From an uncultured Bacteroidia bacterium (GTDB taxonomy: Bacteria; Bacteroidota; Bacteroidia; Bacteroidales; UBA932): a stretch of 64,000 bases of DNA. The first letter of the stretch is position 1, and each line of letters opens with the position of its first letter. Shown in pieces: positions 1 through 64,000 of this stretch. The notes under the pieces were generated by a model. That model was not told the origin of the DNA. It searched no databases and saw only the letters and a program-made list of their open reading frames with translations. The DNA lies in contig CADAND010000008.1 of the NCBI GenBank assembly GCA_902789245.1, positions 1-64,000 on the forward strand, written 5' to 3'. The position numbers and the translations under genes were made by a program.

Positions 1-84
1 GTCGCCGCAGCCATGATCCGTCTTGCGAAATCCGGCCGCCAGGGCGCTGCGATCATCACCGGCCAGGACATCTTGAAGGCGTAG
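1..84 (+). CDS. C-terminal end of an unrecognised protein (partial)
   Basis: An open frame runs from the window edge to a TAG at 82-84. It encodes 27 residues that end in GQDILKA. Reading frame 1 is open throughout and the codon use is GC-rich like the neighbours, so this is probably the tail of a real gene that begins outside the window. The fragment is too short for me to assign a family. Confidence 0.55.
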   Translation, partial: VAAAMIRLAKSGRQGAAIITGQDILKA

Positions 85-140
85 ACTGCATCCCGGCAGC
101 CCCCCAAGTCCCGCTCCCGGCGAACATAGAGGGGAGGGAT

Positions 141-157
141 TTGGGGACCTTCCCCAA
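141..157 (+). terminator. possible stem-loop after the partial gene
   Basis: TTGGGG and CCCCAA pair across a 5-base loop, 57 bases after the stop codon of the partial gene. Only a short T stretch follows, so a terminator role is weakly supported. Nothing else is seen between 85 and 181. Confidence 0.25.
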
Positions 158-181
158 GGTTTATACGAAGATTTCTGCGTA

Positions 182-213
182 AAACAATAAAGGCCGCTGA
201 ATCAGCGACCTTT
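182..213 (-). terminator. terminator after tRNA-Ala
   Basis: On the minus strand GGTCGCTG pairs with CAGCGGCC across an ATT loop, with one G-U pair. A T-rich tail (TTTATTGTTTT) follows. It starts a few bases after the tRNA 3' end. The plus strand also reads as a hairpin with a short T run, so it may stop transcription from both sides. Confidence 0.7.
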
Positions 214-215
214 TG

Positions 216-288
216 TGGAGCATAGGAGAATCGAACTCCTGACCTTTTGAATGCCATTCAAACGCTCTACCAACTGAGCTAATACCCC
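216..288 (-). tRNA. tRNA-Ala (anticodon GGC)
   Basis: The reverse strand folds into a complete 73-nt cloverleaf. The acceptor arm is GGGGTAT paired with ATGCTCC, with G-U pairs. The D arm is GCTC/GAGC. The anticodon arm is TTTGA/TCAAA with loop ATGGCAT, giving anticodon GGC, which reads GCC (Ala). The T arm is AGGAG/CTCCT with TTCGATT. The discriminator base is A and the 3' CCA is not encoded. The usual Bacteroidota -7 box lies 12 nt upstream. Confidence 0.95.
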
Positions 289-300
289 GTTTGTGGAATG

Positions 301-308
301 CAAAGGTA
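301..308 (-). promoter_or_regulatory. -7 promoter box of tRNA-Ala
   Basis: The minus strand reads TACCTTTG, an exact TAnnTTTG match, 12 nt before the mature tRNA 5' end. Confidence 0.6.
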
Positions 309-354
309 CTACTTTTTTTCGAACCTGCAAGTGATTTTCCAAGAAAATTGGCTG

Positions 355-362
355 TATCTTTG
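355..362 (+). promoter_or_regulatory. -7 promoter box of the HAD phosphatase gene
   Basis: TATCTTTG matches TAnnTTTG. It ends only 4 nt before the ATG at 367, so transcription should begin at or next to the start codon. This is the reason for rejecting the more upstream in-frame start at 298. Confidence 0.7.
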
Positions 363-366
363 CGCC

Positions 367-1023
367 ATGAAATACAAGCTGGTCATTTTTGATCTCGACG
401 GCACCCTAGTCGATACAATCGCGGACCTGGGAGCGGCGGCGAATGCGGCCCTGGCCGCGAAGGGCCTGCCGCAGCATGAGCCGGGCGCTTTCCGGGGTAT
501 GGTCGGGCACGGTGTGCGGAACCTGATGAAGCAGGCCATGCCGGAAGCGATGCGTGCGGACGAGCAGGCGCTGGACGCGCTGCTGGATGTTTTCCTGAAA
601 TATTATATCGAGCACATCGATGAGCGCTCGCGTCCCTATCCGGGGATCCGGGAGCTGCTCCAGGAGCTGCAGGCCGCCGGCGTGGAGCTGGCCGTCGCAT
701 CCAATAAGTTCCAGGCCGGGGCGGAGAAGCTGGTCGGCCGGATGTTCCCGGAGATTCCGTTCGCCGCCGTCCTCGGCGGCCGGCCGGGCGTGCCGCTCAA
801 GCCGGACCCGTCCATCGTGGCGGAGATCCGCTCGCGCGCGGGCGTCTCCCTTCGGGAAACGGTGATGGTGGGCGATTCCGCTACGGACATCGCCACCGCC
901 GCGGGCGCGGAAGTGGACTGCGTGGCGGTCAGCTGGGGCTTCCGTACACGGGAGCAGCTCGGCGACGCGCCGCGCATCGTCGATACGGCGCAGGAGCTGC
1001 GCGCCATTCTGTTTGGGGAATAA
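367..1023 (+). CDS. HAD-superfamily phosphatase, phosphoglycolate phosphatase-like
   Basis: This is a 218-residue cytoplasmic haloacid dehalogenase-family hydrolase that should remove phosphate from a small phosphorylated metabolite. Motif I is FDLDGTLVDT near residues 8-17 and contains the nucleophile and acid/base aspartates (D9 and D11 of DxD). The motif II region is VASNKF. The motif III lysine lies in PLKPDPS, and motif IV is MVGDSATDI. An alpha-helical cap lies between motifs I and II, as in phosphoglycolate phosphatase (Gph) and pyrophosphatase PpaX. The exact substrate cannot be read from the sequence. The start at 367 is chosen because of the promoter box directly upstream. It is a single-gene unit followed by another gene with its own identical promoter arrangement. 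Confidence 0.88.
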   Translation: MKYKLVIFDLDGTLVDTIADLGAAANAALAAKGLPQHEPGAFRGMVGHGVRNLMKQAMPEAMRADEQALDALLDVFLKYYIEHIDERSRPYPGIRELLQELQAAGVELAVASNKFQAGAEKLVGRMFPEIPFAAVLGGRPGVPLKPDPSIVAEIRSRAGVSLRETVMVGDSATDIATAAGAEVDCVAVSWGFRTREQLGDAPRIVDTAQELRAILFGE

Positions 1024-1059
1024 TCACAAATGGGGATTGCCGGCAGCGGCAATCCTTGC

Positions 1060-1067
1060 TATCTTTG
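1060..1067 (+). promoter_or_regulatory. -7 promoter box of the FMN-binding lipoprotein gene
   Basis: TATCTTTG again ends exactly 4 nt before the ATG at 1072. The layout is the same as at the HAD gene and predicts a leaderless or near-leaderless message. Confidence 0.7.
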
Positions 1068-1071
1068 CGTC

Positions 1072-1455
1072 ATGAAAAGAATCATTGTACTGCTGGGCTG
1101 CGCGCTGATCTGTGTGGGAGTCGCAGCCGCCTGCAAAGGGCCGAAATTGAAAACCGTCGTCATCAATACTGAGAAACTGGGCAAAGAGGTGCTCGGCTAT
1201 GCCGGCCCGACGCCCGTGGAAATCACCGTCACCGACGGCAAGGTCGCGAAGATCGAGGCCCTGCCGAACGTCGAGTCGCCCGGCTTCTTCCAGCGGGTGA
1301 AGGAGAGCCCGATCTTTACGGCCCTCATCGGCAAGACCGTCAAAGAAGCCTCCGAAGTGAAGTTGGACGCCGTGAGCGGTGCCACATTCTCTTCGAAGGC
1401 TGTCATTGAGAATATTCGCCTGGGGCTGCAGGAAGCAGCCAAAAAGGCGAGGTAG
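1072..1455 (+). CDS. small FMN-binding domain lipoprotein
   Basis: This 127-residue protein consists of a lipoprotein-type signal (lipobox around AAAC, Cys about residue 22) and one FMN_bind domain. That domain is also found in RnfG, NqrC and extracytosolic flavoprotein electron carriers. The signature DAVSGATFSS holds the threonine that the ApbE flavin transferase modifies with FMN in characterised relatives. The protein is therefore probably an envelope-anchored electron carrier carrying covalent FMN. No partner reductase or apbE gene lies next to it. The start at 1072 is favoured by the promoter and the signal peptide. The upstream in-frame start at 1030 would put 14 extra residues before the signal. 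Confidence 0.8.
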   Translation: MKRIIVLLGCALICVGVAAACKGPKLKTVVINTEKLGKEVLGYAGPTPVEITVTDGKVAKIEALPNVESPGFFQRVKESPIFTALIGKTVKEASEVKLDAVSGATFSSKAVIENIRLGLQEAAKKAR

Positions 1456-1462
1456 GCTTGCT

Positions 1463-1547
1463 GCGCGTTGGCGTTGTGGAGGGCGGAGCGGAAATTGGTT
1501 TTTCGAGCAACTGCACGAAAAATAATTTCCGGCCGCCCGCGAGGGGG
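1463..1547 (+). repeat. dispersed palindromic repeat A, copy 1
   Basis: This element of about 85 bp recurs at 29178-29244 and 35342-35424, both inverted relative to this copy. The core TTTTTCG (1499-1505) pairs with CGAAAAA (1516-1522). Flanking arms GCGGAAATT and AATTTCCGGC extend the inverted repeat. Copies 1 and 3 also share the outer segment GCGCGTTGGCGTTGTGGAGG. It fills the gap between two convergent genes, starting 7 nt after the FMN-binding gene. Confidence 0.8.
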
Positions 1548-1560
1548 CGAGCCGGCGAGG

Positions 1561-2355
1561 CTATTTATTGTTCCTGGTGAACAGGAACACCGTCAGGGGC
1601 AGCGCGATGATGGCCATCGTGGCGCTGACCGGCAGGTAGATTCCGAAGTTCACGTATTCCACCACGAAATAGGTGATCAGCAGCAGCCCGACTCCCATCG
1701 CGCTGGAGAGCAGGTAGTGCTTGCGGATGTCCGTGCTCTTGCACATGATGCGGCTGAGGTTCGGCACGCCCAGGGAAATGAATCCGATGGTGCCGCAGAT
1801 GCTCACGGCCGAGGTCACGAGGAACATGATCATCGTCAGGGCGACCGCCTTGCGCCACGCCGGCAGCTCGATCTCGCCGTTGAAATGGCGCGTCAGGTCG
1901 CGGTGCGAGCCGATCGCGGCGGCGAGGCCGACGCCGAACAGCGCCAGCGAGAAGAGGATGTCGCCGGTGGTGACGCCTTCCAGGTGGAAGTTGGCCGCGC
2001 CCCAGAGGTAGTACTGCTTGAGCAGGTCGCCCGTGGGGGCGTTCGTGACCACGATGGTGCCGAGCGAGCCGATGAAGGTGCCGAAGATGATGCCGAAGGT
2101 GATCAGGTTCTGCGTGGAGACCTTCAGGGTCACGAAGAAGCAGATGATGGTGCAAATCAGCGTGCAGACGAATGAGCCGACGGTGAGCGAGCACCAGCCC
2201 GACATCGTGGCGGCCGCGGCGCCCAGACAGGCGGCGCTGCCCAGCCCGAGGGAATAGACGTCCCCGAGCTGGTTGCGCCACAAATATTGCATCTGGATGC
2301 CTCCAACCGGGAGCGCGATCCCGGACAGCAGGACGTAGAGCAGACTCAGCAGCAT
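1561..2355 (-). CDS. short FecCD/BtuC-family ABC transporter permease
   Basis: This 264-residue, very hydrophobic protein resembles the permease subunits of B12 and siderophore importers. The segment GTIGFISLGVPNLSRIM matches the family motif near GPIGFVGLxxPHxxR. The early QYLWRNQLGDVYSLGLGSAA matches the QxxxRNPLADPxLLGxSSGA motif. Family members usually have about 330 residues and ten membrane helices. This one starts almost at the RNPLA-type motif and so lacks the first helix or so. Its ATG lies 4 nt after the stop of the TonB receptor gene, so the two are likely translated together under the cobalamin riboswitch. A B12 role follows from that context. No ATPase or binding-protein gene is next to it. 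Confidence 0.78.
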   Translation of the reverse strand: MLLSLLYVLLSGIALPVGGIQMQYLWRNQLGDVYSLGLGSAACLGAAAATMSGWCSLTVGSFVCTLICTIICFFVTLKVSTQNLITFGIIFGTFIGSLGTIVVTNAPTGDLLKQYYLWGAANFHLEGVTTGDILFSLALFGVGLAAAIGSHRDLTRHFNGEIELPAWRKAVALTMIMFLVTSAVSICGTIGFISLGVPNLSRIMCKSTDIRKHYLLSSAMGVGLLLITYFVVEYVNFGIYLPVSATMAIIALPLTVFLFTRNNK

Positions 2356-2359
2356 AGAA

Positions 2360-4156
2360 CTAGAACTTGAAGGTGAATCCGCCGAGGAAGGAGCGGCCCG
2401 GCATCGGGTAGTCGCGCACCAGTTCGTAGCGGCAGTTCAGCAGGTCGCGGGCCGTGACGTTCAGCGAAAGCACGCCGACGTTGCCGAGCTTGAAATCCTT
2501 GCTCAGCGTGAGGTCGAGCGTGTTCCAGTTCGGCATTTCGCCGGAGGCGTCGAAGCGGCCGCCGCGCCAGTTCCAGACGGCGTCGAGGCGCCAGCCGGCG
2601 ATGGCGGCGTCCGCGGCGAGCACGACGGTGTTCTTGGCCACGTACGGGATCTGCTGGTCGAAGGTGTAGCTGTCCGGGGTCTTGTCGAGCGCGGACTGGC
2701 GGGCGTAGCGGGCGGAGAAGCCGCCGGCAAAGCGGCCGTCGTCATAGCGCAGGCTCAGGGCCGCGTCGATGCCCTTGGCCTCGACCTTGCCGACGTTGTA
2801 CGGCAGCCAGACGTAGGGATCGTCGGCCGACGGCGCGGAGATGATCTTGTTCTGCAGGGAGTTGTAGAAGCCGTCCACCTTGATGCCGAGCGTCCAGTTC
2901 TCGCACAGGCCGCGGTGGAAATCGATGCCCACGTCGGCGAGCCAGGCGTCCTCGGGCTTGAGGTTCGGGTTGCCGTAGCCGGGGTAGTAGAGTTCGTTGA
3001 AGGTCGGGGCGCGGAAGGCGCGGCGGCCGAAGGCGACGAGGTCAAAGCCCTCGAAGATGGTGAAGCGCAGGTCCAGGGAAGGGGAGACGCTGTTCAACGC
3101 TTTCTGCCCCTTGTCGAAGGTGCCGCGGTACTCCACGGCGAGGTCGGCGCTGAACCAGCCCAGGCGGATGGCTGTGGCGAGGGCCGCGATGGCGGCCGTG
3201 CGGGCGGCGTTGTAGCCGGTGGACTTCAGGGAGCCGCGCTCGATGTCGGTGGCCAGCGACACGCCCCACCAGTCCGTCAGGCGGAAGCTGTGGGAGGCGT
3301 TCAGCTGGAAGTCGTTGAAGTTGTAGTCGCTGTCGCCCCATTCGCTCTTGTAGAAGAGGTCGTCCCAGGCAGCTTTGGCGCTGAGGTTCAGGGTGTACAG
3401 GTCGGAGAAAGCCTTGCGGAAGGCGCCCTGCAGGAAGAAATTCTTATCCTGCTGGCGGTCGGCGGACGGCCAGCTCAGGGAGCCGGGCGTGCCGCGGTCG
3501 GAGGCGTTGTAGTAGGCCTTGGCGTGCCAGTCGCCGCCGTCGAGGACGCCGAAGACGTCGGCGCCGGCGCGGAGCTGCTTGAGGTCATTGCCCGCGCGGC
3601 GCTCGTTGTTCGCACCGTAAGGGAAATCGCCCTTGGTGATGACGCCGGCGACGTGGGCGCTGACGCTCACGCGCTCGGAGGCTTTGATGTCAAAGCGGGC
3701 GGAGGGCATCCAGGTGCCGAAAGAACCGGCCTGGAGGCCGACCTGGCCGCCGAAGTTACGGTCGCCGAAGACCGGCTTTGCCGTGCGGAAGGACAGGCTG
3801 TTCTGTGCGTAGTCCACCACGGCGCTGCCCAGAGTCTCCATCGGCAGCATGCCGAGATCGTTCTGGCCGCTCTGGAAATTGCTGACGCGCACACCGTCCA
3901 GGTAGATGTCGGTGTGGGCGGTGCCGAGGCCGCGCAGGCTCACGCCCTTCAGGCCGGCGAGTCCGCCGTAGTCGCTGATGCCCAGCCCGGGCACGCGCAG
4001 GAGCGCTTCCGTGGCGGTGGTGTAATGCTTAAAGGAAACGGTGTCCGTCCGGGACACCACGACGCCCTTGTCGGCCACGATGGTGACGGCCTGCAGGGTG
4101 TCCGGCGTTTCTGCTACCAGCAGACCCGCCGCAAACAAAAGGGAAGATAAGAACAT
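2360..4156 (-). CDS. btuB: TonB-dependent cobalamin receptor, BtuB-like
   Basis: This 598-residue outer-membrane receptor has a short signal peptide ending near VAET and a TonB-box-like segment near DTLQAVTIVAD. A plug domain (about residues 30-130, with VPGLGISDYGGLAGLKGVSLRGLGTAHTDIYLDGVRV-type features) is followed by a 22-strand type barrel. It ends in an aromatic residue (final FKF), as barrel proteins do. The size is normal for BtuB (about 600). The assignment to vitamin B12 rests on the cobalamin riboswitch in its leader. Expression should fall when cobalamin is abundant. The downstream permease gene is 4 nt away. Most of the reverse strand is open only because of GC-rich codon use. 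Confidence 0.88.
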   Translation of the reverse strand: MFLSSLLFAAGLLVAETPDTLQAVTIVADKGVVVSRTDTVSFKHYTTATEALLRVPGLGISDYGGLAGLKGVSLRGLGTAHTDIYLDGVRVSNFQSGQNDLGMLPMETLGSAVVDYAQNSLSFRTAKPVFGDRNFGGQVGLQAGSFGTWMPSARFDIKASERVSVSAHVAGVITKGDFPYGANNERRAGNDLKQLRAGADVFGVLDGGDWHAKAYYNASDRGTPGSLSWPSADRQQDKNFFLQGAFRKAFSDLYTLNLSAKAAWDDLFYKSEWGDSDYNFNDFQLNASHSFRLTDWWGVSLATDIERGSLKSTGYNAARTAAIAALATAIRLGWFSADLAVEYRGTFDKGQKALNSVSPSLDLRFTIFEGFDLVAFGRRAFRAPTFNELYYPGYGNPNLKPEDAWLADVGIDFHRGLCENWTLGIKVDGFYNSLQNKIISAPSADDPYVWLPYNVGKVEAKGIDAALSLRYDDGRFAGGFSARYARQSALDKTPDSYTFDQQIPYVAKNTVVLAADAAIAGWRLDAVWNWRGGRFDASGEMPNWNTLDLTLSKDFKLGNVGVLSLNVTARDLLNCRYELVRDYPMPGRSFLGGFTFKF

Positions 4157-4197
4157 TTTTATACGTCGCTAGGGCGGCCTGACCCCGGGCCTCCGGT

Positions 4198-4312
4198 ATC
4201 AACTTTGTTCGTGGCAGGTATTCGGACTCGATGGAAATCTTACCGTTGCGGGCACAGCTCCGGGCTTTCACCGGATTCCCCTTTACGGTTGCAAAGCAAC
4301 ACACCACAAACT
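4198..4312 (-). promoter_or_regulatory. cobalamin riboswitch controlling btuB
   Basis: The minus strand carries the conserved cobalamin aptamer elements in order. First comes TTGCAACCGTAAAGGGGAA, then TCCGGTGAAAGCCCGGAGC. Next is the B12-box-like TGTGCCCGCAACGG, then GAGTCCGAATACCTGCC. The aptamer is followed by about 40 nt with a GC-rich segment that could form the expression platform, and then the btuB ATG. In such RNAs bound cobalamin lowers expression of the downstream genes. Confidence 0.93.
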
Positions 4313-4318
4313 TCGGCG

Positions 4319-4326
4319 CAAAGATA
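4319..4326 (-). promoter_or_regulatory. -7 promoter box of the btuB riboswitch transcript
   Basis: TATCTTTG on the minus strand lies directly before the riboswitch, placing the transcript start near 4312. Confidence 0.65.
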
Positions 4327-4383
4327 GCGCTTCCGCGCCAGCTTTGCAAAAAATGGCAGCGGATTGTAGCGGCCGCGCCAAAT

Positions 4384-4446
4384 TTGCCCTTGACAGGCAA
4401 ACTGTAATGCTTTCGCAAAATGCCTGTCATGGGCAATCCGGCGCCT
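4384..4446 (-). repeat. 16-bp inverted repeat after the GH3 gene
   Basis: TTGCCCTTGACAGGCA (4384-4399) and TGCCTGTCATGGGCAA (4431-4446) are complementary at 15 of 16 positions, with a 31-nt spacer. It starts 29 nt after the GH3 stop codon, at the end of an eight-gene leftward operon, so it may stabilise or end that transcript. No clear T tract follows, so it is not a classical terminator. Confidence 0.5.
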
Positions 4447-4474
4447 GCCGTCGGGAGGGGTTCTGCAGATCGAA

Positions 4475-6655
4475 CTACAATTTGAAGCTGACGCTGCGGA
4501 GAACGGCGCCCAGTTCTTCGGAGCGCGGCGTGGGAGCGGCCGTCCCTGCCGTGATCGTGTACGATCCCTTCTGCAGCCTGGCGCTGCCGTCCTGCTGGAA
4601 TTCCTTCATCTGTTCCGGCATGACGGTAAAGTGTACCGTGCGGCTTTCACCCGGCTGGAGGGTGATCCGTTCGAAGGCGACGAGCTGGCTGCGCGGCGCG
4701 CCGGCCAGGGCGTTGGGCGTCGATACGTAGAGCTGGACCGTCTCCGTGCGCGCCACTGTACCGGTATTGGAGACCGGAACCTCTACTTCGACGGGCTGGC
4801 CGAGTTTGGGCTTCCGGGTCAAGAGGGACAATTCGCCATACTCGCAGCTGCCGTAGGACAGACCGTAGCCGAAAGGATACATCGTATTGTCTGTCATATA
4901 CTTATAAGTGCGCCCCTGCATCGTGTAATCGTCGAAAGCAGGGAGCAGGTCGGAGGAAACGGGGAAGGTGATCGGCAGCCTGCCGCTGAAATTCTTCTCC
5001 CCGAAGAGCAGCTCGGCCAGCGCGTCGCCGCCCTCTTGCCCGGGGTACCAGGCCATGATCACGGCATCCGCTCCGGCTGCAATCTCCTGCAGGTTGATGG
5101 GGCTGCCGCCGGTGATGACGACGATCAGGTGGTTGTTCGGCGTGCGCATTTGCACGACGTTCCGGAAGAACGCGAGCTGGTTTTCCGGAAGGTCTATGCT
5201 CAGGCGGTCCCCGATGCTCGGAGAGCTGATCGCATCGCTTTCTTCGCCTTCGGTCGTCCCGTTGTTCCCCATGAACATGATGGTGTAGTCGGCCTGTGCC
5301 GCCTGTGCGGTTGCAAAGTTTCCTGGATTCACGTCCCGTGTCGGAACGATGGTGTACGCGGGTTTATAGTTGACGTTGGTACCGTCGCTCACGTGGCTGA
5401 CGATCCCCTGCAGATAGGTGCTGTAGTGGTCGGAGATGCCATAATAGTTGCCCATCATGGAGTAAGTGTCGGTGGCGGCCGTTCCGGTTACGTAAACGTT
5501 CTGGATGTCCTTGCGGAGCGGCAGCAGGTCGTGGTCGTTCTTGAGCAGGACCATGGACTCCACGGCTGCCTGGCGTGCCACCGCGTAGTGTTCGGGGCTG
5601 CCGACGACGGAAGCGGGAATCCCGTAGTAGGGGCAGTCCGGGTCGTCGTAGAGGATGCCCAGCCGGAGCTGGGTCATCAGCAGCGGTTCGAGGGCCCGGT
5701 CGATATCGGCCTCCGTGATGAGCCCGCGGTCAATGGCGCTCTTCAGCGCGTGGAAGGAATTGCCGCACTCCAGGTTAAGTCCCGCTTTGATCGCTATGGC
5801 GCTGGCCTGGGCTGCGTCTTCGGCGATGCGGTGGCCGCCGTAGATATCATCGATAGCTCCGCAGTCCGAGACCACGTGGCCGTCGAAACCCCATTCGTCC
5901 CGGAGCAGATCCGTCAGCAGGAACTTGCTGCCGGAGGCGCTCTCGCCATATACGCGGTTGTAGGCCCCCATTACGATCTCCACGTCCGCTTCCCTGACCA
6001 GTTTCTCGAAAGCCGGAAGGTAAGTCTCGTAGAGATCTTTACGGGAAGGGACCGCGTTGTAGCTGTGCCGGACGGATTCCGGGCCCGAGTGGACGGCAAA
6101 GTGCTTCGCGCATGCGGCCGCCTTCAGGTAGAATGGATCCTCTCCCTGGATACCCTTGACGTAAGCCGCCCCGAGCGTTCCCGTGAGGAAAGGATCCTCC
6201 CCGTAGGTTTCCATGCCGCGTCCCCATCTGGGATCGCGGAATATGTTCACGTTTGGAGCCCAGAATGTCAGGCCTGTGAAGCGGCTGTAGTTGCCTGCCT
6301 CGCGGGATTTCTCGAATTTGGCGCGGCCTTCATCGGAGACGATGTCTCCAATCTTCCTGACGAGTTCCGGATCGAAGGTAGCCCCCAGGCCGATGGGCTC
6401 CGGAAAGACGGTGGCACGGCCGTTACGGGCCACTCCGTGCAGGGCTTCGTTCCACCAGTCGTAGGGCTTGATGCCCAGCCGTTTCACGCCGGGGGTGCTG
6501 TTCATCATCATGCTGATCTTCTCGCCCAAAGTCATCTGCGAGATAATCCCGGCCGCCTTGCGGTGCATGGCGGCCTCTTTCGACTCCTGCGCAAAAGCTC
6601 CCGCCGAGAGGAGCAGCCCTGCTGTCAGAGACAGGAACAAGATTCTGGTATTCAT
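4475..6655 (-). CDS. secreted GH3 glycoside hydrolase, beta-xylosidase-like
   Basis: This 726-residue protein has a signal peptide (cleavage after AFA, about residue 22), the GH3 TIM-barrel, the alpha/beta sandwich domain and a C-terminal fibronectin-like domain. The catalytic nucleophile is D264 in VVSDCGAIDD. A Cys after the nucleophile (SDC rather than SDW) is common in the xylosidase branch. The acid/base glutamate is expected in the NGTTEGEESD stretch of the second domain. KHF and the NRVYGE-type segments are also present. It should release xylose or another beta-linked sugar from xylo-oligosaccharides in the periplasm. Its ATG lies one base after the stop of the upstream dehydrogenase gene, so it is the last gene of the operon headed by the hybrid regulator. 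The start at 6655 is chosen because it begins the signal peptide. Confidence 0.9.
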   Translation of the reverse strand: MNTRILFLSLTAGLLLSAGAFAQESKEAAMHRKAAGIISQMTLGEKISMMMNSTPGVKRLGIKPYDWWNEALHGVARNGRATVFPEPIGLGATFDPELVRKIGDIVSDEGRAKFEKSREAGNYSRFTGLTFWAPNVNIFRDPRWGRGMETYGEDPFLTGTLGAAYVKGIQGEDPFYLKAAACAKHFAVHSGPESVRHSYNAVPSRKDLYETYLPAFEKLVREADVEIVMGAYNRVYGESASGSKFLLTDLLRDEWGFDGHVVSDCGAIDDIYGGHRIAEDAAQASAIAIKAGLNLECGNSFHALKSAIDRGLITEADIDRALEPLLMTQLRLGILYDDPDCPYYGIPASVVGSPEHYAVARQAAVESMVLLKNDHDLLPLRKDIQNVYVTGTAATDTYSMMGNYYGISDHYSTYLQGIVSHVSDGTNVNYKPAYTIVPTRDVNPGNFATAQAAQADYTIMFMGNNGTTEGEESDAISSPSIGDRLSIDLPENQLAFFRNVVQMRTPNNHLIVVITGGSPINLQEIAAGADAVIMAWYPGQEGGDALAELLFGEKNFSGRLPITFPVSSDLLPAFDDYTMQGRTYKYMTDNTMYPFGYGLSYGSCEYGELSLLTRKPKLGQPVEVEVPVSNTGTVARTETVQLYVSTPNALAGAPRSQLVAFERITLQPGESRTVHFTVMPEQMKEFQQDGSARLQKGSYTITAGTAAPTPRSEELGAVLRSVSFKL

Positions 6656-6656
6656 A

Positions 6657-7562
6657 TCATTTGCGGCGTTTGACCGTAACGTTGGCGAGCTTCTCCCAGT
6701 ATTGGATGACGCCGCAGTGGTCGTCATTCACGTGCCCGTCGCACTTGCAGGCCTTGAAGGCTTCCAGCACTTGGGTGGTGAGGGGGATGGGCGCGTCGAT
6801 GGCAAGGGCGGCGTCGCGGACGTTCAACAGGTCCTTGGTGTGCATCCAAATGGGTCCGCCGGGTTTGAAATTCCGATCGAGAATACGGTCCATCTTTGCA
6901 TCCAGTACCGTACTGCCGGCCAGACCGCCCCGGATGGCCTGGTAAACCTTTTCCGGATCGACGCCGGCCTTCTCGGCGAATACCATCGCTTCGGCGACGG
7001 CCGAAAGATGGAGGGCCACCATGATCTGGTTGGCCAGCTTACAGGTGTTGCCGCTGCCAATCTCCCCGACCAGCGTGACAGCTTCACCCATGGCATGCAG
7101 AATGTCCTTGACAGACTCGAATACCTCCTGCTTGCCTCCGACCATGATCGACATCGTGCCATCGATGGCCTTGGGCTCTCCGCCGCTCACGGGCGCGTCC
7201 AGCATCTCGACGCCTTTCTCGGCCATGATGCCGTAGAGCTTTTTGGAGACGACAGGGGAGATGGAACTCATGTCGATATAGACGGAGCCCGGGCGAATCC
7301 CCTCCAGGACGCCGTTCGGACCGCAAACGACGCTCTCCACGTGGGGTGAGTTCGGGAGCATCGTGATAATGATGTCGCAGCGCTTGGCAAGGGCCGCGGG
7401 TGTTTCAGCCGCCTGGGCACCGAGTGCCACCAACTCTAGCACGGGTTCGGTCTTGATGTCGAACACGGTGAGCTGAAATCCGTTTTTGATGATGTTTTTG
7501 GCCATCGGCTTGCCCATGACGCCCAGCCCGATGAGACCTATTTGTTTTGTTTTATTGTCCAT
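6657..7562 (-). CDS. beta-hydroxyacid dehydrogenase (GarR/HIBADH family)
   Basis: This 301-residue NAD(P)-dependent enzyme belongs to the family of tartronate semialdehyde reductase, 3-hydroxyisobutyrate dehydrogenase and L-threonate dehydrogenase. The N-terminal Rossmann motif is GLIGLGVMGKPMAKN. The substrate-binding signature is DAPVSGGEPKAIDGT. The catalytic lysine lies in GNTCKLANQ. The family oxidises or reduces a hydroxyl on a short hydroxy acid, but the substrate here is unknown. It sits in an operon with a GntP permease, DhaK/DhaL kinases and an RpiB-like isomerase, so a sugar-acid substrate such as a tetronate is likely (inference). The next gene upstream ends 9 nt away, and the GH3 gene follows after one base. 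Confidence 0.88.
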   Translation of the reverse strand: MDNKTKQIGLIGLGVMGKPMAKNIIKNGFQLTVFDIKTEPVLELVALGAQAAETPAALAKRCDIIITMLPNSPHVESVVCGPNGVLEGIRPGSVYIDMSSISPVVSKKLYGIMAEKGVEMLDAPVSGGEPKAIDGTMSIMVGGKQEVFESVKDILHAMGEAVTLVGEIGSGNTCKLANQIMVALHLSAVAEAMVFAEKAGVDPEKVYQAIRGGLAGSTVLDAKMDRILDRNFKPGGPIWMHTKDLLNVRDAALAIDAPIPLTTQVLEAFKACKCDGHVNDDHCGVIQYWEKLANVTVKRRK

Positions 7563-7571
7563 GTCGATTCA

Positions 7572-8570
7572 TTAAAAATAGAGTGCAACTTCATTTTTGA
7601 GCTGGTTGGCACTGAGGATGTAATCCTTGCCGTCAGCCGAAAATACCTGGGTTTGGGTGGGACCGGCCTGCTCCTCGAGGGTCTCCCTGCAGAAGGATCC
7701 GTCCCCGCACCGACGATAGAGATTCAGTGTGAGCGGTCCGCGGCGGTTGCCAACCACGATGACCCCCTCACCCTGGAATACACCGCAGCTGAGACCGTGG
7801 CCGAACCAAAGTTCATCTGAGTAGATTCTCTGCCAGCCCTGGTCGGCATGTTTGTAGACATTGAGGCTATTGCCGTGGAAGGGCTCGATGGTCACGAGCT
7901 CATCCTGTCCGTCGCCATCCAGATCGACGAGCCCGAATTCGCTGACTTCGTGGTCAAACAGGTGGCGTACGGACCATTTCCCGTCCTCGCGGACCATGTA
8001 GAAGATTCCTTCCGCACCGGAGAAGAGGAGGGTGTCTTCGCCGCACACGCGGGCCTTCAACATGCCGTGGTGGCGCCAGATCTGGTCATAAACCAGCTCC
8101 GGGATGCCGGACAGGCCGGTCTGCTCGTCGAGTGCGGTGACGTACAGCTCGCCGCTTTGGGACCAGTCGGCGGGCTCCGCTTTGAACTTGCTGCAAGATG
8201 CGGCGAACAACCAGTTCCGGCCATCTTTGCGGAGAATGTCGCAGCGATGCGCGAAGGGGAGGGACATGACCTTGGAGGTCACCCATGTCGTGCTCGTGCG
8301 ATGGTGCATGAAGATGCCTGCGTCCTTCCCGACGAAGGGCGGGAAGAGGCCCATGACGGAGTAGAAGAGATTCGGGTTTCCGGGCACGGGGACGAAGCTC
8401 ATCACGCCACCCGGACACCCGTCCACCAGGCTGGAGGCTCCGGTATGCAAATTGTGTAAATAGACTGCCGGGGTGGTTTCCGACCCAGCACCGACATGCG
8501 CGACGCCGTCCAGGATAAATGCGTTGGCGGTGTACACGTTGCGGATTTCGAGGATAGTTTTCTTTTTCAT
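7572..8570 (-). CDS. signal-less beta-propeller protein with an FG-GAP/VCBS-like repeat
   Basis: This 332-residue protein has repeated blades of aromatic-rich beta strands. One clear calcium-binding type loop, LVDLDGDGQDELVTIEP, is typical of FG-GAP/VCBS repeats. Such proteins are nearly always exported, but the N terminus MKKKTILEIRNVYTANAFILDG is not a signal peptide, so it should stay in the cytoplasm. Several His and Trp clusters (WRHHGM, WFGHGLSCG, HHRTSTTW) could line an active or metal site in the central channel. I do not recognise an enzyme family with certainty. It lies between the GntP permease and dehydrogenase genes with gaps of 4 and 9 nt, so it probably acts in the same pathway, perhaps as a lactonase, isomerase or lyase (speculation). 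Confidence 0.75.
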   Translation of the reverse strand: MKKKTILEIRNVYTANAFILDGVAHVGAGSETTPAVYLHNLHTGASSLVDGCPGGVMSFVPVPGNPNLFYSVMGLFPPFVGKDAGIFMHHRTSTTWVTSKVMSLPFAHRCDILRKDGRNWLFAASCSKFKAEPADWSQSGELYVTALDEQTGLSGIPELVYDQIWRHHGMLKARVCGEDTLLFSGAEGIFYMVREDGKWSVRHLFDHEVSEFGLVDLDGDGQDELVTIEPFHGNSLNVYKHADQGWQRIYSDELWFGHGLSCGVFQGEGVIVVGNRRGPLTLNLYRRCGDGSFCRETLEEQAGPTQTQVFSADGKDYILSANQLKNEVALYF

Positions 8571-8574
8571 GATA

Positions 8575-9909
8575 TCAGCAGAAAACAGCGTGCATGAGGC
8601 ACATGGTCAACATGGCGGACATGCCGCAAAGGAAAGTTCCGAGTGTGTGGAGTTTGTAGCCGGTCTTGATGCTCATGCCGGACATCTGGGTCTCAACCCA
8701 GAAAAAACTGTCGTTGACGTGTGATATAACCATGGCGCCGGCACACAAGGCCGTGACGAGAATGGCCTTCTCCAGAGGCGTTTCGAAGCCCATTACACCC
8801 ATCAGCGGGGCCACGATGGAAGCCGAGGTAATGATGGCGACCGTGGAGGATCCCTGGGCGGTCTTGAGCGCCGCGGTGATCAGGAAGGGCAGCCAGATGC
8901 CGAGATGGAAGCGGGAAATGACCTCGCCCAGCACGTCGGCGATGCCGGAGTCGCGCAGGATCATGCCGAAGGAGCCTCCAGCGGCGGTAATCATGATGAT
9001 GATGGCGGCGGAAGAAAGGGCTTTGCCTACCCATCCGGTGGCGGACAGCATGGTGCTCTCAAATTTGTGCGGTAGGGTGAACGCCAGGAACATACCGATC
9101 AGGAGCGCCATGACCGGCTCTCCGACGAAACCGATGATCCGGGCGAAAACACCGTTGCCGAATGGCGCGGAAGGGAAGTTGCAGATCGACCGCAGGACGA
9201 TCAGGATCAACGGAATCATGATCGGGAGAAAGGATTTGGGCGTGGAAGGCGCCTGCGCCACTTTGCGGTCGATATCGGCCTGGGTCTCATTGGGCTCTGG
9301 ATCAATGTAGAAGCGCGAAGCCCATTTGGTTACGAACAGCCAGGCGACCAGCAGCGGAAGGACGCTGGAAGTCAGCCCGGTGAGGATGACCAGACCGAGA
9401 TCCGCTTCCAGGATGCCCGCTGCTGCGATGGGACCCGGCGTGGGAGGGATAAGGCAGTGGGTGATGGTCAGTCCGAGACCGAGTGCGCATGCCGTGCTGG
9501 CCAGCGTGATGCCTGCCTTTTTGGACAGGGCTCGGTTGAGGGGAGTCAGGATGACAAATCCCGAGTCGGCGAACACTGGAATGGAAATGATGTATCCGAG
9601 CAGGAGCATGGCCAGCGGCACATGCTTTTGCCCGACCACCTTCAAGGCGCTGCGCGCCATCACATAAGCTCCGCCTGACTCCTCGAGAAAGGTCCCGATG
9701 ATGCACCCGACCACGATCACGATACCGATCGAACTGACCGTGCTGCCGAACCCGTTGTTGACCGAGGTGATGATCTCGTCGAGCGGAACGCCGGAGAGCA
9801 AACCGTACCCGATCGCTGCAATGATCAGCGCCAGGAAAGGATGCAGGTTGAACTTCGTCGTCGAGATGACGATGAAGACGATGGCCAGGATGAGCAGGAT
9901 GATCAGCAT
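8575..9909 (-). CDS. GntP-family sugar-acid permease
   Basis: This 444-residue inner-membrane transporter has about 12-14 hydrophobic segments. The N terminus is typical of the GntP (gluconate:H+ symporter) family, and the family features GYIISIPVFADSGFVILTPL and THCLIPPTPGPIAAA are present. Characterised members import gluconate, idonate, glycerate or related hydroxy acids. Its place inside a xylan operon is unusual, because neutral xylan sugars normally enter through other transporters. It suggests uptake of an acidic breakdown product. Gaps to its neighbours are 4 and 3 nt, so co-translation is likely. Confidence 0.9.
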   Translation of the reverse strand: MLIILLILAIVFIVISTTKFNLHPFLALIIAAIGYGLLSGVPLDEIITSVNNGFGSTVSSIGIVIVVGCIIGTFLEESGGAYVMARSALKVVGQKHVPLAMLLLGYIISIPVFADSGFVILTPLNRALSKKAGITLASTACALGLGLTITHCLIPPTPGPIAAAGILEADLGLVILTGLTSSVLPLLVAWLFVTKWASRFYIDPEPNETQADIDRKVAQAPSTPKSFLPIMIPLILIVLRSICNFPSAPFGNGVFARIIGFVGEPVMALLIGMFLAFTLPHKFESTMLSATGWVGKALSSAAIIIMITAAGGSFGMILRDSGIADVLGEVISRFHLGIWLPFLITAALKTAQGSSTVAIITSASIVAPLMGVMGFETPLEKAILVTALCAGAMVISHVNDSFFWVETQMSGMSIKTGYKLHTLGTFLCGMSAMLTMCLMHAVFC

Positions 9910-9912
9910 GAC

Positions 9913-10557
9913 CTAGGCAGCCAGAAGCTCTTTGATGGTCTCTGCCATCGTGTGGAGGATCAGGTAGCAGGATGCGGCCCCGGCATCCATCACACCGCGG
10001 GAGCGCTCGCCAAGCCGGCTCGAACGACCCAGTTTGGCGACCATGTCCACGGTGCTGTCACGGCCCTGGAGCGCCGCTGCGTCCATGGCGTCAAGCGCGG
10101 CCTCGAAGGATAGTCCTTGTGCGGCGGCGTCCCTGTACGCCTTTTCTGCGGGGAAGAGGACATCCATCAGGGTCTTGTCACCGACCTGGGCCGGGGAGAT
10201 GGCGTGGATGGCGTCCAGCGCTGCCCCGAGGGCATTCCCGAACGCATCCCGGCCGATTTCGTCCACGCCTTCCAGCGCTTTGCCGATGGACAGGAAGAAT
10301 TTCCCGTAGAGCGGCCCCATGGAGCCTCCGATCTTCATCATCAAGATCTTGCCGAGAGTCTTCAGACCGTATGTGAGATCTCCGGATTGCTGGTCCAGGG
10401 CTTCCCGGCAGAGGGTGAAGCCCTTGTTCATGTTGATGCCATGGTCGCCGTCGCCGATGGCGCCGTCGATGTCGCTCAGGTATTGTTTATTCTCCTGGAT
10501 GGCCAGGATGAGTCTGTCGACTATGAGGCTTCCCGCCTCCTGTGTAAACCGTTCCAT
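9913..10557 (-). CDS. dhaL: DhaL-like kinase subunit (ADP/ATP-binding)
   Basis: This 214-residue protein matches the DhaL/DAK2 domain that carries the nucleotide in dihydroxyacetone-type kinases. The Mg-ADP binding aspartates are in DIDGAIGDGDHG (D31, D36, D38). A GSMGPLYG segment and the C-terminal DAGAASC helix are also typical. With the DhaK-like protein encoded 4 nt upstream it should form a two-subunit kinase for a short ketose. No phosphotransferase DhaM is present in the window, so the nucleotide could be exchanged with free ATP, as in ATP-dependent relatives. Family members phosphorylate dihydroxyacetone or erythrulose. The operon context here favours a tetrulose or triose substrate. 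Confidence 0.88.
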   Translation of the reverse strand: MERFTQEAGSLIVDRLILAIQENKQYLSDIDGAIGDGDHGINMNKGFTLCREALDQQSGDLTYGLKTLGKILMMKIGGSMGPLYGKFFLSIGKALEGVDEIGRDAFGNALGAALDAIHAISPAQVGDKTLMDVLFPAEKAYRDAAAQGLSFEAALDAMDAAALQGRDSTVDMVAKLGRSSRLGERSRGVMDAGAASCYLILHTMAETIKELLAA

Positions 10558-10561
10558 TGTA

Positions 10562-11569
10562 TTAGTCTTTGGGATATTGGGTGAGGCCCATGGAGTGGCA
10601 TTCGTAATCGAAACACTCCTTGAGTTCGTCGTCGAGTTTCATCAGGGTGAGGGTGGCTCCCGCCATTTCAAGCGAAGTGAAATAGTTGCCGACCAGGGCC
10701 TGGTGCACCCGGATGCCATTTTCGGTCAGAATCTTCTCTACTTCACCATAAAGGATGTATTGTTCGAGGAGGGGCGTGGCGCCCAGGCCAGACACCAGGG
10801 CGACGACCTCGTCGCCGGAACGGAAGGGCAGGTCCGGCAGGATCACGTCGCACATACGCCGTGCGATCTGTGCCGCGCTTTCAAGCGGAGCGACTTCAAT
10901 GCCGGGCTCTCCGTGGTGACCGATGCCAACCTCCATGAAGCCGGGCTCAATGGTGAAATTGGGGTGACCGACTTCCGGGATGGTGCAGGGGGCGAGGCCG
11001 ACACCCATGCTGCGCGTATTGTCAATGGCTTTCTGTGCGGCGGCAAGCACTTCTTCCAGGTTTCCGCCCATGGCGGCTTTGGCTCCGCCGACTTTCCACA
11101 TCAGGATCTCGCCTGCCACGCCACGGCGCTTCTGCCGCGTCTCCTTGGGTGAGGAAGGGACATCGTCGTTGGCAACCACCTTGCCGACTCGGATGCCGTC
11201 TTCCTGCGCTTGTTCCATGGCCATGGCCACGTTCATGTTGTCACCGGCATAGTTGCCGTAAAGGACGGCGACACCCTTGCCGGAGTCTGCTTCGCGGATG
11301 GCGTCGTAGAACATCTGGGCGGGCGGTGACGAGAAAAGTTCGCCGATGGCGACGGCGTCGCACATGTTTTTTCCGAGATAGCCGATGAATGCGGGCTTGT
11401 GACCTGAACCACCGCCTGTTACGATGCCGACCTTGCCCTCGATGGGCGTATTTTTGTATTTCAGGACGCGCTCGTTTTCGGTCGCCGAGACGAGGTCCTG
11501 GTGCGCCTTGAGGTAGCCCTGGATCATCTCGTCGACGACACAGGACGGTTCATTGATGATTTTTTGCAT
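10562..11569 (-). CDS. dhaK: DhaK-like ketose kinase, substrate-binding subunit
   Basis: This 335-residue protein has full DhaK length. The motif TGGGSGHKPAF holds the substrate-contacting His in GSGH. The usual Glu after it (GSGHEP in E. coli DhaK) is Lys here, a variant I recall from a distinct DhaK branch. YGNYAGDNMN carries the catalytic Asp. The His that binds the carbonyl carbon covalently is H219 in GIGHHGEPG. It should phosphorylate the terminal hydroxyl of dihydroxyacetone or a tetrulose, together with DhaL. It lies 14 nt after the RpiB-like gene, whose relatives isomerise erythrulose phosphate in known tetritol pathways. Substrate identity is an inference. Confidence 0.88.
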   Translation of the reverse strand: MQKIINEPSCVVDEMIQGYLKAHQDLVSATENERVLKYKNTPIEGKVGIVTGGGSGHKPAFIGYLGKNMCDAVAIGELFSSPPAQMFYDAIREADSGKGVAVLYGNYAGDNMNVAMAMEQAQEDGIRVGKVVANDDVPSSPKETRQKRRGVAGEILMWKVGGAKAAMGGNLEEVLAAAQKAIDNTRSMGVGLAPCTIPEVGHPNFTIEPGFMEVGIGHHGEPGIEVAPLESAAQIARRMCDVILPDLPFRSGDEVVALVSGLGATPLLEQYILYGEVEKILTENGIRVHQALVGNYFTSLEMAGATLTLMKLDDELKECFDYECHSMGLTQYPKD

Positions 11570-11583
11570 GGTTGTGTTGGGGG

Positions 11584-12042
11584 TTATTGGGATTCGAAAG
11601 ATTGCCTCTCCAGTGCGTGCATCTGGTCGACTTTTGGCTGCGAACCGCCGCCTTGGAATTCGGAAACCAGCCAGGCGCTCACGATGGTCTTGGCCAATTC
11701 CGGACCGATGACGCGGGCGCCCATGGTCAGAATCTGGGCATTATTGCTCTTGCGGAGCCGTTCGGCGGAGAAAACGTCGTGGCAGACGCCGGCGTACACG
11801 CCCTTGACCTTGTTGGCGATCATCGCCATGCCCAGACCGGTGCCGCAGATGAGGATCCCCCGCTGATACGCTCCATCCTGAATTTTCCGGGCGAGGTTGT
11901 ACCCGATCTCGGGATAATAAGCCCCGGGGTGGGACCCCAGGTAGTCGAGATCCACGGCGTCAATCCCGTTGTTCTCCAGATGCGCCACGATGGTTTTTTT
12001 TAATTCGATGGCGGCATCGTCACAGTCAATAACAACTTTCAT
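11584..12042 (-). CDS. rpiB: RpiB/LacAB-family sugar-phosphate isomerase
   Basis: This 152-residue protein is the usual length for RpiB. The active-site Cys is C66 in ILICGTGLGM and the phosphate-binding segment is CHDVFSAERLR. Most RpiB enzymes have a His in the motif EHNNA that opens the furanose ring of ribose 5-phosphate. Here the equivalent reads KSNNAQ, so Ser replaces His. A tetrose 4-phosphate cannot form a furanose ring, so loss of this His fits a tetrose/tetrulose phosphate isomerase (inference). The neighbouring DhaK/DhaL kinase supports this. It is the first gene after the regulator, 33 nt downstream of its stop codon. Confidence 0.85.
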   Translation of the reverse strand: MKVVIDCDDAAIELKKTIVAHLENNGIDAVDLDYLGSHPGAYYPEIGYNLARKIQDGAYQRGILICGTGLGMAMIANKVKGVYAGVCHDVFSAERLRKSNNAQILTMGARVIGPELAKTIVSAWLVSEFQGGGSQPKVDQMHALERQSFESQ

Positions 12043-12075
12043 TTAGTTTAATGTTCAATGTTTAATGTTTAATAT

Positions 12076-15000
12076 TTATTGTGTTTTGTCCTTGATAAAC
12101 TCGGACGGTAGTTTGCCGAACTGCTTCTGGAAGCTCAGCGTGAAGTAGGAAGGGGAGGAGAATCCCACGAGGTATGCCACTTCGTTGATGCGGTAGTTGT
12201 TCTCGGTCAGCAGGTCAACGGCTTTCTTGAGACGGCTGATCCGGACGTATTCGTTCACGGTCTGCCCGGTGTTGGCCTTGACTTTCCGGGTGAGGGTGGC
12301 GCGGGATACGGCCATCGCGTCCGCCAGGCGGTCAATCGTAAGTTCTGTCTCGGAGATATGATCCTGGATGAAACTGTGGAGGGAGTTCATGAATTCCTGC
12401 TCGACCTTGCTCACGCTGGAGAACTGGTAGTGCGACAGGGGAGAGGAAGAGAACTGCTCGTTGCGGATATCACGGTTTCGGAAAAGATTGCTGATGTTGG
12501 CCTTGAGAATGTCCATCTTGAAGGGCTTCTCGATGTATGCGTCGGCTCCGGACTTGAGTGAGCGGATGTGGGTCTCGATGCCCACGGCGGCGGTCAGCAA
12601 CAGGACCGGGATGTGGCTGAGGCTGATATCTTCCTTAATGGCGTTGCAGAGCTCGCATCCGTCCATTCTGGGCATCATGATGTCGCTGACCACGAGGTCA
12701 ACGCGGGATGTCCTGACGATGGCCAGCGCTTCTTCACCGTCCGAGGCCGTGAGAATGCTGTAATCCCGGGACAGGGCATCACGGATGAGGTCGCGCATGG
12801 TGTCGTTGTCCTCGACAACGAGCACGACGGCTTTCTGCCCGGGGGCCTCAGGCGCTTCATCTTCCGGGATTTGCGACCGTGAGGCGGCAGGCATTTCGCT
12901 GCGCGGTTCCGCTTCCGTCTGTCGGACGGGAATCTCCAGGACGAATGAGTTGAGATCCTGGACCGTCGTGTCGAGGAAGAGCCTTCCTTGGTGCAGAGAA
13001 GCAATCTTGCGCGAATAGGTGAGCCCGAGGCCCGTGCCGTTTTTCTCCAGAGATTTGCTCTGATAGAAGGCTTCGAAGATAAGTTCTTTCTCGTCTGCCG
13101 GGACGCGGACGCCGTCGTTCTCGACACGGATGACGACTTTCCCGTCATTGTCCGTGACGCCGACCATGATGCGGGATTCAGCGTATTTGATGGAGTTGGA
13201 AAGCAGGTTGCAGATGACGCTTTCGATGGCGTCTGCATCGCAGACCGCCAGGATGGAATCGCGGGACAGGGTGTAGGTCAGGTCCATATTGCGTGCCCTT
13301 GCGGCCGTCTCGAAGGAGTTGACGGACTTGCGGACGATGGCGCAGACGTCCTCCGTGGTGAAGATCATGTGCATCTGGCCGCTGTCCATCTTCCGGAAGT
13401 CAAGAAGGTCGTCGCAGAGTTTCTTGAGGCGCTCCACGTTCAGCCGCATGGCGTTCCTGTCTTCCGTGAGGCTTTCGGACGGCTCGTGTCCGGAAGCGGT
13501 CTTGTCCAGCAGGATCTGGAGGACGGAGACCGGCGTGCGGATCTCGTGGGCGATATTGGTGAAGAAATCCATCTTCTCGTGTGCAAGGTCCTTCTCTTTC
13601 TGGGCTTCCAGCAGTTCGAGGCGCCGGTTGGCTTCCGTCACCTCCTTGATGCTCTTCTGTTTGAAATAGCTATACACGAGGCCCGCCAGCAGGAGTAGGT
13701 ACATGCACAGGGCGACGTTGGAACGGTACCACGGCGCGAGGATCACAATGTCCAGGCCCGCCTCCGTGGACGGATCGGGATGTTCGGCAAAGTTGACGGT
13801 GAAGCGATAGGATCCCGGCATCAGTCCGGTGTAGGTAATATGGTTCTCATCCGTTACGACGTGGTTCTGGAAACCGCGCTTGACCAGAGAGCACTCGTAA
13901 GTTTCGATGTTCGGGCTGGCATAGTTCATGGCAGAGAAGGTCAGCAGGATGAGGCTGGCGTCCTTCTGCTTGATGCGGATGGATTCGGATGTGATAGCGG
14001 AACGCCCCTTCTGGGCAACGGCGGTATAACCCGCGGCGGTGCCCAGGGTGATATCCGTGATGTGGATGACCGAGTGTCCGAAACGCTCCCGGATATATTC
14101 CGGCTCGAAAACCAACAGGCCCTCGTTGGTGCCCAGATAGACCAGCCCGTCGGGAGACTGGTAGTTACTGCCGTAGGTGAAATGCCGTCCGATCACGTTG
14201 TCGGCTTCCATATAAATCTCGTGCACACGCTCGCGTTCCGGATCGAATTCGACCAGGCCCATCGTGGTGGCGACCCAGAGCAGGCCGTCGATGTCCTCCG
14301 TTATGCTGCCGGTGCAGTTGGACGGCAGGCCGTTCGACTTATCGAAATGTTTGACGTCGACTTCGTTGCCGTCGTCGGAGATGGCGATCCGGCAGATGCC
14401 GTGTGCGTCGGTCGTCGCCCAAAGCTCCCCGCGAGAATCCAGCATGAAACTGGTGATGGCTTCACCCGGTGAGGATGAAACTTTCCTGTACGAGCCGGAC
14501 GGCAGGTCGTAAATGCCGAATCCCTGGAAGAAGGTGCTGATGATCAGCCTCTTGCCTCTATCCTCTATGATGTTGTGTACGAAGGGCTTGCCGATGACAT
14601 CGACGAGTTCGAACGCGTCGGAAGAAGGGTTGTAGCGATACATGCCCTGCCGTGTGCCGGCATAGATGCAACCATCGCTGGCCTGCATGATGGTCATGCA
14701 GTCGTTGTCCGGCAGATAGTATTTTTTCACCGCTTTGCCGGCCTTCGGGTCGAAGGCGGTGATTCCGTCGCCGTAGGAAGTGATCCAGAGAAAATCCCCG
14801 ATGCGGGTGATGTCGGTGATGGCTGTCCCGAGCGCCACACCTGCGTAGGGCGTGAAGTCCGCGAATGTCTGGTCCTCGGGATCGAAGCGACAGAGGTAGC
14901 CTTCTTCGCTGCCGATCCAGACCTTGCCGTCCGGACCGTCGCAGATTGCCCGGACGGTATTGCCGACGAGCGAGTGTGGTTTTTCGTCGGAGACGTAGCG

Positions 15001-15987
15001 GCTGAAACCGGTCTCGTAGGTCATCCAGCACCGGAGGCCGCCGTTCCAGGTGCCTGCCCAGACGTTGCCGTAGCGGTCGCTGAACAGACAGCGGACACTT
15101 TCGCCCCCGAGCGTGGCGGTGTTCAGTTCGTCCGGGAACTGCTTCTCGATCGTCCCGGTGCGGGGATCATAAATGAGCAGTCCGTACGTGGTTCCGATCC
15201 AGTACAGCCTATCCTCATAGAGCAGGCATTGGACTTCCGCCTTGTTCAGGATCACCTTTTCGTCGATCAGGGATTTCGTTTTTCCCGTCTCCATATCCGC
15301 GAGGCAGACTTCGTGAATTCCGTCGCTGAGAAGCAGGCGGGAATCCTCTATGTATTCGATCTGCTCGTAGGAAGCGACAGGACGGTCTGTCCGGATGGAC
15401 TTGATATTTCCGCTCGTGGTGTTGAGCAGGTAGATGTTGTTGTTGCGTGCCGTGAAGGCGAGATTGCCATCCGAGACCACGCAGGCCATATGAGGCGTGA
15501 ACGACGTGGACTCTGTCATGTTGGCCAGGCTGCCGGAAGCCTTGTCGTATTTCCAAATGCCGCTATTCGCCGTGAGCCATACAGTGCCGTCTGCTGTGAT
15601 ATCAATGTCGGAGATGACCGTCCCCTGAAGCTCTTCAATCGCGGTGAAGCGGTCTGAGCGGATGTCGTAGAATCCGGTGCCCATAGCGGAGACAATCCAG
15701 ACGCAGCCGTCGGCATCGAGGTGGACGGCCTGCGTGACCGGCATGCAGTGCGCAAGGTAGTCCGCGTTGGTGAAGGGGACGAATTCCTCCCCTGTATAGA
15801 AGTATACACCTTCTTTCGAGGCGACCCAGATGCGCCCGTACGCATCCTGGCAGACGGAGGAGATATAAGCCTCCGGCAGACCGTTCCAGCTGTTGAAGCG
15901 GGCGTGGAAGTGATGTGGCTGTGCGCCATTTGCGATGGTGCAGCAGAGCAACAGGACTGTAAGGATCGTCTGTTTGATTCTGTTCAT
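12076..15987 (-). CDS. hybrid two-component regulator (HTCS) of the xylan locus
   Basis: This 1303-residue one-polypeptide sensor and regulator has a signal peptide ending in ANGAQ. About 14 periplasmic propeller repeats (residues 25-680) and a Y_Y_Y domain follow. A membrane helix lies near residues 775-795 (SNVALCMYLLLLAGLVYSYF). The histidine kinase has phospho-acceptor H814 in NIAHEIRTP. A receiver domain has D1102 in VVSDIMMPRMDG. The protein ends in an AraC-type DNA-binding domain (INEVAYLVGFSSPSYFTLSFQ). Regulators of this class bind an oligosaccharide in the periplasm and activate the adjacent polysaccharide locus. It is divergent to susC and heads the leftward operon. The start at 15987 is set by the signal peptide and a promoter box 16 nt upstream. 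Confidence 0.95.
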   Translation of the reverse strand: MNRIKQTILTVLLLCCTIANGAQPHHFHARFNSWNGLPEAYISSVCQDAYGRIWVASKEGVYFYTGEEFVPFTNADYLAHCMPVTQAVHLDADGCVWIVSAMGTGFYDIRSDRFTAIEELQGTVISDIDITADGTVWLTANSGIWKYDKASGSLANMTESTSFTPHMACVVSDGNLAFTARNNNIYLLNTTSGNIKSIRTDRPVASYEQIEYIEDSRLLLSDGIHEVCLADMETGKTKSLIDEKVILNKAEVQCLLYEDRLYWIGTTYGLLIYDPRTGTIEKQFPDELNTATLGGESVRCLFSDRYGNVWAGTWNGGLRCWMTYETGFSRYVSDEKPHSLVGNTVRAICDGPDGKVWIGSEEGYLCRFDPEDQTFADFTPYAGVALGTAITDITRIGDFLWITSYGDGITAFDPKAGKAVKKYYLPDNDCMTIMQASDGCIYAGTRQGMYRYNPSSDAFELVDVIGKPFVHNIIEDRGKRLIISTFFQGFGIYDLPSGSYRKVSSSPGEAITSFMLDSRGELWATTDAHGICRIAISDDGNEVDVKHFDKSNGLPSNCTGSITEDIDGLLWVATTMGLVEFDPERERVHEIYMEADNVIGRHFTYGSNYQSPDGLVYLGTNEGLLVFEPEYIRERFGHSVIHITDITLGTAAGYTAVAQKGRSAITSESIRIKQKDASLILLTFSAMNYASPNIETYECSLVKRGFQNHVVTDENHITYTGLMPGSYRFTVNFAEHPDPSTEAGLDIVILAPWYRSNVALCMYLLLLAGLVYSYFKQKSIKEVTEANRRLELLEAQKEKDLAHEKMDFFTNIAHEIRTPVSVLQILLDKTASGHEPSESLTEDRNAMRLNVERLKKLCDDLLDFRKMDSGQMHMIFTTEDVCAIVRKSVNSFETAARARNMDLTYTLSRDSILAVCDADAIESVICNLLSNSIKYAESRIMVGVTDNDGKVVIRVENDGVRVPADEKELIFEAFYQSKSLEKNGTGLGLTYSRKIASLHQGRLFLDTTVQDLNSFVLEIPVRQTEAEPRSEMPAASRSQIPEDEAPEAPGQKAVVLVVEDNDTMRDLIRDALSRDYSILTASDGEEALAIVRTSRVDLVVSDIMMPRMDGCELCNAIKEDISLSHIPVLLLTAAVGIETHIRSLKSGADAYIEKPFKMDILKANISNLFRNRDIRNEQFSSSPLSHYQFSSVSKVEQEFMNSLHSFIQDHISETELTIDRLADAMAVSRATLTRKVKANTGQTVNEYVRISRLKKAVDLLTENNYRINEVAYLVGFSSPSYFTLSFQKQFGKLPSEFIKDKTQ

Positions 15988-16003
15988 GGTAATCTCGACG
16001 TTG

Positions 16004-16011
16004 CAAAAGTA
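16004..16011 (-). promoter_or_regulatory. -7 promoter box of the HTCS operon
   Basis: TACTTTTG on the minus strand matches TAnnTTTG and lies 16 nt before the chosen ATG. It supports the start at 15987 over 16059. Confidence 0.65.
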
Positions 16012-16248
16012 TGTTTTCATAAAAAAAGAGGATATAACAAGGATATGTAGAAATATCAAAATTGAATCAACGGTGGCTTCTTACATTTTATTATCCAAAA
16101 ATAGGATTATTGGATAAAGATAGTAAAAACCTGGTCTTTACAGTCCGAATTTGTAATAAACGGCTCAAACCATAAAAGACGCGGCGGCATCTCGGAAGCT
16201 CTGACAGGAATTGATTCGGAATTAGCATCCGCTTCCTGGGTATACCGG

Positions 16249-16256
16249 TAAATTTG
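16249..16256 (+). promoter_or_regulatory. -7 promoter box of the first susC operon
   Basis: TAAATTTG matches TAnnTTTG and predicts a leader of about 43 nt. The leader holds TTTTAACCAATAAT, which resembles the leaders of the two later susC genes. Confidence 0.65.
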
Positions 16257-16305
16257 GCTCGAGGAAAACACTCATATTTTAACCAATAATCTTTTTAAAA
16301 TCTTT

Positions 16306-19300
16306 ATGAAACACCTAATTCAGAGCAAGTTTCGCATTCTCGCTATCCTGTCGATAGCGGCGATCTTCGGTCAGGTGAGCGCTTTCGCGCAGTCGAAGGC
16401 CATCACCGGCACCGTGCTTGACGGAACAGGGCAGCCGGTCATCGGCGCCTCAGTCATGCTGGTGGGCAACAGTACAACGGGAACCGTCACGAACCTCGAC
16501 GGCACGTTCTCGCTCACTGTTCCGGCCGGTTCAACGCTTACCGTATCCTGCATCGGTTATGCTTCCCAGAATTTTGTCGTCGGCAGCCAGTCCGATTACA
16601 AGATTGTTCTGGAGGAAGATGCAGAATTCCTGGAAGAAACGGTCGTTATCGGCTATGGCGTCCAGAAGAAGAGCGACCTCACCGGCTCCGTTTCCTCCAT
16701 TCGTGAGGAGGAGTTCCAGAACCGCTCCACTTCCGACGCCGCCGCCGCCCTGCAGGGCAAGGCTGCCGGTATCCACATCATTAATAGTTCCGGCGCGCCG
16801 GGTTCCTCTGCGTCCATCCGTGTCCGCGGCTACTCCTCCAACTCCGGCAACATCGGCCCCCTCCTCATCGTGGACGGTCTCAAGGTGGATAATATCAGCT
16901 ATCTCGACCCTTCCATGATCGCCAGCATGGAGGTGCTGAAGGATGCCGCCTCCGCTGCCATCTACGGCGCGCAGGCCGGTAACGGTGTCGTGCTCATCAC
17001 GACCAAGAGCGGTGCCGCTAACAACGGCCGCTCCAGCATCACCTATGATTTCAAGCTGACGCACCAGAGCCTGGGCAAGAAGGCGGAAATCTTCCGCGCG
17101 CAGGAGTGGATCGCCTACAAGCAGGCTTCCGGTATCGATATGGAAGGTGCCCTGGCTGCCAACAAGTACGACGGCACCGACACCGACTGGTTTGACGTGG
17201 TCTTCGAACCCACGTTTTCGCCCCAGCACGCCATCTCCTTCCAGGGCGGCAACAACAAAGGACATTTCTTCGTCTCGCTCAACTATCTCAGGAACAACGG
17301 TATCATCGTCGGAGACAAGGACGAGTACACCCGCCTGAGCGCCCAGATCAACGCCGACTACCAGCTCTATGACTGGATTCAGGTCGGTGTCAACACTTCC
17401 ATGGAAAGCCGGGAGTCCAAGGGCGTTTCCCAGCAGGGCCGTTATGGCTCCATGCTCGGTTCCGTCCTGACCATCGACCCGCTGACTCCGGTGTACTATA
17501 CCGATCCCAGCCAGTTCGCCCCCGGTATGCTGGAGGCTTATGAGAAGGGCCAGAATATCATGAAGGACCCCGTGACCGGTCAATGGTACGCCACGTCCAA
17601 GTATGTGGATGATGATAACGGCAGCCCGTTCATCCAGCGGGACAAGACCGAATCCTCCAACGAGGGTCTCAATTTCCGCGGCGTGCTCTTCGCCAACTTC
17701 ACTCCGTTCAAGGGCTTCACGTTCACTTCCCGCTTCGGGTACCGGGCGACGATGTCCTCCTCCCATAGTTACAGCAAGCCGTATTATGCGACGAAACTGG
17801 CTTATACCGACAATTACAATATCTCGGCCAGTGCCAACACCGGCAAGTACTACCAGTGGGAGAACTTTGCCAATTATGTCCTCAATCTCCGGAAGCACGC
17901 ACTGACCGTCATGGCCGGTATGTCCTACACCGAGAACAGGAGCGACAATGTCAGCGCTTCCGCCTCCGGTCCGGATATCCTCATTGGTTACCTGCCCAAT
18001 TTCCAGTTCCTCAACTATGTGAATACCAATGACGATACCACCCGCACGATCAGCAATGCGCCCAGCAGATCGGCCAGCCTCGCTTACTTCGGCCGTCTGA
18101 CCTACAGCTACGATAACCGCTACAGCTTCCAGGTGAACTTCCGCGCCGACGCGTTCGACTCTTCCAAGCTTTCCAAGAAAGCCCGCTGGGGTTATTTCCC
18201 TTCCTTCTCCGCTGGCTGGACGATCAGTAATGAGAACTGGTTCCGGGATAACGTCAGCCGCAACCTTGTTTCCTTCCTCAAACTGCGCGCCTCCTGGGGC
18301 CGCAACGGTAACGTCAACGTGCTGAGCGGGTACCAGTATGCTACCAGTATCGGCTACAATTCCAAGATGTATCAGTTCCACTACGACGATCCCTCCTTCT
18401 CTTACGGCTCCGCCCCGAACGGACTGGCGAACCCGAGCCTGAAATGGGAGACCTCCGACCAGCTGGACCTCGGTTTTGACGCCCGTTTCTTCAACAACCG
18501 CCTCACTTTCGGTTTCGACTATTTCGACAAGCGGACGAAGGACCTCCTCGTGAGCATCGCCCCGATTCCGGAAATCGGTGTGAACGACACCTTCGTGAAC
18601 GCCGGCTCCGTGCTGAACACCGGTCTTGAGTTCGAGTTGAGCTGGAAGGACAATATCGGCGATCTGGCCTACTCCATCAACGCCAACCTCTCCAAGCTCC
18701 ACAATGAGGTGACTTATCTCGATCCGTCCATCTATCGCCTCGAGAACGGCTCCCTCTCGTACAACAATCCCTTCACGACGGCCTTCGAAGTCGGGTATCC
18801 GATCTGGTATTTCCGCGGTTACAAGTATCTCGGTGTTGACGCTGAAAGCGGCCAGCCGAAGTTTGAGACCGCTGCCGGGGAGACTGTCGTCGGCAACAAG
18901 GTAACCGACGGCGATCGCCAGTTCATCGGCAAGGGTATTCCGGATTATACCTATGGCCTGACCCTGAACCTCGAGTACAAGGGCTTCGACCTCAGCATCT
19001 ACGGCACCGGAACTATCGGCAACAACATCATGAACATGTTCTACCAGGCCGATTCCAACATGCGCAACTCCCTGCGCTACTTCTACGAGAACGCCTGGAC
19101 GGAGTCCAACCGGAACGCCAAGGTGCCGAGCTGCCAGTCGGTGGCGAACTCCTGGCCGTTCTGGGCTTCCTCCGGCGCTATGTTCAACGGCAGCTACTTC
19201 AAGATCAAGCAGATTCAGCTCGGTTATTCCCTGCCATCCGCCTTGACCCAGAAGATTTTCATCAAGCATGCGAGAGTCTTCGTTTCCGTTGACGATTACT

Positions 19301-19431
19301 TCACCATCACGTCGTATCCTGGCTTCGATCCCGAGACCGCCACTTCCGGCAACTCGACCAATATGGGCATGGACCTCGGTTCTTATCCGACCTCCAGGAA
19401 GATCGTCGGTGGCGTTTCCATAACTTTCTAA
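16306..19431 (+). CDS. susC: SusC-like TonB-dependent outer-membrane transporter 1
   Basis: This 1041-residue transporter has a signal peptide ending in AFAQ and a carboxypeptidase-regulatory-like domain (about residues 30-105, GTVLDGTGQPVIGASVMLVG). A TonB-box-like segment is in EETVVIGYGVQKKSDLTGSV. The plug domain (about 120-230, with GLKVDNISYLDPSMIASMEVLKDAASAAIYG-type features) is followed by the beta-barrel. It ends in aromatic residues, as expected. It should import oligosaccharides captured by the SusD lipoprotein encoded next to it. With GH10 and GH43 enzymes downstream, the ligand is probably a xylan fragment. It shares strong N-terminal and plug similarity with the two SusC proteins at 49.3 and 54.4 kb. 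Confidence 0.95.
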   Translation: MKHLIQSKFRILAILSIAAIFGQVSAFAQSKAITGTVLDGTGQPVIGASVMLVGNSTTGTVTNLDGTFSLTVPAGSTLTVSCIGYASQNFVVGSQSDYKIVLEEDAEFLEETVVIGYGVQKKSDLTGSVSSIREEEFQNRSTSDAAAALQGKAAGIHIINSSGAPGSSASIRVRGYSSNSGNIGPLLIVDGLKVDNISYLDPSMIASMEVLKDAASAAIYGAQAGNGVVLITTKSGAANNGRSSITYDFKLTHQSLGKKAEIFRAQEWIAYKQASGIDMEGALAANKYDGTDTDWFDVVFEPTFSPQHAISFQGGNNKGHFFVSLNYLRNNGIIVGDKDEYTRLSAQINADYQLYDWIQVGVNTSMESRESKGVSQQGRYGSMLGSVLTIDPLTPVYYTDPSQFAPGMLEAYEKGQNIMKDPVTGQWYATSKYVDDDNGSPFIQRDKTESSNEGLNFRGVLFANFTPFKGFTFTSRFGYRATMSSSHSYSKPYYATKLAYTDNYNISASANTGKYYQWENFANYVLNLRKHALTVMAGMSYTENRSDNVSASASGPDILIGYLPNFQFLNYVNTNDDTTRTISNAPSRSASLAYFGRLTYSYDNRYSFQVNFRADAFDSSKLSKKARWGYFPSFSAGWTISNENWFRDNVSRNLVSFLKLRASWGRNGNVNVLSGYQYATSIGYNSKMYQFHYDDPSFSYGSAPNGLANPSLKWETSDQLDLGFDARFFNNRLTFGFDYFDKRTKDLLVSIAPIPEIGVNDTFVNAGSVLNTGLEFELSWKDNIGDLAYSINANLSKLHNEVTYLDPSIYRLENGSLSYNNPFTTAFEVGYPIWYFRGYKYLGVDAESGQPKFETAAGETVVGNKVTDGDRQFIGKGIPDYTYGLTLNLEYKGFDLSIYGTGTIGNNIMNMFYQADSNMRNSLRYFYENAWTESNRNAKVPSCQSVANSWPFWASSGAMFNGSYFKIKQIQLGYSLPSALTQKIFIKHARVFVSVDDYFTITSYPGFDPETATSGNSTNMGMDLGSYPTSRKIVGGVSITF

Positions 19432-19444
19432 ATCTGTGCATACC

Positions 19445-21193
19445 ATGAAAAAAACAATACTTTCGACTTTGGTCTGTCTGGCAGGACTTTTCGCCACCTC
19501 ATGCAACGAGAACCTGCTCGAGATCCCGCAGAAAGGCGTGATCCCCACGGATTCTTTCTATCAGACCGATGAAGACGCCGTTTCCGCGTTGACTTCCGTC
19601 TATCATGGATTCGCGACCAATATGTGCTCCGTCAAGGCGATCGGCCAGAACATCTTCACGGCCTACATGTTTGCCTTGAATCTACCCGGCGACGACGTCT
19701 ATGCCGCCTGCAAGGAGTATGGCAACAACGACTGGCAGGCTGAGATGAACGAGTTCCGTTACGATCCCAGCAACTACATCATCTCCACGCTGTACCGGAA
19801 TTCTTACCTCGCCATCTACTACACCAACCTCGTGACCGATAATTTCCAGTATGGCGTCAGTCCGGTCAAGGACCGCGTCATTTCCGAGGCCCGTGTCATC
19901 CGCGCTTTCCTGTACATGACGCTGGCCATCTACTGGGGCAACCCGCCGCTGGTGGACCATGTCCTGGAAGGCTCCGCCAAGCCCACCAACTACGAGGGCG
20001 GCCAGAAGGGCCTTCTCGCGTGGTGCGCCAAGGAGTGCGAGGAAGCCGCCCCCTATCTGGACGAGCGGAAGAGCACGGCGGACAAGGACGGTACTTTCCA
20101 TGCCACCAAGGGCCTGGCCTGGACCGTCCAGGGCAAGTGCCTCCTCTTCCTCGGTGACTATGCCAACGCGAAGATTGCGCTCAAGAAGGTCATCGATTCG
20201 GGCAAGTATGATCTCGTGCCCGGTGAGCGCTGGGGCGAGTTGTTCCACGTCGAGGGTGACGGCAATGAGGAGAAGATCTTCGAGAGCAACGTGGCCTTCA
20301 ACGCCAACGTCTCCTCTTTCACGATCATGTACAACTACTCCACCTGGCAGCAGGCCAACATGTGGTGCTGGCGCGGCGACCGTTTCGCCCGTGTCCCCAC
20401 CGAAGTGGGTATGAACAAGAACGGCTGGGGCGGCCTCGGCGTGAACGTCGATTTCGCGAAAGCGTTCGTCGAGAACGACGGCGACTCCTACAGGCGTAAA
20501 GGTTCCATCCTCTCCTACGACGAGGTCCTCTATGAGCTTCACTATACGCAGGATGTCGATGCTGACAAGGCCAAGTGGACGGTGGACGGCCACGAAGTGA
20601 TCGGCCCGAAGACGCAGGATCCCCTCCGCGGCGTCAGCGACCTCCGCGGCGTCTATGGAAACGGTGAGTACCTGCAGTTCAAGCGTATCGTCAGCCCCAA
20701 CGATGTCAAGGGACACTCTGGCTGGAGCGAAGCGAACTATGTCTTTTTCCGCTACGCCGAGGTGCTGCTCATGTACGCGGAATGCTGCGCCTGGACCAAC
20801 GACAACGACGGCCTGAAGTATCTCCAGAAGGTGCAGGAGCGCGCCGGTGCCAAGCACATCAGCACGACCCTGACCCTTGACGAGGTCAAGAAGGAGAAGA
20901 TGTTCGAGCTTTGGACCGAGGGCTGCCGTTATGCCGACTGCCTCCGCTGGGGCGACCTCGACGGTTTGAAGAAGGCGGGCTCCGAAATCCCGACTCTCAA
21001 GGACAGCTTCTTCTATGCAGAAAATCCTACTCCCGAGCATCATGCCGTGGTGACCTTGCATAACTTCAACGACGATCCCGCGTACGGTAACGGCAAGGAG
21101 CACGGTTTCAAGACCGGAAAACATGAGCTCTTCCCGTTCCCGGACCTCGAGACGTCCATCAATCCAAACATAGTTCAGAACCCAGGGTGGTAG
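19445..21193 (+). CDS. susD: SusD/RagB-like surface glycan-binding lipoprotein 1
   Basis: This 582-residue lipoprotein has its lipobox Cys in LFATSC. The SusD-type N terminus NLLEIPQKGVIPTDSFYQTDEDA is typical. Four tetratricopeptide-like helix pairs are expected through the middle. The C terminus NPNIVQNPGW is the family hallmark. It forms the lid of the SusC transporter encoded just upstream and binds the oligosaccharide. A GTG at 19436 is in frame, but the ATG at 19445 directly precedes the signal peptide and is preferred. The gap to susC is 13 nt. Confidence 0.95.
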   Translation: MKKTILSTLVCLAGLFATSCNENLLEIPQKGVIPTDSFYQTDEDAVSALTSVYHGFATNMCSVKAIGQNIFTAYMFALNLPGDDVYAACKEYGNNDWQAEMNEFRYDPSNYIISTLYRNSYLAIYYTNLVTDNFQYGVSPVKDRVISEARVIRAFLYMTLAIYWGNPPLVDHVLEGSAKPTNYEGGQKGLLAWCAKECEEAAPYLDERKSTADKDGTFHATKGLAWTVQGKCLLFLGDYANAKIALKKVIDSGKYDLVPGERWGELFHVEGDGNEEKIFESNVAFNANVSSFTIMYNYSTWQQANMWCWRGDRFARVPTEVGMNKNGWGGLGVNVDFAKAFVENDGDSYRRKGSILSYDEVLYELHYTQDVDADKAKWTVDGHEVIGPKTQDPLRGVSDLRGVYGNGEYLQFKRIVSPNDVKGHSGWSEANYVFFRYAEVLLMYAECCAWTNDNDGLKYLQKVQERAGAKHISTTLTLDEVKKEKMFELWTEGCRYADCLRWGDLDGLKKAGSEIPTLKDSFFYAENPTPEHHAVVTLHNFNDDPAYGNGKEHGFKTGKHELFPFPDLETSINPNIVQNPGW

Positions 21194-21221
21194 TAATATT
21201 TGGTTAGAAAAGGGTTTTATC

Positions 21222-21935
21222 ATGCATCACTGGGTAAAAACTATCTTTTGCTTTGTTTCGGCTTCTCTCCTTTCCCTGCAGGCTTCTGCCGCAGGGGAAG
21301 GGGGGAGGGCGGAACTCGGCGACTACTTCACCCCTGCCACCGCGCAGCCCGCATCCCCGGATGCGGAAGGTTTCATCCGCAGGTGGACCCTCCTGGAACC
21401 TGTTGCCAAAAATTTCAGCAGCAACAGCATGCTCACGGACAGTTATCTGGCTGAAGCCATGTCCGAAGAATACTTCAAGGACCAGTTTACCTGCATCCCG
21501 GCAGACGGGACCCGGGTGAAGGTCGGCAAGTCTATGCTCCAGTGGCACACGCTGGATTCCCGGAAATACTTTGTGAACCTGCTCCGCTTTGCCGAGGGCT
21601 ATGGCAAGGAGTATTTTCAGCAGATGTACTGGGCCGTGACCATCATCGACTGCGAGGAAGACCTCGTGGATGTCCGGCTCGCGGGCGGGGTGAACTCCGG
21701 TGCGGTCTGGTATCTGAACGGCGAGCAGGTGCTCAGCCTGTCCGACGACCGCGACCTGGTCGTTGACGACTGCATGTCGCGTCGGCTGACGCTCCGCAAG
21801 GGCCGCAATATCCTCCGCGGCGCCGTGTTCAATGGCCAGGGAATGGCTACTTTCTGTCTGCGTTTCGTGGACCGGAACGGCCGTCCTGTCACGGGTTATA
21901 CGATCTCGTCCGTGCTCCCCAAAAAGAAGAAATGA
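21222..21935 (+). CDS. secreted beta-sandwich protein of the xylan locus, copy 1
   Basis: This 237-residue protein has a signal peptide ending near ASAA and one domain rich in beta strands. Conserved stretches are AEGFIRRWTLLEPV, WHTLDSRKYFVNLLRF, WAVTIIDCEEDLVDVRL and WYLNGEQVLSLSDDRDLVVDD. The second copy at 23375 is clearly paralogous over its whole length. I recall similar domains beside or fused to acetylxylan esterases in Bacteroidota xylan loci, but no catalytic residues can be named here. It may bind polysaccharide or assist the enzymes. It lies 3 nt upstream of a GH43 gene, and the same arrangement is repeated downstream. Confidence 0.72.
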   Translation: MHHWVKTIFCFVSASLLSLQASAAGEGGRAELGDYFTPATAQPASPDAEGFIRRWTLLEPVAKNFSSNSMLTDSYLAEAMSEEYFKDQFTCIPADGTRVKVGKSMLQWHTLDSRKYFVNLLRFAEGYGKEYFQQMYWAVTIIDCEEDLVDVRLAGGVNSGAVWYLNGEQVLSLSDDRDLVVDDCMSRRLTLRKGRNILRGAVFNGQGMATFCLRFVDRNGRPVTGYTISSVLPKKKK

Positions 21936-21938
21936 GAT

Positions 21939-23369
21939 ATGAAGAAGAAAGCATTATCCGCTCTCGTACTCGTACTGTCCTGCTTCGGGGCGTACGCCCA
22001 GATCGGGAGCCCCTACATCCATGATCCTTCGACCGTCGTCGAATGCGACGGCAAATACTATACATTCGGAACCGGAAGCGGAGGCCTCATCTCCGAGGAC
22101 GGTTGGACCTGGCACAGCGGTGCGGTCCGCCCCGGCGGCGGCGTTGCGCCCGACGCCATCAAGATCGGCGACCGGTATTTGGTGGTGTATGCCGCCAGCG
22201 ACCGGACGAACAACCTCCGTTATCATTCCCGCGTCTATGCCATTTGGAACAAGACGCTCGATCCCGCATCTCCGGATTTTGCTTTCAGCGATCCGGTGGA
22301 CATCGGCGGATCGAACGGCTACGAAGACTGTGATGGCATCGATCCCGGTCTGATGCTGGGCCCGGACGGCCGGCTCTGGCTGGTCTATGGCACATACTTC
22401 GGTTATCTCCGCGTCGTGGAACTCAGCCCCGAGACGGCCGAACCCGTCGGCGAACCTGTCGATGTCGCGCTCTCCTGCGAGGCCGGAGAGATGATATACC
22501 ACGACGGCTGGTACTATCTGCTCGCAACGCACGGCACCTGCTGCAGTGGTGTCAACTCCACTTACGAGATTATCGTCGGGCGCTCCAAGAGCCCGACCGG
22601 TCCGTACGTGGACAAGGTCGGCCGGGATATGAAGCAGGGTGGCGGAAAGCTCCTTCTCGCTTCGGAACCCCGCCGTATCGGTGCCGGCCACTTCGGCCGT
22701 TTCATAGTCTGCGATGGGGTTGAGAAGATGTCGTTCCATTTCGAAGGCGACCTTGACCGCAGCGGCCAGAGCGTGCTCGCCATGCGCCCGTTGATGTGGA
22801 AGGACGGTTGGCCCGTGGCCGGTGAGCCCTGGAAGGACGGTACATACAGTCTCATCTCCGAGAGAAGGGGGTATGCCCTGGAGCTCGCCCTGAACAATGT
22901 CCCCATGGCAAGTGGCATGAGAGGTTTCTTCCGCAACGGAGGCGATGCCGTCGTATCGCTGGAGGATCAGAAACTGGAAGATGTCATCGATACCTGGCCT
23001 GCCGGCGAAATCCGCCTTCGGATCGGTCCGGAACTGTTCCGCCCGCATCAAGCCTGGGAAATAACGGAGGTGCCCGAAGCCGGTGGATATATCGGTGGGG
23101 CATATTGCAAGATTACGGTAGCCGGGACCGGCCGCGCCCTGGCCGCCACGGCGGAGCGGGAGCTTACGACCGTGCCCGAATTCACCGGTGCTCCGGAGCA
23201 GTTGTGGAGAATTGACCGCCTGACGGATGGAACGTATCGGATTATGCCTAAATTTGTGCCTGGCACGGACGACGAACTGGTGCTCGTCTCCGTAGCCGAC
23301 AGTACGCCGTCTCTGGGTCTGTTCGAGCCGGACAGCGACAACTCCAAGTGGAATCTCGTAAGACATTGA
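21939..23369 (+). CDS. secreted GH43 glycosidase with C-terminal trefoil-like domain
   Basis: This 476-residue protein has a signal peptide ending in AYAQ and a five-bladed GH43 propeller (about 22-300). It ends in a domain resembling a ricin-type beta-trefoil (about 305-476, with GYALEL and FTGAPEQLWRIDRLTDGTYRI). Expected catalytic residues are the base D29 in YIHDPSTVV, the pKa-modulating D135 in DGIDPGLML and the acid E181 in CEAGEMIYHDG. GH43 members cleave alpha-arabinofuranosyl or beta-xylosyl bonds. The subfamily and specificity cannot be fixed here. Its N-terminal two domains are paralogous to those of the 24180 protein. It is preceded by the beta-sandwich gene (gap 3 nt) and followed by its second copy (gap 5 nt). 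Confidence 0.88.
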   Translation: MKKKALSALVLVLSCFGAYAQIGSPYIHDPSTVVECDGKYYTFGTGSGGLISEDGWTWHSGAVRPGGGVAPDAIKIGDRYLVVYAASDRTNNLRYHSRVYAIWNKTLDPASPDFAFSDPVDIGGSNGYEDCDGIDPGLMLGPDGRLWLVYGTYFGYLRVVELSPETAEPVGEPVDVALSCEAGEMIYHDGWYYLLATHGTCCSGVNSTYEIIVGRSKSPTGPYVDKVGRDMKQGGGKLLLASEPRRIGAGHFGRFIVCDGVEKMSFHFEGDLDRSGQSVLAMRPLMWKDGWPVAGEPWKDGTYSLISERRGYALELALNNVPMASGMRGFFRNGGDAVVSLEDQKLEDVIDTWPAGEIRLRIGPELFRPHQAWEITEVPEAGGYIGGAYCKITVAGTGRALAATAERELTTVPEFTGAPEQLWRIDRLTDGTYRIMPKFVPGTDDELVLVSVADSTPSLGLFEPDSDNSKWNLVRH

Positions 23370-23374
23370 CAACG

Positions 23375-24160
23375 ATGAAACAATCCTTAAAAATCCTGCT
23401 CGCCCTTGCCCTGCTGGTGCCCGTCGCCGGTCAGGCCCAGGCGCAGAAGAAAAACCCCAGGATCGACATTGAAGAAGCCCTCAGAGGCTATTTCAAGCCG
23501 GTCTCCACGCCATCCTCCACCCCGGATGCAGATGGTTTCATCCGACGGTGGATGATGCTGGAACCCATCAGCAAGCCCAATCCCTCGAACCGGGTGTTCA
23601 CGGATTCCTATACCCGGGAGCAGCTGAGCAAGGAGTATTTTTCCGGCCAGTTGACCGTCCTCCCCAAAGACGGAGACAAAGTCAAAGTGACTATGGAATA
23701 TCAGCCGCCGGTGAATCTGAACTCGAATCGTCCGGCCGCGCAGCCGCGACAGGAACAGCCCAGGTTCGTGAAGGCGACGCTGACCTGGCATGCCCTGGAC
23801 AGCGACCATTTCTTTGTCAAGCTCTTCCGCTTTGCCACGGGGCTCGACAAAGACCGTTACGGAGTCATTTTCTGGACGGTGACGGTCATCAACTGTGAGG
23901 AGGATATTGAAAATGTCAGGCTTTCGGTTGGCTCGAACAAGGCTGCCCGGTGGTGGGTGAACGGTGAGGAGGTGCTGCTTCTCGCGGGCGATCGGCACAT
24001 GGGTGTCGACAGCGCCGTGTCCGACAGGATCACGCTGAAGAAAGGAAAGAACATTCTGCGCGGCGTCACCATGAACGGGCCGGGCATGAGCGAATTCTGC
24101 GCCCGTTTCATTGATGACCTCGGACGACCGGTCACGAACTTTACCGTGACGTGCAACTGA
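23375..24160 (+). CDS. secreted beta-sandwich protein of the xylan locus, copy 2
   Basis: This 261-residue protein has a signal peptide ending in AQAQ, followed by the same domain as the protein at 21222. It shares PDADGFIRRWMMLEPI, WHALDSDHFFVKLFRF, WTVTVINCEEDIENVRL, WWVNGEEVLLLAGDRHMGVD and the C-terminal CARFIDDLGRPVTNFTV. It differs by an insertion rich in Pro, Asn and Gln around residues 115-135. The function is unknown and no active site is recognised. The start at 23375 is chosen because it begins the signal peptide. The in-frame 23348 start would overlap the GH43 gene. It lies between the two GH43 genes in a duplicated gene pair. Confidence 0.72.
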   Translation: MKQSLKILLALALLVPVAGQAQAQKKNPRIDIEEALRGYFKPVSTPSSTPDADGFIRRWMMLEPISKPNPSNRVFTDSYTREQLSKEYFSGQLTVLPKDGDKVKVTMEYQPPVNLNSNRPAAQPRQEQPRFVKATLTWHALDSDHFFVKLFRFATGLDKDRYGVIFWTVTVINCEEDIENVRLSVGSNKAARWWVNGEEVLLLAGDRHMGVDSAVSDRITLKKGKNILRGVTMNGPGMSEFCARFIDDLGRPVTNFTVTCN

Positions 24161-24179
24161 CAATCAAAGATTTGATACC

Positions 24180-26744
24180 ATGATGAAAAGAACTGCAATC
24201 ATTCCCATATTATTACTTGCGGCGGGTTCGTTGCACGCCCAGACGGGTAGCCCTTTTATCCATGATCCTTCTTCCGTCGTCATGAGTGACGGCAAGTATT
24301 TCACGTTCGGAACCGGCGGCGGGGGACTGATTTCGGAGGATGGCTGGAACTGGCACGGCGGAGCCGTCAGGCCCGGTGGCGGAGCCGCTCCGGATGCCAT
24401 CAGGATCGGAGACCGCTACCTCGTGGTCTATGGGACCACGGGCGGCGGCATGGGCGGCGGCCATGCCAGCCAGATCATGACGATGTGGACCCGTTCGCTC
24501 GATCCGGAATCTCCCGAGTTCGGCTACTCCGAACCCGTGCTGGTGTATGAGTCGCTTGTGGATGAGGACTTCAATGCCATTGATCCGGGGCTCCTGCTGG
24601 ACCCGACGACCGGCCGGCTTTGGCTGACTTGCGGCACTTATTTCGGACATATCCGGCAGATAGAGCTCGATCCCGAGACGGGACGTCGTGTCGAGGACAC
24701 CGAGGCCATCGACGTGGGCCGTAACATGGAGGCGTCGACCATGATGTTCCATGACGGCTGGTACTATCTGCTCGGCACGCACGGCACCTGCTGCGACGGA
24801 GTCAATTCGACCTACAATATCGTGGTCGGACGCTCGCGCAGTCCCAGAGGCCCGTTTCTGGATAATGTCGGACGTTCCATGATCCAGGGCGGTGGCAAAT
24901 CCGTCATCACGACGGAGGAACGCCTGGTCGGCCCGGGCCATTTCGGCCGCTATGTCGAGGAGGAAGGAGTCGAGAAAATGACCTTCCACTGGGAAGCGGA
25001 CATGGACCGCAGCGGACGGAGCGTGCTGGGTGTCCGCCCGCTTCTGTGGAAGAACGGATGGCCGGAAGCCGGCGAGGCATTCCGCACGGGTACCTACGAG
25101 ATCCAGTCGGTCCGGAGTGGATATGCTCTCGAACTCGAGGTTGATTTCGTTCGCGCCCAGGGTGCCATGCGTGGCTTTGGCTGGGGCGGTGACGCACAAA
25201 GCGAGGTTGTCCTGGAAGAGCAGAAACTCGAAGAGGTCGCCGGCAGCTGGCCAAAAGGCGTCATCGGTGCCCGGAACGGCTACTATATGGGGCGGCCCTG
25301 GCAGCGTTGGAGCATCATTCCCGTTCCCGGGGCGGGTGGCAGCCTTGCCGGCCCCTACTACAAGATCGTCATCGCCGGTACGGAACGTGCCCTGGCCGCC
25401 AATGATAAGGCCGAAGTCGAGACGGTTCCGGCCTTCACTGGCGCTCCCGAGCAGCTTTGGCGCATCGATCAGCTGACAGATGGCACCTACCGCATCATGC
25501 CCAAGTCCATTCCCGGTCATGATGAACCCTATGCGCTCGTCTCGCTGGGAGACTGCTCGCCGACGCTCGCCCCGTTCGACTTCCGGAGCGACAACTCCAA
25601 GTGGGATTTCAGGTGCTATTCGCCGGAGGTGGCTTCCTCCACAACGGCCATCATCGACCGGAGCCGGATGCCGGGACTGAAGGATGTTTACAAAGATGCC
25701 TTCAAGATCGGCGTCGCCGTCAATTCCTTCGAGCTGAGCGGGCGCAATCCCAAATATGAAGAGCTGATCCTCAAGCATTTCAATACGCTCACGCCGGATA
25801 ACGAGCTCAAGCCGGAGTCCCTGCATCCCAGACCGGACGTGTGGAACTTCGAGCGCGCTGACCGCTATGTCGATTTTGCCGTAGAGCATGGGATGTTTAC
25901 GATGGGCCATACGCTGTGCTGGCACAACCAGACCCCTGATTTCTTCTGGAACGACGAAAATGGCAATCCCAAGAGCCACGATGAACTCGTCGAGACGCTC
26001 CGGAGCTATATTGAGACGGTCTGCACGCATTTCAAAGGCCGGGTGGACGCCTGGGATGTCATCAACGAGATCGTCTCCGAGCAGGGTGGCTATCGCGACA
26101 AGGGCTGGGTGCACGCTTTCGGGGGTGAAGAATACGGCGATGAGATCGTCAAGACCGTCTTCCGTTTCGCCGAGCAGTATGCGCCTGACACGGAGCTCTA
26201 CTACAACGAGTTCAATGTCTGGCGGCCGTCCAAGCTCGAAGGCGTCCTGCACATCGTGAAGATGCTGAAAGAGGAGGGCATCCGCATTGACGGCGTGGGC
26301 ATCCAGGCGCACTGGGGCCTTAATTATCCGGACAACCAGTATGTCGTGGACGCCATCGAGAAGATCGCCGCGCTGGGTGTGAAGGTGATGATCACCGAAA
26401 TCGACATAGACGTGCTGCCCCTTACCCGGGAGGGCCAGGTCATTGGCCAGGTCATGTCTGACCCCCAGTTCCAGCTCGAAGAGTTCAAGGAATACCTGGA
26501 CCCGTACCGGAACGGGCTTCCCGCCGAGGTGGAGAAGCAGCTGGCCGACCGCTATGAGGAGCTCTTCCGCATCTTCTACGACCACCGGGACGTGATCGAC
26601 CGTGTGACCTTCTGGGGCTTGCAGGACGGCGCTTCCTGGAAGAATGGCTATCCCGTGCCCGGGCGCACGAATTATCCTTTGCTCTTCCGTCGGGACCTCT
26701 CTCCGCACGACGCGTACTACCGCGTCGTAGCCGTGCCGGAATAA
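24180..26744 (+). CDS. GH43 - trefoil-like - GH10 bifunctional xylanolytic enzyme
   Basis: This 854-residue secreted protein has a signal peptide ending in LHAQ. A GH43 propeller (about 22-300, base D29 in FIHDPSSVV, acid in MEASTMMFHDGWYYLL) is followed by a trefoil-like domain (about 305-480). A complete GH10 xylanase follows (about 490-850). GH10 signatures are TPDNELKPESL, HTLCWHNQTP, acid/base E630 in WDVINEIV and nucleophile E740 in VMITEIDID. The GH10 part cuts the xylan backbone and the GH43 part probably removes or shortens side chains or xylo-oligomers. The first 480 residues parallel the single GH43 protein upstream, so the fusion likely arose by duplication plus gain of GH10. It starts at 24180 or three bases later (ATGATG). 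Confidence 0.92.
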   Translation: MMKRTAIIPILLLAAGSLHAQTGSPFIHDPSSVVMSDGKYFTFGTGGGGLISEDGWNWHGGAVRPGGGAAPDAIRIGDRYLVVYGTTGGGMGGGHASQIMTMWTRSLDPESPEFGYSEPVLVYESLVDEDFNAIDPGLLLDPTTGRLWLTCGTYFGHIRQIELDPETGRRVEDTEAIDVGRNMEASTMMFHDGWYYLLGTHGTCCDGVNSTYNIVVGRSRSPRGPFLDNVGRSMIQGGGKSVITTEERLVGPGHFGRYVEEEGVEKMTFHWEADMDRSGRSVLGVRPLLWKNGWPEAGEAFRTGTYEIQSVRSGYALELEVDFVRAQGAMRGFGWGGDAQSEVVLEEQKLEEVAGSWPKGVIGARNGYYMGRPWQRWSIIPVPGAGGSLAGPYYKIVIAGTERALAANDKAEVETVPAFTGAPEQLWRIDQLTDGTYRIMPKSIPGHDEPYALVSLGDCSPTLAPFDFRSDNSKWDFRCYSPEVASSTTAIIDRSRMPGLKDVYKDAFKIGVAVNSFELSGRNPKYEELILKHFNTLTPDNELKPESLHPRPDVWNFERADRYVDFAVEHGMFTMGHTLCWHNQTPDFFWNDENGNPKSHDELVETLRSYIETVCTHFKGRVDAWDVINEIVSEQGGYRDKGWVHAFGGEEYGDEIVKTVFRFAEQYAPDTELYYNEFNVWRPSKLEGVLHIVKMLKEEGIRIDGVGIQAHWGLNYPDNQYVVDAIEKIAALGVKVMITEIDIDVLPLTREGQVIGQVMSDPQFQLEEFKEYLDPYRNGLPAEVEKQLADRYEELFRIFYDHRDVIDRVTFWGLQDGASWKNGYPVPGRTNYPLLFRRDLSPHDAYYRVVAVPE

Positions 26745-26762
26745 TCGGCCCGCCATAAACAG

Positions 26763-26808
26763 AACCGCCTCCGAAAAGCATTTTCAGCTAGCGGAGGCGG
26801 TTTTGTTT
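26763..26808 (+). terminator. terminator of the xylan enzyme operon
   Basis: AACCGCCTCCG (26763-26773) pairs perfectly with CGGAGGCGGTT (26792-26802) and is followed by TTTTGTTT. It lies 18 nt after the GH43-GH10 stop codon. Confidence 0.9.
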
Positions 26809-26823
26809 ACGCGGCGGCAGATA

Positions 26824-27030
26824 CTACGGATCCGGCCGGTATTCGAGCAGGTCGCCGGGCTGGCAGTCCAGCGCAGCGCAGAGGGAGTCAAGCGTGGAGA
26901 AGCGGATAGCCTTGGCTTTGCCGGTTTTGAGGATCGAGAGGTTTGCAGCTGTGATCCCCACGCGTTCGGCGAGTTCCCCGGAGGACATTTTCCTCCGGGC
27001 AAGCATCACATCTACATTGACGACGATCAT
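26824..27030 (-). CDS. small XRE-family DNA-binding protein
   Basis: This 68-residue protein is almost entirely one Cro/C1-type helix-turn-helix. The recognition region is ELAERVGITAANLSILKTGKAKAIRFSTLDSLCAAL, of the short YozG-like class, and it ends in CQPGDLLEYRPDP. Such proteins often accompany membrane-protein genes and regulate their own operon. Here it is the last gene after NfeD-like and flotillin genes, 4 nt after the flotillin stop, so it may control that operon. The target is unknown. Confidence 0.85.
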   Translation of the reverse strand: MIVVNVDVMLARRKMSSGELAERVGITAANLSILKTGKAKAIRFSTLDSLCAALDCQPGDLLEYRPDP

Positions 27031-27034
27031 ACGG

Positions 27035-28411
27035 CTATTCCGCTGGTTTCACTTCCTCCGCCGGAGCGGGGGCCTCTTTGGCCTCGCCTTTCAGGTAGCC
27101 CGGAAGGCTCATGCCGGCCATCTTGAACAGCTCCTCGAGCGGCGGGACGGACCCCATCAGGCCGGACACGAAGTTGGCCGTGGCGGTCTTGCCGTTCTCG
27201 CTCTTGCCGCTGTCCCAGACGGTGACCTTGTCGATGTTGATGCCCTTGACGGCCTCGACCTGCGTCTTGACGAGCTCGGGCAGCTTGTCGGTGATGAGCA
27301 TCGTGATGGCCTGCTGGGCGTCGCCGCCGGCAGCTGCGACGAGCTGGCCGAAACCTTCGGCCTGCTTGGCCAGGATCTCGAGGGTACCGCGGGCCTGGGC
27401 GTCCATCTTCGCGAAGATGGCGTCAGCCTCACCCTTGGCCTTGCGGCGCAGCTGCTCGGCTTCGGCCTCGGCCTCGATGATGGCCTTCTCCTTCTCGATC
27501 TGGGCGGACACGACGATGTTGGCCTGCTGGGTGGCCTTTTCGCGCTCGGCGCGGGCCAGCTCGGCGTCGCGCTCGCTCTTGTAGGCCTCCTCGAGGGCCT
27601 TCGCGGCCTGCACCTTCTCGGCAGCGACGGCGAGGCGCTCGGCCTCGGCCTGCTTCTCGCGGCGGAGGGCGTCGGAGTTCGCGATCTCGATCTTGGCGCT
27701 GTTCTCGCCCTTGACGGCGTCGGCGTCGGCGGCGGCCACGTTGATACGGGTGTCCTTGTCGGCCACGGCCTTGCCGGTCTCACCGTAACGGTTCTGCTCG
27801 GCGACGCTCTTCTTCGCGTCGTTGATGGCCTTGGCGGCGGCTTCCTTACCGAGGGCTTCGATGTAGCCGGATTCGTCGCGGATATCGGTGACGTTCACGT
27901 TGATGAGCTTAAGACCGATCTTGCGGAGCTCGGCCTCCACGTTCGTGGAGACGTTGGCGAGGAACTTGTCGCGGTCGGCGTTGATCTCCTCGATGTCCAT
28001 GGTCGCGATCACCAGACGCAGCTGACCGAAGAGGATATCCGTCGCGATATTGCGGATGTCGTCGATCTGCAGGCCGAGCAGACGCTCGGCGGCGTTGGTC
28101 ATGCTCTCGGGCTCCGTGGAGATACCGACGGTGAAGCGGCAGGGCACGTCCACACGGATGTTCTGCTTGGACAGGGCGTTGGTTAGGTTGCACTCGATGG
28201 AGATCGGGGTGAGGTCGAGGAACTGGTAGCTCTGGAAGACGGGCCAGATGAAAGCGGCGCCGCCGTGGATGCACTTGGCGGAAGCGTCGCGGCCGGTCTT
28301 ACCGTAGATGACGAGCACCTTGTCCGAGGGGCAGCGCTTGTAGCGGGCGAGGATGGCCGTGAAGGTCACGAAGAGCACGCCCACGATGATGAGGATGAGG
28401 TAGAGTTCCAT
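27035..28411 (-). CDS. flotillin-like membrane scaffold protein (FloT/YuaG family)
   Basis: This 458-residue protein has one N-terminal membrane helix (about 3-22) and a SPFH/PHB domain (about 30-190). A long Ala/Glu/Lys-rich coiled coil (about 195-350) follows, and the C terminus ends in a Pro/Ala/Glu-rich tail. Flotillins oligomerise at the inner membrane and organise membrane microdomains that affect secretion, stress response and lipid order. The length is slightly below the usual 500. The upstream gene encodes an NfeD-like protein, the classical partner. The ATG is 12 nt after that gene's stop. The pair with NfeD makes the assignment secure. Confidence 0.92.
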   Translation of the reverse strand: MELYLILIIVGVLFVTFTAILARYKRCPSDKVLVIYGKTGRDASAKCIHGGAAFIWPVFQSYQFLDLTPISIECNLTNALSKQNIRVDVPCRFTVGISTEPESMTNAAERLLGLQIDDIRNIATDILFGQLRLVIATMDIEEINADRDKFLANVSTNVEAELRKIGLKLINVNVTDIRDESGYIEALGKEAAAKAINDAKKSVAEQNRYGETGKAVADKDTRINVAAADADAVKGENSAKIEIANSDALRREKQAEAERLAVAAEKVQAAKALEEAYKSERDAELARAEREKATQQANIVVSAQIEKEKAIIEAEAEAEQLRRKAKGEADAIFAKMDAQARGTLEILAKQAEGFGQLVAAAGGDAQQAITMLITDKLPELVKTQVEAVKGINIDKVTVWDSGKSENGKTATANFVSGLMGSVPPLEELFKMAGMSLPGYLKGEAKEAPAPAEEVKPAE

Positions 28412-28423
28412 ATTGATAGGGTT

Positions 28424-29077
28424 TTAAATGATTACGGAATTGATTTCTTCGACGAGCAGCGTGTTGGCGCTGACAACTTCCACGACGCGGATGCGCTGGC
28501 CGGTCTTCAGGGTCGGACCGTCGGTCACGGCCGCATACTCGCGCACGGCGTTGTTGATGGTGATCTGCACCTTGCCTTCGCCGGCGCGCTCGCCGGGGAT
28601 GGTCAGGTAGACCGATCCCTCGCAGTCGACGGCGGACTTGAAGACATTGATGTTGCCCGACTGCTGCATGTCGGTCAGCCACTTGAAGAGCAGCATCACG
28701 ACGGCCACCAGCACGACGCCGACCAGGATGGCGATCAGCATGCGCAGGCCCGTGGCGGGGATGCTGTCCTTGAGCAGGATGGCCGTCCAGCCGAAGCCGA
28801 TGAGGAAGTTGATGAAGTTGCGGAAAGTCAGCAGGTTCATCCCGGTGCCGAGATGGCCGGACTCGGAGGCGTCCGGGCCGCCGCCCACGTCCACCGAACC
28901 GTCGGCGACGTCGCTCGGGCCGGAGGTGTCGAAGTCGGAGTTGATGTCGAAGTCACTGTCCCCGGCGGCGCCGAGGAAGGTCATCACGGTCTGGATGATG
29001 AAGACCAGCGAAGCCGAGAGGGTCACGGCCCAGAGGACTTTCATCGCAGGTTCAAGGGAGTTCCACCAGTCAATCAT
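28424..29077 (-). CDS. NfeD-like membrane protein, partner of flotillin
   Basis: This 217-residue protein has an N-terminal membrane helix (about 12-35), a polar Asp/Ser/Gly-rich linker (about 38-72), two membrane helices (about 80-130) and a C-terminal OB-fold typical of NfeD (about 140-215). NfeD proteins bind or regulate flotillins. The start at 29077 follows a promoter box at 29104-29111. Longer open frames upstream run through repeats and are not coding. Confidence 0.82.
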   Translation of the reverse strand: MIDWWNSLEPAMKVLWAVTLSASLVFIIQTVMTFLGAAGDSDFDINSDFDTSGPSDVADGSVDVGGGPDASESGHLGTGMNLLTFRNFINFLIGFGWTAILLKDSIPATGLRMLIAILVGVVLVAVVMLLFKWLTDMQQSGNINVFKSAVDCEGSVYLTIPGERAGEGKVQITINNAVREYAAVTDGPTLKTGQRIRVVEVVSANTLLVEEINSVII

Positions 29078-29103
29078 AAGGCAAAATTCTTGGTTTGTTT
29101 CTG

Positions 29104-29111
29104 CAAAGATA
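29104..29111 (-). promoter_or_regulatory. -7 promoter box of the NfeD-flotillin operon
   Basis: TATCTTTG on the minus strand, 26 nt before the ATG, within an AT-rich segment. Confidence 0.65.
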
Positions 29112-29177
29112 TAAAAATTTATTGAAAAACAATAATTATTCGCAAAAATTTCCGCTCTTTTTCCTGGGGCCCGCCAT

Positions 29178-29244
29178 CCCTCGCGGGCGGACACAATTTT
29201 TTTTCGTGCAGTTGCTCGAAAAACCAATTTCCGCTCCGCCCTCC
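29178..29244 (-). repeat. dispersed palindromic repeat A, copy 2
   Basis: This copy is inverted relative to the copy at 1463 and has the same core TTTTTCG/CGAAAAA around GCAGTTGC and the same arms. It lies about 100 nt upstream of the NfeD-like start codon. Confidence 0.8.
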
Positions 29245-29260
29245 GCCCCCGCACGGCCGG

Positions 29261-29350
29261 TCCGTAACAGAAACGGGCCTTTTTCTGTTCCAGAATCGTG
29301 ATTTTCCGATTCTGTAACAAAAAACGGCTCTTTTCTGAAACGGATTCTGC
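29261..29350 (+). repeat. nested palindromic repeat B, copy 1 (REP-like)
   Basis: The centre at 29287-29318 is 32 nt. CAGAATCG pairs with CGATTCTG, and the ends are GTTC and GTAAC. The outer arms TCCGTAACAGAAA and TTTCTGAAACGGA also pair. The layout and length match the copies at 61024 and 62682, which flank the HUH transposase genes. Confidence 0.78.
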
Positions 29351-29388
29351 CTCTTGCCGGACTCCTCGCGGACAGCCGGTAGTTTGCA

Positions 29389-29614
29389 GGTGGCAGCTTG
29401 CAGCCGGCGGGCAGTGCCGCTGCCGAAAGCTCAGCCGCAGCAGGGTTCGTGGCGCCGAACCCGGTTCCCGCACAGCGGAGAGGGGGGACGGAAGCCAAAT
29501 CGGTGGCAGTTTGCAGCCGGCGGGCAGTGCCGTAGCCGAAGGCTCAGCTGCAGCAGGGTTCGTGGCGCCGAACCCGGTTCCCGCGCAGCGGGAAGCGAGG
29601 ATGGAAGCCGAGGC
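29389..29614. repeat. 113-bp tandem direct repeat, two units
   Basis: Units 29389-29501 and 29502-29614 are highly similar. They share the stretches GCAGCCGGCGGGCAGTGCCG and GCAGCAGGGTTCGTGGCGCC and differ at scattered positions. No open frame in it resembles a protein. It fills the stretch between repeat B and the end of the DUF418 gene. Together with repeats A and B it accounts for most of the 579-bp gap 29078-29656. Confidence 0.85.
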
Positions 29615-29656
29615 AGCGGCAACTGCCTGTCGGCAAAGGCTGCTGGCCGGCAAAAG

Positions 29657-30784
29657 CTACTTCTCCGCGCCGATCCAGGTGAGCTTGCGCCAGAGGCCTT
29701 CGAGCGGGCCGCGGGAGTGGCTCTTGAACCACCAGCGGACGAAGAGATACTGCACGACGACCATCCCGGCGCCGACGAGCACGGCGTAGGTGACGCCGAG
29801 TTTGCGGTAGCAGGCCAGGCCGTAGCCGCAGAAGATCGCGCAGCCGATGACGGACTGCAGCAGGTAGTTGGTCAGGCTGGCGCGGCCGAAGGTGCACAGG
29901 TGGCTGAGCGCCCGGCGGAAACCCGCGAAGGCGTACCACGCCGAGACCACGGCCGAGACGATCATCAGCAGGATGCACAGGTTGTAGATGGGCTTGAGCC
30001 AGGCCTGGACGGCGCTGAAGTCCACGATGCTCAGCACCAGAGTGGCGACGGCCGAGGCGCCCAGGAGGATGTGCCAGGTGCGCAGGTTGTTACCTTCATT
30101 ATAGAAGAGCCGCTCCCGGCCCAGCTGCATACCCAGGATGAAGAGGCAGAGCAGCTGCGTGAGGCGGCCGCTGTAGACATTGAACAGGAAATTCACCGCG
30201 AAGCCGTAGCGCAGGTTGGTGGCGGTGTTCTCCAGGAAGGTCCCGTGCTCGTGCGCGGCGTTGATGCGGCCGTACAGTTCCCATAGCGTGGAATGGTCGA
30301 TGGTGGCGCCCGTCAGCAGGCAGTACAACTCCACAGGCTGGATGGCCAGCAGGCCGATGAGGCACCAGACGACTGCCGAAGGCAGATAGCTGATGGGAAT
30401 GAGCAGCAGGCCGTAGCAGGCGTAGAGCATCAAGATGTCGCCGTCGTAGAAGGCGACATTCACCACGCCGAACAGGAACAGCAGGCACATCCGCCAGGCG
30501 AAGCGCCCGGAGAAACAGCGCCCCTTCTGCTGCTGGTTGTCGTTCATGATGAAGAAACTCAGCCCGAAGAGCATCGCGAAGATGCCGTACATCTTGCCGC
30601 TCAGCAGCCATGCCAGCACGTTCGCGACGAGGTCGTCGCAGGGGAGGGTGTGGGCGACGGGCTCCGCCGTGAAGATGTTGAAGTGCTCCACGGAGTGGTA
30701 GAGGATGATGCCCGCCACGGCGATGCCGCGCAGCGCGTCGGCCACCTCAATGCGGGTGTTGGGGAGATTCCGGGTCTTGTACAT
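29657..30784 (-). CDS. DUF418 family membrane protein (YeiB-like)
   Basis: This 375-residue polytopic inner-membrane protein starts with the typical RIEVADALRGIAVAGIILYH motif. It carries the DUF418 C-terminal signature GRASLTNYLLQS and a GPLEGLWR-like end. About ten membrane helices are seen. Proteins of this family resemble acyltransferase-type membrane proteins, but no reaction is established. It starts 2 nt after the radical SAM gene, so the two form an operon. Confidence 0.87.
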   Translation of the reverse strand: MYKTRNLPNTRIEVADALRGIAVAGIILYHSVEHFNIFTAEPVAHTLPCDDLVANVLAWLLSGKMYGIFAMLFGLSFFIMNDNQQQKGRCFSGRFAWRMCLLFLFGVVNVAFYDGDILMLYACYGLLLIPISYLPSAVVWCLIGLLAIQPVELYCLLTGATIDHSTLWELYGRINAAHEHGTFLENTATNLRYGFAVNFLFNVYSGRLTQLLCLFILGMQLGRERLFYNEGNNLRTWHILLGASAVATLVLSIVDFSAVQAWLKPIYNLCILLMIVSAVVSAWYAFAGFRRALSHLCTFGRASLTNYLLQSVIGCAIFCGYGLACYRKLGVTYAVLVGAGMVVVQYLFVRWWFKSHSRGPLEGLWRKLTWIGAEK

Positions 30785-30786
30785 GT

Positions 30787-31542
30787 CTATCCTTTGATGT
30801 CAATCTTGAATCCTTCGTCCAGCAGCGGCTGGACGAGCGTGCGCATCTGCTCGACGGTGAATTTCTCCAGACCCGAGGCCGGAGTGGGCCGGTCGATGGT
30901 GTAGACCATGATCTTGCGGGGCTTCAGCTTGCGCACGATCGCCATCCAGCCGTCCAGCACCTCCGGGCTGGAGGAATCGAAGTCCGGGCTGCGCAGGAAC
31001 ATGGTCTGCAGGACGAAGTCCCCGCCGAAGCCGCGCAGGGCCTCCACGACGCGCGAGAGGCTGTAGCCGGGCGCCGGGTGGTTGATGCGTGCGACGAGCT
31101 CGTCGGTCGGGGCGTCGATCTTCAGAATGGGATTGTCCACCTTCTTCAGGGCGGCTGCGACCTCCGGGATGTGGGCGCGCGTGGCGTTGGAGAGCACGGA
31201 GACTTTCGCGTCCGGATAGTACGCGTCGCGCAGCTGCAGGGTGTCGTCGATGATGCGCGGGAACTCGGGGTTGAGGGTCGGCTCGCCGTCGCCGGAGAAG
31301 GTGATGGAGTCGATCCGCGTGCCCTCGAGCATGCAGGCGGCCAGCTTGTCCTCCAGGGCGGAGCGCACCTGGGCGGCGGTGGGGAGGACCTTGTCGTCCC
31401 GGCCGTCCCTGTTCCAGCCGCACTCGCAGTAGATGCAGTCAAAATTGCAGATTTTGCCCTGGCGCGGCAGCAGATTGATGCCGAGCGACGACCCCAGCCG
31501 GCGGCTGTGAATCGGACCGAATACCGTCTCTTCGCGTAACAT
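30787..31542 (-). CDS. radical SAM protein (COG0731-like)
   Basis: This 251-residue protein binds a 4Fe-4S cluster through CNFDCIYC (CxxxCxxC). The preceding FGPIHSRRLGSSLGINLLP motif and the following SAM-contact GDGEPTLNPEF motif are typical of a radical SAM group related to TYW1-like oxidoreductases. The substrate is unknown. The start at 31542 is chosen because the conserved FGPIHSRRLG begins a few residues later and a promoter box lies 36 nt upstream. It is divergent from purC and forms an operon with the DUF418 gene. Confidence 0.83.
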   Translation of the reverse strand: MLREETVFGPIHSRRLGSSLGINLLPRQGKICNFDCIYCECGWNRDGRDDKVLPTAAQVRSALEDKLAACMLEGTRIDSITFSGDGEPTLNPEFPRIIDDTLQLRDAYYPDAKVSVLSNATRAHIPEVAAALKKVDNPILKIDAPTDELVARINHPAPGYSLSRVVEALRGFGGDFVLQTMFLRSPDFDSSSPEVLDGWMAIVRKLKPRKIMVYTIDRPTPASGLEKFTVEQMRTLVQPLLDEGFKIDIKG

Positions 31543-31578
31543 GTTCCAAATGTTGAAAAAGTGTTGAAAAACGCTGGA

Positions 31579-31586
31579 CAAAAATA
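31579..31586 (-). promoter_or_regulatory. -7 promoter box of the radical SAM operon
   Basis: TATTTTTG on the minus strand matches TAnnTTTG and lies 36 nt before the ATG. Confidence 0.5.
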
Positions 31587-31619
31587 GCAAATTTTTTTCT
31601 CGGAGTGGGAAAAAACGAG

Positions 31620-31627
31620 TAACTTCG
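31620..31627 (+). promoter_or_regulatory. -7 promoter box of purC-purB
   Basis: TAACTTCG fits the TAnnTTyG variant and lies 22 nt before the purC ATG at 31650. Confidence 0.5.
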
Positions 31628-31649
31628 TGGCACAATTTCAAACAGTATC

Positions 31650-32591
31650 ATGAAAGCTATCCTCAGCACTGATTTTCATTTCCCCGGACAGGTTGCCAAA
31701 TACACCGGCAAGGTCCGTGACGTGTACAGCATCGGCTCCGATTACCTCGTGATGGTCGCCACCGACCGCATCTCCGCCTTCGACGTCGTCCTGCCGAAGG
31801 GCATCCCCTACAAGGGTCAGGTTCTCAATCAGATAGCGTCCAAGTTCCTGGATGCGACGGCGGACATCCTCCCGAACTGGAAGGTCGCCGAGGTGGACCC
31901 GATGGCCACGATCGGCTGGCGCTGCGAGCCCTTCAAGGTTGAAATGGTGATCCGCGGCTACCTGACCGGCCACGCCTGGCGCGAGTACAAGGCCGGCAAG
32001 CGCACCCTCTGCGGCGTCGCCCTCCCGGAGGGCATGGTCGAGAACCAGCGCTTCCCGGAGCCCATCATCACCCCGACCACCAAGGCCGCCGAGGGACACG
32101 ACGAGGACATCAGCAAAGAGGAAATCATCGCGCAGGGCATCGTCTCCCGCGAGGATTACGAGCAGCTTGAGAAATACACCCGCGCCCTCTATGCGCGCGG
32201 CACGGAGATCGCGGCCGGCAAGGGCCTGATTCTCGTGGACACGAAATACGAATTCGGCAAGCGTGACGGCAAGATCATCCTGATGGATGAAATCCACACG
32301 CCCGACTCCTCCCGCTACTTCTACGCCGACGGTTACGAGGAGCGTCTCGCCAAAGGTGAGCGCCAGAAGCAGCTCTCCAAGGAGTTCGTGCGCGAATGGC
32401 TGATGGCGAACGGTTTCCAGGGCCAGGCCGGCCAGCAGGTGCCCGAGATGACCGACGAGGTCGTCGCCGGCATCACCGACCGCTACGTGGAGCTCTACGA
32501 GCACATTACCGGCGAGAAATTCGTTCCCGCCGCCGACGCGGACGCCGCCGCCCGCATTGAGAAGAACATCAACGCTTTCCTGAAAAAATAA
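31650..32591 (+). CDS. purC: phosphoribosylaminoimidazole-succinocarboxamide synthase
   Basis: This 313-residue cytoplasmic enzyme joins CAIR and aspartate, using ATP, to make SAICAR in purine synthesis. Family signatures are [26 protein letters not shown] near the N terminus and [15 protein letters not shown]. The length fits the longer form found in Bacteroidota and eukaryotes rather than the 240-residue E. coli form. The purB gene follows 6 nt downstream, and purA lies convergent beyond it. This gathers three steps that lead from CAIR to AMP. Confidence 0.96.
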
Positions 32592-32597
32592 GCGGCC

Positions 32598-33893
32598 ATG
32601 ATTGAACGGTATTCCCGAAAAGTGATGAGGGACGTCTGGACCGAGGAGAACAAGTTCAACGCCTACCTCGAGGTCGAAACCCTTTCCTGCGAAGCCTGGA
32701 GCAAGCTGGGCGTCATCCCGGCCGGGGACGTGGACAAGATCCGCGCGAACGCGAAATTCGAAGTCTCCCGCATCCGTGAGATTGAAGAGCAGACCCGCCA
32801 CGACGTGGTCGCCTTCACCCGCGCCGTCAGCGAAAGCCTCGGCGAGGAGCGCAAGTGGGTCCACTACGGCCTCACCTCCACCGACGTGGTGGACACCGCC
32901 AACGGTTACCTCCTCCAGCAGGCCGACAAGATCCTCCTGCAGGACCTCGAGGATTTCCAGGCCGTGCTGAAGAAGCGCGCGCTGGAGTTCAAGGACACCC
33001 CCTGCATCGGCCGCACCCACGGCATTCACGCCGACATCACCAGCTTCGGCCTGAAGTGGGCGCTGTGGTACGAGGAAATGAAGCGCAACATCGAGCGCTT
33101 CCAGTACGCCCGTAAGGGCGTCGAGGCCGGCAAGATGAGCGGCGCCGTGGGCAACTTTGCCAACATCCCCCCGTTCATCCAGGACTACGTCTGCGAGAAG
33201 TTGGGCATCGCCTCCGCCGACATCTCCACGCAGGTGCTGCAGCGCGACCGCCACGCCTACTACATCGCCACCCTGGCCGTCATCGCCTCCACCCTGGAGC
33301 AGATGGCCTTCGAGGTGCGCAACCTCCAGCGGACCGAGGTCCGCGAGGCCGAAGAGGCTTTCCGCAAGGGCCAGAAGGGCTCGAGCGCGATGCCGCACAA
33401 GCGCAACCCGATCAGTTCCGAGAACATCTGCGGCTGCGCCCGCGTGATGCGCGGCTACATGTCCGCCTCCTGCGAGAACGTCGCCCTCTGGCACGAGCGC
33501 GACATCTCCCACTCCTCCACGGAGCGCATCATCCTCCCGGATGCGACGGAGCTGCTCGACTATATGCTGACCCGCTTCAAGGGCATCCTGGAGAACCTGA
33601 CGGTCTATCCGGAGAATATGATCAAGAACATCTGGCGCACCAACGGCGTCATTTTCGCCCAGCGCGTGATGAACGCCTTGATCGGCAAGGGCCTCGCCCG
33701 CGAGACGGCCTACGACACCGTGCAGCCGATCGCCATGAAGGCCTGGTCCGAGGGGCTCGACTACAAGACGCTGCTGCTGGCTGACGCCGGCGTGATGGCG
33801 CAGCTGACAAAAGAAGAACTCGAGAGCTGTTTCACCCTCGAGTACTATTTCAAGAACGTCGACTACATCTTCAAGCGCGTCGGCATCCTGTAA
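32598..33893 (+). CDS. purB: adenylosuccinate lyase
   Basis: This 431-residue enzyme removes fumarate from SAICAR and from adenylosuccinate in purine synthesis. The fumarase-superfamily signature [15 protein letters not shown] contains the flexible catalytic Ser loop. The catalytic His is in RTHGIHAD and the TSTDVVDT segment binds substrate. The length is normal. It is co-transcribed with purC. Confidence 0.96.
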
Positions 33894-33906
33894 GCCCGCC
33901 GCGCAT

Positions 33907-33946
33907 AAAAAATCCCCCGGAAGCAGCCGTCTCCGGGGGATTTTTT
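33907..33946. terminator. bidirectional terminator between purB and purA
   Basis: AAAAAATCCCCCGGA pairs with TCCGGGGGATTTTTT across a 10-nt loop. The A run on one side and T run on the other serve both converging genes. Confidence 0.92.
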
Positions 33947-33959
33947 ATCGGGTCACGTC

Positions 33960-35225
33960 CTAGCGGAGGACGATCTCCTTGCGGTCGGGGCCGACGGAGA
34001 TGATCTTCACCGGGCAGCCGGTCTCCTTCTCGATGAAGGCGACGTAGTCCTTGAGCTCCTGCGGGAAGTCCTCGTAGCTGCGCACGCTGCAGATGTCGCA
34101 GTCCCAGCCCTTGAACTCCTTGTAAACGGGCTTCACATCCTCGCCGCTCTCGAAGGGGAAGTAGTCCAGGCGCTTGCCGCCGATCTCGTAGGCGACGGCC
34201 ACCTTGATGGTCTTGAAGGTGTTGAGGACGTCGGACTTCATCATGATGAGTTCGCTCACGCCGTTCATCATCACGGCGTACTTCAGCGCGACGAGGTCCA
34301 GCCAGCCGCAGCGGCGGGGACGTCCCGTCGTGGCGCCGAACTCATGGCCGATCTGGCGGAGCTGCTCGCCCGTCTCGTCGAAGAGCTCGGTGGGGAAGGG
34401 GCCGCTGCCCACGCGGGTGCAGTAGGCCTTGAAGATACCCATCACCTTGCCCACGCGGTTCGGGGCCACGCCGAGGCCCGTGCAGACGCCGGCGGTCATG
34501 GTGTTGGAGGAGGTGACGAAGGGGTAGGTGCCGAAGTCGATGTCCAGCATCGCGCCCTGGGCGCCCTCGGCGAGCACCGGGACGTCCTTGGCGAGGTAGT
34601 CGTTGACCACCAGCTCGCTCTCGATGAAGGGGAAGCGCTTCAGGTCTTCGACGGCCTGGAGCCACTGCTTCTCGTAGTCGGTGATATCATATTGGAAATC
34701 GTACTGCGCCAGCAGGCCGACGTGCTTCTGCTTCAGCGTCTCGTAGCGATTCTTGAATTCGGGGGAGAGGACATCGCCGATGCGCAGGCCGTTGCGGCCG
34801 GTCTTGTCCATGTAGGTCGGGCCGATGCCCTTCAGGGTGGAGCCGATCTTGCCCTTGCCCTTGGCGGCCTCGGAAGCGGCGTCGAGCATGCGGTGCGTCG
34901 GGAGGATCAGGTGGGCGCGCTTGGAGATGAGCAGCTTGGCGGTGATGTCGCCGGCCTTCTGCTCGATGGCGCGGATTTCATCCATCAGGATCACGGGGTC
35001 GATGACGACGCCGTTGCCGATGACGTTGACGGAGTCTTTGCGGAAAATGCCGGAAGGAACGGTATGGAGCACAAAGTGGTCGCCGTCGAACACCAGGGAA
35101 TGGCCGGCGTTGGGGCCGCCCTGGAAGCGGGCAATTACCTTGTAATCAGGGGTCAGGACATCGACCACCTTGCCTTTTCCCTCGTCGCCCCACTGGAGCC
35201 CGAGCACGACATCGATTTTCTTCAT
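33960..35225 (-). CDS. purA: adenylosuccinate synthetase
   Basis: This 421-residue enzyme joins IMP and aspartate using GTP, the first committed step to AMP. The N-terminal loop GLQWGDEGKGK holds the catalytic Asp, and the GPNAGHS segment holds the catalytic His. The GTP-binding and IMP-binding segments (STLKGIGPTYMDK and others) are in order. The start at 35225 gives MKKIDVVLGLQWG. An ATG three codons upstream is less likely. Confidence 0.96.
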   Translation of the reverse strand: MKKIDVVLGLQWGDEGKGKVVDVLTPDYKVIARFQGGPNAGHSLVFDGDHFVLHTVPSGIFRKDSVNVIGNGVVIDPVILMDEIRAIEQKAGDITAKLLISKRAHLILPTHRMLDAASEAAKGKGKIGSTLKGIGPTYMDKTGRNGLRIGDVLSPEFKNRYETLKQKHVGLLAQYDFQYDITDYEKQWLQAVEDLKRFPFIESELVVNDYLAKDVPVLAEGAQGAMLDIDFGTYPFVTSSNTMTAGVCTGLGVAPNRVGKVMGIFKAYCTRVGSGPFPTELFDETGEQLRQIGHEFGATTGRPRRCGWLDLVALKYAVMMNGVSELIMMKSDVLNTFKTIKVAVAYEIGGKRLDYFPFESGEDVKPVYKEFKGWDCDICSVRSYEDFPQELKDYVAFIEKETGCPVKIISVGPDRKEIVLR

Positions 35226-35259
35226 AATCAACAATAATTAGTTATTTCAATCCAAACCT

Positions 35260-35267
35260 TAAAGGTA
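35260..35267 (-). promoter_or_regulatory. possible -7 promoter box of purA
   Basis: TACCTTTA on the minus strand differs from TAnnTTTG at the last base and lies 34 nt before the ATG. Confidence 0.35.
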
Positions 35268-35280
35268 GCAATAATTCTTG

Positions 35281-35325
35281 GTAATACAAAATCAAAAGCC
35301 GTCCACAATCCGTGGATGGCTTTTG
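35281..35325 (-). terminator. terminator of the ligase-ACP operon
   Basis: CAAAAGCCGTCCAC (35293-35306) and GTGGATGGCTTTTG (35312-35325) pair along 14 bp with one wobble. On the minus strand the T-rich TTTTGATTTTG follows, 130 nt after the ACP stop codon. Confidence 0.8.
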
Positions 35326-35341
35326 ACGATTCGCCGGTCTT

Positions 35342-35424
35342 CCCCCGCGGGCGGACAGAAATTATTTTTCGTGCAGTTGCTCGAAAAACCAATTTCTGCT
35401 CCGCCCTCCACAACGCCAACGCGC
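35342..35424 (-). repeat. dispersed palindromic repeat A, copy 3
   Basis: This is nearly identical to copy 1 in inverted orientation over about 83 bp, including the outer segment with GCGCGTTGGCGTTGTGG. It lies between the ACP stop (35455) and the purA promoter. Confidence 0.82.
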
Positions 35425-35454
35425 GACCGGCGAATGGCGAAGGAAGATGATATG

Positions 35455-35697
35455 CTATTCTTTGACGTGCTGCTGGATGTACTCGACGACTTCGCGGACG
35501 GTCTGGAAGGGCTGCTGCGACTCGAAGACGATGTTGAACTCATGCTCGATGGCGAGCGAGAGCAGCAGCGTCGACAGGGAGTCGATGGCCAGATCGGTGG
35601 TCAGCGAAGCGTCCATCGAGACCTTGGCGGGGTCCATCTTGGGCTTGATCTGGGCCAGGATGCCCTGCAGCTTGGCGTAGATATATTCTTGTGTCAT
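35455..35697 (-). CDS. acyl carrier protein
   Basis: This 80-residue acidic four-helix carrier has S40 in the motif DSLS, the site that receives 4'-phosphopantetheine. It is more divergent than the housekeeping AcpP (which has DSLDTVE), so it probably serves a special acyl pathway. The gene starts 6 nt after the AMP-forming ligase gene, which presumably loads it. Confidence 0.9.
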   Translation of the reverse strand: MTQEYIYAKLQGILAQIKPKMDPAKVSMDASLTTDLAIDSLSTLLLSLAIEHEFNIVFESQQPFQTVREVVEYIQQHVKE

Positions 35698-35703
35698 AAT
35701 GTC

Positions 35704-37197
35704 TTAGTTGTCTTTGCGTGAAACTTTCATCGATCCCGTACGCTTGAAGTCCTCGGTGCGGATGACGACCTTGGAGATGCGGTGCGTGGTGGGGAGCTTG
35801 GCGTTGACCTGCTCGGTGAGCTGCTTGAAGAAAGCTTCGATCTCGGCGGGCGTCTTGCCCTCGAACGCCTCGGCGCGCGGCAGGATCTCGACGGCGAGCA
35901 CGGGCTGGCCGCCGTCCTCGACCTCCTTGACCAGGCAGTCGCGCAGGGCGGGGCACTGGTAGAACGGCTCCTCGATGCTCTCCGGCGAGACGTTTTCGCC
36001 GTTGGGCAGGACGATGAGGTTCTTGATGCGGCCCACGATGTAGAGATAGCCGTCTTCGTCGAAGCGGCCCAGATCGCCGGTCTTCAGCCAGCCGTCCGGG
36101 GTCAGCGTGGCGGCCGTCTGCTCCGGGTCGCCGTAGTAACCGAGGAAGACGTTGTCGCCGCGGAACCAGATCTCGCCGTCCACGAGCTTGACTTCCTGCT
36201 CGGGATAAACCTTGCCCACAGAGGTGGGGCGCTCGGCGCTCTCGGCGTTGCCGGAGGTGAGGTTGGCGCCCTCGGTCATGCCGTAGCCGGCCAGCACGTG
36301 GGTGCCGAATTTCTCGAATTCTTCGATGAGCTTCGCGGGCACGTTGGCGGCACCGGCGATGATGGTCTTGAGGCGTCCGCCGAGGAACTGCGGCCCATAC
36401 ATCTTGGTCAGGCCCACGAGCACCTCCACGAGGCCCGGGACGAGCACGAGCACGGTCGGGCGGATCTGCGGCAGCTTGCCGATCGTGGCCTTCATGTCCT
36501 CAGCCGGGTACCAGAGCGCGCCGACCATGAGTTTGGCGAGCGTGCCGGCGATGAGGCCGAACACGTGCGTGAGCGGCAGGAAGCCGATGGTCACGTGGCC
36601 GAAGAGCTGGCTGCCGGGGGCGAAAACGCCGTTGTAGGCGCCGCGCATGAGGGCGCGGTGGGGGAGAATGGCGCCCTTGGGCGCGCCCGTGGTGCCGCCG
36701 GTGAAGAAGATGGCGGCGGGCGCGTCCTTGTCTACCTTCGCCGCAGGCGTCTCGGCTTCGCCGAACGCGGACGAGGCGATCTTCGGGCAGGGGGCTCCTT
36801 CGACGGCGGCGCGGAACTCGTCCCGGACGATGAGCGCCTTGGCGCGGAATTTCGCGCAGCAGCCGATCACGGCCGGGGCGGGGAGCTGCGCGGGCAGCAT
36901 CACGGCCACCAGGCCGGCGGAGGTGACGGCCAGGAAACTCTCCACGGCGTCGATGGAATTCTTCTCGAAGATGGCCACGTTGTCGCCGGGCTGGAGCCCT
37001 GCTTCTTTATACAGGGTGCGCCGGCGGGCGATGCGGCTGGCCATCTCTTTATAAGTAAACGTATTGACGGTGTCGGAAAGGGCGGGGCGGTCGGCCCACT
37101 TGGTGGTGATCCAGTCGAGATACTCGGGGACGGTCGGGAGGTAGTGCAACTGGGCAAGCTCCTCGGCCGGGATCATGTCGTAGAAGTAATTGGACAT
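35704..37197 (-). CDS. AMP-forming acyl-CoA/acyl-ACP ligase
   Basis: This 497-residue ANL-superfamily ligase activates a carboxylic acid with ATP and transfers it to CoA or a carrier protein. The P-loop is FFTGGTTGAPKGAILPH. AGYGMTEGAN and TGDLGRFDEDGYLYIVGR are the A5 and A7-A8 motifs. The C-terminal catalytic Lys is in RTGSMKVSRKDN. The ACP gene 6 nt downstream suggests acyl-ACP ligase activity. It is divergent from a GNAT-family protein, and the promoters are interleaved. The trio resembles the accessory set for bacterial ceramide synthesis (inference). Confidence 0.87.
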   Translation of the reverse strand: MSNYFYDMIPAEELAQLHYLPTVPEYLDWITTKWADRPALSDTVNTFTYKEMASRIARRRTLYKEAGLQPGDNVAIFEKNSIDAVESFLAVTSAGLVAVMLPAQLPAPAVIGCCAKFRAKALIVRDEFRAAVEGAPCPKIASSAFGEAETPAAKVDKDAPAAIFFTGGTTGAPKGAILPHRALMRGAYNGVFAPGSQLFGHVTIGFLPLTHVFGLIAGTLAKLMVGALWYPAEDMKATIGKLPQIRPTVLVLVPGLVEVLVGLTKMYGPQFLGGRLKTIIAGAANVPAKLIEEFEKFGTHVLAGYGMTEGANLTSGNAESAERPTSVGKVYPEQEVKLVDGEIWFRGDNVFLGYYGDPEQTAATLTPDGWLKTGDLGRFDEDGYLYIVGRIKNLIVLPNGENVSPESIEEPFYQCPALRDCLVKEVEDGGQPVLAVEILPRAEAFEGKTPAEIEAFFKQLTEQVNAKLPTTHRISKVVIRTEDFKRTGSMKVSRKDN

Positions 37198-37229
37198 TTT
37201 CTGTAATGTGGTTTTAGTTTTTCAGTCCC

Positions 37230-37237
37230 CAAATTTA
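37230..37237 (-). promoter_or_regulatory. -7 promoter box of the ligase-ACP operon
   Basis: TAAATTTG on the minus strand, 32 nt before the ATG, only 13 bp from the divergent box at 37251. Confidence 0.6.
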
Positions 37238-37250
37238 CGAATATTCTTCG

Positions 37251-37258
37251 TATATTTG
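37251..37258 (+). promoter_or_regulatory. -7 promoter box of the GNAT gene
   Basis: TATATTTG, 21 nt before the ATG at 37280. It is divergent to and interleaved with the ligase promoter. Confidence 0.65.
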
Positions 37259-37279
37259 CCTAGTGCTAATGCCAATTCC

Positions 37280-38401
37280 ATGTCTGTTGAACTGAAAATT
37301 GTCAAAACCCGGCGCGACCTGCGCCGCTTCGTGGATTTCCCGGAAAAGTTGTACAAGGGCTGCGAGAACTGGGTCCCCGCGCTTCGCGGTGACGAATTTG
37401 ACACCTTCAATAAGAAAAAGAACGGCGCCTACGACTACTGCGAGTCCGAGTGCTACCTGGCCTACAAGGACGGCAAGCTGGCCGGCCGCGTGGCGGCCAT
37501 CATCAACCGCACCGCCAACGAGGTCTGGAAGGAGAAGAACGTCCGCTTCGGCTGGTTGGATTTCATCGAGGACCGCGAGGTGCTGAAGGTCCTGCTGGAC
37601 GCCGTGGCGGAGTGGGGCCGCGCCCGTGGCTGCACCCGCATGAAGGGCCCGTGGGGCTTTACCGACATGGACAAGGAGGGCCTGCTCGTCGAAGGCTACG
37701 AGCACCTCAGTCCCTTCACCTGCCTCTACAATTACCCGTACTACGACACGCTCCTGCAGGAGCTGGGCTTCCACAAGGACGTCGACTGGACGCAGCGCAT
37801 CGCGCTGGTCAAGGAGGAGCGTCCGCCGATGTTCCAGTTCGCGGAGCTGATCGAGAAGCGCTACGGCCTGCACGTCGCCAAGGCGCGCAGCACGCGCGAA
37901 CTGAACAAGAAGTACGGCCTGCCGATCTTCCACATGTACAACGACACCTTTGCGCCGCTGTTCCAGTTCACGCCGCTGACGGACCGGCAGATCGACCGCT
38001 ACCTGCAGACCTACGTTCCCATCCTGCGGCCGGAATTCGTGTCCGTCTGCCTGGACAAGGACGAGCGCCCGGTGGGCTTCATCTTCTGCGTGCCGTCGCT
38101 TGCCAAGGCGGTCAAGCAGTCCCGCGGACGGCTGTTCCCCTTCGGATTCATCCGCATCCTGCACGCCCTGCGCCACAACGATACGCTGGAGGCCCTGATG
38201 ATCGGGGTGATGCCGGAGTACCAGGGCAAGGGCGCCAACGTGCTGATGTTCCAGCAGATCCATGAGAATGCGCTGAAGCTCGGCATCGACAAACTGATCC
38301 TGAATCCCCAGTTGGAGGAGAACTTCAAGGTGCAGTCCCTGTTCGAACAGTATGAAACGGTGCCGTTCATGCGGCGGCGGGCGTATTATAAAGATTTATA
38401 G
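37280..38401 (+). CDS. large GNAT-fold acyltransferase, possible ceramide synthase
   Basis: This 373-residue cytoplasmic protein has a GNAT motif A in its C-terminal half, MIGVMPEYQGKGANVLMF, the V-x-P-x-x-Q-G-x-G acyl-donor loop. The N-terminal half (ELKIVKTRRDLRRFVDFPEKLYKG, then GPWGFTDMDKEGLLVEGYE) is typical of long GNAT-like proteins in Bacteroidota annotated only as hypothetical. It is divergent from an acyl-ACP ligase and ACP. The bacterial ceramide synthase of Caulobacter is also a large GNAT protein with a dedicated acyl-ACP ligase and ACP, so N-acylation of a sphingoid base is a plausible role but unproven. The start at 37280 follows the promoter box, so the in-frame 37190 start is rejected. 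Confidence 0.75.
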   Translation: MSVELKIVKTRRDLRRFVDFPEKLYKGCENWVPALRGDEFDTFNKKKNGAYDYCESECYLAYKDGKLAGRVAAIINRTANEVWKEKNVRFGWLDFIEDREVLKVLLDAVAEWGRARGCTRMKGPWGFTDMDKEGLLVEGYEHLSPFTCLYNYPYYDTLLQELGFHKDVDWTQRIALVKEERPPMFQFAELIEKRYGLHVAKARSTRELNKKYGLPIFHMYNDTFAPLFQFTPLTDRQIDRYLQTYVPILRPEFVSVCLDKDERPVGFIFCVPSLAKAVKQSRGRLFPFGFIRILHALRHNDTLEALMIGVMPEYQGKGANVLMFQQIHENALKLGIDKLILNPQLEENFKVQSLFEQYETVPFMRRRAYYKDL

Positions 38402-38415
38402 GAATGACGAACAAT

Positions 38416-38976
38416 ATGAAGAAAGTTCTGATTATGCTGGTTGCTGCGGCCGCGGTACTGTGCGGCTGCCGCCAAAACAACCTCCCGACCGTGGAGGGCT
38501 GCGTCGTTGACGCCACCATTCACTCCGTTACCGTCCAGACGCCGGAAGGCGGCTCCGCCACCGTGAGCACCCTGGGCACGGACCCGATGCTGGTGCCGGG
38601 CGTGCTGCCCGGCGACGAGGTCCGGATCGCCTACGAGACACTCCCCGACGGGGAGACGCTCCGCGCCGTGCGGCTCGACATCACCACGCCGTCCGCCTAC
38701 CGGCTCCTGCCGGGTATCTGGCGCGACTGCACGGGTCCGTCGGAAGTGGGCCTCGTGTTGGCCGAGGACGGTTCCGCCCGGGCCGTTGGCCTGGCGGACC
38801 TGAGCCTGCAGGACTGGTCGCTGGACGGAGACAATCTGGTCCTCACGGCCGCGGACCCGGACGATCCCTCAGGCACGGTGACGCTGATCTATGTCATTGA
38901 GCGACTGGACGTTGATTCGCTGGTCCTGGCGACCACCGAGGGAGATGTCTACATGACGCTCAGCCGTACCGAATAG
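38416..38976 (+). CDS. lipocalin-like lipoprotein
   Basis: This 186-residue lipoprotein has signal MKKVLIMLVAAAAVLCGC, with the lipid-anchored Cys likely near residue 18. The first part (about 25-95) resembles an OB-like fold. The second part, from LLPGIWRDCTGPSEVGLVLAEDGSA, has the W-x-G-like start and beta-rich pattern of small lipocalin-type domains. Function is unknown. It starts 14 nt after the GNAT stop and precedes a MATE transporter by 19 nt, so the three are likely one operon. An upstream ATG at 38404 is also possible. Confidence 0.7.
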   Translation: MKKVLIMLVAAAAVLCGCRQNNLPTVEGCVVDATIHSVTVQTPEGGSATVSTLGTDPMLVPGVLPGDEVRIAYETLPDGETLRAVRLDITTPSAYRLLPGIWRDCTGPSEVGLVLAEDGSARAVGLADLSLQDWSLDGDNLVLTAADPDDPSGTVTLIYVIERLDVDSLVLATTEGDVYMTLSRTE

Positions 38977-38995
38977 ATTCCGGATCAAGCCTGGA

Positions 38996-40384
38996 ATGGC
39001 TGGGAGCAGCAGCAAAGACGTTTTACTGGCGCGGCTCCGCGGAGGCGCGCCGATGAGCGGGGGTGAGCAGTTCAAGCTCACCCTCCTGCTTGCATGGCCG
39101 TCCATCATGGCCCAGCTGGCGATGTGCCTGATGAGCTACATCGACGCTGCGATGGTGGGCCGGCTCGGTTCCGAGCAGGCTGCCGCCATCGGCCTGGTCA
39201 GCAGCACGACCTGGATCTTCGGAAGCTTCTGCTATGCCACCTCGTCCGGCTTCAGCGTGCAGATCGCACACCGTTGCGGGGCGAAGGATTTCGTCGGTGC
39301 GAAGCGCATTTTCCGACACGGCGTGCTCGCGTCCCTGGGCGTCTGCGTGCTGCTCACGCTGCTGGCCGTGTCCATCCACCGGGCCCTCCCGCACTGGCTC
39401 GGCGGCACCCCGGAAATCCTCGCCGACGCGTCGGCTTACTTCCTGGTTTACGCGCTCTTCCTGCCGCTGTTCCAGCTCGCCGTCTATTGCGAAGCCACGC
39501 TCATCGCGAGCGGCAATGCGAAGGTGCCGGGCATCCTCAGCGTCGCGATGTGCGGGTTGGACGTCGTCTTCAATTATCTGTTTATCTTCCTGCTCGGCAT
39601 GGGCGTGAAGGGCGCGGCCCTGGGGACGGGGCTCGCCACCGCCGTCGCCGGCGCGTTCGGGCTCTGGTACGCCGCACGGAAATGTCCGGAGCTCCGCCAG
39701 GACGGGTATGTGCGCCCGACCGAACCGGAGCGCCGGCAGGTATCCCGGCAGGCCTTCGGCATCAGCTGGCCGCTGTGGATCCAGAACGTCATCTCGCGCG
39801 GCGCCTACATCGCCGCGACCGTGCTCGTGGCGCCGCTCGGCACCATCGCCATCGCCGCCAATTCTTTCGCCATCATCGCCGAAGGCTTCTGCTATCTGCC
39901 GGGCTACGGCCTGGAGGATTCCGCCACCACGCTCGTGGGCCAGAGCCTGGGCGCAAAGCGGCCCGACATGGCGAAGCGTTTCGCCTGGATCACCATCGGT
40001 ACGGGCGCTTCGATGATGGCCTTCCTGGCCGTGCTGATGTGGATCTTCGCCCCGCAGATCATGGGCCTGCTGAGCCAGGATCCGGAAGTGATCGCGCTGG
40101 GCGTGAGGTGCCTTCGCATCGAGGCCTGGGCGGAGCTGCTCTACGGCGTGAGCATTGTGGCCTACGGCTGCTGCATCGGGGCGGGAGACACCCTGGTCCC
40201 GTCGCTGATCAACCTGCTGAGCATGTGGGTGATACGCCTCGGCCTCGCACTCTATCTCATCCCGCGCTACGGCCTGGTTGGCTATTGGTTCGCCATGGCC
40301 ACCGAACTCTGCGTCAAGGGGCTCATCTTTGCCGTCCGCATTGCCCGTGGCCGCTGGATGAAAACGCGGCTCACCACAGCCTGA
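38996..40384 (+). CDS. MATE-family multidrug/metabolite efflux transporter
   Basis: This 462-residue inner-membrane protein has 12 predicted helices in two homologous halves. The N-half motif region SYIDAAMVGRLGSEQAAAIGL and the C-half region PLGTIAIAANSFAIIAEGF are characteristic of MATE proteins. They export cationic drugs or metabolites using Na+ or H+ gradients. The substrate here is unknown. It is the third gene of the GNAT operon. No terminator is obvious after it. Confidence 0.92.
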   Translation: MAGSSSKDVLLARLRGGAPMSGGEQFKLTLLLAWPSIMAQLAMCLMSYIDAAMVGRLGSEQAAAIGLVSSTTWIFGSFCYATSSGFSVQIAHRCGAKDFVGAKRIFRHGVLASLGVCVLLTLLAVSIHRALPHWLGGTPEILADASAYFLVYALFLPLFQLAVYCEATLIASGNAKVPGILSVAMCGLDVVFNYLFIFLLGMGVKGAALGTGLATAVAGAFGLWYAARKCPELRQDGYVRPTEPERRQVSRQAFGISWPLWIQNVISRGAYIAATVLVAPLGTIAIAANSFAIIAEGFCYLPGYGLEDSATTLVGQSLGAKRPDMAKRFAWITIGTGASMMAFLAVLMWIFAPQIMGLLSQDPEVIALGVRCLRIEAWAELLYGVSIVAYGCCIGAGDTLVPSLINLLSMWVIRLGLALYLIPRYGLVGYWFAMATELCVKGLIFAVRIARGRWMKTRLTTA

Positions 40385-40472
40385 CCCCGCTCTCCTGCGC
40401 GCAGACTGCACTTGTTAATAACTCTGTTGAAAAAAACAGGTTTGTTCCCGGGCTTTTGCATCCGAGATAGAC

Positions 40473-40480
40473 TAAATTTG
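40473..40480 (+). promoter_or_regulatory. -7 promoter box of nrdD-nrdG
   Basis: TAAATTTG, giving a leader of about 64 nt before the nrdD ATG. I see no typical NrdR box in the 163-nt gap after the MATE gene. Confidence 0.55.
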
Positions 40481-40547
40481 TACTTCGAGCGCCCCTCTGG
40501 AGGAAACGCTTAGTAGTGATAACCGCAGAATAATCAACAAAAGCAAT

Positions 40548-42746
40548 ATGGACGTACGTAAAACCAACGGCTCTTTCGAAGAGTTCGACAAAGCCAAACT
40601 GGCCCGTGGTATCCACGAGGCTTACAAAACTGCAGGAGAATACTGTGACGATTCGATCGTCGTCTCCATCATTAACAACCTGTATGTCTATGAGGGGATT
40701 ACCAGCCGCGAGATCCGCCGCCAGGTCGAGGAATCCCTGATGTCCGTGAACAAGAAGGTTGCGCACGCCTATATTGACAAGTTCGACGCAGATCTCGACC
40801 TTCGCAAGAAGCGCGATTTCATCAAGGACTATATCAAGGCCTCCAATGCCGCGACGGGCTCCAAGTTCGACGCCAACGCCAACGTGACCCGCAAGAACAT
40901 CGTCACGCTGGGCAACGAGCTCTACAAGGAGAACAATATCAAGCAGAACCGCTACATCATGCAGGACAAGATCAAGGCCCTGTACGGCCGCGCCCTCGCG
41001 GACCAGTACATCCAGGACCTGGAGTCGCACGTCCTCTACAAGCACGATGAGTCCGGTACCCCGGGCTTCCCGTACTGCGTCGCCATCACGATGTATCCTT
41101 TCCTCGTCAGCGGCCTGAAGGAGCTGGGCGGCGTGTCCATCGCCCCCACCGACCTCAAGAGCTTCTGCGGCGAGTTCATCAACCTCGTCTATTCCGTGTC
41201 CTCCCAGTTCATGGGCGCCGTGGCCACGCCGGAGTTCCTGATGTACCTGGATTACTTCATCCGCAAGGACTACGGCGACAACTACATCGACCATCTGGAC
41301 GACGTCGTGGAGAACAACGTCAAGCAGCGTACCCTGGTGAAGGTGATCGACAATTACTTCCAGCAGGTCGTCCACTCCATGAACATGCCGGCCGGCAACC
41401 GCGGCTACCAGACGGTGTTCTGGAACATCGGCTATTTCGACAAGCCCTACTTCGAGGGCGTGTTCGGCGACTTCTTCTTCCCCGACGGGACGAAGCCGAA
41501 GTGGGAGACCCTCGACTGGTTGCAGCGCCACTTCATGAACTGGTTCAATGAGGAGCGCAACAACTACATCCTCACCTTCCCGGTGGAGACGATGGCCCTG
41601 CTGACCGACGGCGGCGACGACTTCGCCGACAAGGATTACGCGGACTTCACGGCCGAGATGTGGTCCAAGGGCCACAGCTTCTTCTGCTACCTCTCCAACA
41701 GCCCGGATTCCCTGTCCAGCTGCTGCCGCCTGCGCAACGAGATCCAGAAGGAGGACGGCCACAACCACACCACCCACCAGTACTCGATGGGTACGGCCTC
41801 CGTGGCCACGGGCTCCAAGTCCGTGATGACCATCAACCTGAATCGCCTGATCCAGGACGCCGTCCGCCGCTACTTCCTGGAGCGCCGCGGCGTGAACCTC
41901 GAGGCCGGCAAGCCCCTCAATCCCGTTTCCCACTTCTACGACAAGGAGGACCTCTACAACAACTACATCGACAAGGACATCCGCGAGATGACCGAGCGGG
42001 TGCACAAATACCAGATCGCCTTCAACGAGATCATCAAGGACTTCCTGAAGGCCGACATGCTGGACGTCTACAAGGCCGGCTTCATCGACATGAAGAAGCA
42101 GTACCTGACCGTGGGCGTGAACGGCCTGACCGAGGCCGCCGAGTTCCTGGGCCTGAAGGTTTCCCCGAATCCCGAGTACGGCGATTTCGTGAACACGATC
42201 CTCGAGACCATCAACATCGCCAACCGCAAGGACCGCACCCCGGACGCCATGTTCAACACCGAGTTCGTGCCGGCCGAGAACCTCGCCGCCAAGAATTACA
42301 AATGGGACAAGAAGGACGGTTACTTCGTCTCCGACAAGCATAACCTCTACAGTTCCTACTTCTATAACCCCGAGGATGTCGAGGTGTCGATGATCGACAA
42401 GTTCAAGCTCCACGGCGAGGACTTCGTGAAGTACCTCGACGGCGGTTCCGCCCTGCACATGAACATCGCGGAGCACCTGTCCAAGGAGCAGTACCGGAGC
42501 CTGCTGAAGACGGCCGCCCACTACGGCACCAACTACTTCACCTTCAACTGCCGCAACACGGTCTGCAACGACTGCGGCTACATCAGCAAGGACACGCTCA
42601 CCAAGTGCCCGAAGTGCGGCAGCGAGAACCTCGACTACCTCACGCGCGTGATCGGCTACCTCAAGCGGGTGTCTTCCTTCGCGGAGCCGCGCCAGATCGA
42701 GGCCCAGCACCGCTTCTACAATCCGAAGGACGTACCGACCGCATGA
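40548..42746 (+). CDS. nrdD: anaerobic ribonucleoside-triphosphate reductase
   Basis: This 732-residue class III ribonucleotide reductase makes deoxynucleotides without oxygen. The N-terminal ATP-cone (about 1-95, VRKTNGSFEEFDKAKLARGI) regulates activity. The glycyl-radical barrel contains the SSCCRLRNE segment with the active-site Cys. The C-terminal zinc-ribbon has CNDCGY and CPKCGS. The radical Gly is G703 in RVIGYL, where E. coli has RVCGYL. The activase gene overlaps the stop codon by 4 nt. It fits an obligate anaerobe. Confidence 0.96.
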   Translation: MDVRKTNGSFEEFDKAKLARGIHEAYKTAGEYCDDSIVVSIINNLYVYEGITSREIRRQVEESLMSVNKKVAHAYIDKFDADLDLRKKRDFIKDYIKASNAATGSKFDANANVTRKNIVTLGNELYKENNIKQNRYIMQDKIKALYGRALADQYIQDLESHVLYKHDESGTPGFPYCVAITMYPFLVSGLKELGGVSIAPTDLKSFCGEFINLVYSVSSQFMGAVATPEFLMYLDYFIRKDYGDNYIDHLDDVVENNVKQRTLVKVIDNYFQQVVHSMNMPAGNRGYQTVFWNIGYFDKPYFEGVFGDFFFPDGTKPKWETLDWLQRHFMNWFNEERNNYILTFPVETMALLTDGGDDFADKDYADFTAEMWSKGHSFFCYLSNSPDSLSSCCRLRNEIQKEDGHNHTTHQYSMGTASVATGSKSVMTINLNRLIQDAVRRYFLERRGVNLEAGKPLNPVSHFYDKEDLYNNYIDKDIREMTERVHKYQIAFNEIIKDFLKADMLDVYKAGFIDMKKQYLTVGVNGLTEAAEFLGLKVSPNPEYGDFVNTILETINIANRKDRTPDAMFNTEFVPAENLAAKNYKWDKKDGYFVSDKHNLYSSYFYNPEDVEVSMIDKFKLHGEDFVKYLDGGSALHMNIAEHLSKEQYRSLLKTAAHYGTNYFTFNCRNTVCNDCGYISKDTLTKCPKCGSENLDYLTRVIGYLKRVSSFAEPRQIEAQHRFYNPKDVPTA

Positions 42747-43213
42747 TCAAGTACATCCCGGAGCTCACGGACGTAGTCCTGGAGGAAATACCGGACAGAG
42801 TGACCCTGGCAGTTGAAATCAGCAACTGCCGGGGTTCTTGTCCCGGGTGCCACTCGCCGTTCCTGAAGCGGGACATCGGCGAGGAACTGACCCCTGCCAT
42901 CGTGGACAAGCTCGTCGCGGACAACTTCGGGATCAACTGTTTCCTGCTGCTGGGGGAGGGAAGGGACCCGCAGGCCCTGCTGCGCATCGCGGAGCATCTG
43001 CGTGCGGCGCATCCGTCGCTGGAGCGTGCCGTCTATTCCGGCCGCCCGGAGGTGGAACCGGAGATTTACGCCGCGTTCGACTACGTGAAGGTCGGCCCCT
43101 ATGTGGAGGCGGCCGGTCCGCTGAACAGCCCGACCACCAACCAGCGTCTCTACTACCACGGGGAGGACATCACATTCCGCTTCTGGCACAAAGGTCTGGA
43201 GGATAAGCGATAG
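42743..43213 (+). CDS. nrdG: anaerobic ribonucleotide reductase activase
   Basis: This 156-residue radical SAM enzyme makes the glycyl radical in NrdD. The cluster motif is CRGSCPGC (CxxxCxxC) near residue 30. The start ATG overlaps the nrdD stop (ATGA), so translation is coupled. The length matches NrdG (about 155). A longer in-frame reading upstream is only the shadow of nrdD. Confidence 0.95.
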   Translation: MIKYIPELTDVVLEEIPDRVTLAVEISNCRGSCPGCHSPFLKRDIGEELTPAIVDKLVADNFGINCFLLLGEGRDPQALLRIAEHLRAAHPSLERAVYSGRPEVEPEIYAAFDYVKVGPYVEAAGPLNSPTTNQRLYYHGEDITFRFWHKGLEDKR

Positions 43214-43231
43214 CTTATCTTCCGTTTTTTG
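43202..43231 (+). terminator. terminator of nrdD-nrdG
   Basis: GATAAGC and GCTTATC pair across a GATA loop at 43202-43219. The stem includes the nrdG stop codon. A TTTTTTG run follows. Confidence 0.65.
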
Positions 43232-43233
43232 TT

Positions 43234-43241
43234 TATATTCG
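43234..43241 (+). promoter_or_regulatory. -7 promoter box of the GH97 gene
   Basis: TATATTCG fits TAnnTTyG and lies 26 nt before the ATG at 43268. Confidence 0.5.
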
Positions 43242-43267
43242 CCCAAAATCTACCACTGAACTGAATT

Positions 43268-45190
43268 ATGCATCTGTTAACCGTTCTCCTGTCGCTGCTG
43301 CCGGTCCTGTCCGGCCCCGACGCCCGGCTCCAGGTCTCCTTCGAGGACACCGCCGGCCAACTCCGCTACACCGTCGCCTACGACGGCAAAACCCTCGTGG
43401 CTCCGTCCCTGTTGGGCCTCCGGACCAACGAAATCGATTACACCCGCCTGGAATGCGTGTCCGTGGACACGCAGGAGGGGCGCGACACCTATGTGCTCGA
43501 CCGGATCAAGGCCTCGCACATCGACCACGCCGCGCTGAGCGCCGTGCTGCACTGCCAGAATCCCGACGGCCGCAAGATTGATATCGAGTGGCACCTGACG
43601 GCCAACGACGCCGCTTTCCGTTATGTCATTCCGCGCGAGGGCGAGACGGGCAGCGTGCGCGTGCTCGACGAGGCGAGCGCGTTCCGTTTCCCCGAGGGGA
43701 CGACCGGCTTCCTGACGCCGCAGAGCGACGCCATGATCGGCTGGAAGCGCAGCAAGCCCAGCTACGAGGAGCATTATGTCCTCGACGCGCCGCTCGACCG
43801 CCGCTCGCAGTACGGTCACGGCTTCACCTTCCCGTGCCTCTTCCGCGTGGGCGGAGACGGCTGGGTGCTGGTCAGCGAGACCGGCGTGGACAGCCGTTAC
43901 TGTGCCTCCCACCTGTCTGACTACGATGCGGCCAAGGGATACACGATCGCCTTCCCGATGCCGGAGGAGAACAACGGAAACGGTACCGTGGAGCCGGCTT
44001 TCAGCCTGCCCGGCGCCACGCCCTGGCGCACGATCACCGTGGGCGCCGACCTGGCTCCGATCGTAGAGACGACCATCGCCTTCGACGTCGTGACGCCGCG
44101 CTACGAGACCACGCGGAGCTACCGCTACGGCAAGAGCAGCTGGAGCTGGATCGTCTGGCAGGATGCCAGCATGAACCAGGCTGACCAGGTGGCCTACATC
44201 GACCTGGCGGCGGCCATGGGATGGCCTTATATTCTGATTGACGCGGGCTGGGACCAGGAGTTCGGCCACGCCGGCATGGAGGAGCTCGTGCGCTATGCCC
44301 GCAGCAAGGGCGTGGACGTGTTCCTGTGGTATTCTTCCAGCGGCTGGTGGAACGATATCGTCCAGAGTCCGGTGAACGTGATGTGCGACCCGCTGGCCCG
44401 CAAGCCGGAGATGCGCTGGATGGAGAGTATCGGCGTGAAGGGCGTCAAGGTGGACTTCTTCGGCGGCGACAAGCAGGAGACGATGCGCCTGTATGAGGCC
44501 ATCCTCAGCGATGCCGACGATCATGGCCTGATGTGCATCTTCCACGGTGCGACCCTGCCGCGCGGCTGGGAGCGGATGTATCCGAACTATGTGGGCAGCG
44601 AGGCTGTGCTGGCCTCTGAGAATATGGTCTTTGGCCAGAATCACTGCGATATGGAGGCCATGCATGCCGCCCTGCACCCGTTCCTGCGCAATACCGTAGG
44701 CTGTATGGAGTTCGGCGGCGTGTTCCTGAACAAGCGCCTGAACCGCGCCAACGGTGCTCCGGGCCCCGGCGGCCGCGTGTTCGGCACGCAGCGGCGCACT
44801 ACGGATGCGGCCGAGCTCGCCGTGGCGGTGCTCTATCAGAATCCGATCCAGAATTTCGCGCTCACGCCCAATAATCTGACGGACGCGCCCGCCGTCGCGA
44901 TCGACTTCATGAAGGAGGTCCCGACGACCTGGGACGAGACGCGTCTGATCGACGGCTATCCCGGTCGCTATATCGTGCTGGCGCGCCGCCAGGGTGCGAC
45001 CTGGTATGTCGCTGCGATCAATGCCGGCGATGAGCCTGTGAGGCTGGATGTGAAGGCCTTGGAGGCACGCCTCGGCGGCAGCGCCCGCGTGTATAATACG
45101 GGCAAGGACGGCCTTCAGGCCGCCCCTGCACCGAAAAAGCCGATCAGCATCGCCCGGAACGACGGTGCCGTCCTGGTCATTAATCTTTAA
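43268..45190 (+). CDS. secreted GH97 glycoside hydrolase, retaining type
   Basis: This 640-residue enzyme has a short signal peptide (to about residue 15), an N-terminal beta-sandwich (about 20-270), a catalytic TIM barrel (about 280-540) and a C-terminal domain. GH97 signatures are SYRYGKSSWSWIVWQDASMNQ, YILIDAGWD and GATLPRGWERMYPNYVGSEAVLASE. The Asp in GVKVDFFGG occupies the nucleophile position of the retaining alpha-galactosidase branch (BtGH97b). Inverting SusB-type enzymes use a different base. It probably cleaves alpha-galactosides or related alpha-sugars. Its 3' end overlaps that of the second hybrid regulator by 11 nt in convergent orientation, linking it to the second polysaccharide locus. 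Confidence 0.9.
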   Translation: MHLLTVLLSLLPVLSGPDARLQVSFEDTAGQLRYTVAYDGKTLVAPSLLGLRTNEIDYTRLECVSVDTQEGRDTYVLDRIKASHIDHAALSAVLHCQNPDGRKIDIEWHLTANDAAFRYVIPREGETGSVRVLDEASAFRFPEGTTGFLTPQSDAMIGWKRSKPSYEEHYVLDAPLDRRSQYGHGFTFPCLFRVGGDGWVLVSETGVDSRYCASHLSDYDAAKGYTIAFPMPEENNGNGTVEPAFSLPGATPWRTITVGADLAPIVETTIAFDVVTPRYETTRSYRYGKSSWSWIVWQDASMNQADQVAYIDLAAAMGWPYILIDAGWDQEFGHAGMEELVRYARSKGVDVFLWYSSSGWWNDIVQSPVNVMCDPLARKPEMRWMESIGVKGVKVDFFGGDKQETMRLYEAILSDADDHGLMCIFHGATLPRGWERMYPNYVGSEAVLASENMVFGQNHCDMEAMHAALHPFLRNTVGCMEFGGVFLNKRLNRANGAPGPGGRVFGTQRRTTDAAELAVAVLYQNPIQNFALTPNNLTDAPAVAIDFMKEVPTTWDETRLIDGYPGRYIVLARRQGATWYVAAINAGDEPVRLDVKALEARLGGSARVYNTGKDGLQAAPAPKKPISIARNDGAVLVINL

Positions 45191-48100
45191 GGTTCTTGAC
45201 GAAGGCCGAGGGCGAAATGTTGAACTGCTTCTGGAAGCTGGTCGCGAAATACGACGGTGACGAGAAGCCGACCATGTAAGCTACTTCGTTGACCCGGTAT
45301 TTCTGGGAAGACAGCATCTCTGCCGCCTGCTTCAGGCGGCAGAGTCGTATGTACTCGTTGATGTTGAGGCCGGTGTTGGCCTTCACCTTGCGGTACAGCG
45401 TGCTCTTGCTCGTGCCGATCAGGGTCGTGAGTGTCTCGATGCTGAGGTCCTGCTCCGCCATGTGCTTCATCACGATGCCGTGCAGCTTCTCCATGAACTC
45501 TTCGTCCATCTTGCTGGTGTTCACGCTGTTGAAGTGCGTGAGCGGAGAGTCGGTGAACTGCTTGTAGGCGATGTCGCGGTTCTTGAACAGACTGGCGATA
45601 TTGGCGCGCAGCAGGGCGATCGGGAACGGTTTCTCGATGTAGCCGTCGGCGCCCACTTCAAGGGTCTGCAGGCGGGTCTCCATGCCCACGGCCGCGGTCA
45701 GCAGCAACACGGGCAGGTGGCTGAACTCCATATTGGTCTTGATGTAGTTGCAGAGCTGGCAACCGTCCATCAGCGGCATCATGATGTCGCTGACCACGAG
45801 GTCGATGCGCTCCTCCTGCAGCTTCTCCACGGCATCCTGGCCGTTGGCGGCGGTGACGATGTTGTAATCGTCGGACAGCTCGCCGGCCAGGTAACCCCGC
45901 ATCTCGGCGGAGTCCTCGACGACGAGGATCGTGTGGCGGCTGCTGTCGAAGTCGGCGTTGCGCGTGTCGTCGTCGGCCGTCTTGCGGTCTTCGATGCGGA
46001 TCTGCAGCTGGTGCTCCACGGGCAACTCCAGCACGAAGGAGTTGCAGTCCTTGGCGCTGGTGTCGAGGTAGAGCCTGCCGTTGTGCAGCCCGGCGAGGGT
46101 GCGGGCGAAGGCCAGACCGAGGCCGGTGCCCTGGCTCTTGCGTTCCTCTCCGACCTGATAGAATACTTCGAAGATCTTCTCGCTCTCGCGCTCGGGGATC
46201 TTGTCGCCGTTGCTGTCGACCCGCAGGATGGCGGTCTTCCCGTCGGCGGACGGCTTCAGGGACAGTTCGATGCGGTCCTTGGTGTATTTGACGGCGTTGG
46301 AGAGCAGGTTGCTGACAATCTTCTCCACGGAGTCGCGGGCGCACATGACCTCGAACGGCTGGTCGGGGATGTCCTCGCGGAGCGTGATTTTCTGCTCTTC
46401 GGCCATCTGCTCGAAGTAGCGGAAGGATTTGCGCACGATCGCGCAGAGGTCCTCCTTGAGGAAGACCGGCTTGATCTCGTTCTTCTCCATGCGCCGCAGG
46501 TCGAGCAGCTGGTTGGTCAGGCTGAGCAGGCGGTCGGTGTTGGCCTGGATGGTCAGCAGGTCTTTCTCGGATTCGGGTGTGTAGTTCTTCTCCTCGATCA
46601 GCTTGTCGAGCGGCATCTTGATCAGCGTCAGCGGGGTGCGGATCTCGTGGGTGATGTTGGTGAAGAAGTTGATCTTCGCGTCGTAGATTTCTTTCTGCTT
46701 CTGGTTCTCCATCTGGGTCAGGTGGCGGGCCCGTTGGCGGCGGCGGCGCATCTCCAGCTCATAGAGGAAGAGCGCCAGCAGGCTCAGCAGGATGGCGACG
46801 TAGATGACCTTGGCCAGCTTGCTCCAGAGGGCCGGCGCCTCCATGTAGATCTCCAGGGTCTGCTGTGCGTCGTCGTTCTCGGAGCCGAGAATGGCGACGT
46901 CGAAGGTGTAGTGCCCCGGACGCAGACCGGTGAAGTTGACATGGTTCTCCGTGGTGTTGGGGGCGGAGAGGAACACGCGGCCGTTGCGTTTCAGCGTCCA
47001 GGTGAAGGTCGTCTGCCGGATGACGGAATAGTCGGGCGTGGCGAAGCTGATGGTCAGCAGGGAGGCGTCGCGGGACTTGACGTTGAGGTGCCTGGTCCGG
47101 ATGGTGGAGCGGCCGTTTTCGTGCAGTCGGATGGTGCGCTCGGCGTTGTTGGCCTCGATGTCCGTGATGTAAAGGGCGTGGTTCATCGCGGCCTTTTTGA
47201 TCTTGCTCGGCGAGAACCCCGCCAGGCCCTGGGTGTTGCCCATGAAGATGTAGCCGCTGCGCGTCATCAGCGAGGCGCCGTAGGAGAACTGGGAGCCGAG
47301 GATCTGCTGCCGGTCCTCGATGTAGCCCTGGACGTGCAGCGTCTCCCCGTCGATGCGGACGATGCCGCGGGTGGTGGAGACCCAGAGGACGCCGTCCTCG
47401 TCTTCCGCCACGGCGCAGGTCACGTTGTTGTTGAAACTCTCGGAGTAAGGGAAGGCGTGCAGCCGGAGGTTGGACAGGTTGGGGTTGGGGTCCGTATAGC
47501 AGAGGCCGCCGCCTTCGGTGGTGATCCAGACGCGGTGCTTGCTGTCTTCGAAGAAGGAGGTGATGCGGTCGGCCGTCAGGCCGCGGTCGGAATCCACCGT
47601 GAGGTGGGAAAGTCCGTTACCGCCGCTGTCGCGGCAGAGGAAGCCGTTGCCGTAGGTGCCGATCCAGAGGTTGCCGCGGCTGTCCTCGAACAGGCAGTGG
47701 ACGAATTCCTGGCAGGGAGGCTCGACCGGGACGAATTCGTCCTTCCCCGGATCCAGGATGTACAGGTTGCGCTGTCCGCCCGTAAAGATGCGCCCGTCGG
47801 TGGTCCGAATGCCGCATCCGTTGGCGCCGGATACCTGATAGTGCTTTTTGACGACGTGGCGTTTGCGGTCGTAACGATAGACGCCGCTGCCGAAGGTGTG
47901 GATCCAGAGGTCGTCCCCATCGGAAGAGAGCTGCTGCATGTTCAGCGAAGGGGTGATCTCGAAACTCTCATTGGTGCCGCGGTCGGCGGAGATGAAGTTC
48001 AGGCCGCCGTTCTCGGTGCAGAACCAGATGTTGCCGTCGTCGTCCGTGATGATGGAGCGGACGATGGAGCCGATCATTGAGCGGGGACTCGGGTTGGGGT

Positions 48101-49079
48101 AGAACAGCATGAAGGCGTCCTGCTTGTCCTCCCAGACGTTGATGCCGTTGTAGTAGGTGCCGATCCAGACATTGCCCTGGCGGTCCTTTTTCAGGCTCGT
48201 GGCCAGGTTGGCGGACAGGGAGTGCGGGTCGGCGTCCTCGGGATGCAGTTCGATGAGCTCTTTCGTGTTCAGGTTCTGGATGAAGAGGCCGTGGGAAGAG
48301 GCGATCCAGTATTCGCCGGGACGGCGCTCGAGGATTCCCCTGACCTCCAGGCCCCTTCCCCGGGTGGAGAATACTTCCGTGGCGGTCAGGTTGAGGTTGG
48401 CCGTGGAGATGAGCAGGACCTGGTCCGTCGTGGCGGCCAGCAGGTTGCCGTTCTCCGCCGGTTCGATATCGGTCAGGCGCAGCGCCAGGCTTGCTTCTTC
48501 AAGCTCGTCGTTGCGCTTGTTGTAGGTGTAAAGCTGGCCGCTGGCCGACAGGACCCACACGACGTCGTTGGAATCGACGGCGATCTTGCGGGGGAAGGTG
48601 GTGCCGCAGGTGTAGGACTTGACTTCTTCCGTCCCCTTGTAGTAGCGGTAGACCTTGTCGCCCGTGAGCCAGATGCTGCCCTTCCTGTCCGGCTGGAGGT
48701 CATAGCTCGTGCCGGTGCCCAGCCGGCCGAGACGCTCTGTCTTCCCGGTAAAGGGGTCGTAGTAGCCTACGCCCTCCGACGTGCTGAACCAGATCAGGCC
48801 GTCCTCGTCCTCCGCAATGTCCAGCGTGGCCAGGCTCGTGATGCCGGCGCCTCCCAACGCCGGGTCAGGGCTGCGGAAGTCGTAGCCGTCGAAGCGGGTC
48901 AGGCCGTCGCGTGTGCCGATCCAGACGAAGCCGAAGCGGTCCTGGTAGGTGCAGTGGATGGTGTTGGAGGGGAGCCCTTCGTGGGTGGTGAAGTGGCCGA
49001 AGTAGTAGTACGATGCAGCCTGCACGGGCCTGACAAGCAGACCTGCAAGCAGCAGGAGGGGGAGTAGAGCGCGTCTCAT
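45180..49079 (-). CDS. hybrid two-component regulator (HTCS) of the second locus
   Basis: This 1299-residue protein has the same design as the first regulator. A signal peptide (to about residue 21) and periplasmic propeller repeats (about 25-680) lead to a Y_Y_Y domain and a membrane helix near residues 765-785 (VIYVAILLSLLALFLY). The kinase has H811 in NITHEIRTP and the receiver has D1098 in VVSDIMMPLMDG. An AraC-type DNA-binding domain ends the protein (VNEVAYMVGFSSPSYFATSFQ). It should sense a glycan and activate the adjacent susC/susD genes. It is divergent from susC number 2 and convergent with GH97. Confidence 0.95.
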   Translation of the reverse strand: MRRALLPLLLLAGLLVRPVQAASYYYFGHFTTHEGLPSNTIHCTYQDRFGFVWIGTRDGLTRFDGYDFRSPDPALGGAGITSLATLDIAEDEDGLIWFSTSEGVGYYDPFTGKTERLGRLGTGTSYDLQPDRKGSIWLTGDKVYRYYKGTEEVKSYTCGTTFPRKIAVDSNDVVWVLSASGQLYTYNKRNDELEEASLALRLTDIEPAENGNLLAATTDQVLLISTANLNLTATEVFSTRGRGLEVRGILERRPGEYWIASSHGLFIQNLNTKELIELHPEDADPHSLSANLATSLKKDRQGNVWIGTYYNGINVWEDKQDAFMLFYPNPSPRSMIGSIVRSIITDDDGNIWFCTENGGLNFISADRGTNESFEITPSLNMQQLSSDGDDLWIHTFGSGVYRYDRKRHVVKKHYQVSGANGCGIRTTDGRIFTGGQRNLYILDPGKDEFVPVEPPCQEFVHCLFEDSRGNLWIGTYGNGFLCRDSGGNGLSHLTVDSDRGLTADRITSFFEDSKHRVWITTEGGGLCYTDPNPNLSNLRLHAFPYSESFNNNVTCAVAEDEDGVLWVSTTRGIVRIDGETLHVQGYIEDRQQILGSQFSYGASLMTRSGYIFMGNTQGLAGFSPSKIKKAAMNHALYITDIEANNAERTIRLHENGRSTIRTRHLNVKSRDASLLTISFATPDYSVIRQTTFTWTLKRNGRVFLSAPNTTENHVNFTGLRPGHYTFDVAILGSENDDAQQTLEIYMEAPALWSKLAKVIYVAILLSLLALFLYELEMRRRRQRARHLTQMENQKQKEIYDAKINFFTNITHEIRTPLTLIKMPLDKLIEEKNYTPESEKDLLTIQANTDRLLSLTNQLLDLRRMEKNEIKPVFLKEDLCAIVRKSFRYFEQMAEEQKITLREDIPDQPFEVMCARDSVEKIVSNLLSNAVKYTKDRIELSLKPSADGKTAILRVDSNGDKIPERESEKIFEVFYQVGEERKSQGTGLGLAFARTLAGLHNGRLYLDTSAKDCNSFVLELPVEHQLQIRIEDRKTADDDTRNADFDSSRHTILVVEDSAEMRGYLAGELSDDYNIVTAANGQDAVEKLQEERIDLVVSDIMMPLMDGCQLCNYIKTNMEFSHLPVLLLTAAVGMETRLQTLEVGADGYIEKPFPIALLRANIASLFKNRDIAYKQFTDSPLTHFNSVNTSKMDEEFMEKLHGIVMKHMAEQDLSIETLTTLIGTSKSTLYRKVKANTGLNINEYIRLCRLKQAAEMLSSQKYRVNEVAYMVGFSSPSYFATSFQKQFNISPSAFVKNLKD

Positions 49080-49237
49080 CGGGACTTTATTAATATGGGT
49101 TGCAAGTTAGTGAATATTCCTTTAAATCAGGGCTCAATCATTTTAAAATTTGACACTTTCTTAAAATCTTTAATAATTGAGTGCGCTATTTTTTAAAATA
49201 AATGCAACTTTTTTGAACAAATTCGCAAACTTCTGCT

Positions 49238-49245
49238 TATATTTG
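49238..49245 (+). promoter_or_regulatory. -7 promoter box of the second susC
   Basis: TATATTTG, followed by CGTGT and a hairpin. The same arrangement is found before the third susC. Confidence 0.7.
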
Positions 49246-49248
49246 CGT

Positions 49249-49265
49249 GTCTGATAAGTTCAGAC
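49249..49265 (+). promoter_or_regulatory. leader hairpin of the second susC
   Basis: GTCTGA pairs with TCAGAC across a TAAGT loop, right at the predicted transcript start. It is followed by GACCCGCAA and CTTTTAACCAAATATTATTAATTCT-type leader sequence shared with the third susC. Confidence 0.45.
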
Positions 49266-49302
49266 GACCCGCAAACCCTTTTAACCAAATATTATTAATT
49301 CT

Positions 49303-52300
49303 ATGACCAAACAACTGTTTGCGAAAGCGGCAACGATTGCCATGATCTTTGCCGCGAGTCTCTTGGGAATGAGCTCAGCTCTCGCCCAGAATGCTCCCAT
49401 CCGCGGTACTGTCGTAGATGCCGGCAATGAGCCGGTGATCGGCGCTGCCGTGATGGTCCCCGGCACCACCACCGGTGCCACGACCAATCTCGATGGTAAG
49501 TTTGAACTTCGTGTCGCCCCCGGCGCTACGCTGGAGGTTTCCTGCATCGGTTACGCGACCAAGCGCGTGGCAGGACGATACCGAGATGCTGGAGGAGACC
49601 GTGGTGATCGGTTACGGCGTTCAGAAGAAGAGCGACCTGACCGGCGCCGTGGCTTCCGTGCGCCAGGACGACCTGCAGAACCGCTCCACGACGGATGCCG
49701 CCGCCGCCCTCCAGGGCAAGGCTGCCGGTATCCAGATCATCAACACTTCCGGTGCTCCGGGTGAGGGTGCTTCGATCCGTGTCCGTGGTTATTCCTCGAA
49801 CTCCGGCAACATCGGACCGCTCCTCATCGTCGATGGTCTGAAGGTGGACAACATCCAGTACCTCGATCCTTCCATGATCGAATCCATGGAGGTCCTCAAG
49901 GACGCCGCCTCCGCCGCCATCTACGGTGCGCAGGCCGGTAACGGTGTCGTGCTCATCACCACCAAGACCGGCGCCGCCAACAACGGCACCGCGCACATCA
50001 CCTACAATGGCCGCTTCACTCTGCAGTCCCTCGGCAAGAAGGCCGATATCTTCGGCGCCAAGGAGTACATCGAGTACCAGGAGTACATCGGTAACATCAC
50101 CGAAGATCTGCTCAAGGCCAACAATTACGATGGTACCGACAACAATTGGTACAATTCGACCTTCCAGCCCAGCTGGAGCCAGCAGCATGGTATCACCTTC
50201 CAGGGTGGTAACAACAAGGGTCACTTCTTCACCTCCCTCAACTATGTCGACCAGGACGGTATCGTCGTCGGCAAGAAGGATGTGTACAACCGTCTGACCG
50301 CCCAGGTCAACGCTGACTATCAGCTGTTCAAGTGGTTCCAGGTTTCGACCAACAACTCGATCGAGAAGTGGAGCCGCAAGTCCGTCTCCAACGGTTACGG
50401 TTCCGTGCTGAACTCTGTGGTCTCCATCGATCCGCTGACTCCCGCTTACATTAGCGACATCAAGAATACCCCGATCGACATGCAGGCCCACTATGCCGAT
50501 GGCGATCCGATCCCGACCGATCCTCTGCACAACAACGACTTCTACGGTACCTCCAAGTACCTGCAGGAAGCCACCGGTAACCCGCTCTTCCAGCGCGACA
50601 AGAGCGACAGCTCCAGCGAGGGTATCAACATCCGCGGTACCCTGGCAGCGAACCTCACCCCGATCCAGGGCCTGACCTTCACGTCCCGCTTCGGCTACCG
50701 TATCGCCCAGAGCAGCAGCCACAGCTACACCCAGCCGTACTGGCTGACCTCCATGGCGCAGTCCAAGAATTACGACATCTCTGCCAGTGTCAACACGAGC
50801 TGGTACTACCAGTGGGAGAACTTCGTGAACTTCAACAAGACCTTCGGCAAGCACACCGTCGGCGCCATGGCCGGTATGTCCTATATCGAGAGCCACAGCG
50901 ACAACGCGAGCATCTCCTCTAACGGCCCGGATATTCTCCGCGGCTACGAGCCGAACTTCCGTTACATCGATTACCTGACCTCCGACGCCACCAAGAATGT
51001 CGGCAACGCTCCGGGCATGTCCGCCCAGCTTTCCTACTTCGGCCGTCTGATGTACAGCTTCGACAACCGCTACAGCATCCAGGCCAACTTCCGTGCCGAT
51101 GCCTACGACTCCTCCAAGCTTTCCAAGCAGGCCCGCTGGGGTTACTTCCCCTCCGTGTCCCTCGGCTGGACCATCAGCAACGAGCCGTTCTTCAAGGACA
51201 ACGTGAGCCGCAGCGCGGTCTCCTTCCTGAAGATCCGCGGTTCCTGGGGTCTCAACGGTAACGTCAACGTGCTGAGCGGCTACCGCTACTCCACCTCCAT
51301 CGCCTTGAACGGTCAGTTCTACCAGTACACCCCGTCCACCGGCGACGGCGCCCCGATCTACGGTTCCATGCCGTCCGGCCTCGCGAACCCCGATCTGAAG
51401 TGGGAAACCTCCGAGCAGTATGACGCCGGTATCGACGCCCGCTTCCTGAACAACCGCCTGACCTTCTCGGCCGACTGGTATCGCAAGTACACCCGTGACC
51501 TGCTCATTTCCATCGCCCCGCTGCCGGAAATCGGCGTGGGCTCCACCACCGTCAACGCCGGTAAGGTGCTCAACACCGGTCTTGAGTTCGAACTCGGTTG
51601 GAAGGACAGCATCGGTGACTTCCACTACAGCATCAACGCCAACCTCTCCACCCTGAAGAACCAGGTTCTCGAGGTCCACTCCCTGCTCGACCGTCTCAAC
51701 TCGGACGTCGTCAGCGGTCTGAACGAGGTGCTCGTATCCTCCTTCGAAAAGGGTTATCCGATTTGGTACTTCCGCGGGTACAAATACGCCGGTGTCGACG
51801 CTCAGACTGGCGCTCCGCAGTACTACAATGCGAATGGCGAGATTACTGGCACCCCGGGAGAGAACGACAAGCAGTATCTCGGCGAGGGTATTCCTAACCT
51901 CACCTACGGTCTGACCGTCAACCTCGCCTGGAAGGGCCTCGATCTCGTGATCTTCGGTACCGGCGCTGCCGGCAATGAGATCTACAACCTCATGGTTTCC
52001 GCCGACCGTCCCAAGACCAACGGCCTGAACACTTACTGGAGAGATTCCTGGAAAGCCGCTGGAGACAACGCCAAGTATCCTGACATGAAGCAGGTCTACA
52101 ACAAGTGGGACTTCTTCAGCTCCAGCGCCTGCGTCTTCGACGGTTCCTACTTCAAGATCAAGCAGATTCAGCTCGGTTACACCCTGCCGCAGAACATCAC
52201 CAAGAAGGCTCTCATCAGCGACCTCCGCTTCTTCGTCTCCCTGGACGACTACTTCACCTTCACGAAGTACCCGGGCGCCGATCCTGAGACCGCATCCCTC

Positions 52301-52384
52301 AACAACTCCACTTCCCGTGGTGTTGACTCCGGCTCCTATCCTACCACCAAGAAGGTTGTCTTCGGTGTGAATCTGACCTTCTAA
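49303..52384 (+). pseudogene. susC: SusC-like transporter 2, broken by a frameshift near 49570
   Basis: The first part (49303 to about 49570) encodes a signal peptide and the regulatory-like domain, nearly identical to the third SusC. The rest (about 49571 to 52384) encodes TonB box, plug and full barrel, but in another frame. Alignment to the third SusC shows that where it has 33 bases after codons KRV, this gene has only 4. A 29-nt deletion therefore shifts the frame. Without the signal peptide the second part cannot reach the outer membrane. All later frame is open and the SusD partner is intact, so the lesion is recent or a sequencing/assembly error. No slippery site is seen. Confidence 0.88.
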
Positions 52385-52402
52385 TGCTAAAAGATAACTG
52401 AT

Positions 52403-54202
52403 ATGAAAAAGATATTATACTCTGTTCTCGCCGTCGCCGCTCTCTTCTCCGCAGTTTCCTGCGAGAAGAACCTCGACATCCCCCAGAAGGGTGTCACTCC
52501 CATCGAGAACTTCTATAAGACTGATGAAGAAGCCGAGGCTGCCCTGACGGCTGCTTACGCTCGTTTTGCTGTCCGCGTGACCGGCCAGGACGGTAGCTCC
52601 ATCTATACGGACTATAAGGCCGCTCTCAACAACTGCGGTGACGATATGTACGCCGCCGGTTCCAACTTCGGTGACAACGACTTCATGGCCCAGCTGGACG
52701 AGTTCCGTCTCGACTCCGGTAACCAGGTCGTCGACCACTTTTACAGCCACCTATTCCAAGCGAACTACGCCTGCAACCTGGTGATCGACAACTTCAAGGA
52801 TTCCAACTCCACCGTCGCCCAGCGCTGCGTCGCCGAGGCCCGCGTCATGCGCGCCTACATCTACTTCCTGCTGACTGCGCTGTGGAACACCCCGCCGTTC
52901 ATCGATCATGTGATTGCCGACGGCCTGCCGTACAATGCTGACAAGGACCCCGAGAATCCGATGTCCCACGAGGATCTGTTCAAGTGGGTGGCCAGCGAGT
53001 GCGAGGCGGCTGTCGCTCACCTCGACGAGCGCAAGAGCCCGACCGACAAGGACGGCGCCGTGAAGGTGACCAAGGGCTTCGCCTGGGCTCTCCAGGGCAA
53101 GGCGCTCCTCTTTGTCAAGGACTACGCCGGTGCGAAGGCCGCTCTCAAGAAGGTCATCGATTCCGGCAAGTATGCACTGGTTCCGGGCGCCAAGTATGCT
53201 GATCTCTTCCATGTCGAAGGCGACGCCAACGAGGAGAAAGTCTTCGAGCTGAACATCGAATACAATTCCGGTATTCCAGGCATGAACTGGGGTAATCCCG
53301 GCATGGGTATGGTCGGTCGCACGACGTGGATGGAGGCCAATATCTGGAGCTGGCGTGTTGACCATTTCGCCGCGGCCCCGCACCTGGTGTATCAGGGTGG
53401 CGCCGACGGTTGGGGCGGCCTGGGTGTCCCGCAGTGGTTCGGCGACGAGTTCTTCGCCAACGACGGGCACTCCTACCGCTTTGACGCTACGCTCAAGCAC
53501 GTGGACGATGCCATCTATGGCATGACGTATAGCGACGCTGTTAAAGATGAGGATACTGGCAAGAAGGTCAACGAAATGACTCTCGCCGAGAAGAAGGCTA
53601 CCAAGGCTATAGGTATCTCTGATGTCAAGGACGGTCTCTATGGTCAGTCTTTCTGGCTGCCGTTCAAGCAGCTCGTCCGCGGCTCCGACTGCGGCGCCTA
53701 TGGCAACAACATCCGTCTGAATAACGGTATCATCATGCGCTACGCCGAGGTCCTCCTGCTTTATGCTGAGGCCTGCCTCCAGAGCAACGATGCGGATCAG
53801 GCCAAGTGGGCCATCAACAAGATCCGTGAGCGTGCTGGCCTGGATGCCCTTGCTACCGTCGATATGAATGTCCTCAAGAAGGAAAAGAGCTACGAGCTCT
53901 GGCTCGAGGGTAGCCGCTGGCTGGATCTCCTCCGCTGGGGCGACACCGACCGCGTGAAGCAGGCCGGCCAGAACGTTCCGAAGCTCTTCGACAAACTCTA
54001 TCGCGAGCCGAAGGCTGGCGAGAAGGTTACTTGGGAGAACGGCAGCGAGGCCGACAGCCGTTTCTACACCATCTCTTCCCACGAGGCTATCGATCGTGGT
54101 GACAAAGTTGGTTTCGTCGCTGGCAAGAACGAGTTCTTCCCTTATCCGACTTCCGTGATGGACAAGAACCCGAACCTTGTCCAGAACCCGGGCTGGGAAT
54201 AA
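52403..54202 (+). CDS. susD: SusD/RagB-like surface glycan-binding lipoprotein 2
   Basis: This 599-residue lipoprotein has its lipobox Cys in LFSAVSC. A typical start NLDIPQKGVTPIENFYKTDEEAEAAL and the C-terminal NPNLVQNPGWE hallmark are present. It is the partner of the disrupted susC upstream, 18 nt away. It is intact, which supports either a recent loss or an artefact in susC number 2. If susC 2 is truly dead, this protein may pair with SusC 3. Confidence 0.95.
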   Translation: MKKILYSVLAVAALFSAVSCEKNLDIPQKGVTPIENFYKTDEEAEAALTAAYARFAVRVTGQDGSSIYTDYKAALNNCGDDMYAAGSNFGDNDFMAQLDEFRLDSGNQVVDHFYSHLFQANYACNLVIDNFKDSNSTVAQRCVAEARVMRAYIYFLLTALWNTPPFIDHVIADGLPYNADKDPENPMSHEDLFKWVASECEAAVAHLDERKSPTDKDGAVKVTKGFAWALQGKALLFVKDYAGAKAALKKVIDSGKYALVPGAKYADLFHVEGDANEEKVFELNIEYNSGIPGMNWGNPGMGMVGRTTWMEANIWSWRVDHFAAAPHLVYQGGADGWGGLGVPQWFGDEFFANDGHSYRFDATLKHVDDAIYGMTYSDAVKDEDTGKKVNEMTLAEKKATKAIGISDVKDGLYGQSFWLPFKQLVRGSDCGAYGNNIRLNNGIIMRYAEVLLLYAEACLQSNDADQAKWAINKIRERAGLDALATVDMNVLKKEKSYELWLEGSRWLDLLRWGDTDRVKQAGQNVPKLFDKLYREPKAGEKVTWENGSEADSRFYTISSHEAIDRGDKVGFVAGKNEFFPYPTSVMDKNPNLVQNPGWE

Positions 54203-54245
54203 TAGACGCCTATTCGTTCTACATACGAATAATTTGTTAGTGGTT

Positions 54246-54280
54246 GGGAGGCACCCTGTGAAGGCTGCCTCCCTTTTATT
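54246..54280 (+). terminator. terminator after susD number 2
   Basis: GGGAGGCA pairs with TGCCTCCC and is followed by TTTTATT. A second stem (TATTCGT/ACGAATA) lies just upstream, near 54210-54230. Confidence 0.8.
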
Positions 54281-54354
54281 AAAAATCCGTACTTTCTGAC
54301 CGAATAATTATAAAAAACAACCGAGAATTTTCTCAGAATAACCGCGCTATTTAT

Positions 54355-54362
54355 TATATTTG
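54355..54362 (+). promoter_or_regulatory. -7 promoter box of the third susC
   Basis: TATATTTG with the following CGTGT, identical to the arrangement before susC number 2. Confidence 0.7.
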
Positions 54363-54365
54363 CGT

Positions 54366-54383
54366 GTTCGAATTCGTTCGAGC
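54366..54383 (+). promoter_or_regulatory. leader hairpin of the third susC
   Basis: GTTCGAA pairs with TTCGAGC (one T-G pair) across a TTCG loop at the predicted transcript start. The stem sequence differs from the leader hairpin of susC number 2, although position and flanks are kept. Confidence 0.5.
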
Positions 54384-54427
54384 GCATGGGACCCGCAACC
54401 CTTTTTAACCAAAATATTATTAATTCT

Positions 54428-57400
54428 ATGACCAAACAATTGTTTGCGAAGGCGGCAACGGTCATCATGATCTTTGCTGCAAGTCTCTTGGGAATGAGCT
54501 CAGCTCTCGCCCAGAATCCTGCCATTCGCGGTAATGTGGTCGATTCCGGCAACCAGCCGGTGATCGGCGCAGCCGTCGTGGTGCCCGGCACCACCAATGG
54601 CGTCACGACGGATCTCGACGGTAAATTCGAAATCCGTGTCGCTCCCGGCACTACGCTGGAAGTTTCCTGCATCGGTTACACCACCAAGCGCGTTTCCGCC
54701 GCCAACGGTATGACCATCGTTCTCGAAGACGACGCAGAAATGCTCGAAGAGACCGTCGTCATCGGTTACGGCGTCCAGAAAAAGAGCGACCTGACCGGCT
54801 CCGTGGCCTCCGTCCGCGAGGACGACCTGCAGAACCGCTCCACGTCCGACGCTGCCGCCGCCCTCCAGGGCAAGGCTGCCGGCGTGCAGGTCATCCAAGC
54901 TTCCGGTGCTCCGGGCAAGGCCGCTGAAATCCGCGTCCGTGGTTACTCCTCCAACTCCGGAAACATCGGACCGCTCCTCATCGTGGACGGCCTGAAGGTG
55001 GACAACATCCAGTACCTGGATCCGGAAATGATCGAGTCCATGGAGGTCCTGAAGGATGCTGCCTCCGCTGCCATCTATGGTGCCGAGGCCGGTAACGGTG
55101 TCGTGCTCATCACCACCAAGTCCGGCAAGAAGGGCGAGGGCAAGGTTTTCTACAACGGCCAGTTCACCCTCTCCAGCCTGTCTCGTAAGCTTGACATTAT
55201 GAACGCCGCCGACTACATCGCCTTCGAGAAGAAGTGCGGTTACCTGAGCGATCAGGCTCTCAGCGATGCCCATTACGACGGGCTCGATGTGAACTGGAGC
55301 AATGAAATCTTCACTCCGACCTGGAGCAACCGCCACACGGTGGGCTTCTCCGGTGGCAACGACCGTGGCAATCTCTTCGTCTCCCTGAACAACGTCCACA
55401 ACAACGGTATCGTCCGTGGTGACAAGGATGTGTACGATCGTCTGACCTTCCAGGTTAACGCCGACTACAAGATCAAGGATTGGCTGACCGTCGGCGTCAA
55501 CAACTCCATCGAGCGCTGGAGCACCAGATCCGTGTCCGAGGCGAACGACAACGGCTCCTTCATGCTGTCCGCCATCACTTCTTCTCCTTTGTTCCCTGCC
55601 GCTGGCGACCGGGCTCTGCTCGAGAAGTACTATGCGAATATGATCGACTATGAGAAGAAAGGATATACCCTGATCACCGACCCTGATTCCGGCCTGTATT
55701 GGCTTCCTCCCCGTATCGGTTCCACCCAGTCCGGCCACCCGTTCGTGCAGCGTGATGCGACCGACAGCAAGAGCAGCGGCTTCAGCATCCGTGGCGTCGC
55801 CTACCTGAACTTCATGCCGTTCAAGGGCTTCGTGTTCACGTCCCGCTTCGGCTATCGGATCTCCCAGAACAACAGTCACAGCTATTCTGCTCCTTACTAC
55901 AGCAGCAATACGGTGAAGTCCGACAACTACAGCATTTCCGCCTCGGCCAACAATGGTTGGTACTACCAGTGGGAGAACTTCATCAACTACAACCGCACCT
56001 TCGGCAAGCACGATGTCGGCGCGATGGCCGGTATGTCCTATATCGAGAACAACTGGGACAACGTCAGCGCTTCCGCTTCCGGTACCGACATCCTCAAGGG
56101 CTATGCCGAGAACTTCCGTTATCTGGACTACCTGCTGTCCGACGGCGTCACCAAGAACATGAACAATGCTCCCGGCCGTTCCGCCAGCCTGTCCTACTTC
56201 GGTCGTCTCTCCTATTCCTATGACAACCGCTACAGCATCCAGGCCAACTTCCGCGCCGATGCGTTCGACTCCTCCAAGCTTCCGTTCAACAAGAAGTGGG
56301 GCTACTTCCCGTCGGTGTCCGCTGGCTGGACCATCAGCAACGAGCCGTTCTTCAAGAACAACGTGGACCGCAGCGTGGTCTCCTTCCTGAAGCTTCGCGC
56401 CAGCTGGGGTATCAACGGTAACATCAACGTGCTGAACAACTACCCGTACTCCACGTCGATCATGGCCAACGCCGTGTACTATCAGTACGATCCTACCAGC
56501 CCGACCCTGTCGATGGGTTCCATCCCTTCCGGTCTTGCGAATCCTGATCTGAAGTGGGAGACCTCCGTCCAGCTCGACTTCGGTCTTGACGCCCGTCTGT
56601 TCAACAACCGCCTGACCATCGGTATCGATTACTTCAACAAGGACACCAAGGACCTGCTGGTCGGTGTGAGCCCTGTGAAGGAAGTCGGTCTTCCTGCCTT
56701 CGGTGACCTGGGTGTCGCCACCAACGTGACGATGAACGCCGGTTCCGTGAACAACCGCGGTGTCGAGCTTGAGCTCGGCTGGCGTGACCAGATCGGTGAC
56801 TTCAGCTACGCCATCAACGGCAACGCCTCCTGGCTGAAGAATACGGTCACCTATGTCGAGCCCACCGTCGGCCAGATTACCGGCCGCGTCCCGCAGGGCT
56901 GCGAAATGGGTACCTACTTCGAGCAGGGCCACAGCATCTGGTACCTCCTCGGTTATCAGGCTGTTGGCTTCGACGACGAGGGCAACGCCCTGTACCGCAC
57001 CGCTGACGGTGGCCAGACCGCCTCTCCTTCGCAGTCCGACCGCGTTGACCTGGGTTCCGGTATTCCTAAGTTTACCTACGGTCTGACCATCAACCTCAGC
57101 TGGAAGAATTTCGACCTCACGATCTTCGGTAACGGTATCGCAGGCAGCAAGATTTTCCCGACGTCCTGGCGTCCTGACCGCAAGGAGTGCAACACCTACT
57201 CCTACTACTGGGCCAACTCCTGGGACAATCCTGCTGTGACCAAGGCCAACGCCAAGTTCCCGGCTGCCGACAAGTGGTCCACGCAGGCCTTCTCCTCCAC
57301 GCTGACCCTCTTCGACGGTTCCTACTTCAAGATCAAGCAGATCCAGTTGGGTTACACCCTGCCGAAGCAGCTGACCCAGAAGGCCAAGATCAACAACCTC

Positions 57401-57556
57401 CGCATCTTCGCCGCCCTGGACAACTACATTACCTTCACCAACTACATCGGGCTGGATCCGGAGACGGCTACCAACGGTGGCTCCGCCGCCGGTATTGACA
57501 TGGGTAACTACCCGACTGCCAAGTCCCTGATTCTCGGTGTCAACCTCGAGTTCTAA
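54428..57556 (+). CDS. susC: SusC-like TonB-dependent outer-membrane transporter 3
   Basis: This 1042-residue transporter has a signal peptide ending in ALAQ and a regulatory-like domain (about 30-105). A TonB box lies near EETVVIGYGVQKKSDLTGSV, followed by plug and barrel. The first 85 residues are nearly the same as those of the broken susC 2, and the plug regions are also close. The barrel regions differ in the surface loops, so the ligands may differ. It is followed by its own susD. The start at 54428 matches susC 2. The in-frame 54386 start would lie within the leader. Confidence 0.95.
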   Translation: MTKQLFAKAATVIMIFAASLLGMSSALAQNPAIRGNVVDSGNQPVIGAAVVVPGTTNGVTTDLDGKFEIRVAPGTTLEVSCIGYTTKRVSAANGMTIVLEDDAEMLEETVVIGYGVQKKSDLTGSVASVREDDLQNRSTSDAAAALQGKAAGVQVIQASGAPGKAAEIRVRGYSSNSGNIGPLLIVDGLKVDNIQYLDPEMIESMEVLKDAASAAIYGAEAGNGVVLITTKSGKKGEGKVFYNGQFTLSSLSRKLDIMNAADYIAFEKKCGYLSDQALSDAHYDGLDVNWSNEIFTPTWSNRHTVGFSGGNDRGNLFVSLNNVHNNGIVRGDKDVYDRLTFQVNADYKIKDWLTVGVNNSIERWSTRSVSEANDNGSFMLSAITSSPLFPAAGDRALLEKYYANMIDYEKKGYTLITDPDSGLYWLPPRIGSTQSGHPFVQRDATDSKSSGFSIRGVAYLNFMPFKGFVFTSRFGYRISQNNSHSYSAPYYSSNTVKSDNYSISASANNGWYYQWENFINYNRTFGKHDVGAMAGMSYIENNWDNVSASASGTDILKGYAENFRYLDYLLSDGVTKNMNNAPGRSASLSYFGRLSYSYDNRYSIQANFRADAFDSSKLPFNKKWGYFPSVSAGWTISNEPFFKNNVDRSVVSFLKLRASWGINGNINVLNNYPYSTSIMANAVYYQYDPTSPTLSMGSIPSGLANPDLKWETSVQLDFGLDARLFNNRLTIGIDYFNKDTKDLLVGVSPVKEVGLPAFGDLGVATNVTMNAGSVNNRGVELELGWRDQIGDFSYAINGNASWLKNTVTYVEPTVGQITGRVPQGCEMGTYFEQGHSIWYLLGYQAVGFDDEGNALYRTADGGQTASPSQSDRVDLGSGIPKFTYGLTINLSWKNFDLTIFGNGIAGSKIFPTSWRPDRKECNTYSYYWANSWDNPAVTKANAKFPAADKWSTQAFSSTLTLFDGSYFKIKQIQLGYTLPKQLTQKAKINNLRIFAALDNYITFTNYIGLDPETATNGGSAAGIDMGNYPTAKSLILGVNLEF

Positions 57557-57575
57557 TCTTAGAATGACTACGAAT

Positions 57576-59270
57576 ATGAAAAAGATATTTATCGCCCTGA
57601 CCGTTGCAGCCGCTTCCCTGATGTTCGTGGGATGTGAGAGTCGCCTGGATATCCCCCGCAAGGGTGTGATCGACATGTCGACCTTCTACCAGACCGACGC
57701 CGATGCCGAATCCGCGCTCGTGGCTGCCTATTATACCGCCGGCCGTTTCCTCTCCAACACGATGTGGACCACCGCCGGTTGGAACGACTGCCCGTTCCTC
57801 TCCATGTGGGAGTACGCCTCCGACGAGATTTTCGTCGCCGGTTCCGATAAGACCGACGGCCAGTCTGGTAACGAAATCCAGGCTTTCCGTGCGGACTACA
57901 ACAACTCCTTGATTGCAGGTACGTATGAGTGCTACTACATGATCATCAAGGCCGCCAACGACGTGATCGATCATTTCGCCGAGGCTGCCGACACGCAGGT
58001 CAAGAAGCGCTGCGTGGCCGAGGCCCGCATCCTCCGCGCCCAGGCTCAGCTGCTCCTCGCCCTCGCCTGGGGCACCCCTCCGATTGTCGAGAGCAACCTG
58101 GCCGGTGACGCCAAGCCGGAGAATGCCGCCTCTCAGGACGCTGTCCTCCAGTGGGTCGCCGACGAGTGCGACAAGGCCATCCCTGACCTGACCTCCAAGA
58201 CTTCTGTCGATGACAAGAAGGGCGCCGTGAAGGTTACGAAGGAGTTTGCTTATGCCCTCAAGGGCAAAGCCCTCATCAGCAAGCACGACTATGCCGGTGC
58301 GAAGACCGCTCTCAAGGAAGTTATCGATTCCAAGCTCTACAAGCTGGTTCCGGGTGATCAGATGGCTTCCCTGAACCACAACAGCGGCCGCGCTTCTACC
58401 GAGGCGGTGTTCGAGCTCAACTTCCAGTTCTTTGACGGCATGAATGCCTATGGCCGTACGCAGCCGAACTTCCGCTGGCTGTGGTCCTGGCGTTCCGACC
58501 ACATGAACTCGCCGACCGGCGATGGTTCCGAGCTGGTCGTCGGCGGCTGGGGCTGGGTCAACCCTTCCCAGAAGTTCGTGAACAAGATTCTTGAGTATGA
58601 CGGCATGGATTCCTATCGCCGCAAGGCTTGGATCAAGAGCTATGACGAAGTGCTCTACGATATGCCGTACACCTCCGACAAGGACGGTGTCGACAAGAAG
58701 ACGGACAAGACCCGTGGTGTCATGGATTCCGGTCTTTACGGTCACGTCGGTTACTTCATGTGGAAGCGTCTCTTCCGCCAGGAGGACCGCGTGATGGCCG
58801 ACGGCAACGTCGCCAACTGGAACCTCACCCTCATGCGTTACGCCGAGGTGCTCCTTCTCTATGCAGAGTGCTGCGCCCAGACCAACGATGACGGCAGCGG
58901 CCTCGCCGCCCTGAAGCTCGTCAACGAGCGTGCCGGTTCCAAGACTCCGGTCACGGTGTGCGACATGAAGACGGTCAAGTCTGAGAAGTTCCTCGAGGGC
59001 TGGCTGGACGGCACCCGCTTCCAGGATCTCATCCGTTGGGGTGATGCCGCGACGGAGCTTGCCGACAACGGTAAGTACTATCCCACCTTCTACGATGCAA
59101 TGTCCAAGAAGGGCGAAGCGGAACACCGCGGCTACATCGACGAAAGCGATGCTGATTGGTGCGCCAAGCTCTACAATGTCGGTTTCAAGACCGGTAAGAG
59201 CGAGCTCTTCCCGTTCCCGTTCAACGAAATGCAGCTGAACCCGAACCTGGTCCAGAACCCTGGCTATTAA
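57576..59270 (+). CDS. susD: SusD/RagB-like surface glycan-binding lipoprotein 3
   Basis: This 564-residue lipoprotein has its lipobox Cys in LMFVGC. The family start RLDIPRKGVIDMSTFYQTDADAESAL and end NPNLVQNPGY are present. It is the partner of SusC 3, 19 nt downstream of it. ATGs at 57564 and 57576 are in frame, and the second directly precedes the MKK signal. Confidence 0.94.
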   Translation: MKKIFIALTVAAASLMFVGCESRLDIPRKGVIDMSTFYQTDADAESALVAAYYTAGRFLSNTMWTTAGWNDCPFLSMWEYASDEIFVAGSDKTDGQSGNEIQAFRADYNNSLIAGTYECYYMIIKAANDVIDHFAEAADTQVKKRCVAEARILRAQAQLLLALAWGTPPIVESNLAGDAKPENAASQDAVLQWVADECDKAIPDLTSKTSVDDKKGAVKVTKEFAYALKGKALISKHDYAGAKTALKEVIDSKLYKLVPGDQMASLNHNSGRASTEAVFELNFQFFDGMNAYGRTQPNFRWLWSWRSDHMNSPTGDGSELVVGGWGWVNPSQKFVNKILEYDGMDSYRRKAWIKSYDEVLYDMPYTSDKDGVDKKTDKTRGVMDSGLYGHVGYFMWKRLFRQEDRVMADGNVANWNLTLMRYAEVLLLYAECCAQTNDDGSGLAALKLVNERAGSKTPVTVCDMKTVKSEKFLEGWLDGTRFQDLIRWGDAATELADNGKYYPTFYDAMSKKGEAEHRGYIDESDADWCAKLYNVGFKTGKSELFPFPFNEMQLNPNLVQNPGY

Positions 59271-59292
59271 CAGTCGATTCCGACTATATGTC

Positions 59293-59327
59293 AAAGGAGC
59301 CGCGCCTGAAGCGCGGCTCCTTTTGTG
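59293..59327 (+). terminator. terminator of the second polysaccharide locus
   Basis: GGAGCCGCGC pairs perfectly with GCGCGGCTCC across CTGAA and is followed by TTTTGTG. Confidence 0.92.
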
Positions 59328-59333
59328 TAAATG

Positions 59334-59372
59334 GTAAAATTAAAACGGGTTACGCTCACGCGGAACCCGTTT
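59334..59372 (-). terminator. terminator of the candidate small RNA
   Basis: On the minus strand AAACGGGTT pairs with AACCCGTTT across a 12-nt loop and is followed by TAATTTTACC. Confidence 0.6.
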
Positions 59373-59465
59373 CCCACAATACAATTAACCAAAATCTACC
59401 ACCCGTGTTTTGCGAAGAGGCAGGCCCGGGTGAATGCCCACCGTCATAGTGTTATTCTAGTTTGA
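59336..59465 (-). ncRNA. candidate small RNA of about 130 nt
   Basis: A minus-strand unit has its own promoter box (TACCTTTG, 59471-59478) and ends in a hairpin with a T-rich tail. Between them an internal stem CACCCG/CGGGTG encloses a 21-nt loop. No open frame fits. Position, size and independence suggest a small regulatory RNA. A 6S-like RNA of the Bacteroidales-1 type is one possibility, but I cannot confirm the family. It lies convergent to the susD 3 terminator. Confidence 0.45.
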
Positions 59466-59470
59466 CGATA

Positions 59471-59478
59471 CAAAGGTA
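59471..59478 (-). promoter_or_regulatory. -7 promoter box of the candidate small RNA
   Basis: TACCTTTG on the minus strand, an exact TAnnTTTG match with no protein gene downstream. Confidence 0.55.
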
Positions 59479-59720
59479 TTTCTTTTTTTTGTAGGTAAAT
59501 TTCACGGAAAGACCAATAACAAGCAATTCTGTTTCAAAAGTCGGATTGTGCAGATAATGAACGGTTTCGGCTGCGCCGGCCGAAACGGGTGTACAGGATG
59601 CCGGCAGATTGTCCACCCGGCTTTTTCCCGTTATTTCCGGGCATGAAGCAGAATTGACGGGAATTGGTCCGCGAGTGATAGTTCTCCCGGGCCCGGGCCG
59701 TCGAATCTCGTTTTTTTGTG
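59479..59720. other. intergenic stretch without recognised gene
   Basis: No convincing gene is seen in these 242 bp. There is a strong imperfect hairpin around 59550-59590 (GTTTCGGC/GCCGAAAC) of unknown role. Confidence 0.4.
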
Positions 59721-59728
59721 TATATTTG
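59721..59728 (+). promoter_or_regulatory. -7 promoter box of the aminotransferase gene
   Basis: TATATTTG ends 4 nt before the ATG at 59733, again predicting a leaderless message. Confidence 0.7.
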
Positions 59729-59732
59729 CGAT

Positions 59733-60929
59733 ATGGAAATCTCGCAGCGAGCACAGAATATGCCGTCTTCCCCGATCCGGAAGCTGGCTCCGTATGCCGA
59801 CGCGGCCAAGCGCAACGGCGTACACGTCTATCACCTCAATATCGGTCAGCCGGATATCAAGACCCCGCAGTGCGGTCTCGACGCCCTCAAGGCCGTGGAC
59901 CGCAGCATCCTGGAGTACAGCCCCTCCGACGGCTATCTCTCGCTGCGCACCAAGATGGTCCAGTACTACGCTGAGTACGGGATTTACCTTTCTCCGGAGG
60001 AGATCATCGTCACCACCGGCGGCTCCGAAGCGGTGCTGTTCGCTTTCCTGGCGTGCCTCGGGCCGGGCGACGAAGTGATCGTCACGGACCCGTTCTATGC
60101 CAACTACATGGCCTTCGCCATTTCCGTGGGCGCCGTGATCAAGAGCGTCAAGACGAACATCGAGGACGGCTTCCGCCTGCCCTCCGTGGAGGCGTTCGAG
60201 GAGCAGATCACCCCGCGCACCAAGGCCATCCTCATCTGCAACCCCAACAACCCGACGGGCTACCTCTATACCCGCAAGGAGATGCAGCGCCTGCGCGATA
60301 TCGTCAAGAAGCACAATCTCTTCCTGTTCAGCGACGAGGTGTACCGTGAGTTCATCTACACGGGCATGCCCTACATTTCCGCCTTCCACATGGAGGGGAT
60401 CGAGGAGAATGTCGTGCTGTTTGACTCCGTGTCCAAGCGCTACTCGGAATGCGGCATCCGCATCGGCTGCCTCTGCACGAAGAACAAGGCCGTGCGCGAC
60501 GCGGTGATGAAGTTCTGCCAGGCGCGCCTGTCCCCGCCGCTGCTCGGCCAGATCGTGGCCGAGGCGTCGCTGGGCGTGCAGAAGGAGTATCTGCACGGCG
60601 TCTATGAGGAGTACCTGGAGCGACGCAACTTCCTGATTGACGGGCTGAACAAGATCCCCGGCGTGTATTCGCCCATCCCGATGGGCGCCTTCTACACGAT
60701 GGCGAAGCTCCCGGTCGATGATGCGGAGAAGTTCTGCATCTGGTGCCTGCGCGACTTCCAGTACGAAGGAGCCACGGTGATGATGGCGCCCGGCGCCGGC
60801 TTCTACACCGAGCCCGGCGAGGGTCGGCAGGAAGTCCGCATCGCCTACGTCCTCTGCAAGGAGGACCTCGCCAAAGCCCTGGTCGTCCTCCAAAAAGCCC
60901 TCGAATCCTACCCCGGCCGCACCGAATAG
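59733..60929 (+). CDS. PLP-dependent class I aminotransferase (aspartate-type)
   Basis: This 398-residue cytoplasmic fold-type I aminotransferase has the PLP-binding stretch CNPNNPTGYLYT. The Asp/Tyr pair is in FSDEVYREFIY and the Schiff-base Lys is in DSVSKRYSECGIRIG. The C-terminal substrate Arg is in QEVRIAYVL. It probably exchanges amino groups between aspartate or another amino acid and 2-oxoglutarate. Specificity is not readable. The start at 59733 is chosen because of the promoter box 4 nt before it. An in-frame ATG at 59718 would lie upstream of the transcript. Confidence 0.9.
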   Translation: MEISQRAQNMPSSPIRKLAPYADAAKRNGVHVYHLNIGQPDIKTPQCGLDALKAVDRSILEYSPSDGYLSLRTKMVQYYAEYGIYLSPEEIIVTTGGSEAVLFAFLACLGPGDEVIVTDPFYANYMAFAISVGAVIKSVKTNIEDGFRLPSVEAFEEQITPRTKAILICNPNNPTGYLYTRKEMQRLRDIVKKHNLFLFSDEVYREFIYTGMPYISAFHMEGIEENVVLFDSVSKRYSECGIRIGCLCTKNKAVRDAVMKFCQARLSPPLLGQIVAEASLGVQKEYLHGVYEEYLERRNFLIDGLNKIPGVYSPIPMGAFYTMAKLPVDDAEKFCIWCLRDFQYEGATVMMAPGAGFYTEPGEGRQEVRIAYVLCKEDLAKALVVLQKALESYPGRTE

Positions 60930-61023
60930 AACCTTCCCGGCTACGTCTTCCCGACCTGACCGGTTTTCTTCCATTTTCGGCCTGGCCTGCCGCCTGGCCC
61001 TCGTCCTGCCACCGGCCTGGAAT

Positions 61024-61117
61024 CCGGAACAGAACAAGGCCCAAAACAGTTACGGAATCGCAAATTTGCGATTCCGTAACAATAAATGTCGTTTTTCTGT
61101 TACCGATTCGGATTCTG
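61024..61117 (+). repeat. nested palindromic repeat B, copy 2, next to the HUH transposase
   Basis: The centre at 61049-61080 is a perfect 32-bp palindrome, GTTACGGAATCGCAAA followed by its complement. The outer arms CCGGAACAGAA and TTCTGTTACCG also pair. The right arm contains the last codons and stop of the transposase gene (61100). Confidence 0.88.
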
Positions 61118-62050
61118 AGCGGAGCAGGGGACTCCTTTTTTGTATGAAGCGGGGAAGAGCGCTTCCAGAACCGTCGGGTCCATCTTCAATATGCGTTTGA
61201 TTTGACGTGGGGCGGCTTTGTAATCGAAGTGCAATTTCCTGGCCAGGGTATTCTTTGCTTCCGGGGGCAGGCTGGTCAGGCTACGCACGCCGTATTCCTG
61301 GGCCGCTAGTGTACGCGCTACGCCGAACATCTCTTCGTCTGTCAGGTATGCCGTATCCGCCAGCCGCTTGGCGATGCCGCTCCCGGCTTCTTGATTCCTG
61401 CTCAAGAGCCGGAAGTACTGATGGGCGTTGCGATAGTACGCTTCTCCTTCCTGGATGGAGCAAAAAGAGAGCGGATGGATCATCTGCCCCGTAACCTCGT
61501 ACTCCTTAGGTAATTCAATCAGCCTGCCGTGGTAGAGTTTCCGTTGCTCCGGCTGGGATAGGGAGGATAATCGGATTCTTGGCACCGCGGCCAGCAGGGG
61601 ATTGAAATAGTATACGCCTGCACTCCACGGGTAGGAATATGGAGTATGCTCAGGCTGAACGACATAACCGTTCCGGTTGACGTACACGATTTCGTTGCGC
61701 AGGGCTTGCAGGTCGGGAATCTCGAAGGCGTCCGGAACGAGCGCCGACAAATCCGGATATCGTCCCTGCCCGGCCAGGAAACGCTTCAGCCGTTTCCTGT
61801 AAAGTGCGAAAAACGAAAGCGCATCCTCCCGGCTTCCTGCCAGGATGATGTGAAAGTGATTGTTCATCAGCGTGAAAGTGACAATCCGCAAGCTTGGAAA
61901 CGCCGCCAGGCAGACTGCCATCAGGTTCATGCCGACGATGAAATCCTCCGGGGATGTAAAGATGATTTCTGTCAGATCTCCCGGCGTGTAGATGTGCCAA
62001 TAGGGGCCCTTGCTGCGAAAGTCGAATTCGCAGACTTCATCGTTTCTCAT
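61100..62050 (-). CDS. HUH (Y1) transposase, REP-associated type
   Basis: This 316-residue protein carries the HUH metal motif HFH (H65, H67) in TLMNNHFHIIL, typical of TnpA-REP/RAYT single-strand transposases. A candidate catalytic Tyr is Y123 in NEIVYVNRNGY, the place of the family YxxxNPxxAG motif. The C-terminal part (TDEEMFGVARTLAAQEYGVRSLTSLPPEAKNTLARKLHFDY) is helical and DnaA/transposase-like. RAYTs cut and join single-stranded DNA at palindromic repeats. Matching repeats flank this gene pair directly, and its own 3' end lies in one of them. It is preceded by a Myb-like gene 11 nt upstream. Confidence 0.85.
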   Translation of the reverse strand: MRNDEVCEFDFRSKGPYWHIYTPGDLTEIIFTSPEDFIVGMNLMAVCLAAFPSLRIVTFTLMNNHFHIILAGSREDALSFFALYRKRLKRFLAGQGRYPDLSALVPDAFEIPDLQALRNEIVYVNRNGYVVQPEHTPYSYPWSAGVYYFNPLLAAVPRIRLSSLSQPEQRKLYHGRLIELPKEYEVTGQMIHPLSFCSIQEGEAYYRNAHQYFRLLSRNQEAGSGIAKRLADTAYLTDEEMFGVARTLAAQEYGVRSLTSLPPEAKNTLARKLHFDYKAAPRQIKRILKMDPTVLEALFPASYKKGVPCSAQNPNR

Positions 62051-62061
62051 CCGTGACTGGA

Positions 62062-62613
62062 TTAAGCCCTTCTCGGGACACCGGCTTCTATCCCCAGATT
62101 GACCCCCAGGCGGCCAAGACGCAGCTTGATGGCATTGGCATTCCGGCCGAATTTGTGGCCCAGTTCATTCCAGTGGACCTTTTTCTCCCCCTCGGAGGCT
62201 ATCGCATACTGGCTGAGTAACTCGGCGTCTTCTTCCGGGGTCCATTTTTGGTAAGCCTTTGGGAATCGGGCCCTGAATCCTTCCTGCTGCATCCGGAAAA
62301 GGTCCAGAAAATCGGAAAACCGGCGGTACCTGTCTTTATCCGTGTTCCCGGCCAGCCATCCCTCCAATTCTCCGGCCTCGGTCTGTTCGTAGATTTGCTT
62401 CAGCAGGAATGGAGCCAGTCCGCAGACCTGCTTGTCGAAGCTGATTCTTTTCCCGGAATCCTTTGCGGTGCTGGCAAGGAGCTTTCCCACTTCTGCGAAG
62501 GCTTCATGCATTAAATCTTCTACGGCATCTTGTGCGGCAGATCGGAGCGGCGAGAGAATCTCGCGCATCTGGGCCTCCAGGGAGGAGGCAGGAAGGGTTT
62601 CAATAGTTTCCAT
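62062..62613 (-). CDS. Myb/SANT-like DNA-binding partner of the HUH transposase
   Basis: This 183-residue protein has a helical N-terminal part (about 1-115) of unknown type. It ends in a Myb/SANT-like helix-turn-helix (about 125-175, KWTPEEDAELLSQYA, then WNELGHKFGRNANAIKLRLGRLG). It is the first gene of a two-gene unit with the HUH transposase (gap 11 nt). Such a partner is not part of the best-known RAYT systems. It may bind the palindromic repeats or regulate transposition. The whole pair lies between repeat copies. I do not recognise the family further. Confidence 0.72.
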   Translation of the reverse strand: METIETLPASSLEAQMREILSPLRSAAQDAVEDLMHEAFAEVGKLLASTAKDSGKRISFDKQVCGLAPFLLKQIYEQTEAGELEGWLAGNTDKDRYRRFSDFLDLFRMQQEGFRARFPKAYQKWTPEEDAELLSQYAIASEGEKKVHWNELGHKFGRNANAIKLRLGRLGVNLGIEAGVPRRA

Positions 62614-62681
62614 TTTTCATGAGTTTTAGTATTCAACGACAAGATAGGAAAAATGGAGAAAACGGCAAAAGGAGAAATCAA

Positions 62682-62769
62682 TCCGTGACTGAAAAAGGGC
62701 GGAAACTGTTACAGAATTGCAAAATCGCGATTCTGTAACAAAATTTCGGCCTTTTCTGTAACGGAATCC
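62682..62769 (+). repeat. nested palindromic repeat B, copy 3, flanking the HUH pair
   Basis: The centre at 62708-62739 pairs GTTACAGAATTGC with GCGATTCTGTAAC (13 bp, one wobble). Outer arms TCCGTGACTGAAAAAGG and CCTTTTCTGTAACGGA also pair. It has the same orientation as copy 2, so the two form direct repeats around the transposase pair. It ends at the stop codon of the HD-domain gene. Confidence 0.85.
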
Positions 62770-63389
62770 TATCGCTCCGCGTCGAAGATAGCTTCGAAGA
62801 GGGTGCGGAGGCGGGGGAGGTCGTCGATGAGGGCGCGGAGCTCGGCGAGGCGCGCGGCGTTGGGGGATTCGGGAATCCAGAGCTTGAGGTAGCCGCCCTC
62901 CGCATATTTCTCGTGGAGGTGGTCCAGGGTGCGGCGCCAGTGCTCCTCGCGGTCCAATTCCGGGTAGTGGCCCAGGCCGAACTGGACGGTGCGCCGGACG
63001 ATGGTCTCCGGCTCGATCTGCCGGTCGGCCTCGGCGATGATGCGTCCGTAGATGGAGCGGGGCTCGTGGTCGAGCGAGGCGCGGTGGTCCTCCGCGGCCT
63101 GCGCGATGACTTCGATCTGTCCGGGGGAGAACCAGCGGGGCAGGGCCGGGTCGTCGCGGATGATGCGTCCCGAGACCAGATGGTGCGTGGCGCGGTCCGC
63201 GCAGAGGCCCGTGTCGTGGAAGGCCGCCGCGGCGTAGATCATGTCGCGGTCGACGGGGTAGTGCGCCGCGAGCGCCAGGGCGTCGCGGATCACGCGCTCG
63301 ACGTGCGGGCGCCGGTGCGCCTTGTCGAAGGCGTCGTAGCGGGGGAGGATCTCCGCCTCCACGTAGGCTTGCAGCTCGGATCGAATCAT
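62769..63389 (-). CDS. HD-domain metal-dependent hydrolase
   Basis: This 206-residue cytoplasmic protein has the HD phosphohydrolase pattern. The metal ligands are H in KAHRRPHVERV, HD in AAAAFHDTGLC, H in EDHRAS and a later D in IIAEADRQIEP. Such proteins cleave phosphate esters or nucleotides. The substrate is unknown. The start at 63389 follows a TATCTTCG promoter box and gives a sensible N terminus (MIRSELQAYVEAEI). The stop codon abuts repeat copy 3. Confidence 0.85.
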   Translation of the reverse strand: MIRSELQAYVEAEILPRYDAFDKAHRRPHVERVIRDALALAAHYPVDRDMIYAAAAFHDTGLCADRATHHLVSGRIIRDDPALPRWFSPGQIEVIAQAAEDHRASLDHEPRSIYGRIIAEADRQIEPETIVRRTVQFGLGHYPELDREEHWRRTLDHLHEKYAEGGYLKLWIPESPNAARLAELRALIDDLPRLRTLFEAIFDAER

Positions 63390-63396
63390 AGCGAAG

Positions 63397-63404
63397 CGAA
63401 GATA
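63397..63404 (-). promoter_or_regulatory. -7 promoter box of the HD-hydrolase gene
   Basis: TATCTTCG on the minus strand (TAnnTTyG), 7 nt before the ATG. Confidence 0.55.
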
Positions 63405-63417
63405 CGGAAAAAATTCG

Positions 63418-63425
63418 CATCTTTG
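63418..63425 (+). promoter_or_regulatory. -7 promoter box of the last gene
   Basis: CATCTTTG (one mismatch to TAnnTTTG), 4 nt before the ATG at 63430. The spacing is the same as at three other genes. Confidence 0.45.
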
Positions 63426-63429
63426 CAGT

Positions 63430-64000
63430 ATGAAACGCATTCTGTTAATCGTCTCGCTGCTGCTCGCAGGCTTCGTCGCCCGGGCGGGCGAGCCGTATTC
63501 TTGCACGCAGCCCGGCCGCACGCTGACCTACGAGCGGACCAAGGCGAACGGCCGCTTCGAGCGGACCGTCACGATGGAATACACCACCGTCCGCCGGAGC
63601 GGTTCCGCGCGCCTGGTGGACTGCATCCTCACGGTACGCGGCCCGAGCGGAAGAGAACTCTATGGCGGCCCCTCGAAGCAGACGACCGTCGTCACCGGCA
63701 ACGGCACGGTGGAGCAGAACCTGGCGGAGTCGCTCCGCACGGTGCTGCACAACATGTTCCCGGGCGCTTCGCAGAGCGCTGAGGGCACACCCGCCATCCT
63801 GCCGGCCGACATGAAGCCGGGCGACAAACTCCCGGACGGCCGCTGCACGGTCAAGACCGGCATCATGACGCACTCTATGGAAATCATCGAGCGGGAAGTG
63901 CTCCGCTACGAGCGCATCACCGTGCCTGCAGGCACCTTTGACTGCGTCGTGGTGCGCGAGCGCAAGATCGAGCGCGGCATCGGCCTCGGCCGCGACACCG
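63430..64000 (+). CDS. secreted protein, TapB/DUF3108-like (partial)
   Basis: The first 190 residues of a gene that runs off the window end. A signal peptide (MKRILLIVSLLLAGFVARAG) precedes a beta-rich domain with a C-terminal AGTFDCVVVRERK segment. That pattern is common in periplasmic DUF3108/TapB-like proteins, although the match is loose. Function is unknown. It is divergent from the HD-hydrolase gene. Confidence 0.7.
   Translation, partial: MKRILLIVSLLLAGFVARAGEPYSCTQPGRTLTYERTKANGRFERTVTMEYTTVRRSGSARLVDCILTVRGPSGRELYGGPSKQTTVVTGNGTVEQNLAESLRTVLHNMFPGASQSAEGTPAILPADMKPGDKLPDGRCTVKTGIMTHSMEIIEREVLRYERITVPAGTFDCVVVRERKIERGIGLGRDT

Follow-up and report, generated by a model that had tools for sequence, protein, structure and literature searches.

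Near the end of the window, the 64,000-nt stretch of DNA analysed here, a transposase gene and a Myb-like gene lie between two copies of a palindromic repeat, and together they probably constitute a REPtron that belongs to a divergent branch of the Y1 HUH (TnpA_REP/RAYT) superfamily. This gene-repeat architecture recurs at homologous loci across the genus, many of them with cognate flanking repeats of their own; the window repeat is amplified in one species, as pairs of fixed geometry; and the catalytic residues of the transposase are conserved. Anatomy and distribution suggest that the unit works like a RAYT/REPIN system, which most likely falls within the wider class 2 Y1 family. The features of the window on which the analysis draws are as follows.

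29258-29347, plus strand: dispersed repeat copy, 90-nt doublet
59718-60929, plus strand: aminotransferase gene (aspC-like), marking one side of the cassette site
61020-61109, plus strand: repeat copy A, 90-nt doublet, REPIN-like, with a perfect 32-nt inner palindrome at 61049-61080
61100-62050, minus strand: transposase, 316 aa, HUH/Tyr, with HFH at residues 65-67 (in NNHFHII), Tyr123 and an HTH-like C-terminal tail
62062-62613, minus strand: Myb-like protein, 183 aa, with a Myb domain below the Pfam cut-off
62679-62768, plus strand: repeat copy B, 90-nt doublet, abutting the stop of the HD-like gene
62769-63408, minus strand: HD-like gene, bounding the cassette site opposite aspC (so named in the initial annotation, start approximate)

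The window order is thus aspC-like (+), repeat A, transposase (-), Myb-like (-), repeat B, HD-like (-), with the Myb-like gene 11 nt upstream of the transposase gene; further off, 54386-57556 and 57537-59270 presumably form a SusC/SusD-like gene pair, which makes a Bacteroidota host likely. These coordinates bear out the initial annotation, which had placed the two genes between two direct repeats of about 90 bp, a third copy elsewhere in the window, the transposase stop codon (61100-61102) inside one repeat and the HD-like stop (62769-62771) directly beside the other. The perfect 32-nt centre that it had assigned to the second copy does exist, but in copy A; the corresponding centre of copy B pairs at 13 of 16 positions.

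Each of the three window copies is exactly 90 nt long and matches a covariance model with E-values of 1e-16 to 2e-15, scores that are strong partly by construction, the model having been built from these three copies and nine others. Independently of that model, a 13-nt core pattern matches the window 16 times, against 4.2 +/- 1.9 matches in 100 shuffles, none of which reached 16. Twelve copies from the window's own genome, found through an exact 12-nt core, align gap-free across 90 columns, the invariance of that core stemming in part from its use as the search key. The repeat consists of two hairpins of about 40 nt in inverted order, positions 1-41 aligning with the reverse complement of 50-90, and the 90 nt can be folded either as one nested palindrome or as a pair of hairpins, at positions 2-39 and 51-90. 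Covariation did not exceed that of shuffles for either fold, and the structure is therefore argued from palindromy. The window copies are direct, yet their orientation is weakly defined because each copy is so palindromic. A GGC/GCC loop motif is shared by 23 of 29 window-type repeats but by just 50 of 125 loops around homologues, so no family-wide claim is made for it. The motif GT[AG]G, looked for on either strand, occurs in one of the twelve copies, at position 21 and not at the foot. In four of 16 copies (L021, L027, L033 and L035) the left end directly follows the foot of another palindromic repeat ending in GGGCATCTCC or GGTCATCTCC, and two more (L031 and L032) follow a GACCGGC palindrome; these neighbours may represent a target preference or a mosaic element.

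Homologous loci carry repeats that differ from one to the next. The comparison covered 36 transposase loci, namely the seven of the window's own genome (G000) and the 29 best matches in other genomes, a set that is not random and in which several loci are cut by contig ends. When 900 nt on each side were compared, a flank-to-flank repeat of at least 50 bits was present at 19/36 loci, against 10/1260 mismatched pairs, which include related loci; the remaining 17/36 missed the 50-bit level. At 12 of the 19 loci the downstream copy begins no more than 24 nt from the transposase stop. Within the flanks, palindrome centres are regularly spaced, with distances of 25.0, 25.5 or 26.0 nt (the 24-27 nt class) in 56 of 135 intervals and at 21 of 36 loci; control stretches from the same loci, comprising gene bodies and sequence beyond 700 nt, gave 8 of 110 intervals in this class, in a control to which five loci contribute. 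A similar count put 59 of 129 intervals in the 24-28 nt bin, with 0.2 expected from shuffles. The window locus misses the exact-arm version of this phasing test; in aligned window-type copies, the palindrome centres are 25.0 nt apart.

The transposase is one of a numerous family. Its own genome holds six further matches with 27-41% identity, and 78 of 101 genomes of the same genus, many of them incomplete assemblies, contain a match at E <= 1e-20. Since none of the six matches exceeds 41% identity and near-identical gene copies are absent, an IS200/IS605 insertion sequence was rejected. The HUH motif and the tyrosine are retained in 31 of 33 aligned proteins (from the 36 loci), the exceptions being L057 and L071; the HFH and Tyr residues singled out in the initial annotation are thus conserved in homologues. 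Tyr123 lies in the context YVNRNG; an NP in the corresponding position was found only in paralogs L017 and L018 among the 33 proteins, the Asn itself being kept. No tryptophan is among the near-invariant columns between HUH and Tyr123, and Trp142 follows the tyrosine. All full-length members of the alignment share a C-terminal tail with an HTH-like sequence, so called from its resemblance and from a profile alignment rather than from a Pfam match.

Kinship to Y1 enzymes appears to be a matter of remote homology, indicated by three kinds of match. PF01797 (Y1_Tnp) does not match the window protein at E-values up to 1, and is found in 10 of 33 family members at E <= 0.1 (best 1.5e-5); the PDB transposase chains 2xm3, 2xma and 2xo6 match at E ~0.01 across the HUH stretch; and a profile alignment with a 309-aa, PF01797-positive protein from a WOR-3 MAG reaches 97% probability over 255 columns and brings HUH, Tyr and tail into line. 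When the profile was compared with the single sequence of E. coli RayT, the probability was 4%; PHROGs and NCBIfam gave no match for the transposase, and a scan of genome contigs found only two remote relatives.

The Myb-like gene is much rarer. It is present in 10 of 101 genomes, with a transposase within its 1.5-kb flanks in three of the ten, and at three of the 36 transposase loci examined. Divergence of the Myb-like protein tracks that of the transposase (59% versus 61% identity between genomes G080 and G065, 44% versus 48% between G000 and G080); the G080 frame is broken. The gene thus accompanies the cassette in the window clade and is accessory for the family as a whole, so that the unusual Myb-like partner of the initial annotation does adjoin the transposase here without being its constant companion. 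As for the protein itself, Pfam PF00249 scores 20.0 bits, below the curated cut-off of 24.4, and a PDB sequence search returned only three unrelated weak matches (E ~0.06).

Sister species differ at the cassette site. G080 has aspC (+), Myb (+), transposase (+) and HD (-), the cassette being turned round relative to the window; G065 has aspC, Myb, a truncated transposase and a UDG-like gene; G097 has aspC, Myb and the UDG-like gene, with no transposase within the stretch examined; and G058 has aspC, RidA and HD, with no cassette at that junction. The aspC genes of the window and G080 are 99% identical, compared with 92% for a 5.8-kb stretch elsewhere, and the HD gene has a dS of 0.29. The two transposases, by contrast, share 48% identity, and their synonymous sites are saturated. 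Divergence so far above that of the neighbours means that they did not simply separate as orthologues when the species did; replacement, independent arrival and differential loss of old copies are the alternatives. A tree groups the window protein with L071 and L057 and the G080 protein with that of G065, both forks being strongly supported. The repeat differs too, as G080 has a TCCTCAAA-type repeat in place of the window repeat, with a transposase at the same site. That repeat gives 25 + 23 strand hits in G080, whereas six other genomes, G000 among them, have sums of 0-6 apiece; in G080 it occupies 26 places, with 13 neighbour distances below 100 nt, 11 of them exactly 51. It is common to G080 and G065, in the latter as essentially one doublet beside the cassette, and has left a few relics in G000. 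The repeat of paralog L018, by comparison, is hardly amplified (six strand hits in its own genome, six in G080, three in G097 and none in four others).

L057 (G015; 224 aa) and L071 (G008; 223 aa) are open frames that lack HUH, Tyr and tail and have the same gene on either side. Compared with each other they give a dN/dS of 0.34 and a dS of 0.84, similar to the dS of 0.68 and 1.08 for the neighbours, which suggests that the frames are under constraint, part of which may predate the catalytic loss; both are possibly domesticated derivatives. An explanation that extends this to the family, and which we consider unlikely, is that the repeats are now duplex binding arrays, of the operator or nucleoid type, for the HTH-like tail and the Myb-like protein, with the HUH activity dormant in, or gone from, a large part of the family and the transposase turned into a domesticated regulator. 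The fixed 25.5-nt phasing of alternating boxes across many unrelated sequences would fit such a role, as would the lack of covariation if sequence rather than pairing is read, and as would the maintenance of the two dead frames at dN/dS 0.34. However, the catalytic residues persist in 31/33 proteins, the repeat copies are recent, paired and species-restricted, and the dead relatives have lost the tail as well, and therefore do not demonstrate a tail-based role.

The REPtron reading is consistent with the distribution of the repeat. In G000 (2.28 Mb), the covariance model detects no fewer than 18 places at E <= 1e-5, each match spanning 90 nt on its best strand, and six weaker places up to E = 10, a lower bound obtained by scoring the best 150 of 454 first candidates. 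A model of the single repeat (R2; 29 sequences, 28 of them from doublets), searched over 13 genomes with the best 150 of up to 880 candidates scored and thus also yielding lower bounds, gives at least 56 rows in G000; 19 of these are opposite-strand readings, and 36 of the remaining 37 places form 18 inverted pairs with an identical 49-nt offset. Each of the 12 other genomes has 0-4 rows among the candidates scored. Sister G080 has four, which mark two isolated sites (best E 4.6e-13). G015 has one (5.7e-4); G058, G027 and G023 have one each and G022 and G047 two each, at E >= 0.006 in these five genomes; and G097, G008, G065, G011 and G004 have none. Given how few and weak these rows are, the repeat hardly occurs outside the genome that carries this transposase, apart from relics in sister G080; across the 13 genomes searched with R2, it is not equally common in relatives without the transposase, its expansion being limited to the species that has it. 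The doublet model matched at least ten of the 101 same-genus genomes at E <= 0.1, with the best 43 candidates per genome scored. Two apparent carriers were rejected: the 90-nt element of G008, which gave the strongest match outside G000, has the same length but agrees at 50 of 90 consensus positions, has other boxes and has no R2 match, and the 113-nt matches in G021 are another sequence. The latter, at G021 C4:6848-6961 and other places, represent a separate palindromic repeat family with GTGACA/TGTTAC boxes. Among 16 of the 18 G000 copies placed against mechanically kept ORFs of at least 90 aa, a rough test of intergenic position, six have no overlap, three overlap by up to 30 nt and seven overlap more, mostly with ORFs of 93-178 aa and once with one of 409 aa.

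Individual sites give some indication of how copies spread. At C4:16832, G000 has a 90-nt doublet where G080 has a single 40-nt repeat, a difference of 50 nt; this site, compared base by base, and C4:23103 were examined for the empty sites in sister strains that the initial annotation had proposed to look for, and neither was empty. The copies at C4:16832-16921 and C4:23103-23192, 6.3 kb apart, are near reverse complements except that the central four bases are AAAA in both, a pattern that flipping of a hairpin or a template switch would be expected to leave. These two copies share flanking sequence, and a larger stretch has therefore been copied; C13:3340 and C7:131513 also share flanks, so some copies have spread by larger duplications. 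In the same region (L121, G000 C4:15800-24300), about 195 nt at 5880-6074 lie within an rRNA-methyltransferase-like frame (5718-6650, plus strand), as if a repeat had entered the gene in frame; parts of this stretch recur at numerous sites in each of the six relatives compared, and the alignment with G080 is interrupted there, covering 1-5879 and 6075-7286, two parts that are only about 40 nt apart in G080.

The two copy pairs with common flanks, and the exact 50-nt difference at one orthologous site, which fits loss or gain of one unit, are also what would be seen if ordinary palindromic repeats had spread by recombination, segmental duplication and slippage, with the transposase a mere neighbour. 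This is very unlikely, as many homologous transposases are each flanked by a repeat family of their own (19/36 against 10/1260) and copies are confined to the genome that holds the matching gene. That the hairpins act mainly in RNA, as transcription terminators or mRNA ends of adjoining genes, is scarcely plausible: the downstream copy often lies just past the transposase stop (12/19) and the predicted folds are very stable, but upstream copies, tandem arrays and dispersed pairs of fixed geometry would be left unexplained.

The best-studied RAYT/REPIN systems are proteobacterial and depend on a GTAG foot. As described by Nunvar (2010; PMC2817692), Bertels and Rainey (2011; PMC3116915), for the inverted-pair REPIN layout, and Corneloup (2021; PMC8266576), RAYT/TnpA_REP proteins resemble the present case in being low-copy HUH/Tyr proteins flanked by their own dispersed palindromic repeat, in the arrangement of the repeats as inverted doublets, and in having a separate repeat for each paralog or species. 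Set against these descriptions, the window system lacks the GT[AG]G foot, has centres phased at about 25.5 nt and an HTH-like tail, and its window protein has no PF01797 match; its 18 doublets in G000 are also far fewer copies than in classical cases. Nunvar (2010) required PF01797 and reported RAYTs that satisfied the criteria of that study only from gammaproteobacteria. The GT[AG]G foot marks most REP-linked subclasses, though not 2.6 or class 3, and is absent from the feet of the window repeat, while Y---NP marks RAYT/TnpA_REP class 2 Y1 and the window protein has Y---NG. Two subclasses described by Quentin (2018; PMC6006769) share features with it. Subclass 2.6, mostly from Bacteroidetes, shares atypical flanking structures without GT[AG]G that have copies elsewhere in the genome, but is set apart by its description (median 179 aa and YIH[QN]NP, against about 310 aa and YVNRNG here). 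Subclass 2.1/TIRYT has a C-terminal HTH or DnaA_C-like tail, like that seen here, and the WOR-3 protein appears to have its general layout; Quentin (2018) reports no REP-like sequences for it, whereas cognate repeats are common here. With the foot motif, Y---NP and the conserved Trp all sought and none found, no described subclass fits, and no paper on this branch surfaced in the open-access literature searched. The complete REP/RAYT system of the initial annotation therefore stands as an HUH/Tyr transposase with a dispersed, paired palindromic repeat, whose features match no described RAYT subclass.

That repeat DNA is cleaved and transposed, and that either protein binds DNA, is here predicted from sequence. 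The transposase most likely recognises its cognate repeat in single-stranded form, by the hairpins; it would then cut and rejoin repeat DNA through Tyr123 and the HUH metal site, and would thereby copy REPINs, the inverted repeat pairs, or move them about its own genome. Double-stranded DNA of the phased repeat array is probably bound by the HTH-like tail and, in the window clade, by the Myb-like partner. The repeats would accordingly be mobile elements, with the dispersed copies as offspring of the window unit; no transposition event was observed in the genomes compared. A bolder proposal, possible but on balance doubtful, is a code of geometry: alternating boxes about 25.5 nt apart, free in sequence, would be read as duplex by the HTH tail (with the Myb-like partner here) before the HUH core acts, replacing the single-stranded GTAG guide, while sister species would exchange entire REPtrons, each with its own repeat, at the aspC locus, and the dead relatives would have arisen by domestication.

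Few pairings of a transposase with a repeat are believed to coexist peaceably with their bacterial hosts, and RAYTs with REPINs are one of them. The branch described here has many members within a single genus, as the matches in 78 of 101 genomes show, and surveys based on PF01797 would have missed the window protein. Near one locus, close sister species offer intact, truncated, dead and absent versions of the transposase, together with repeat copy number, for comparison; this natural variation makes the persistence of REPINs, and the change of partners between transposase and repeat, directly testable.
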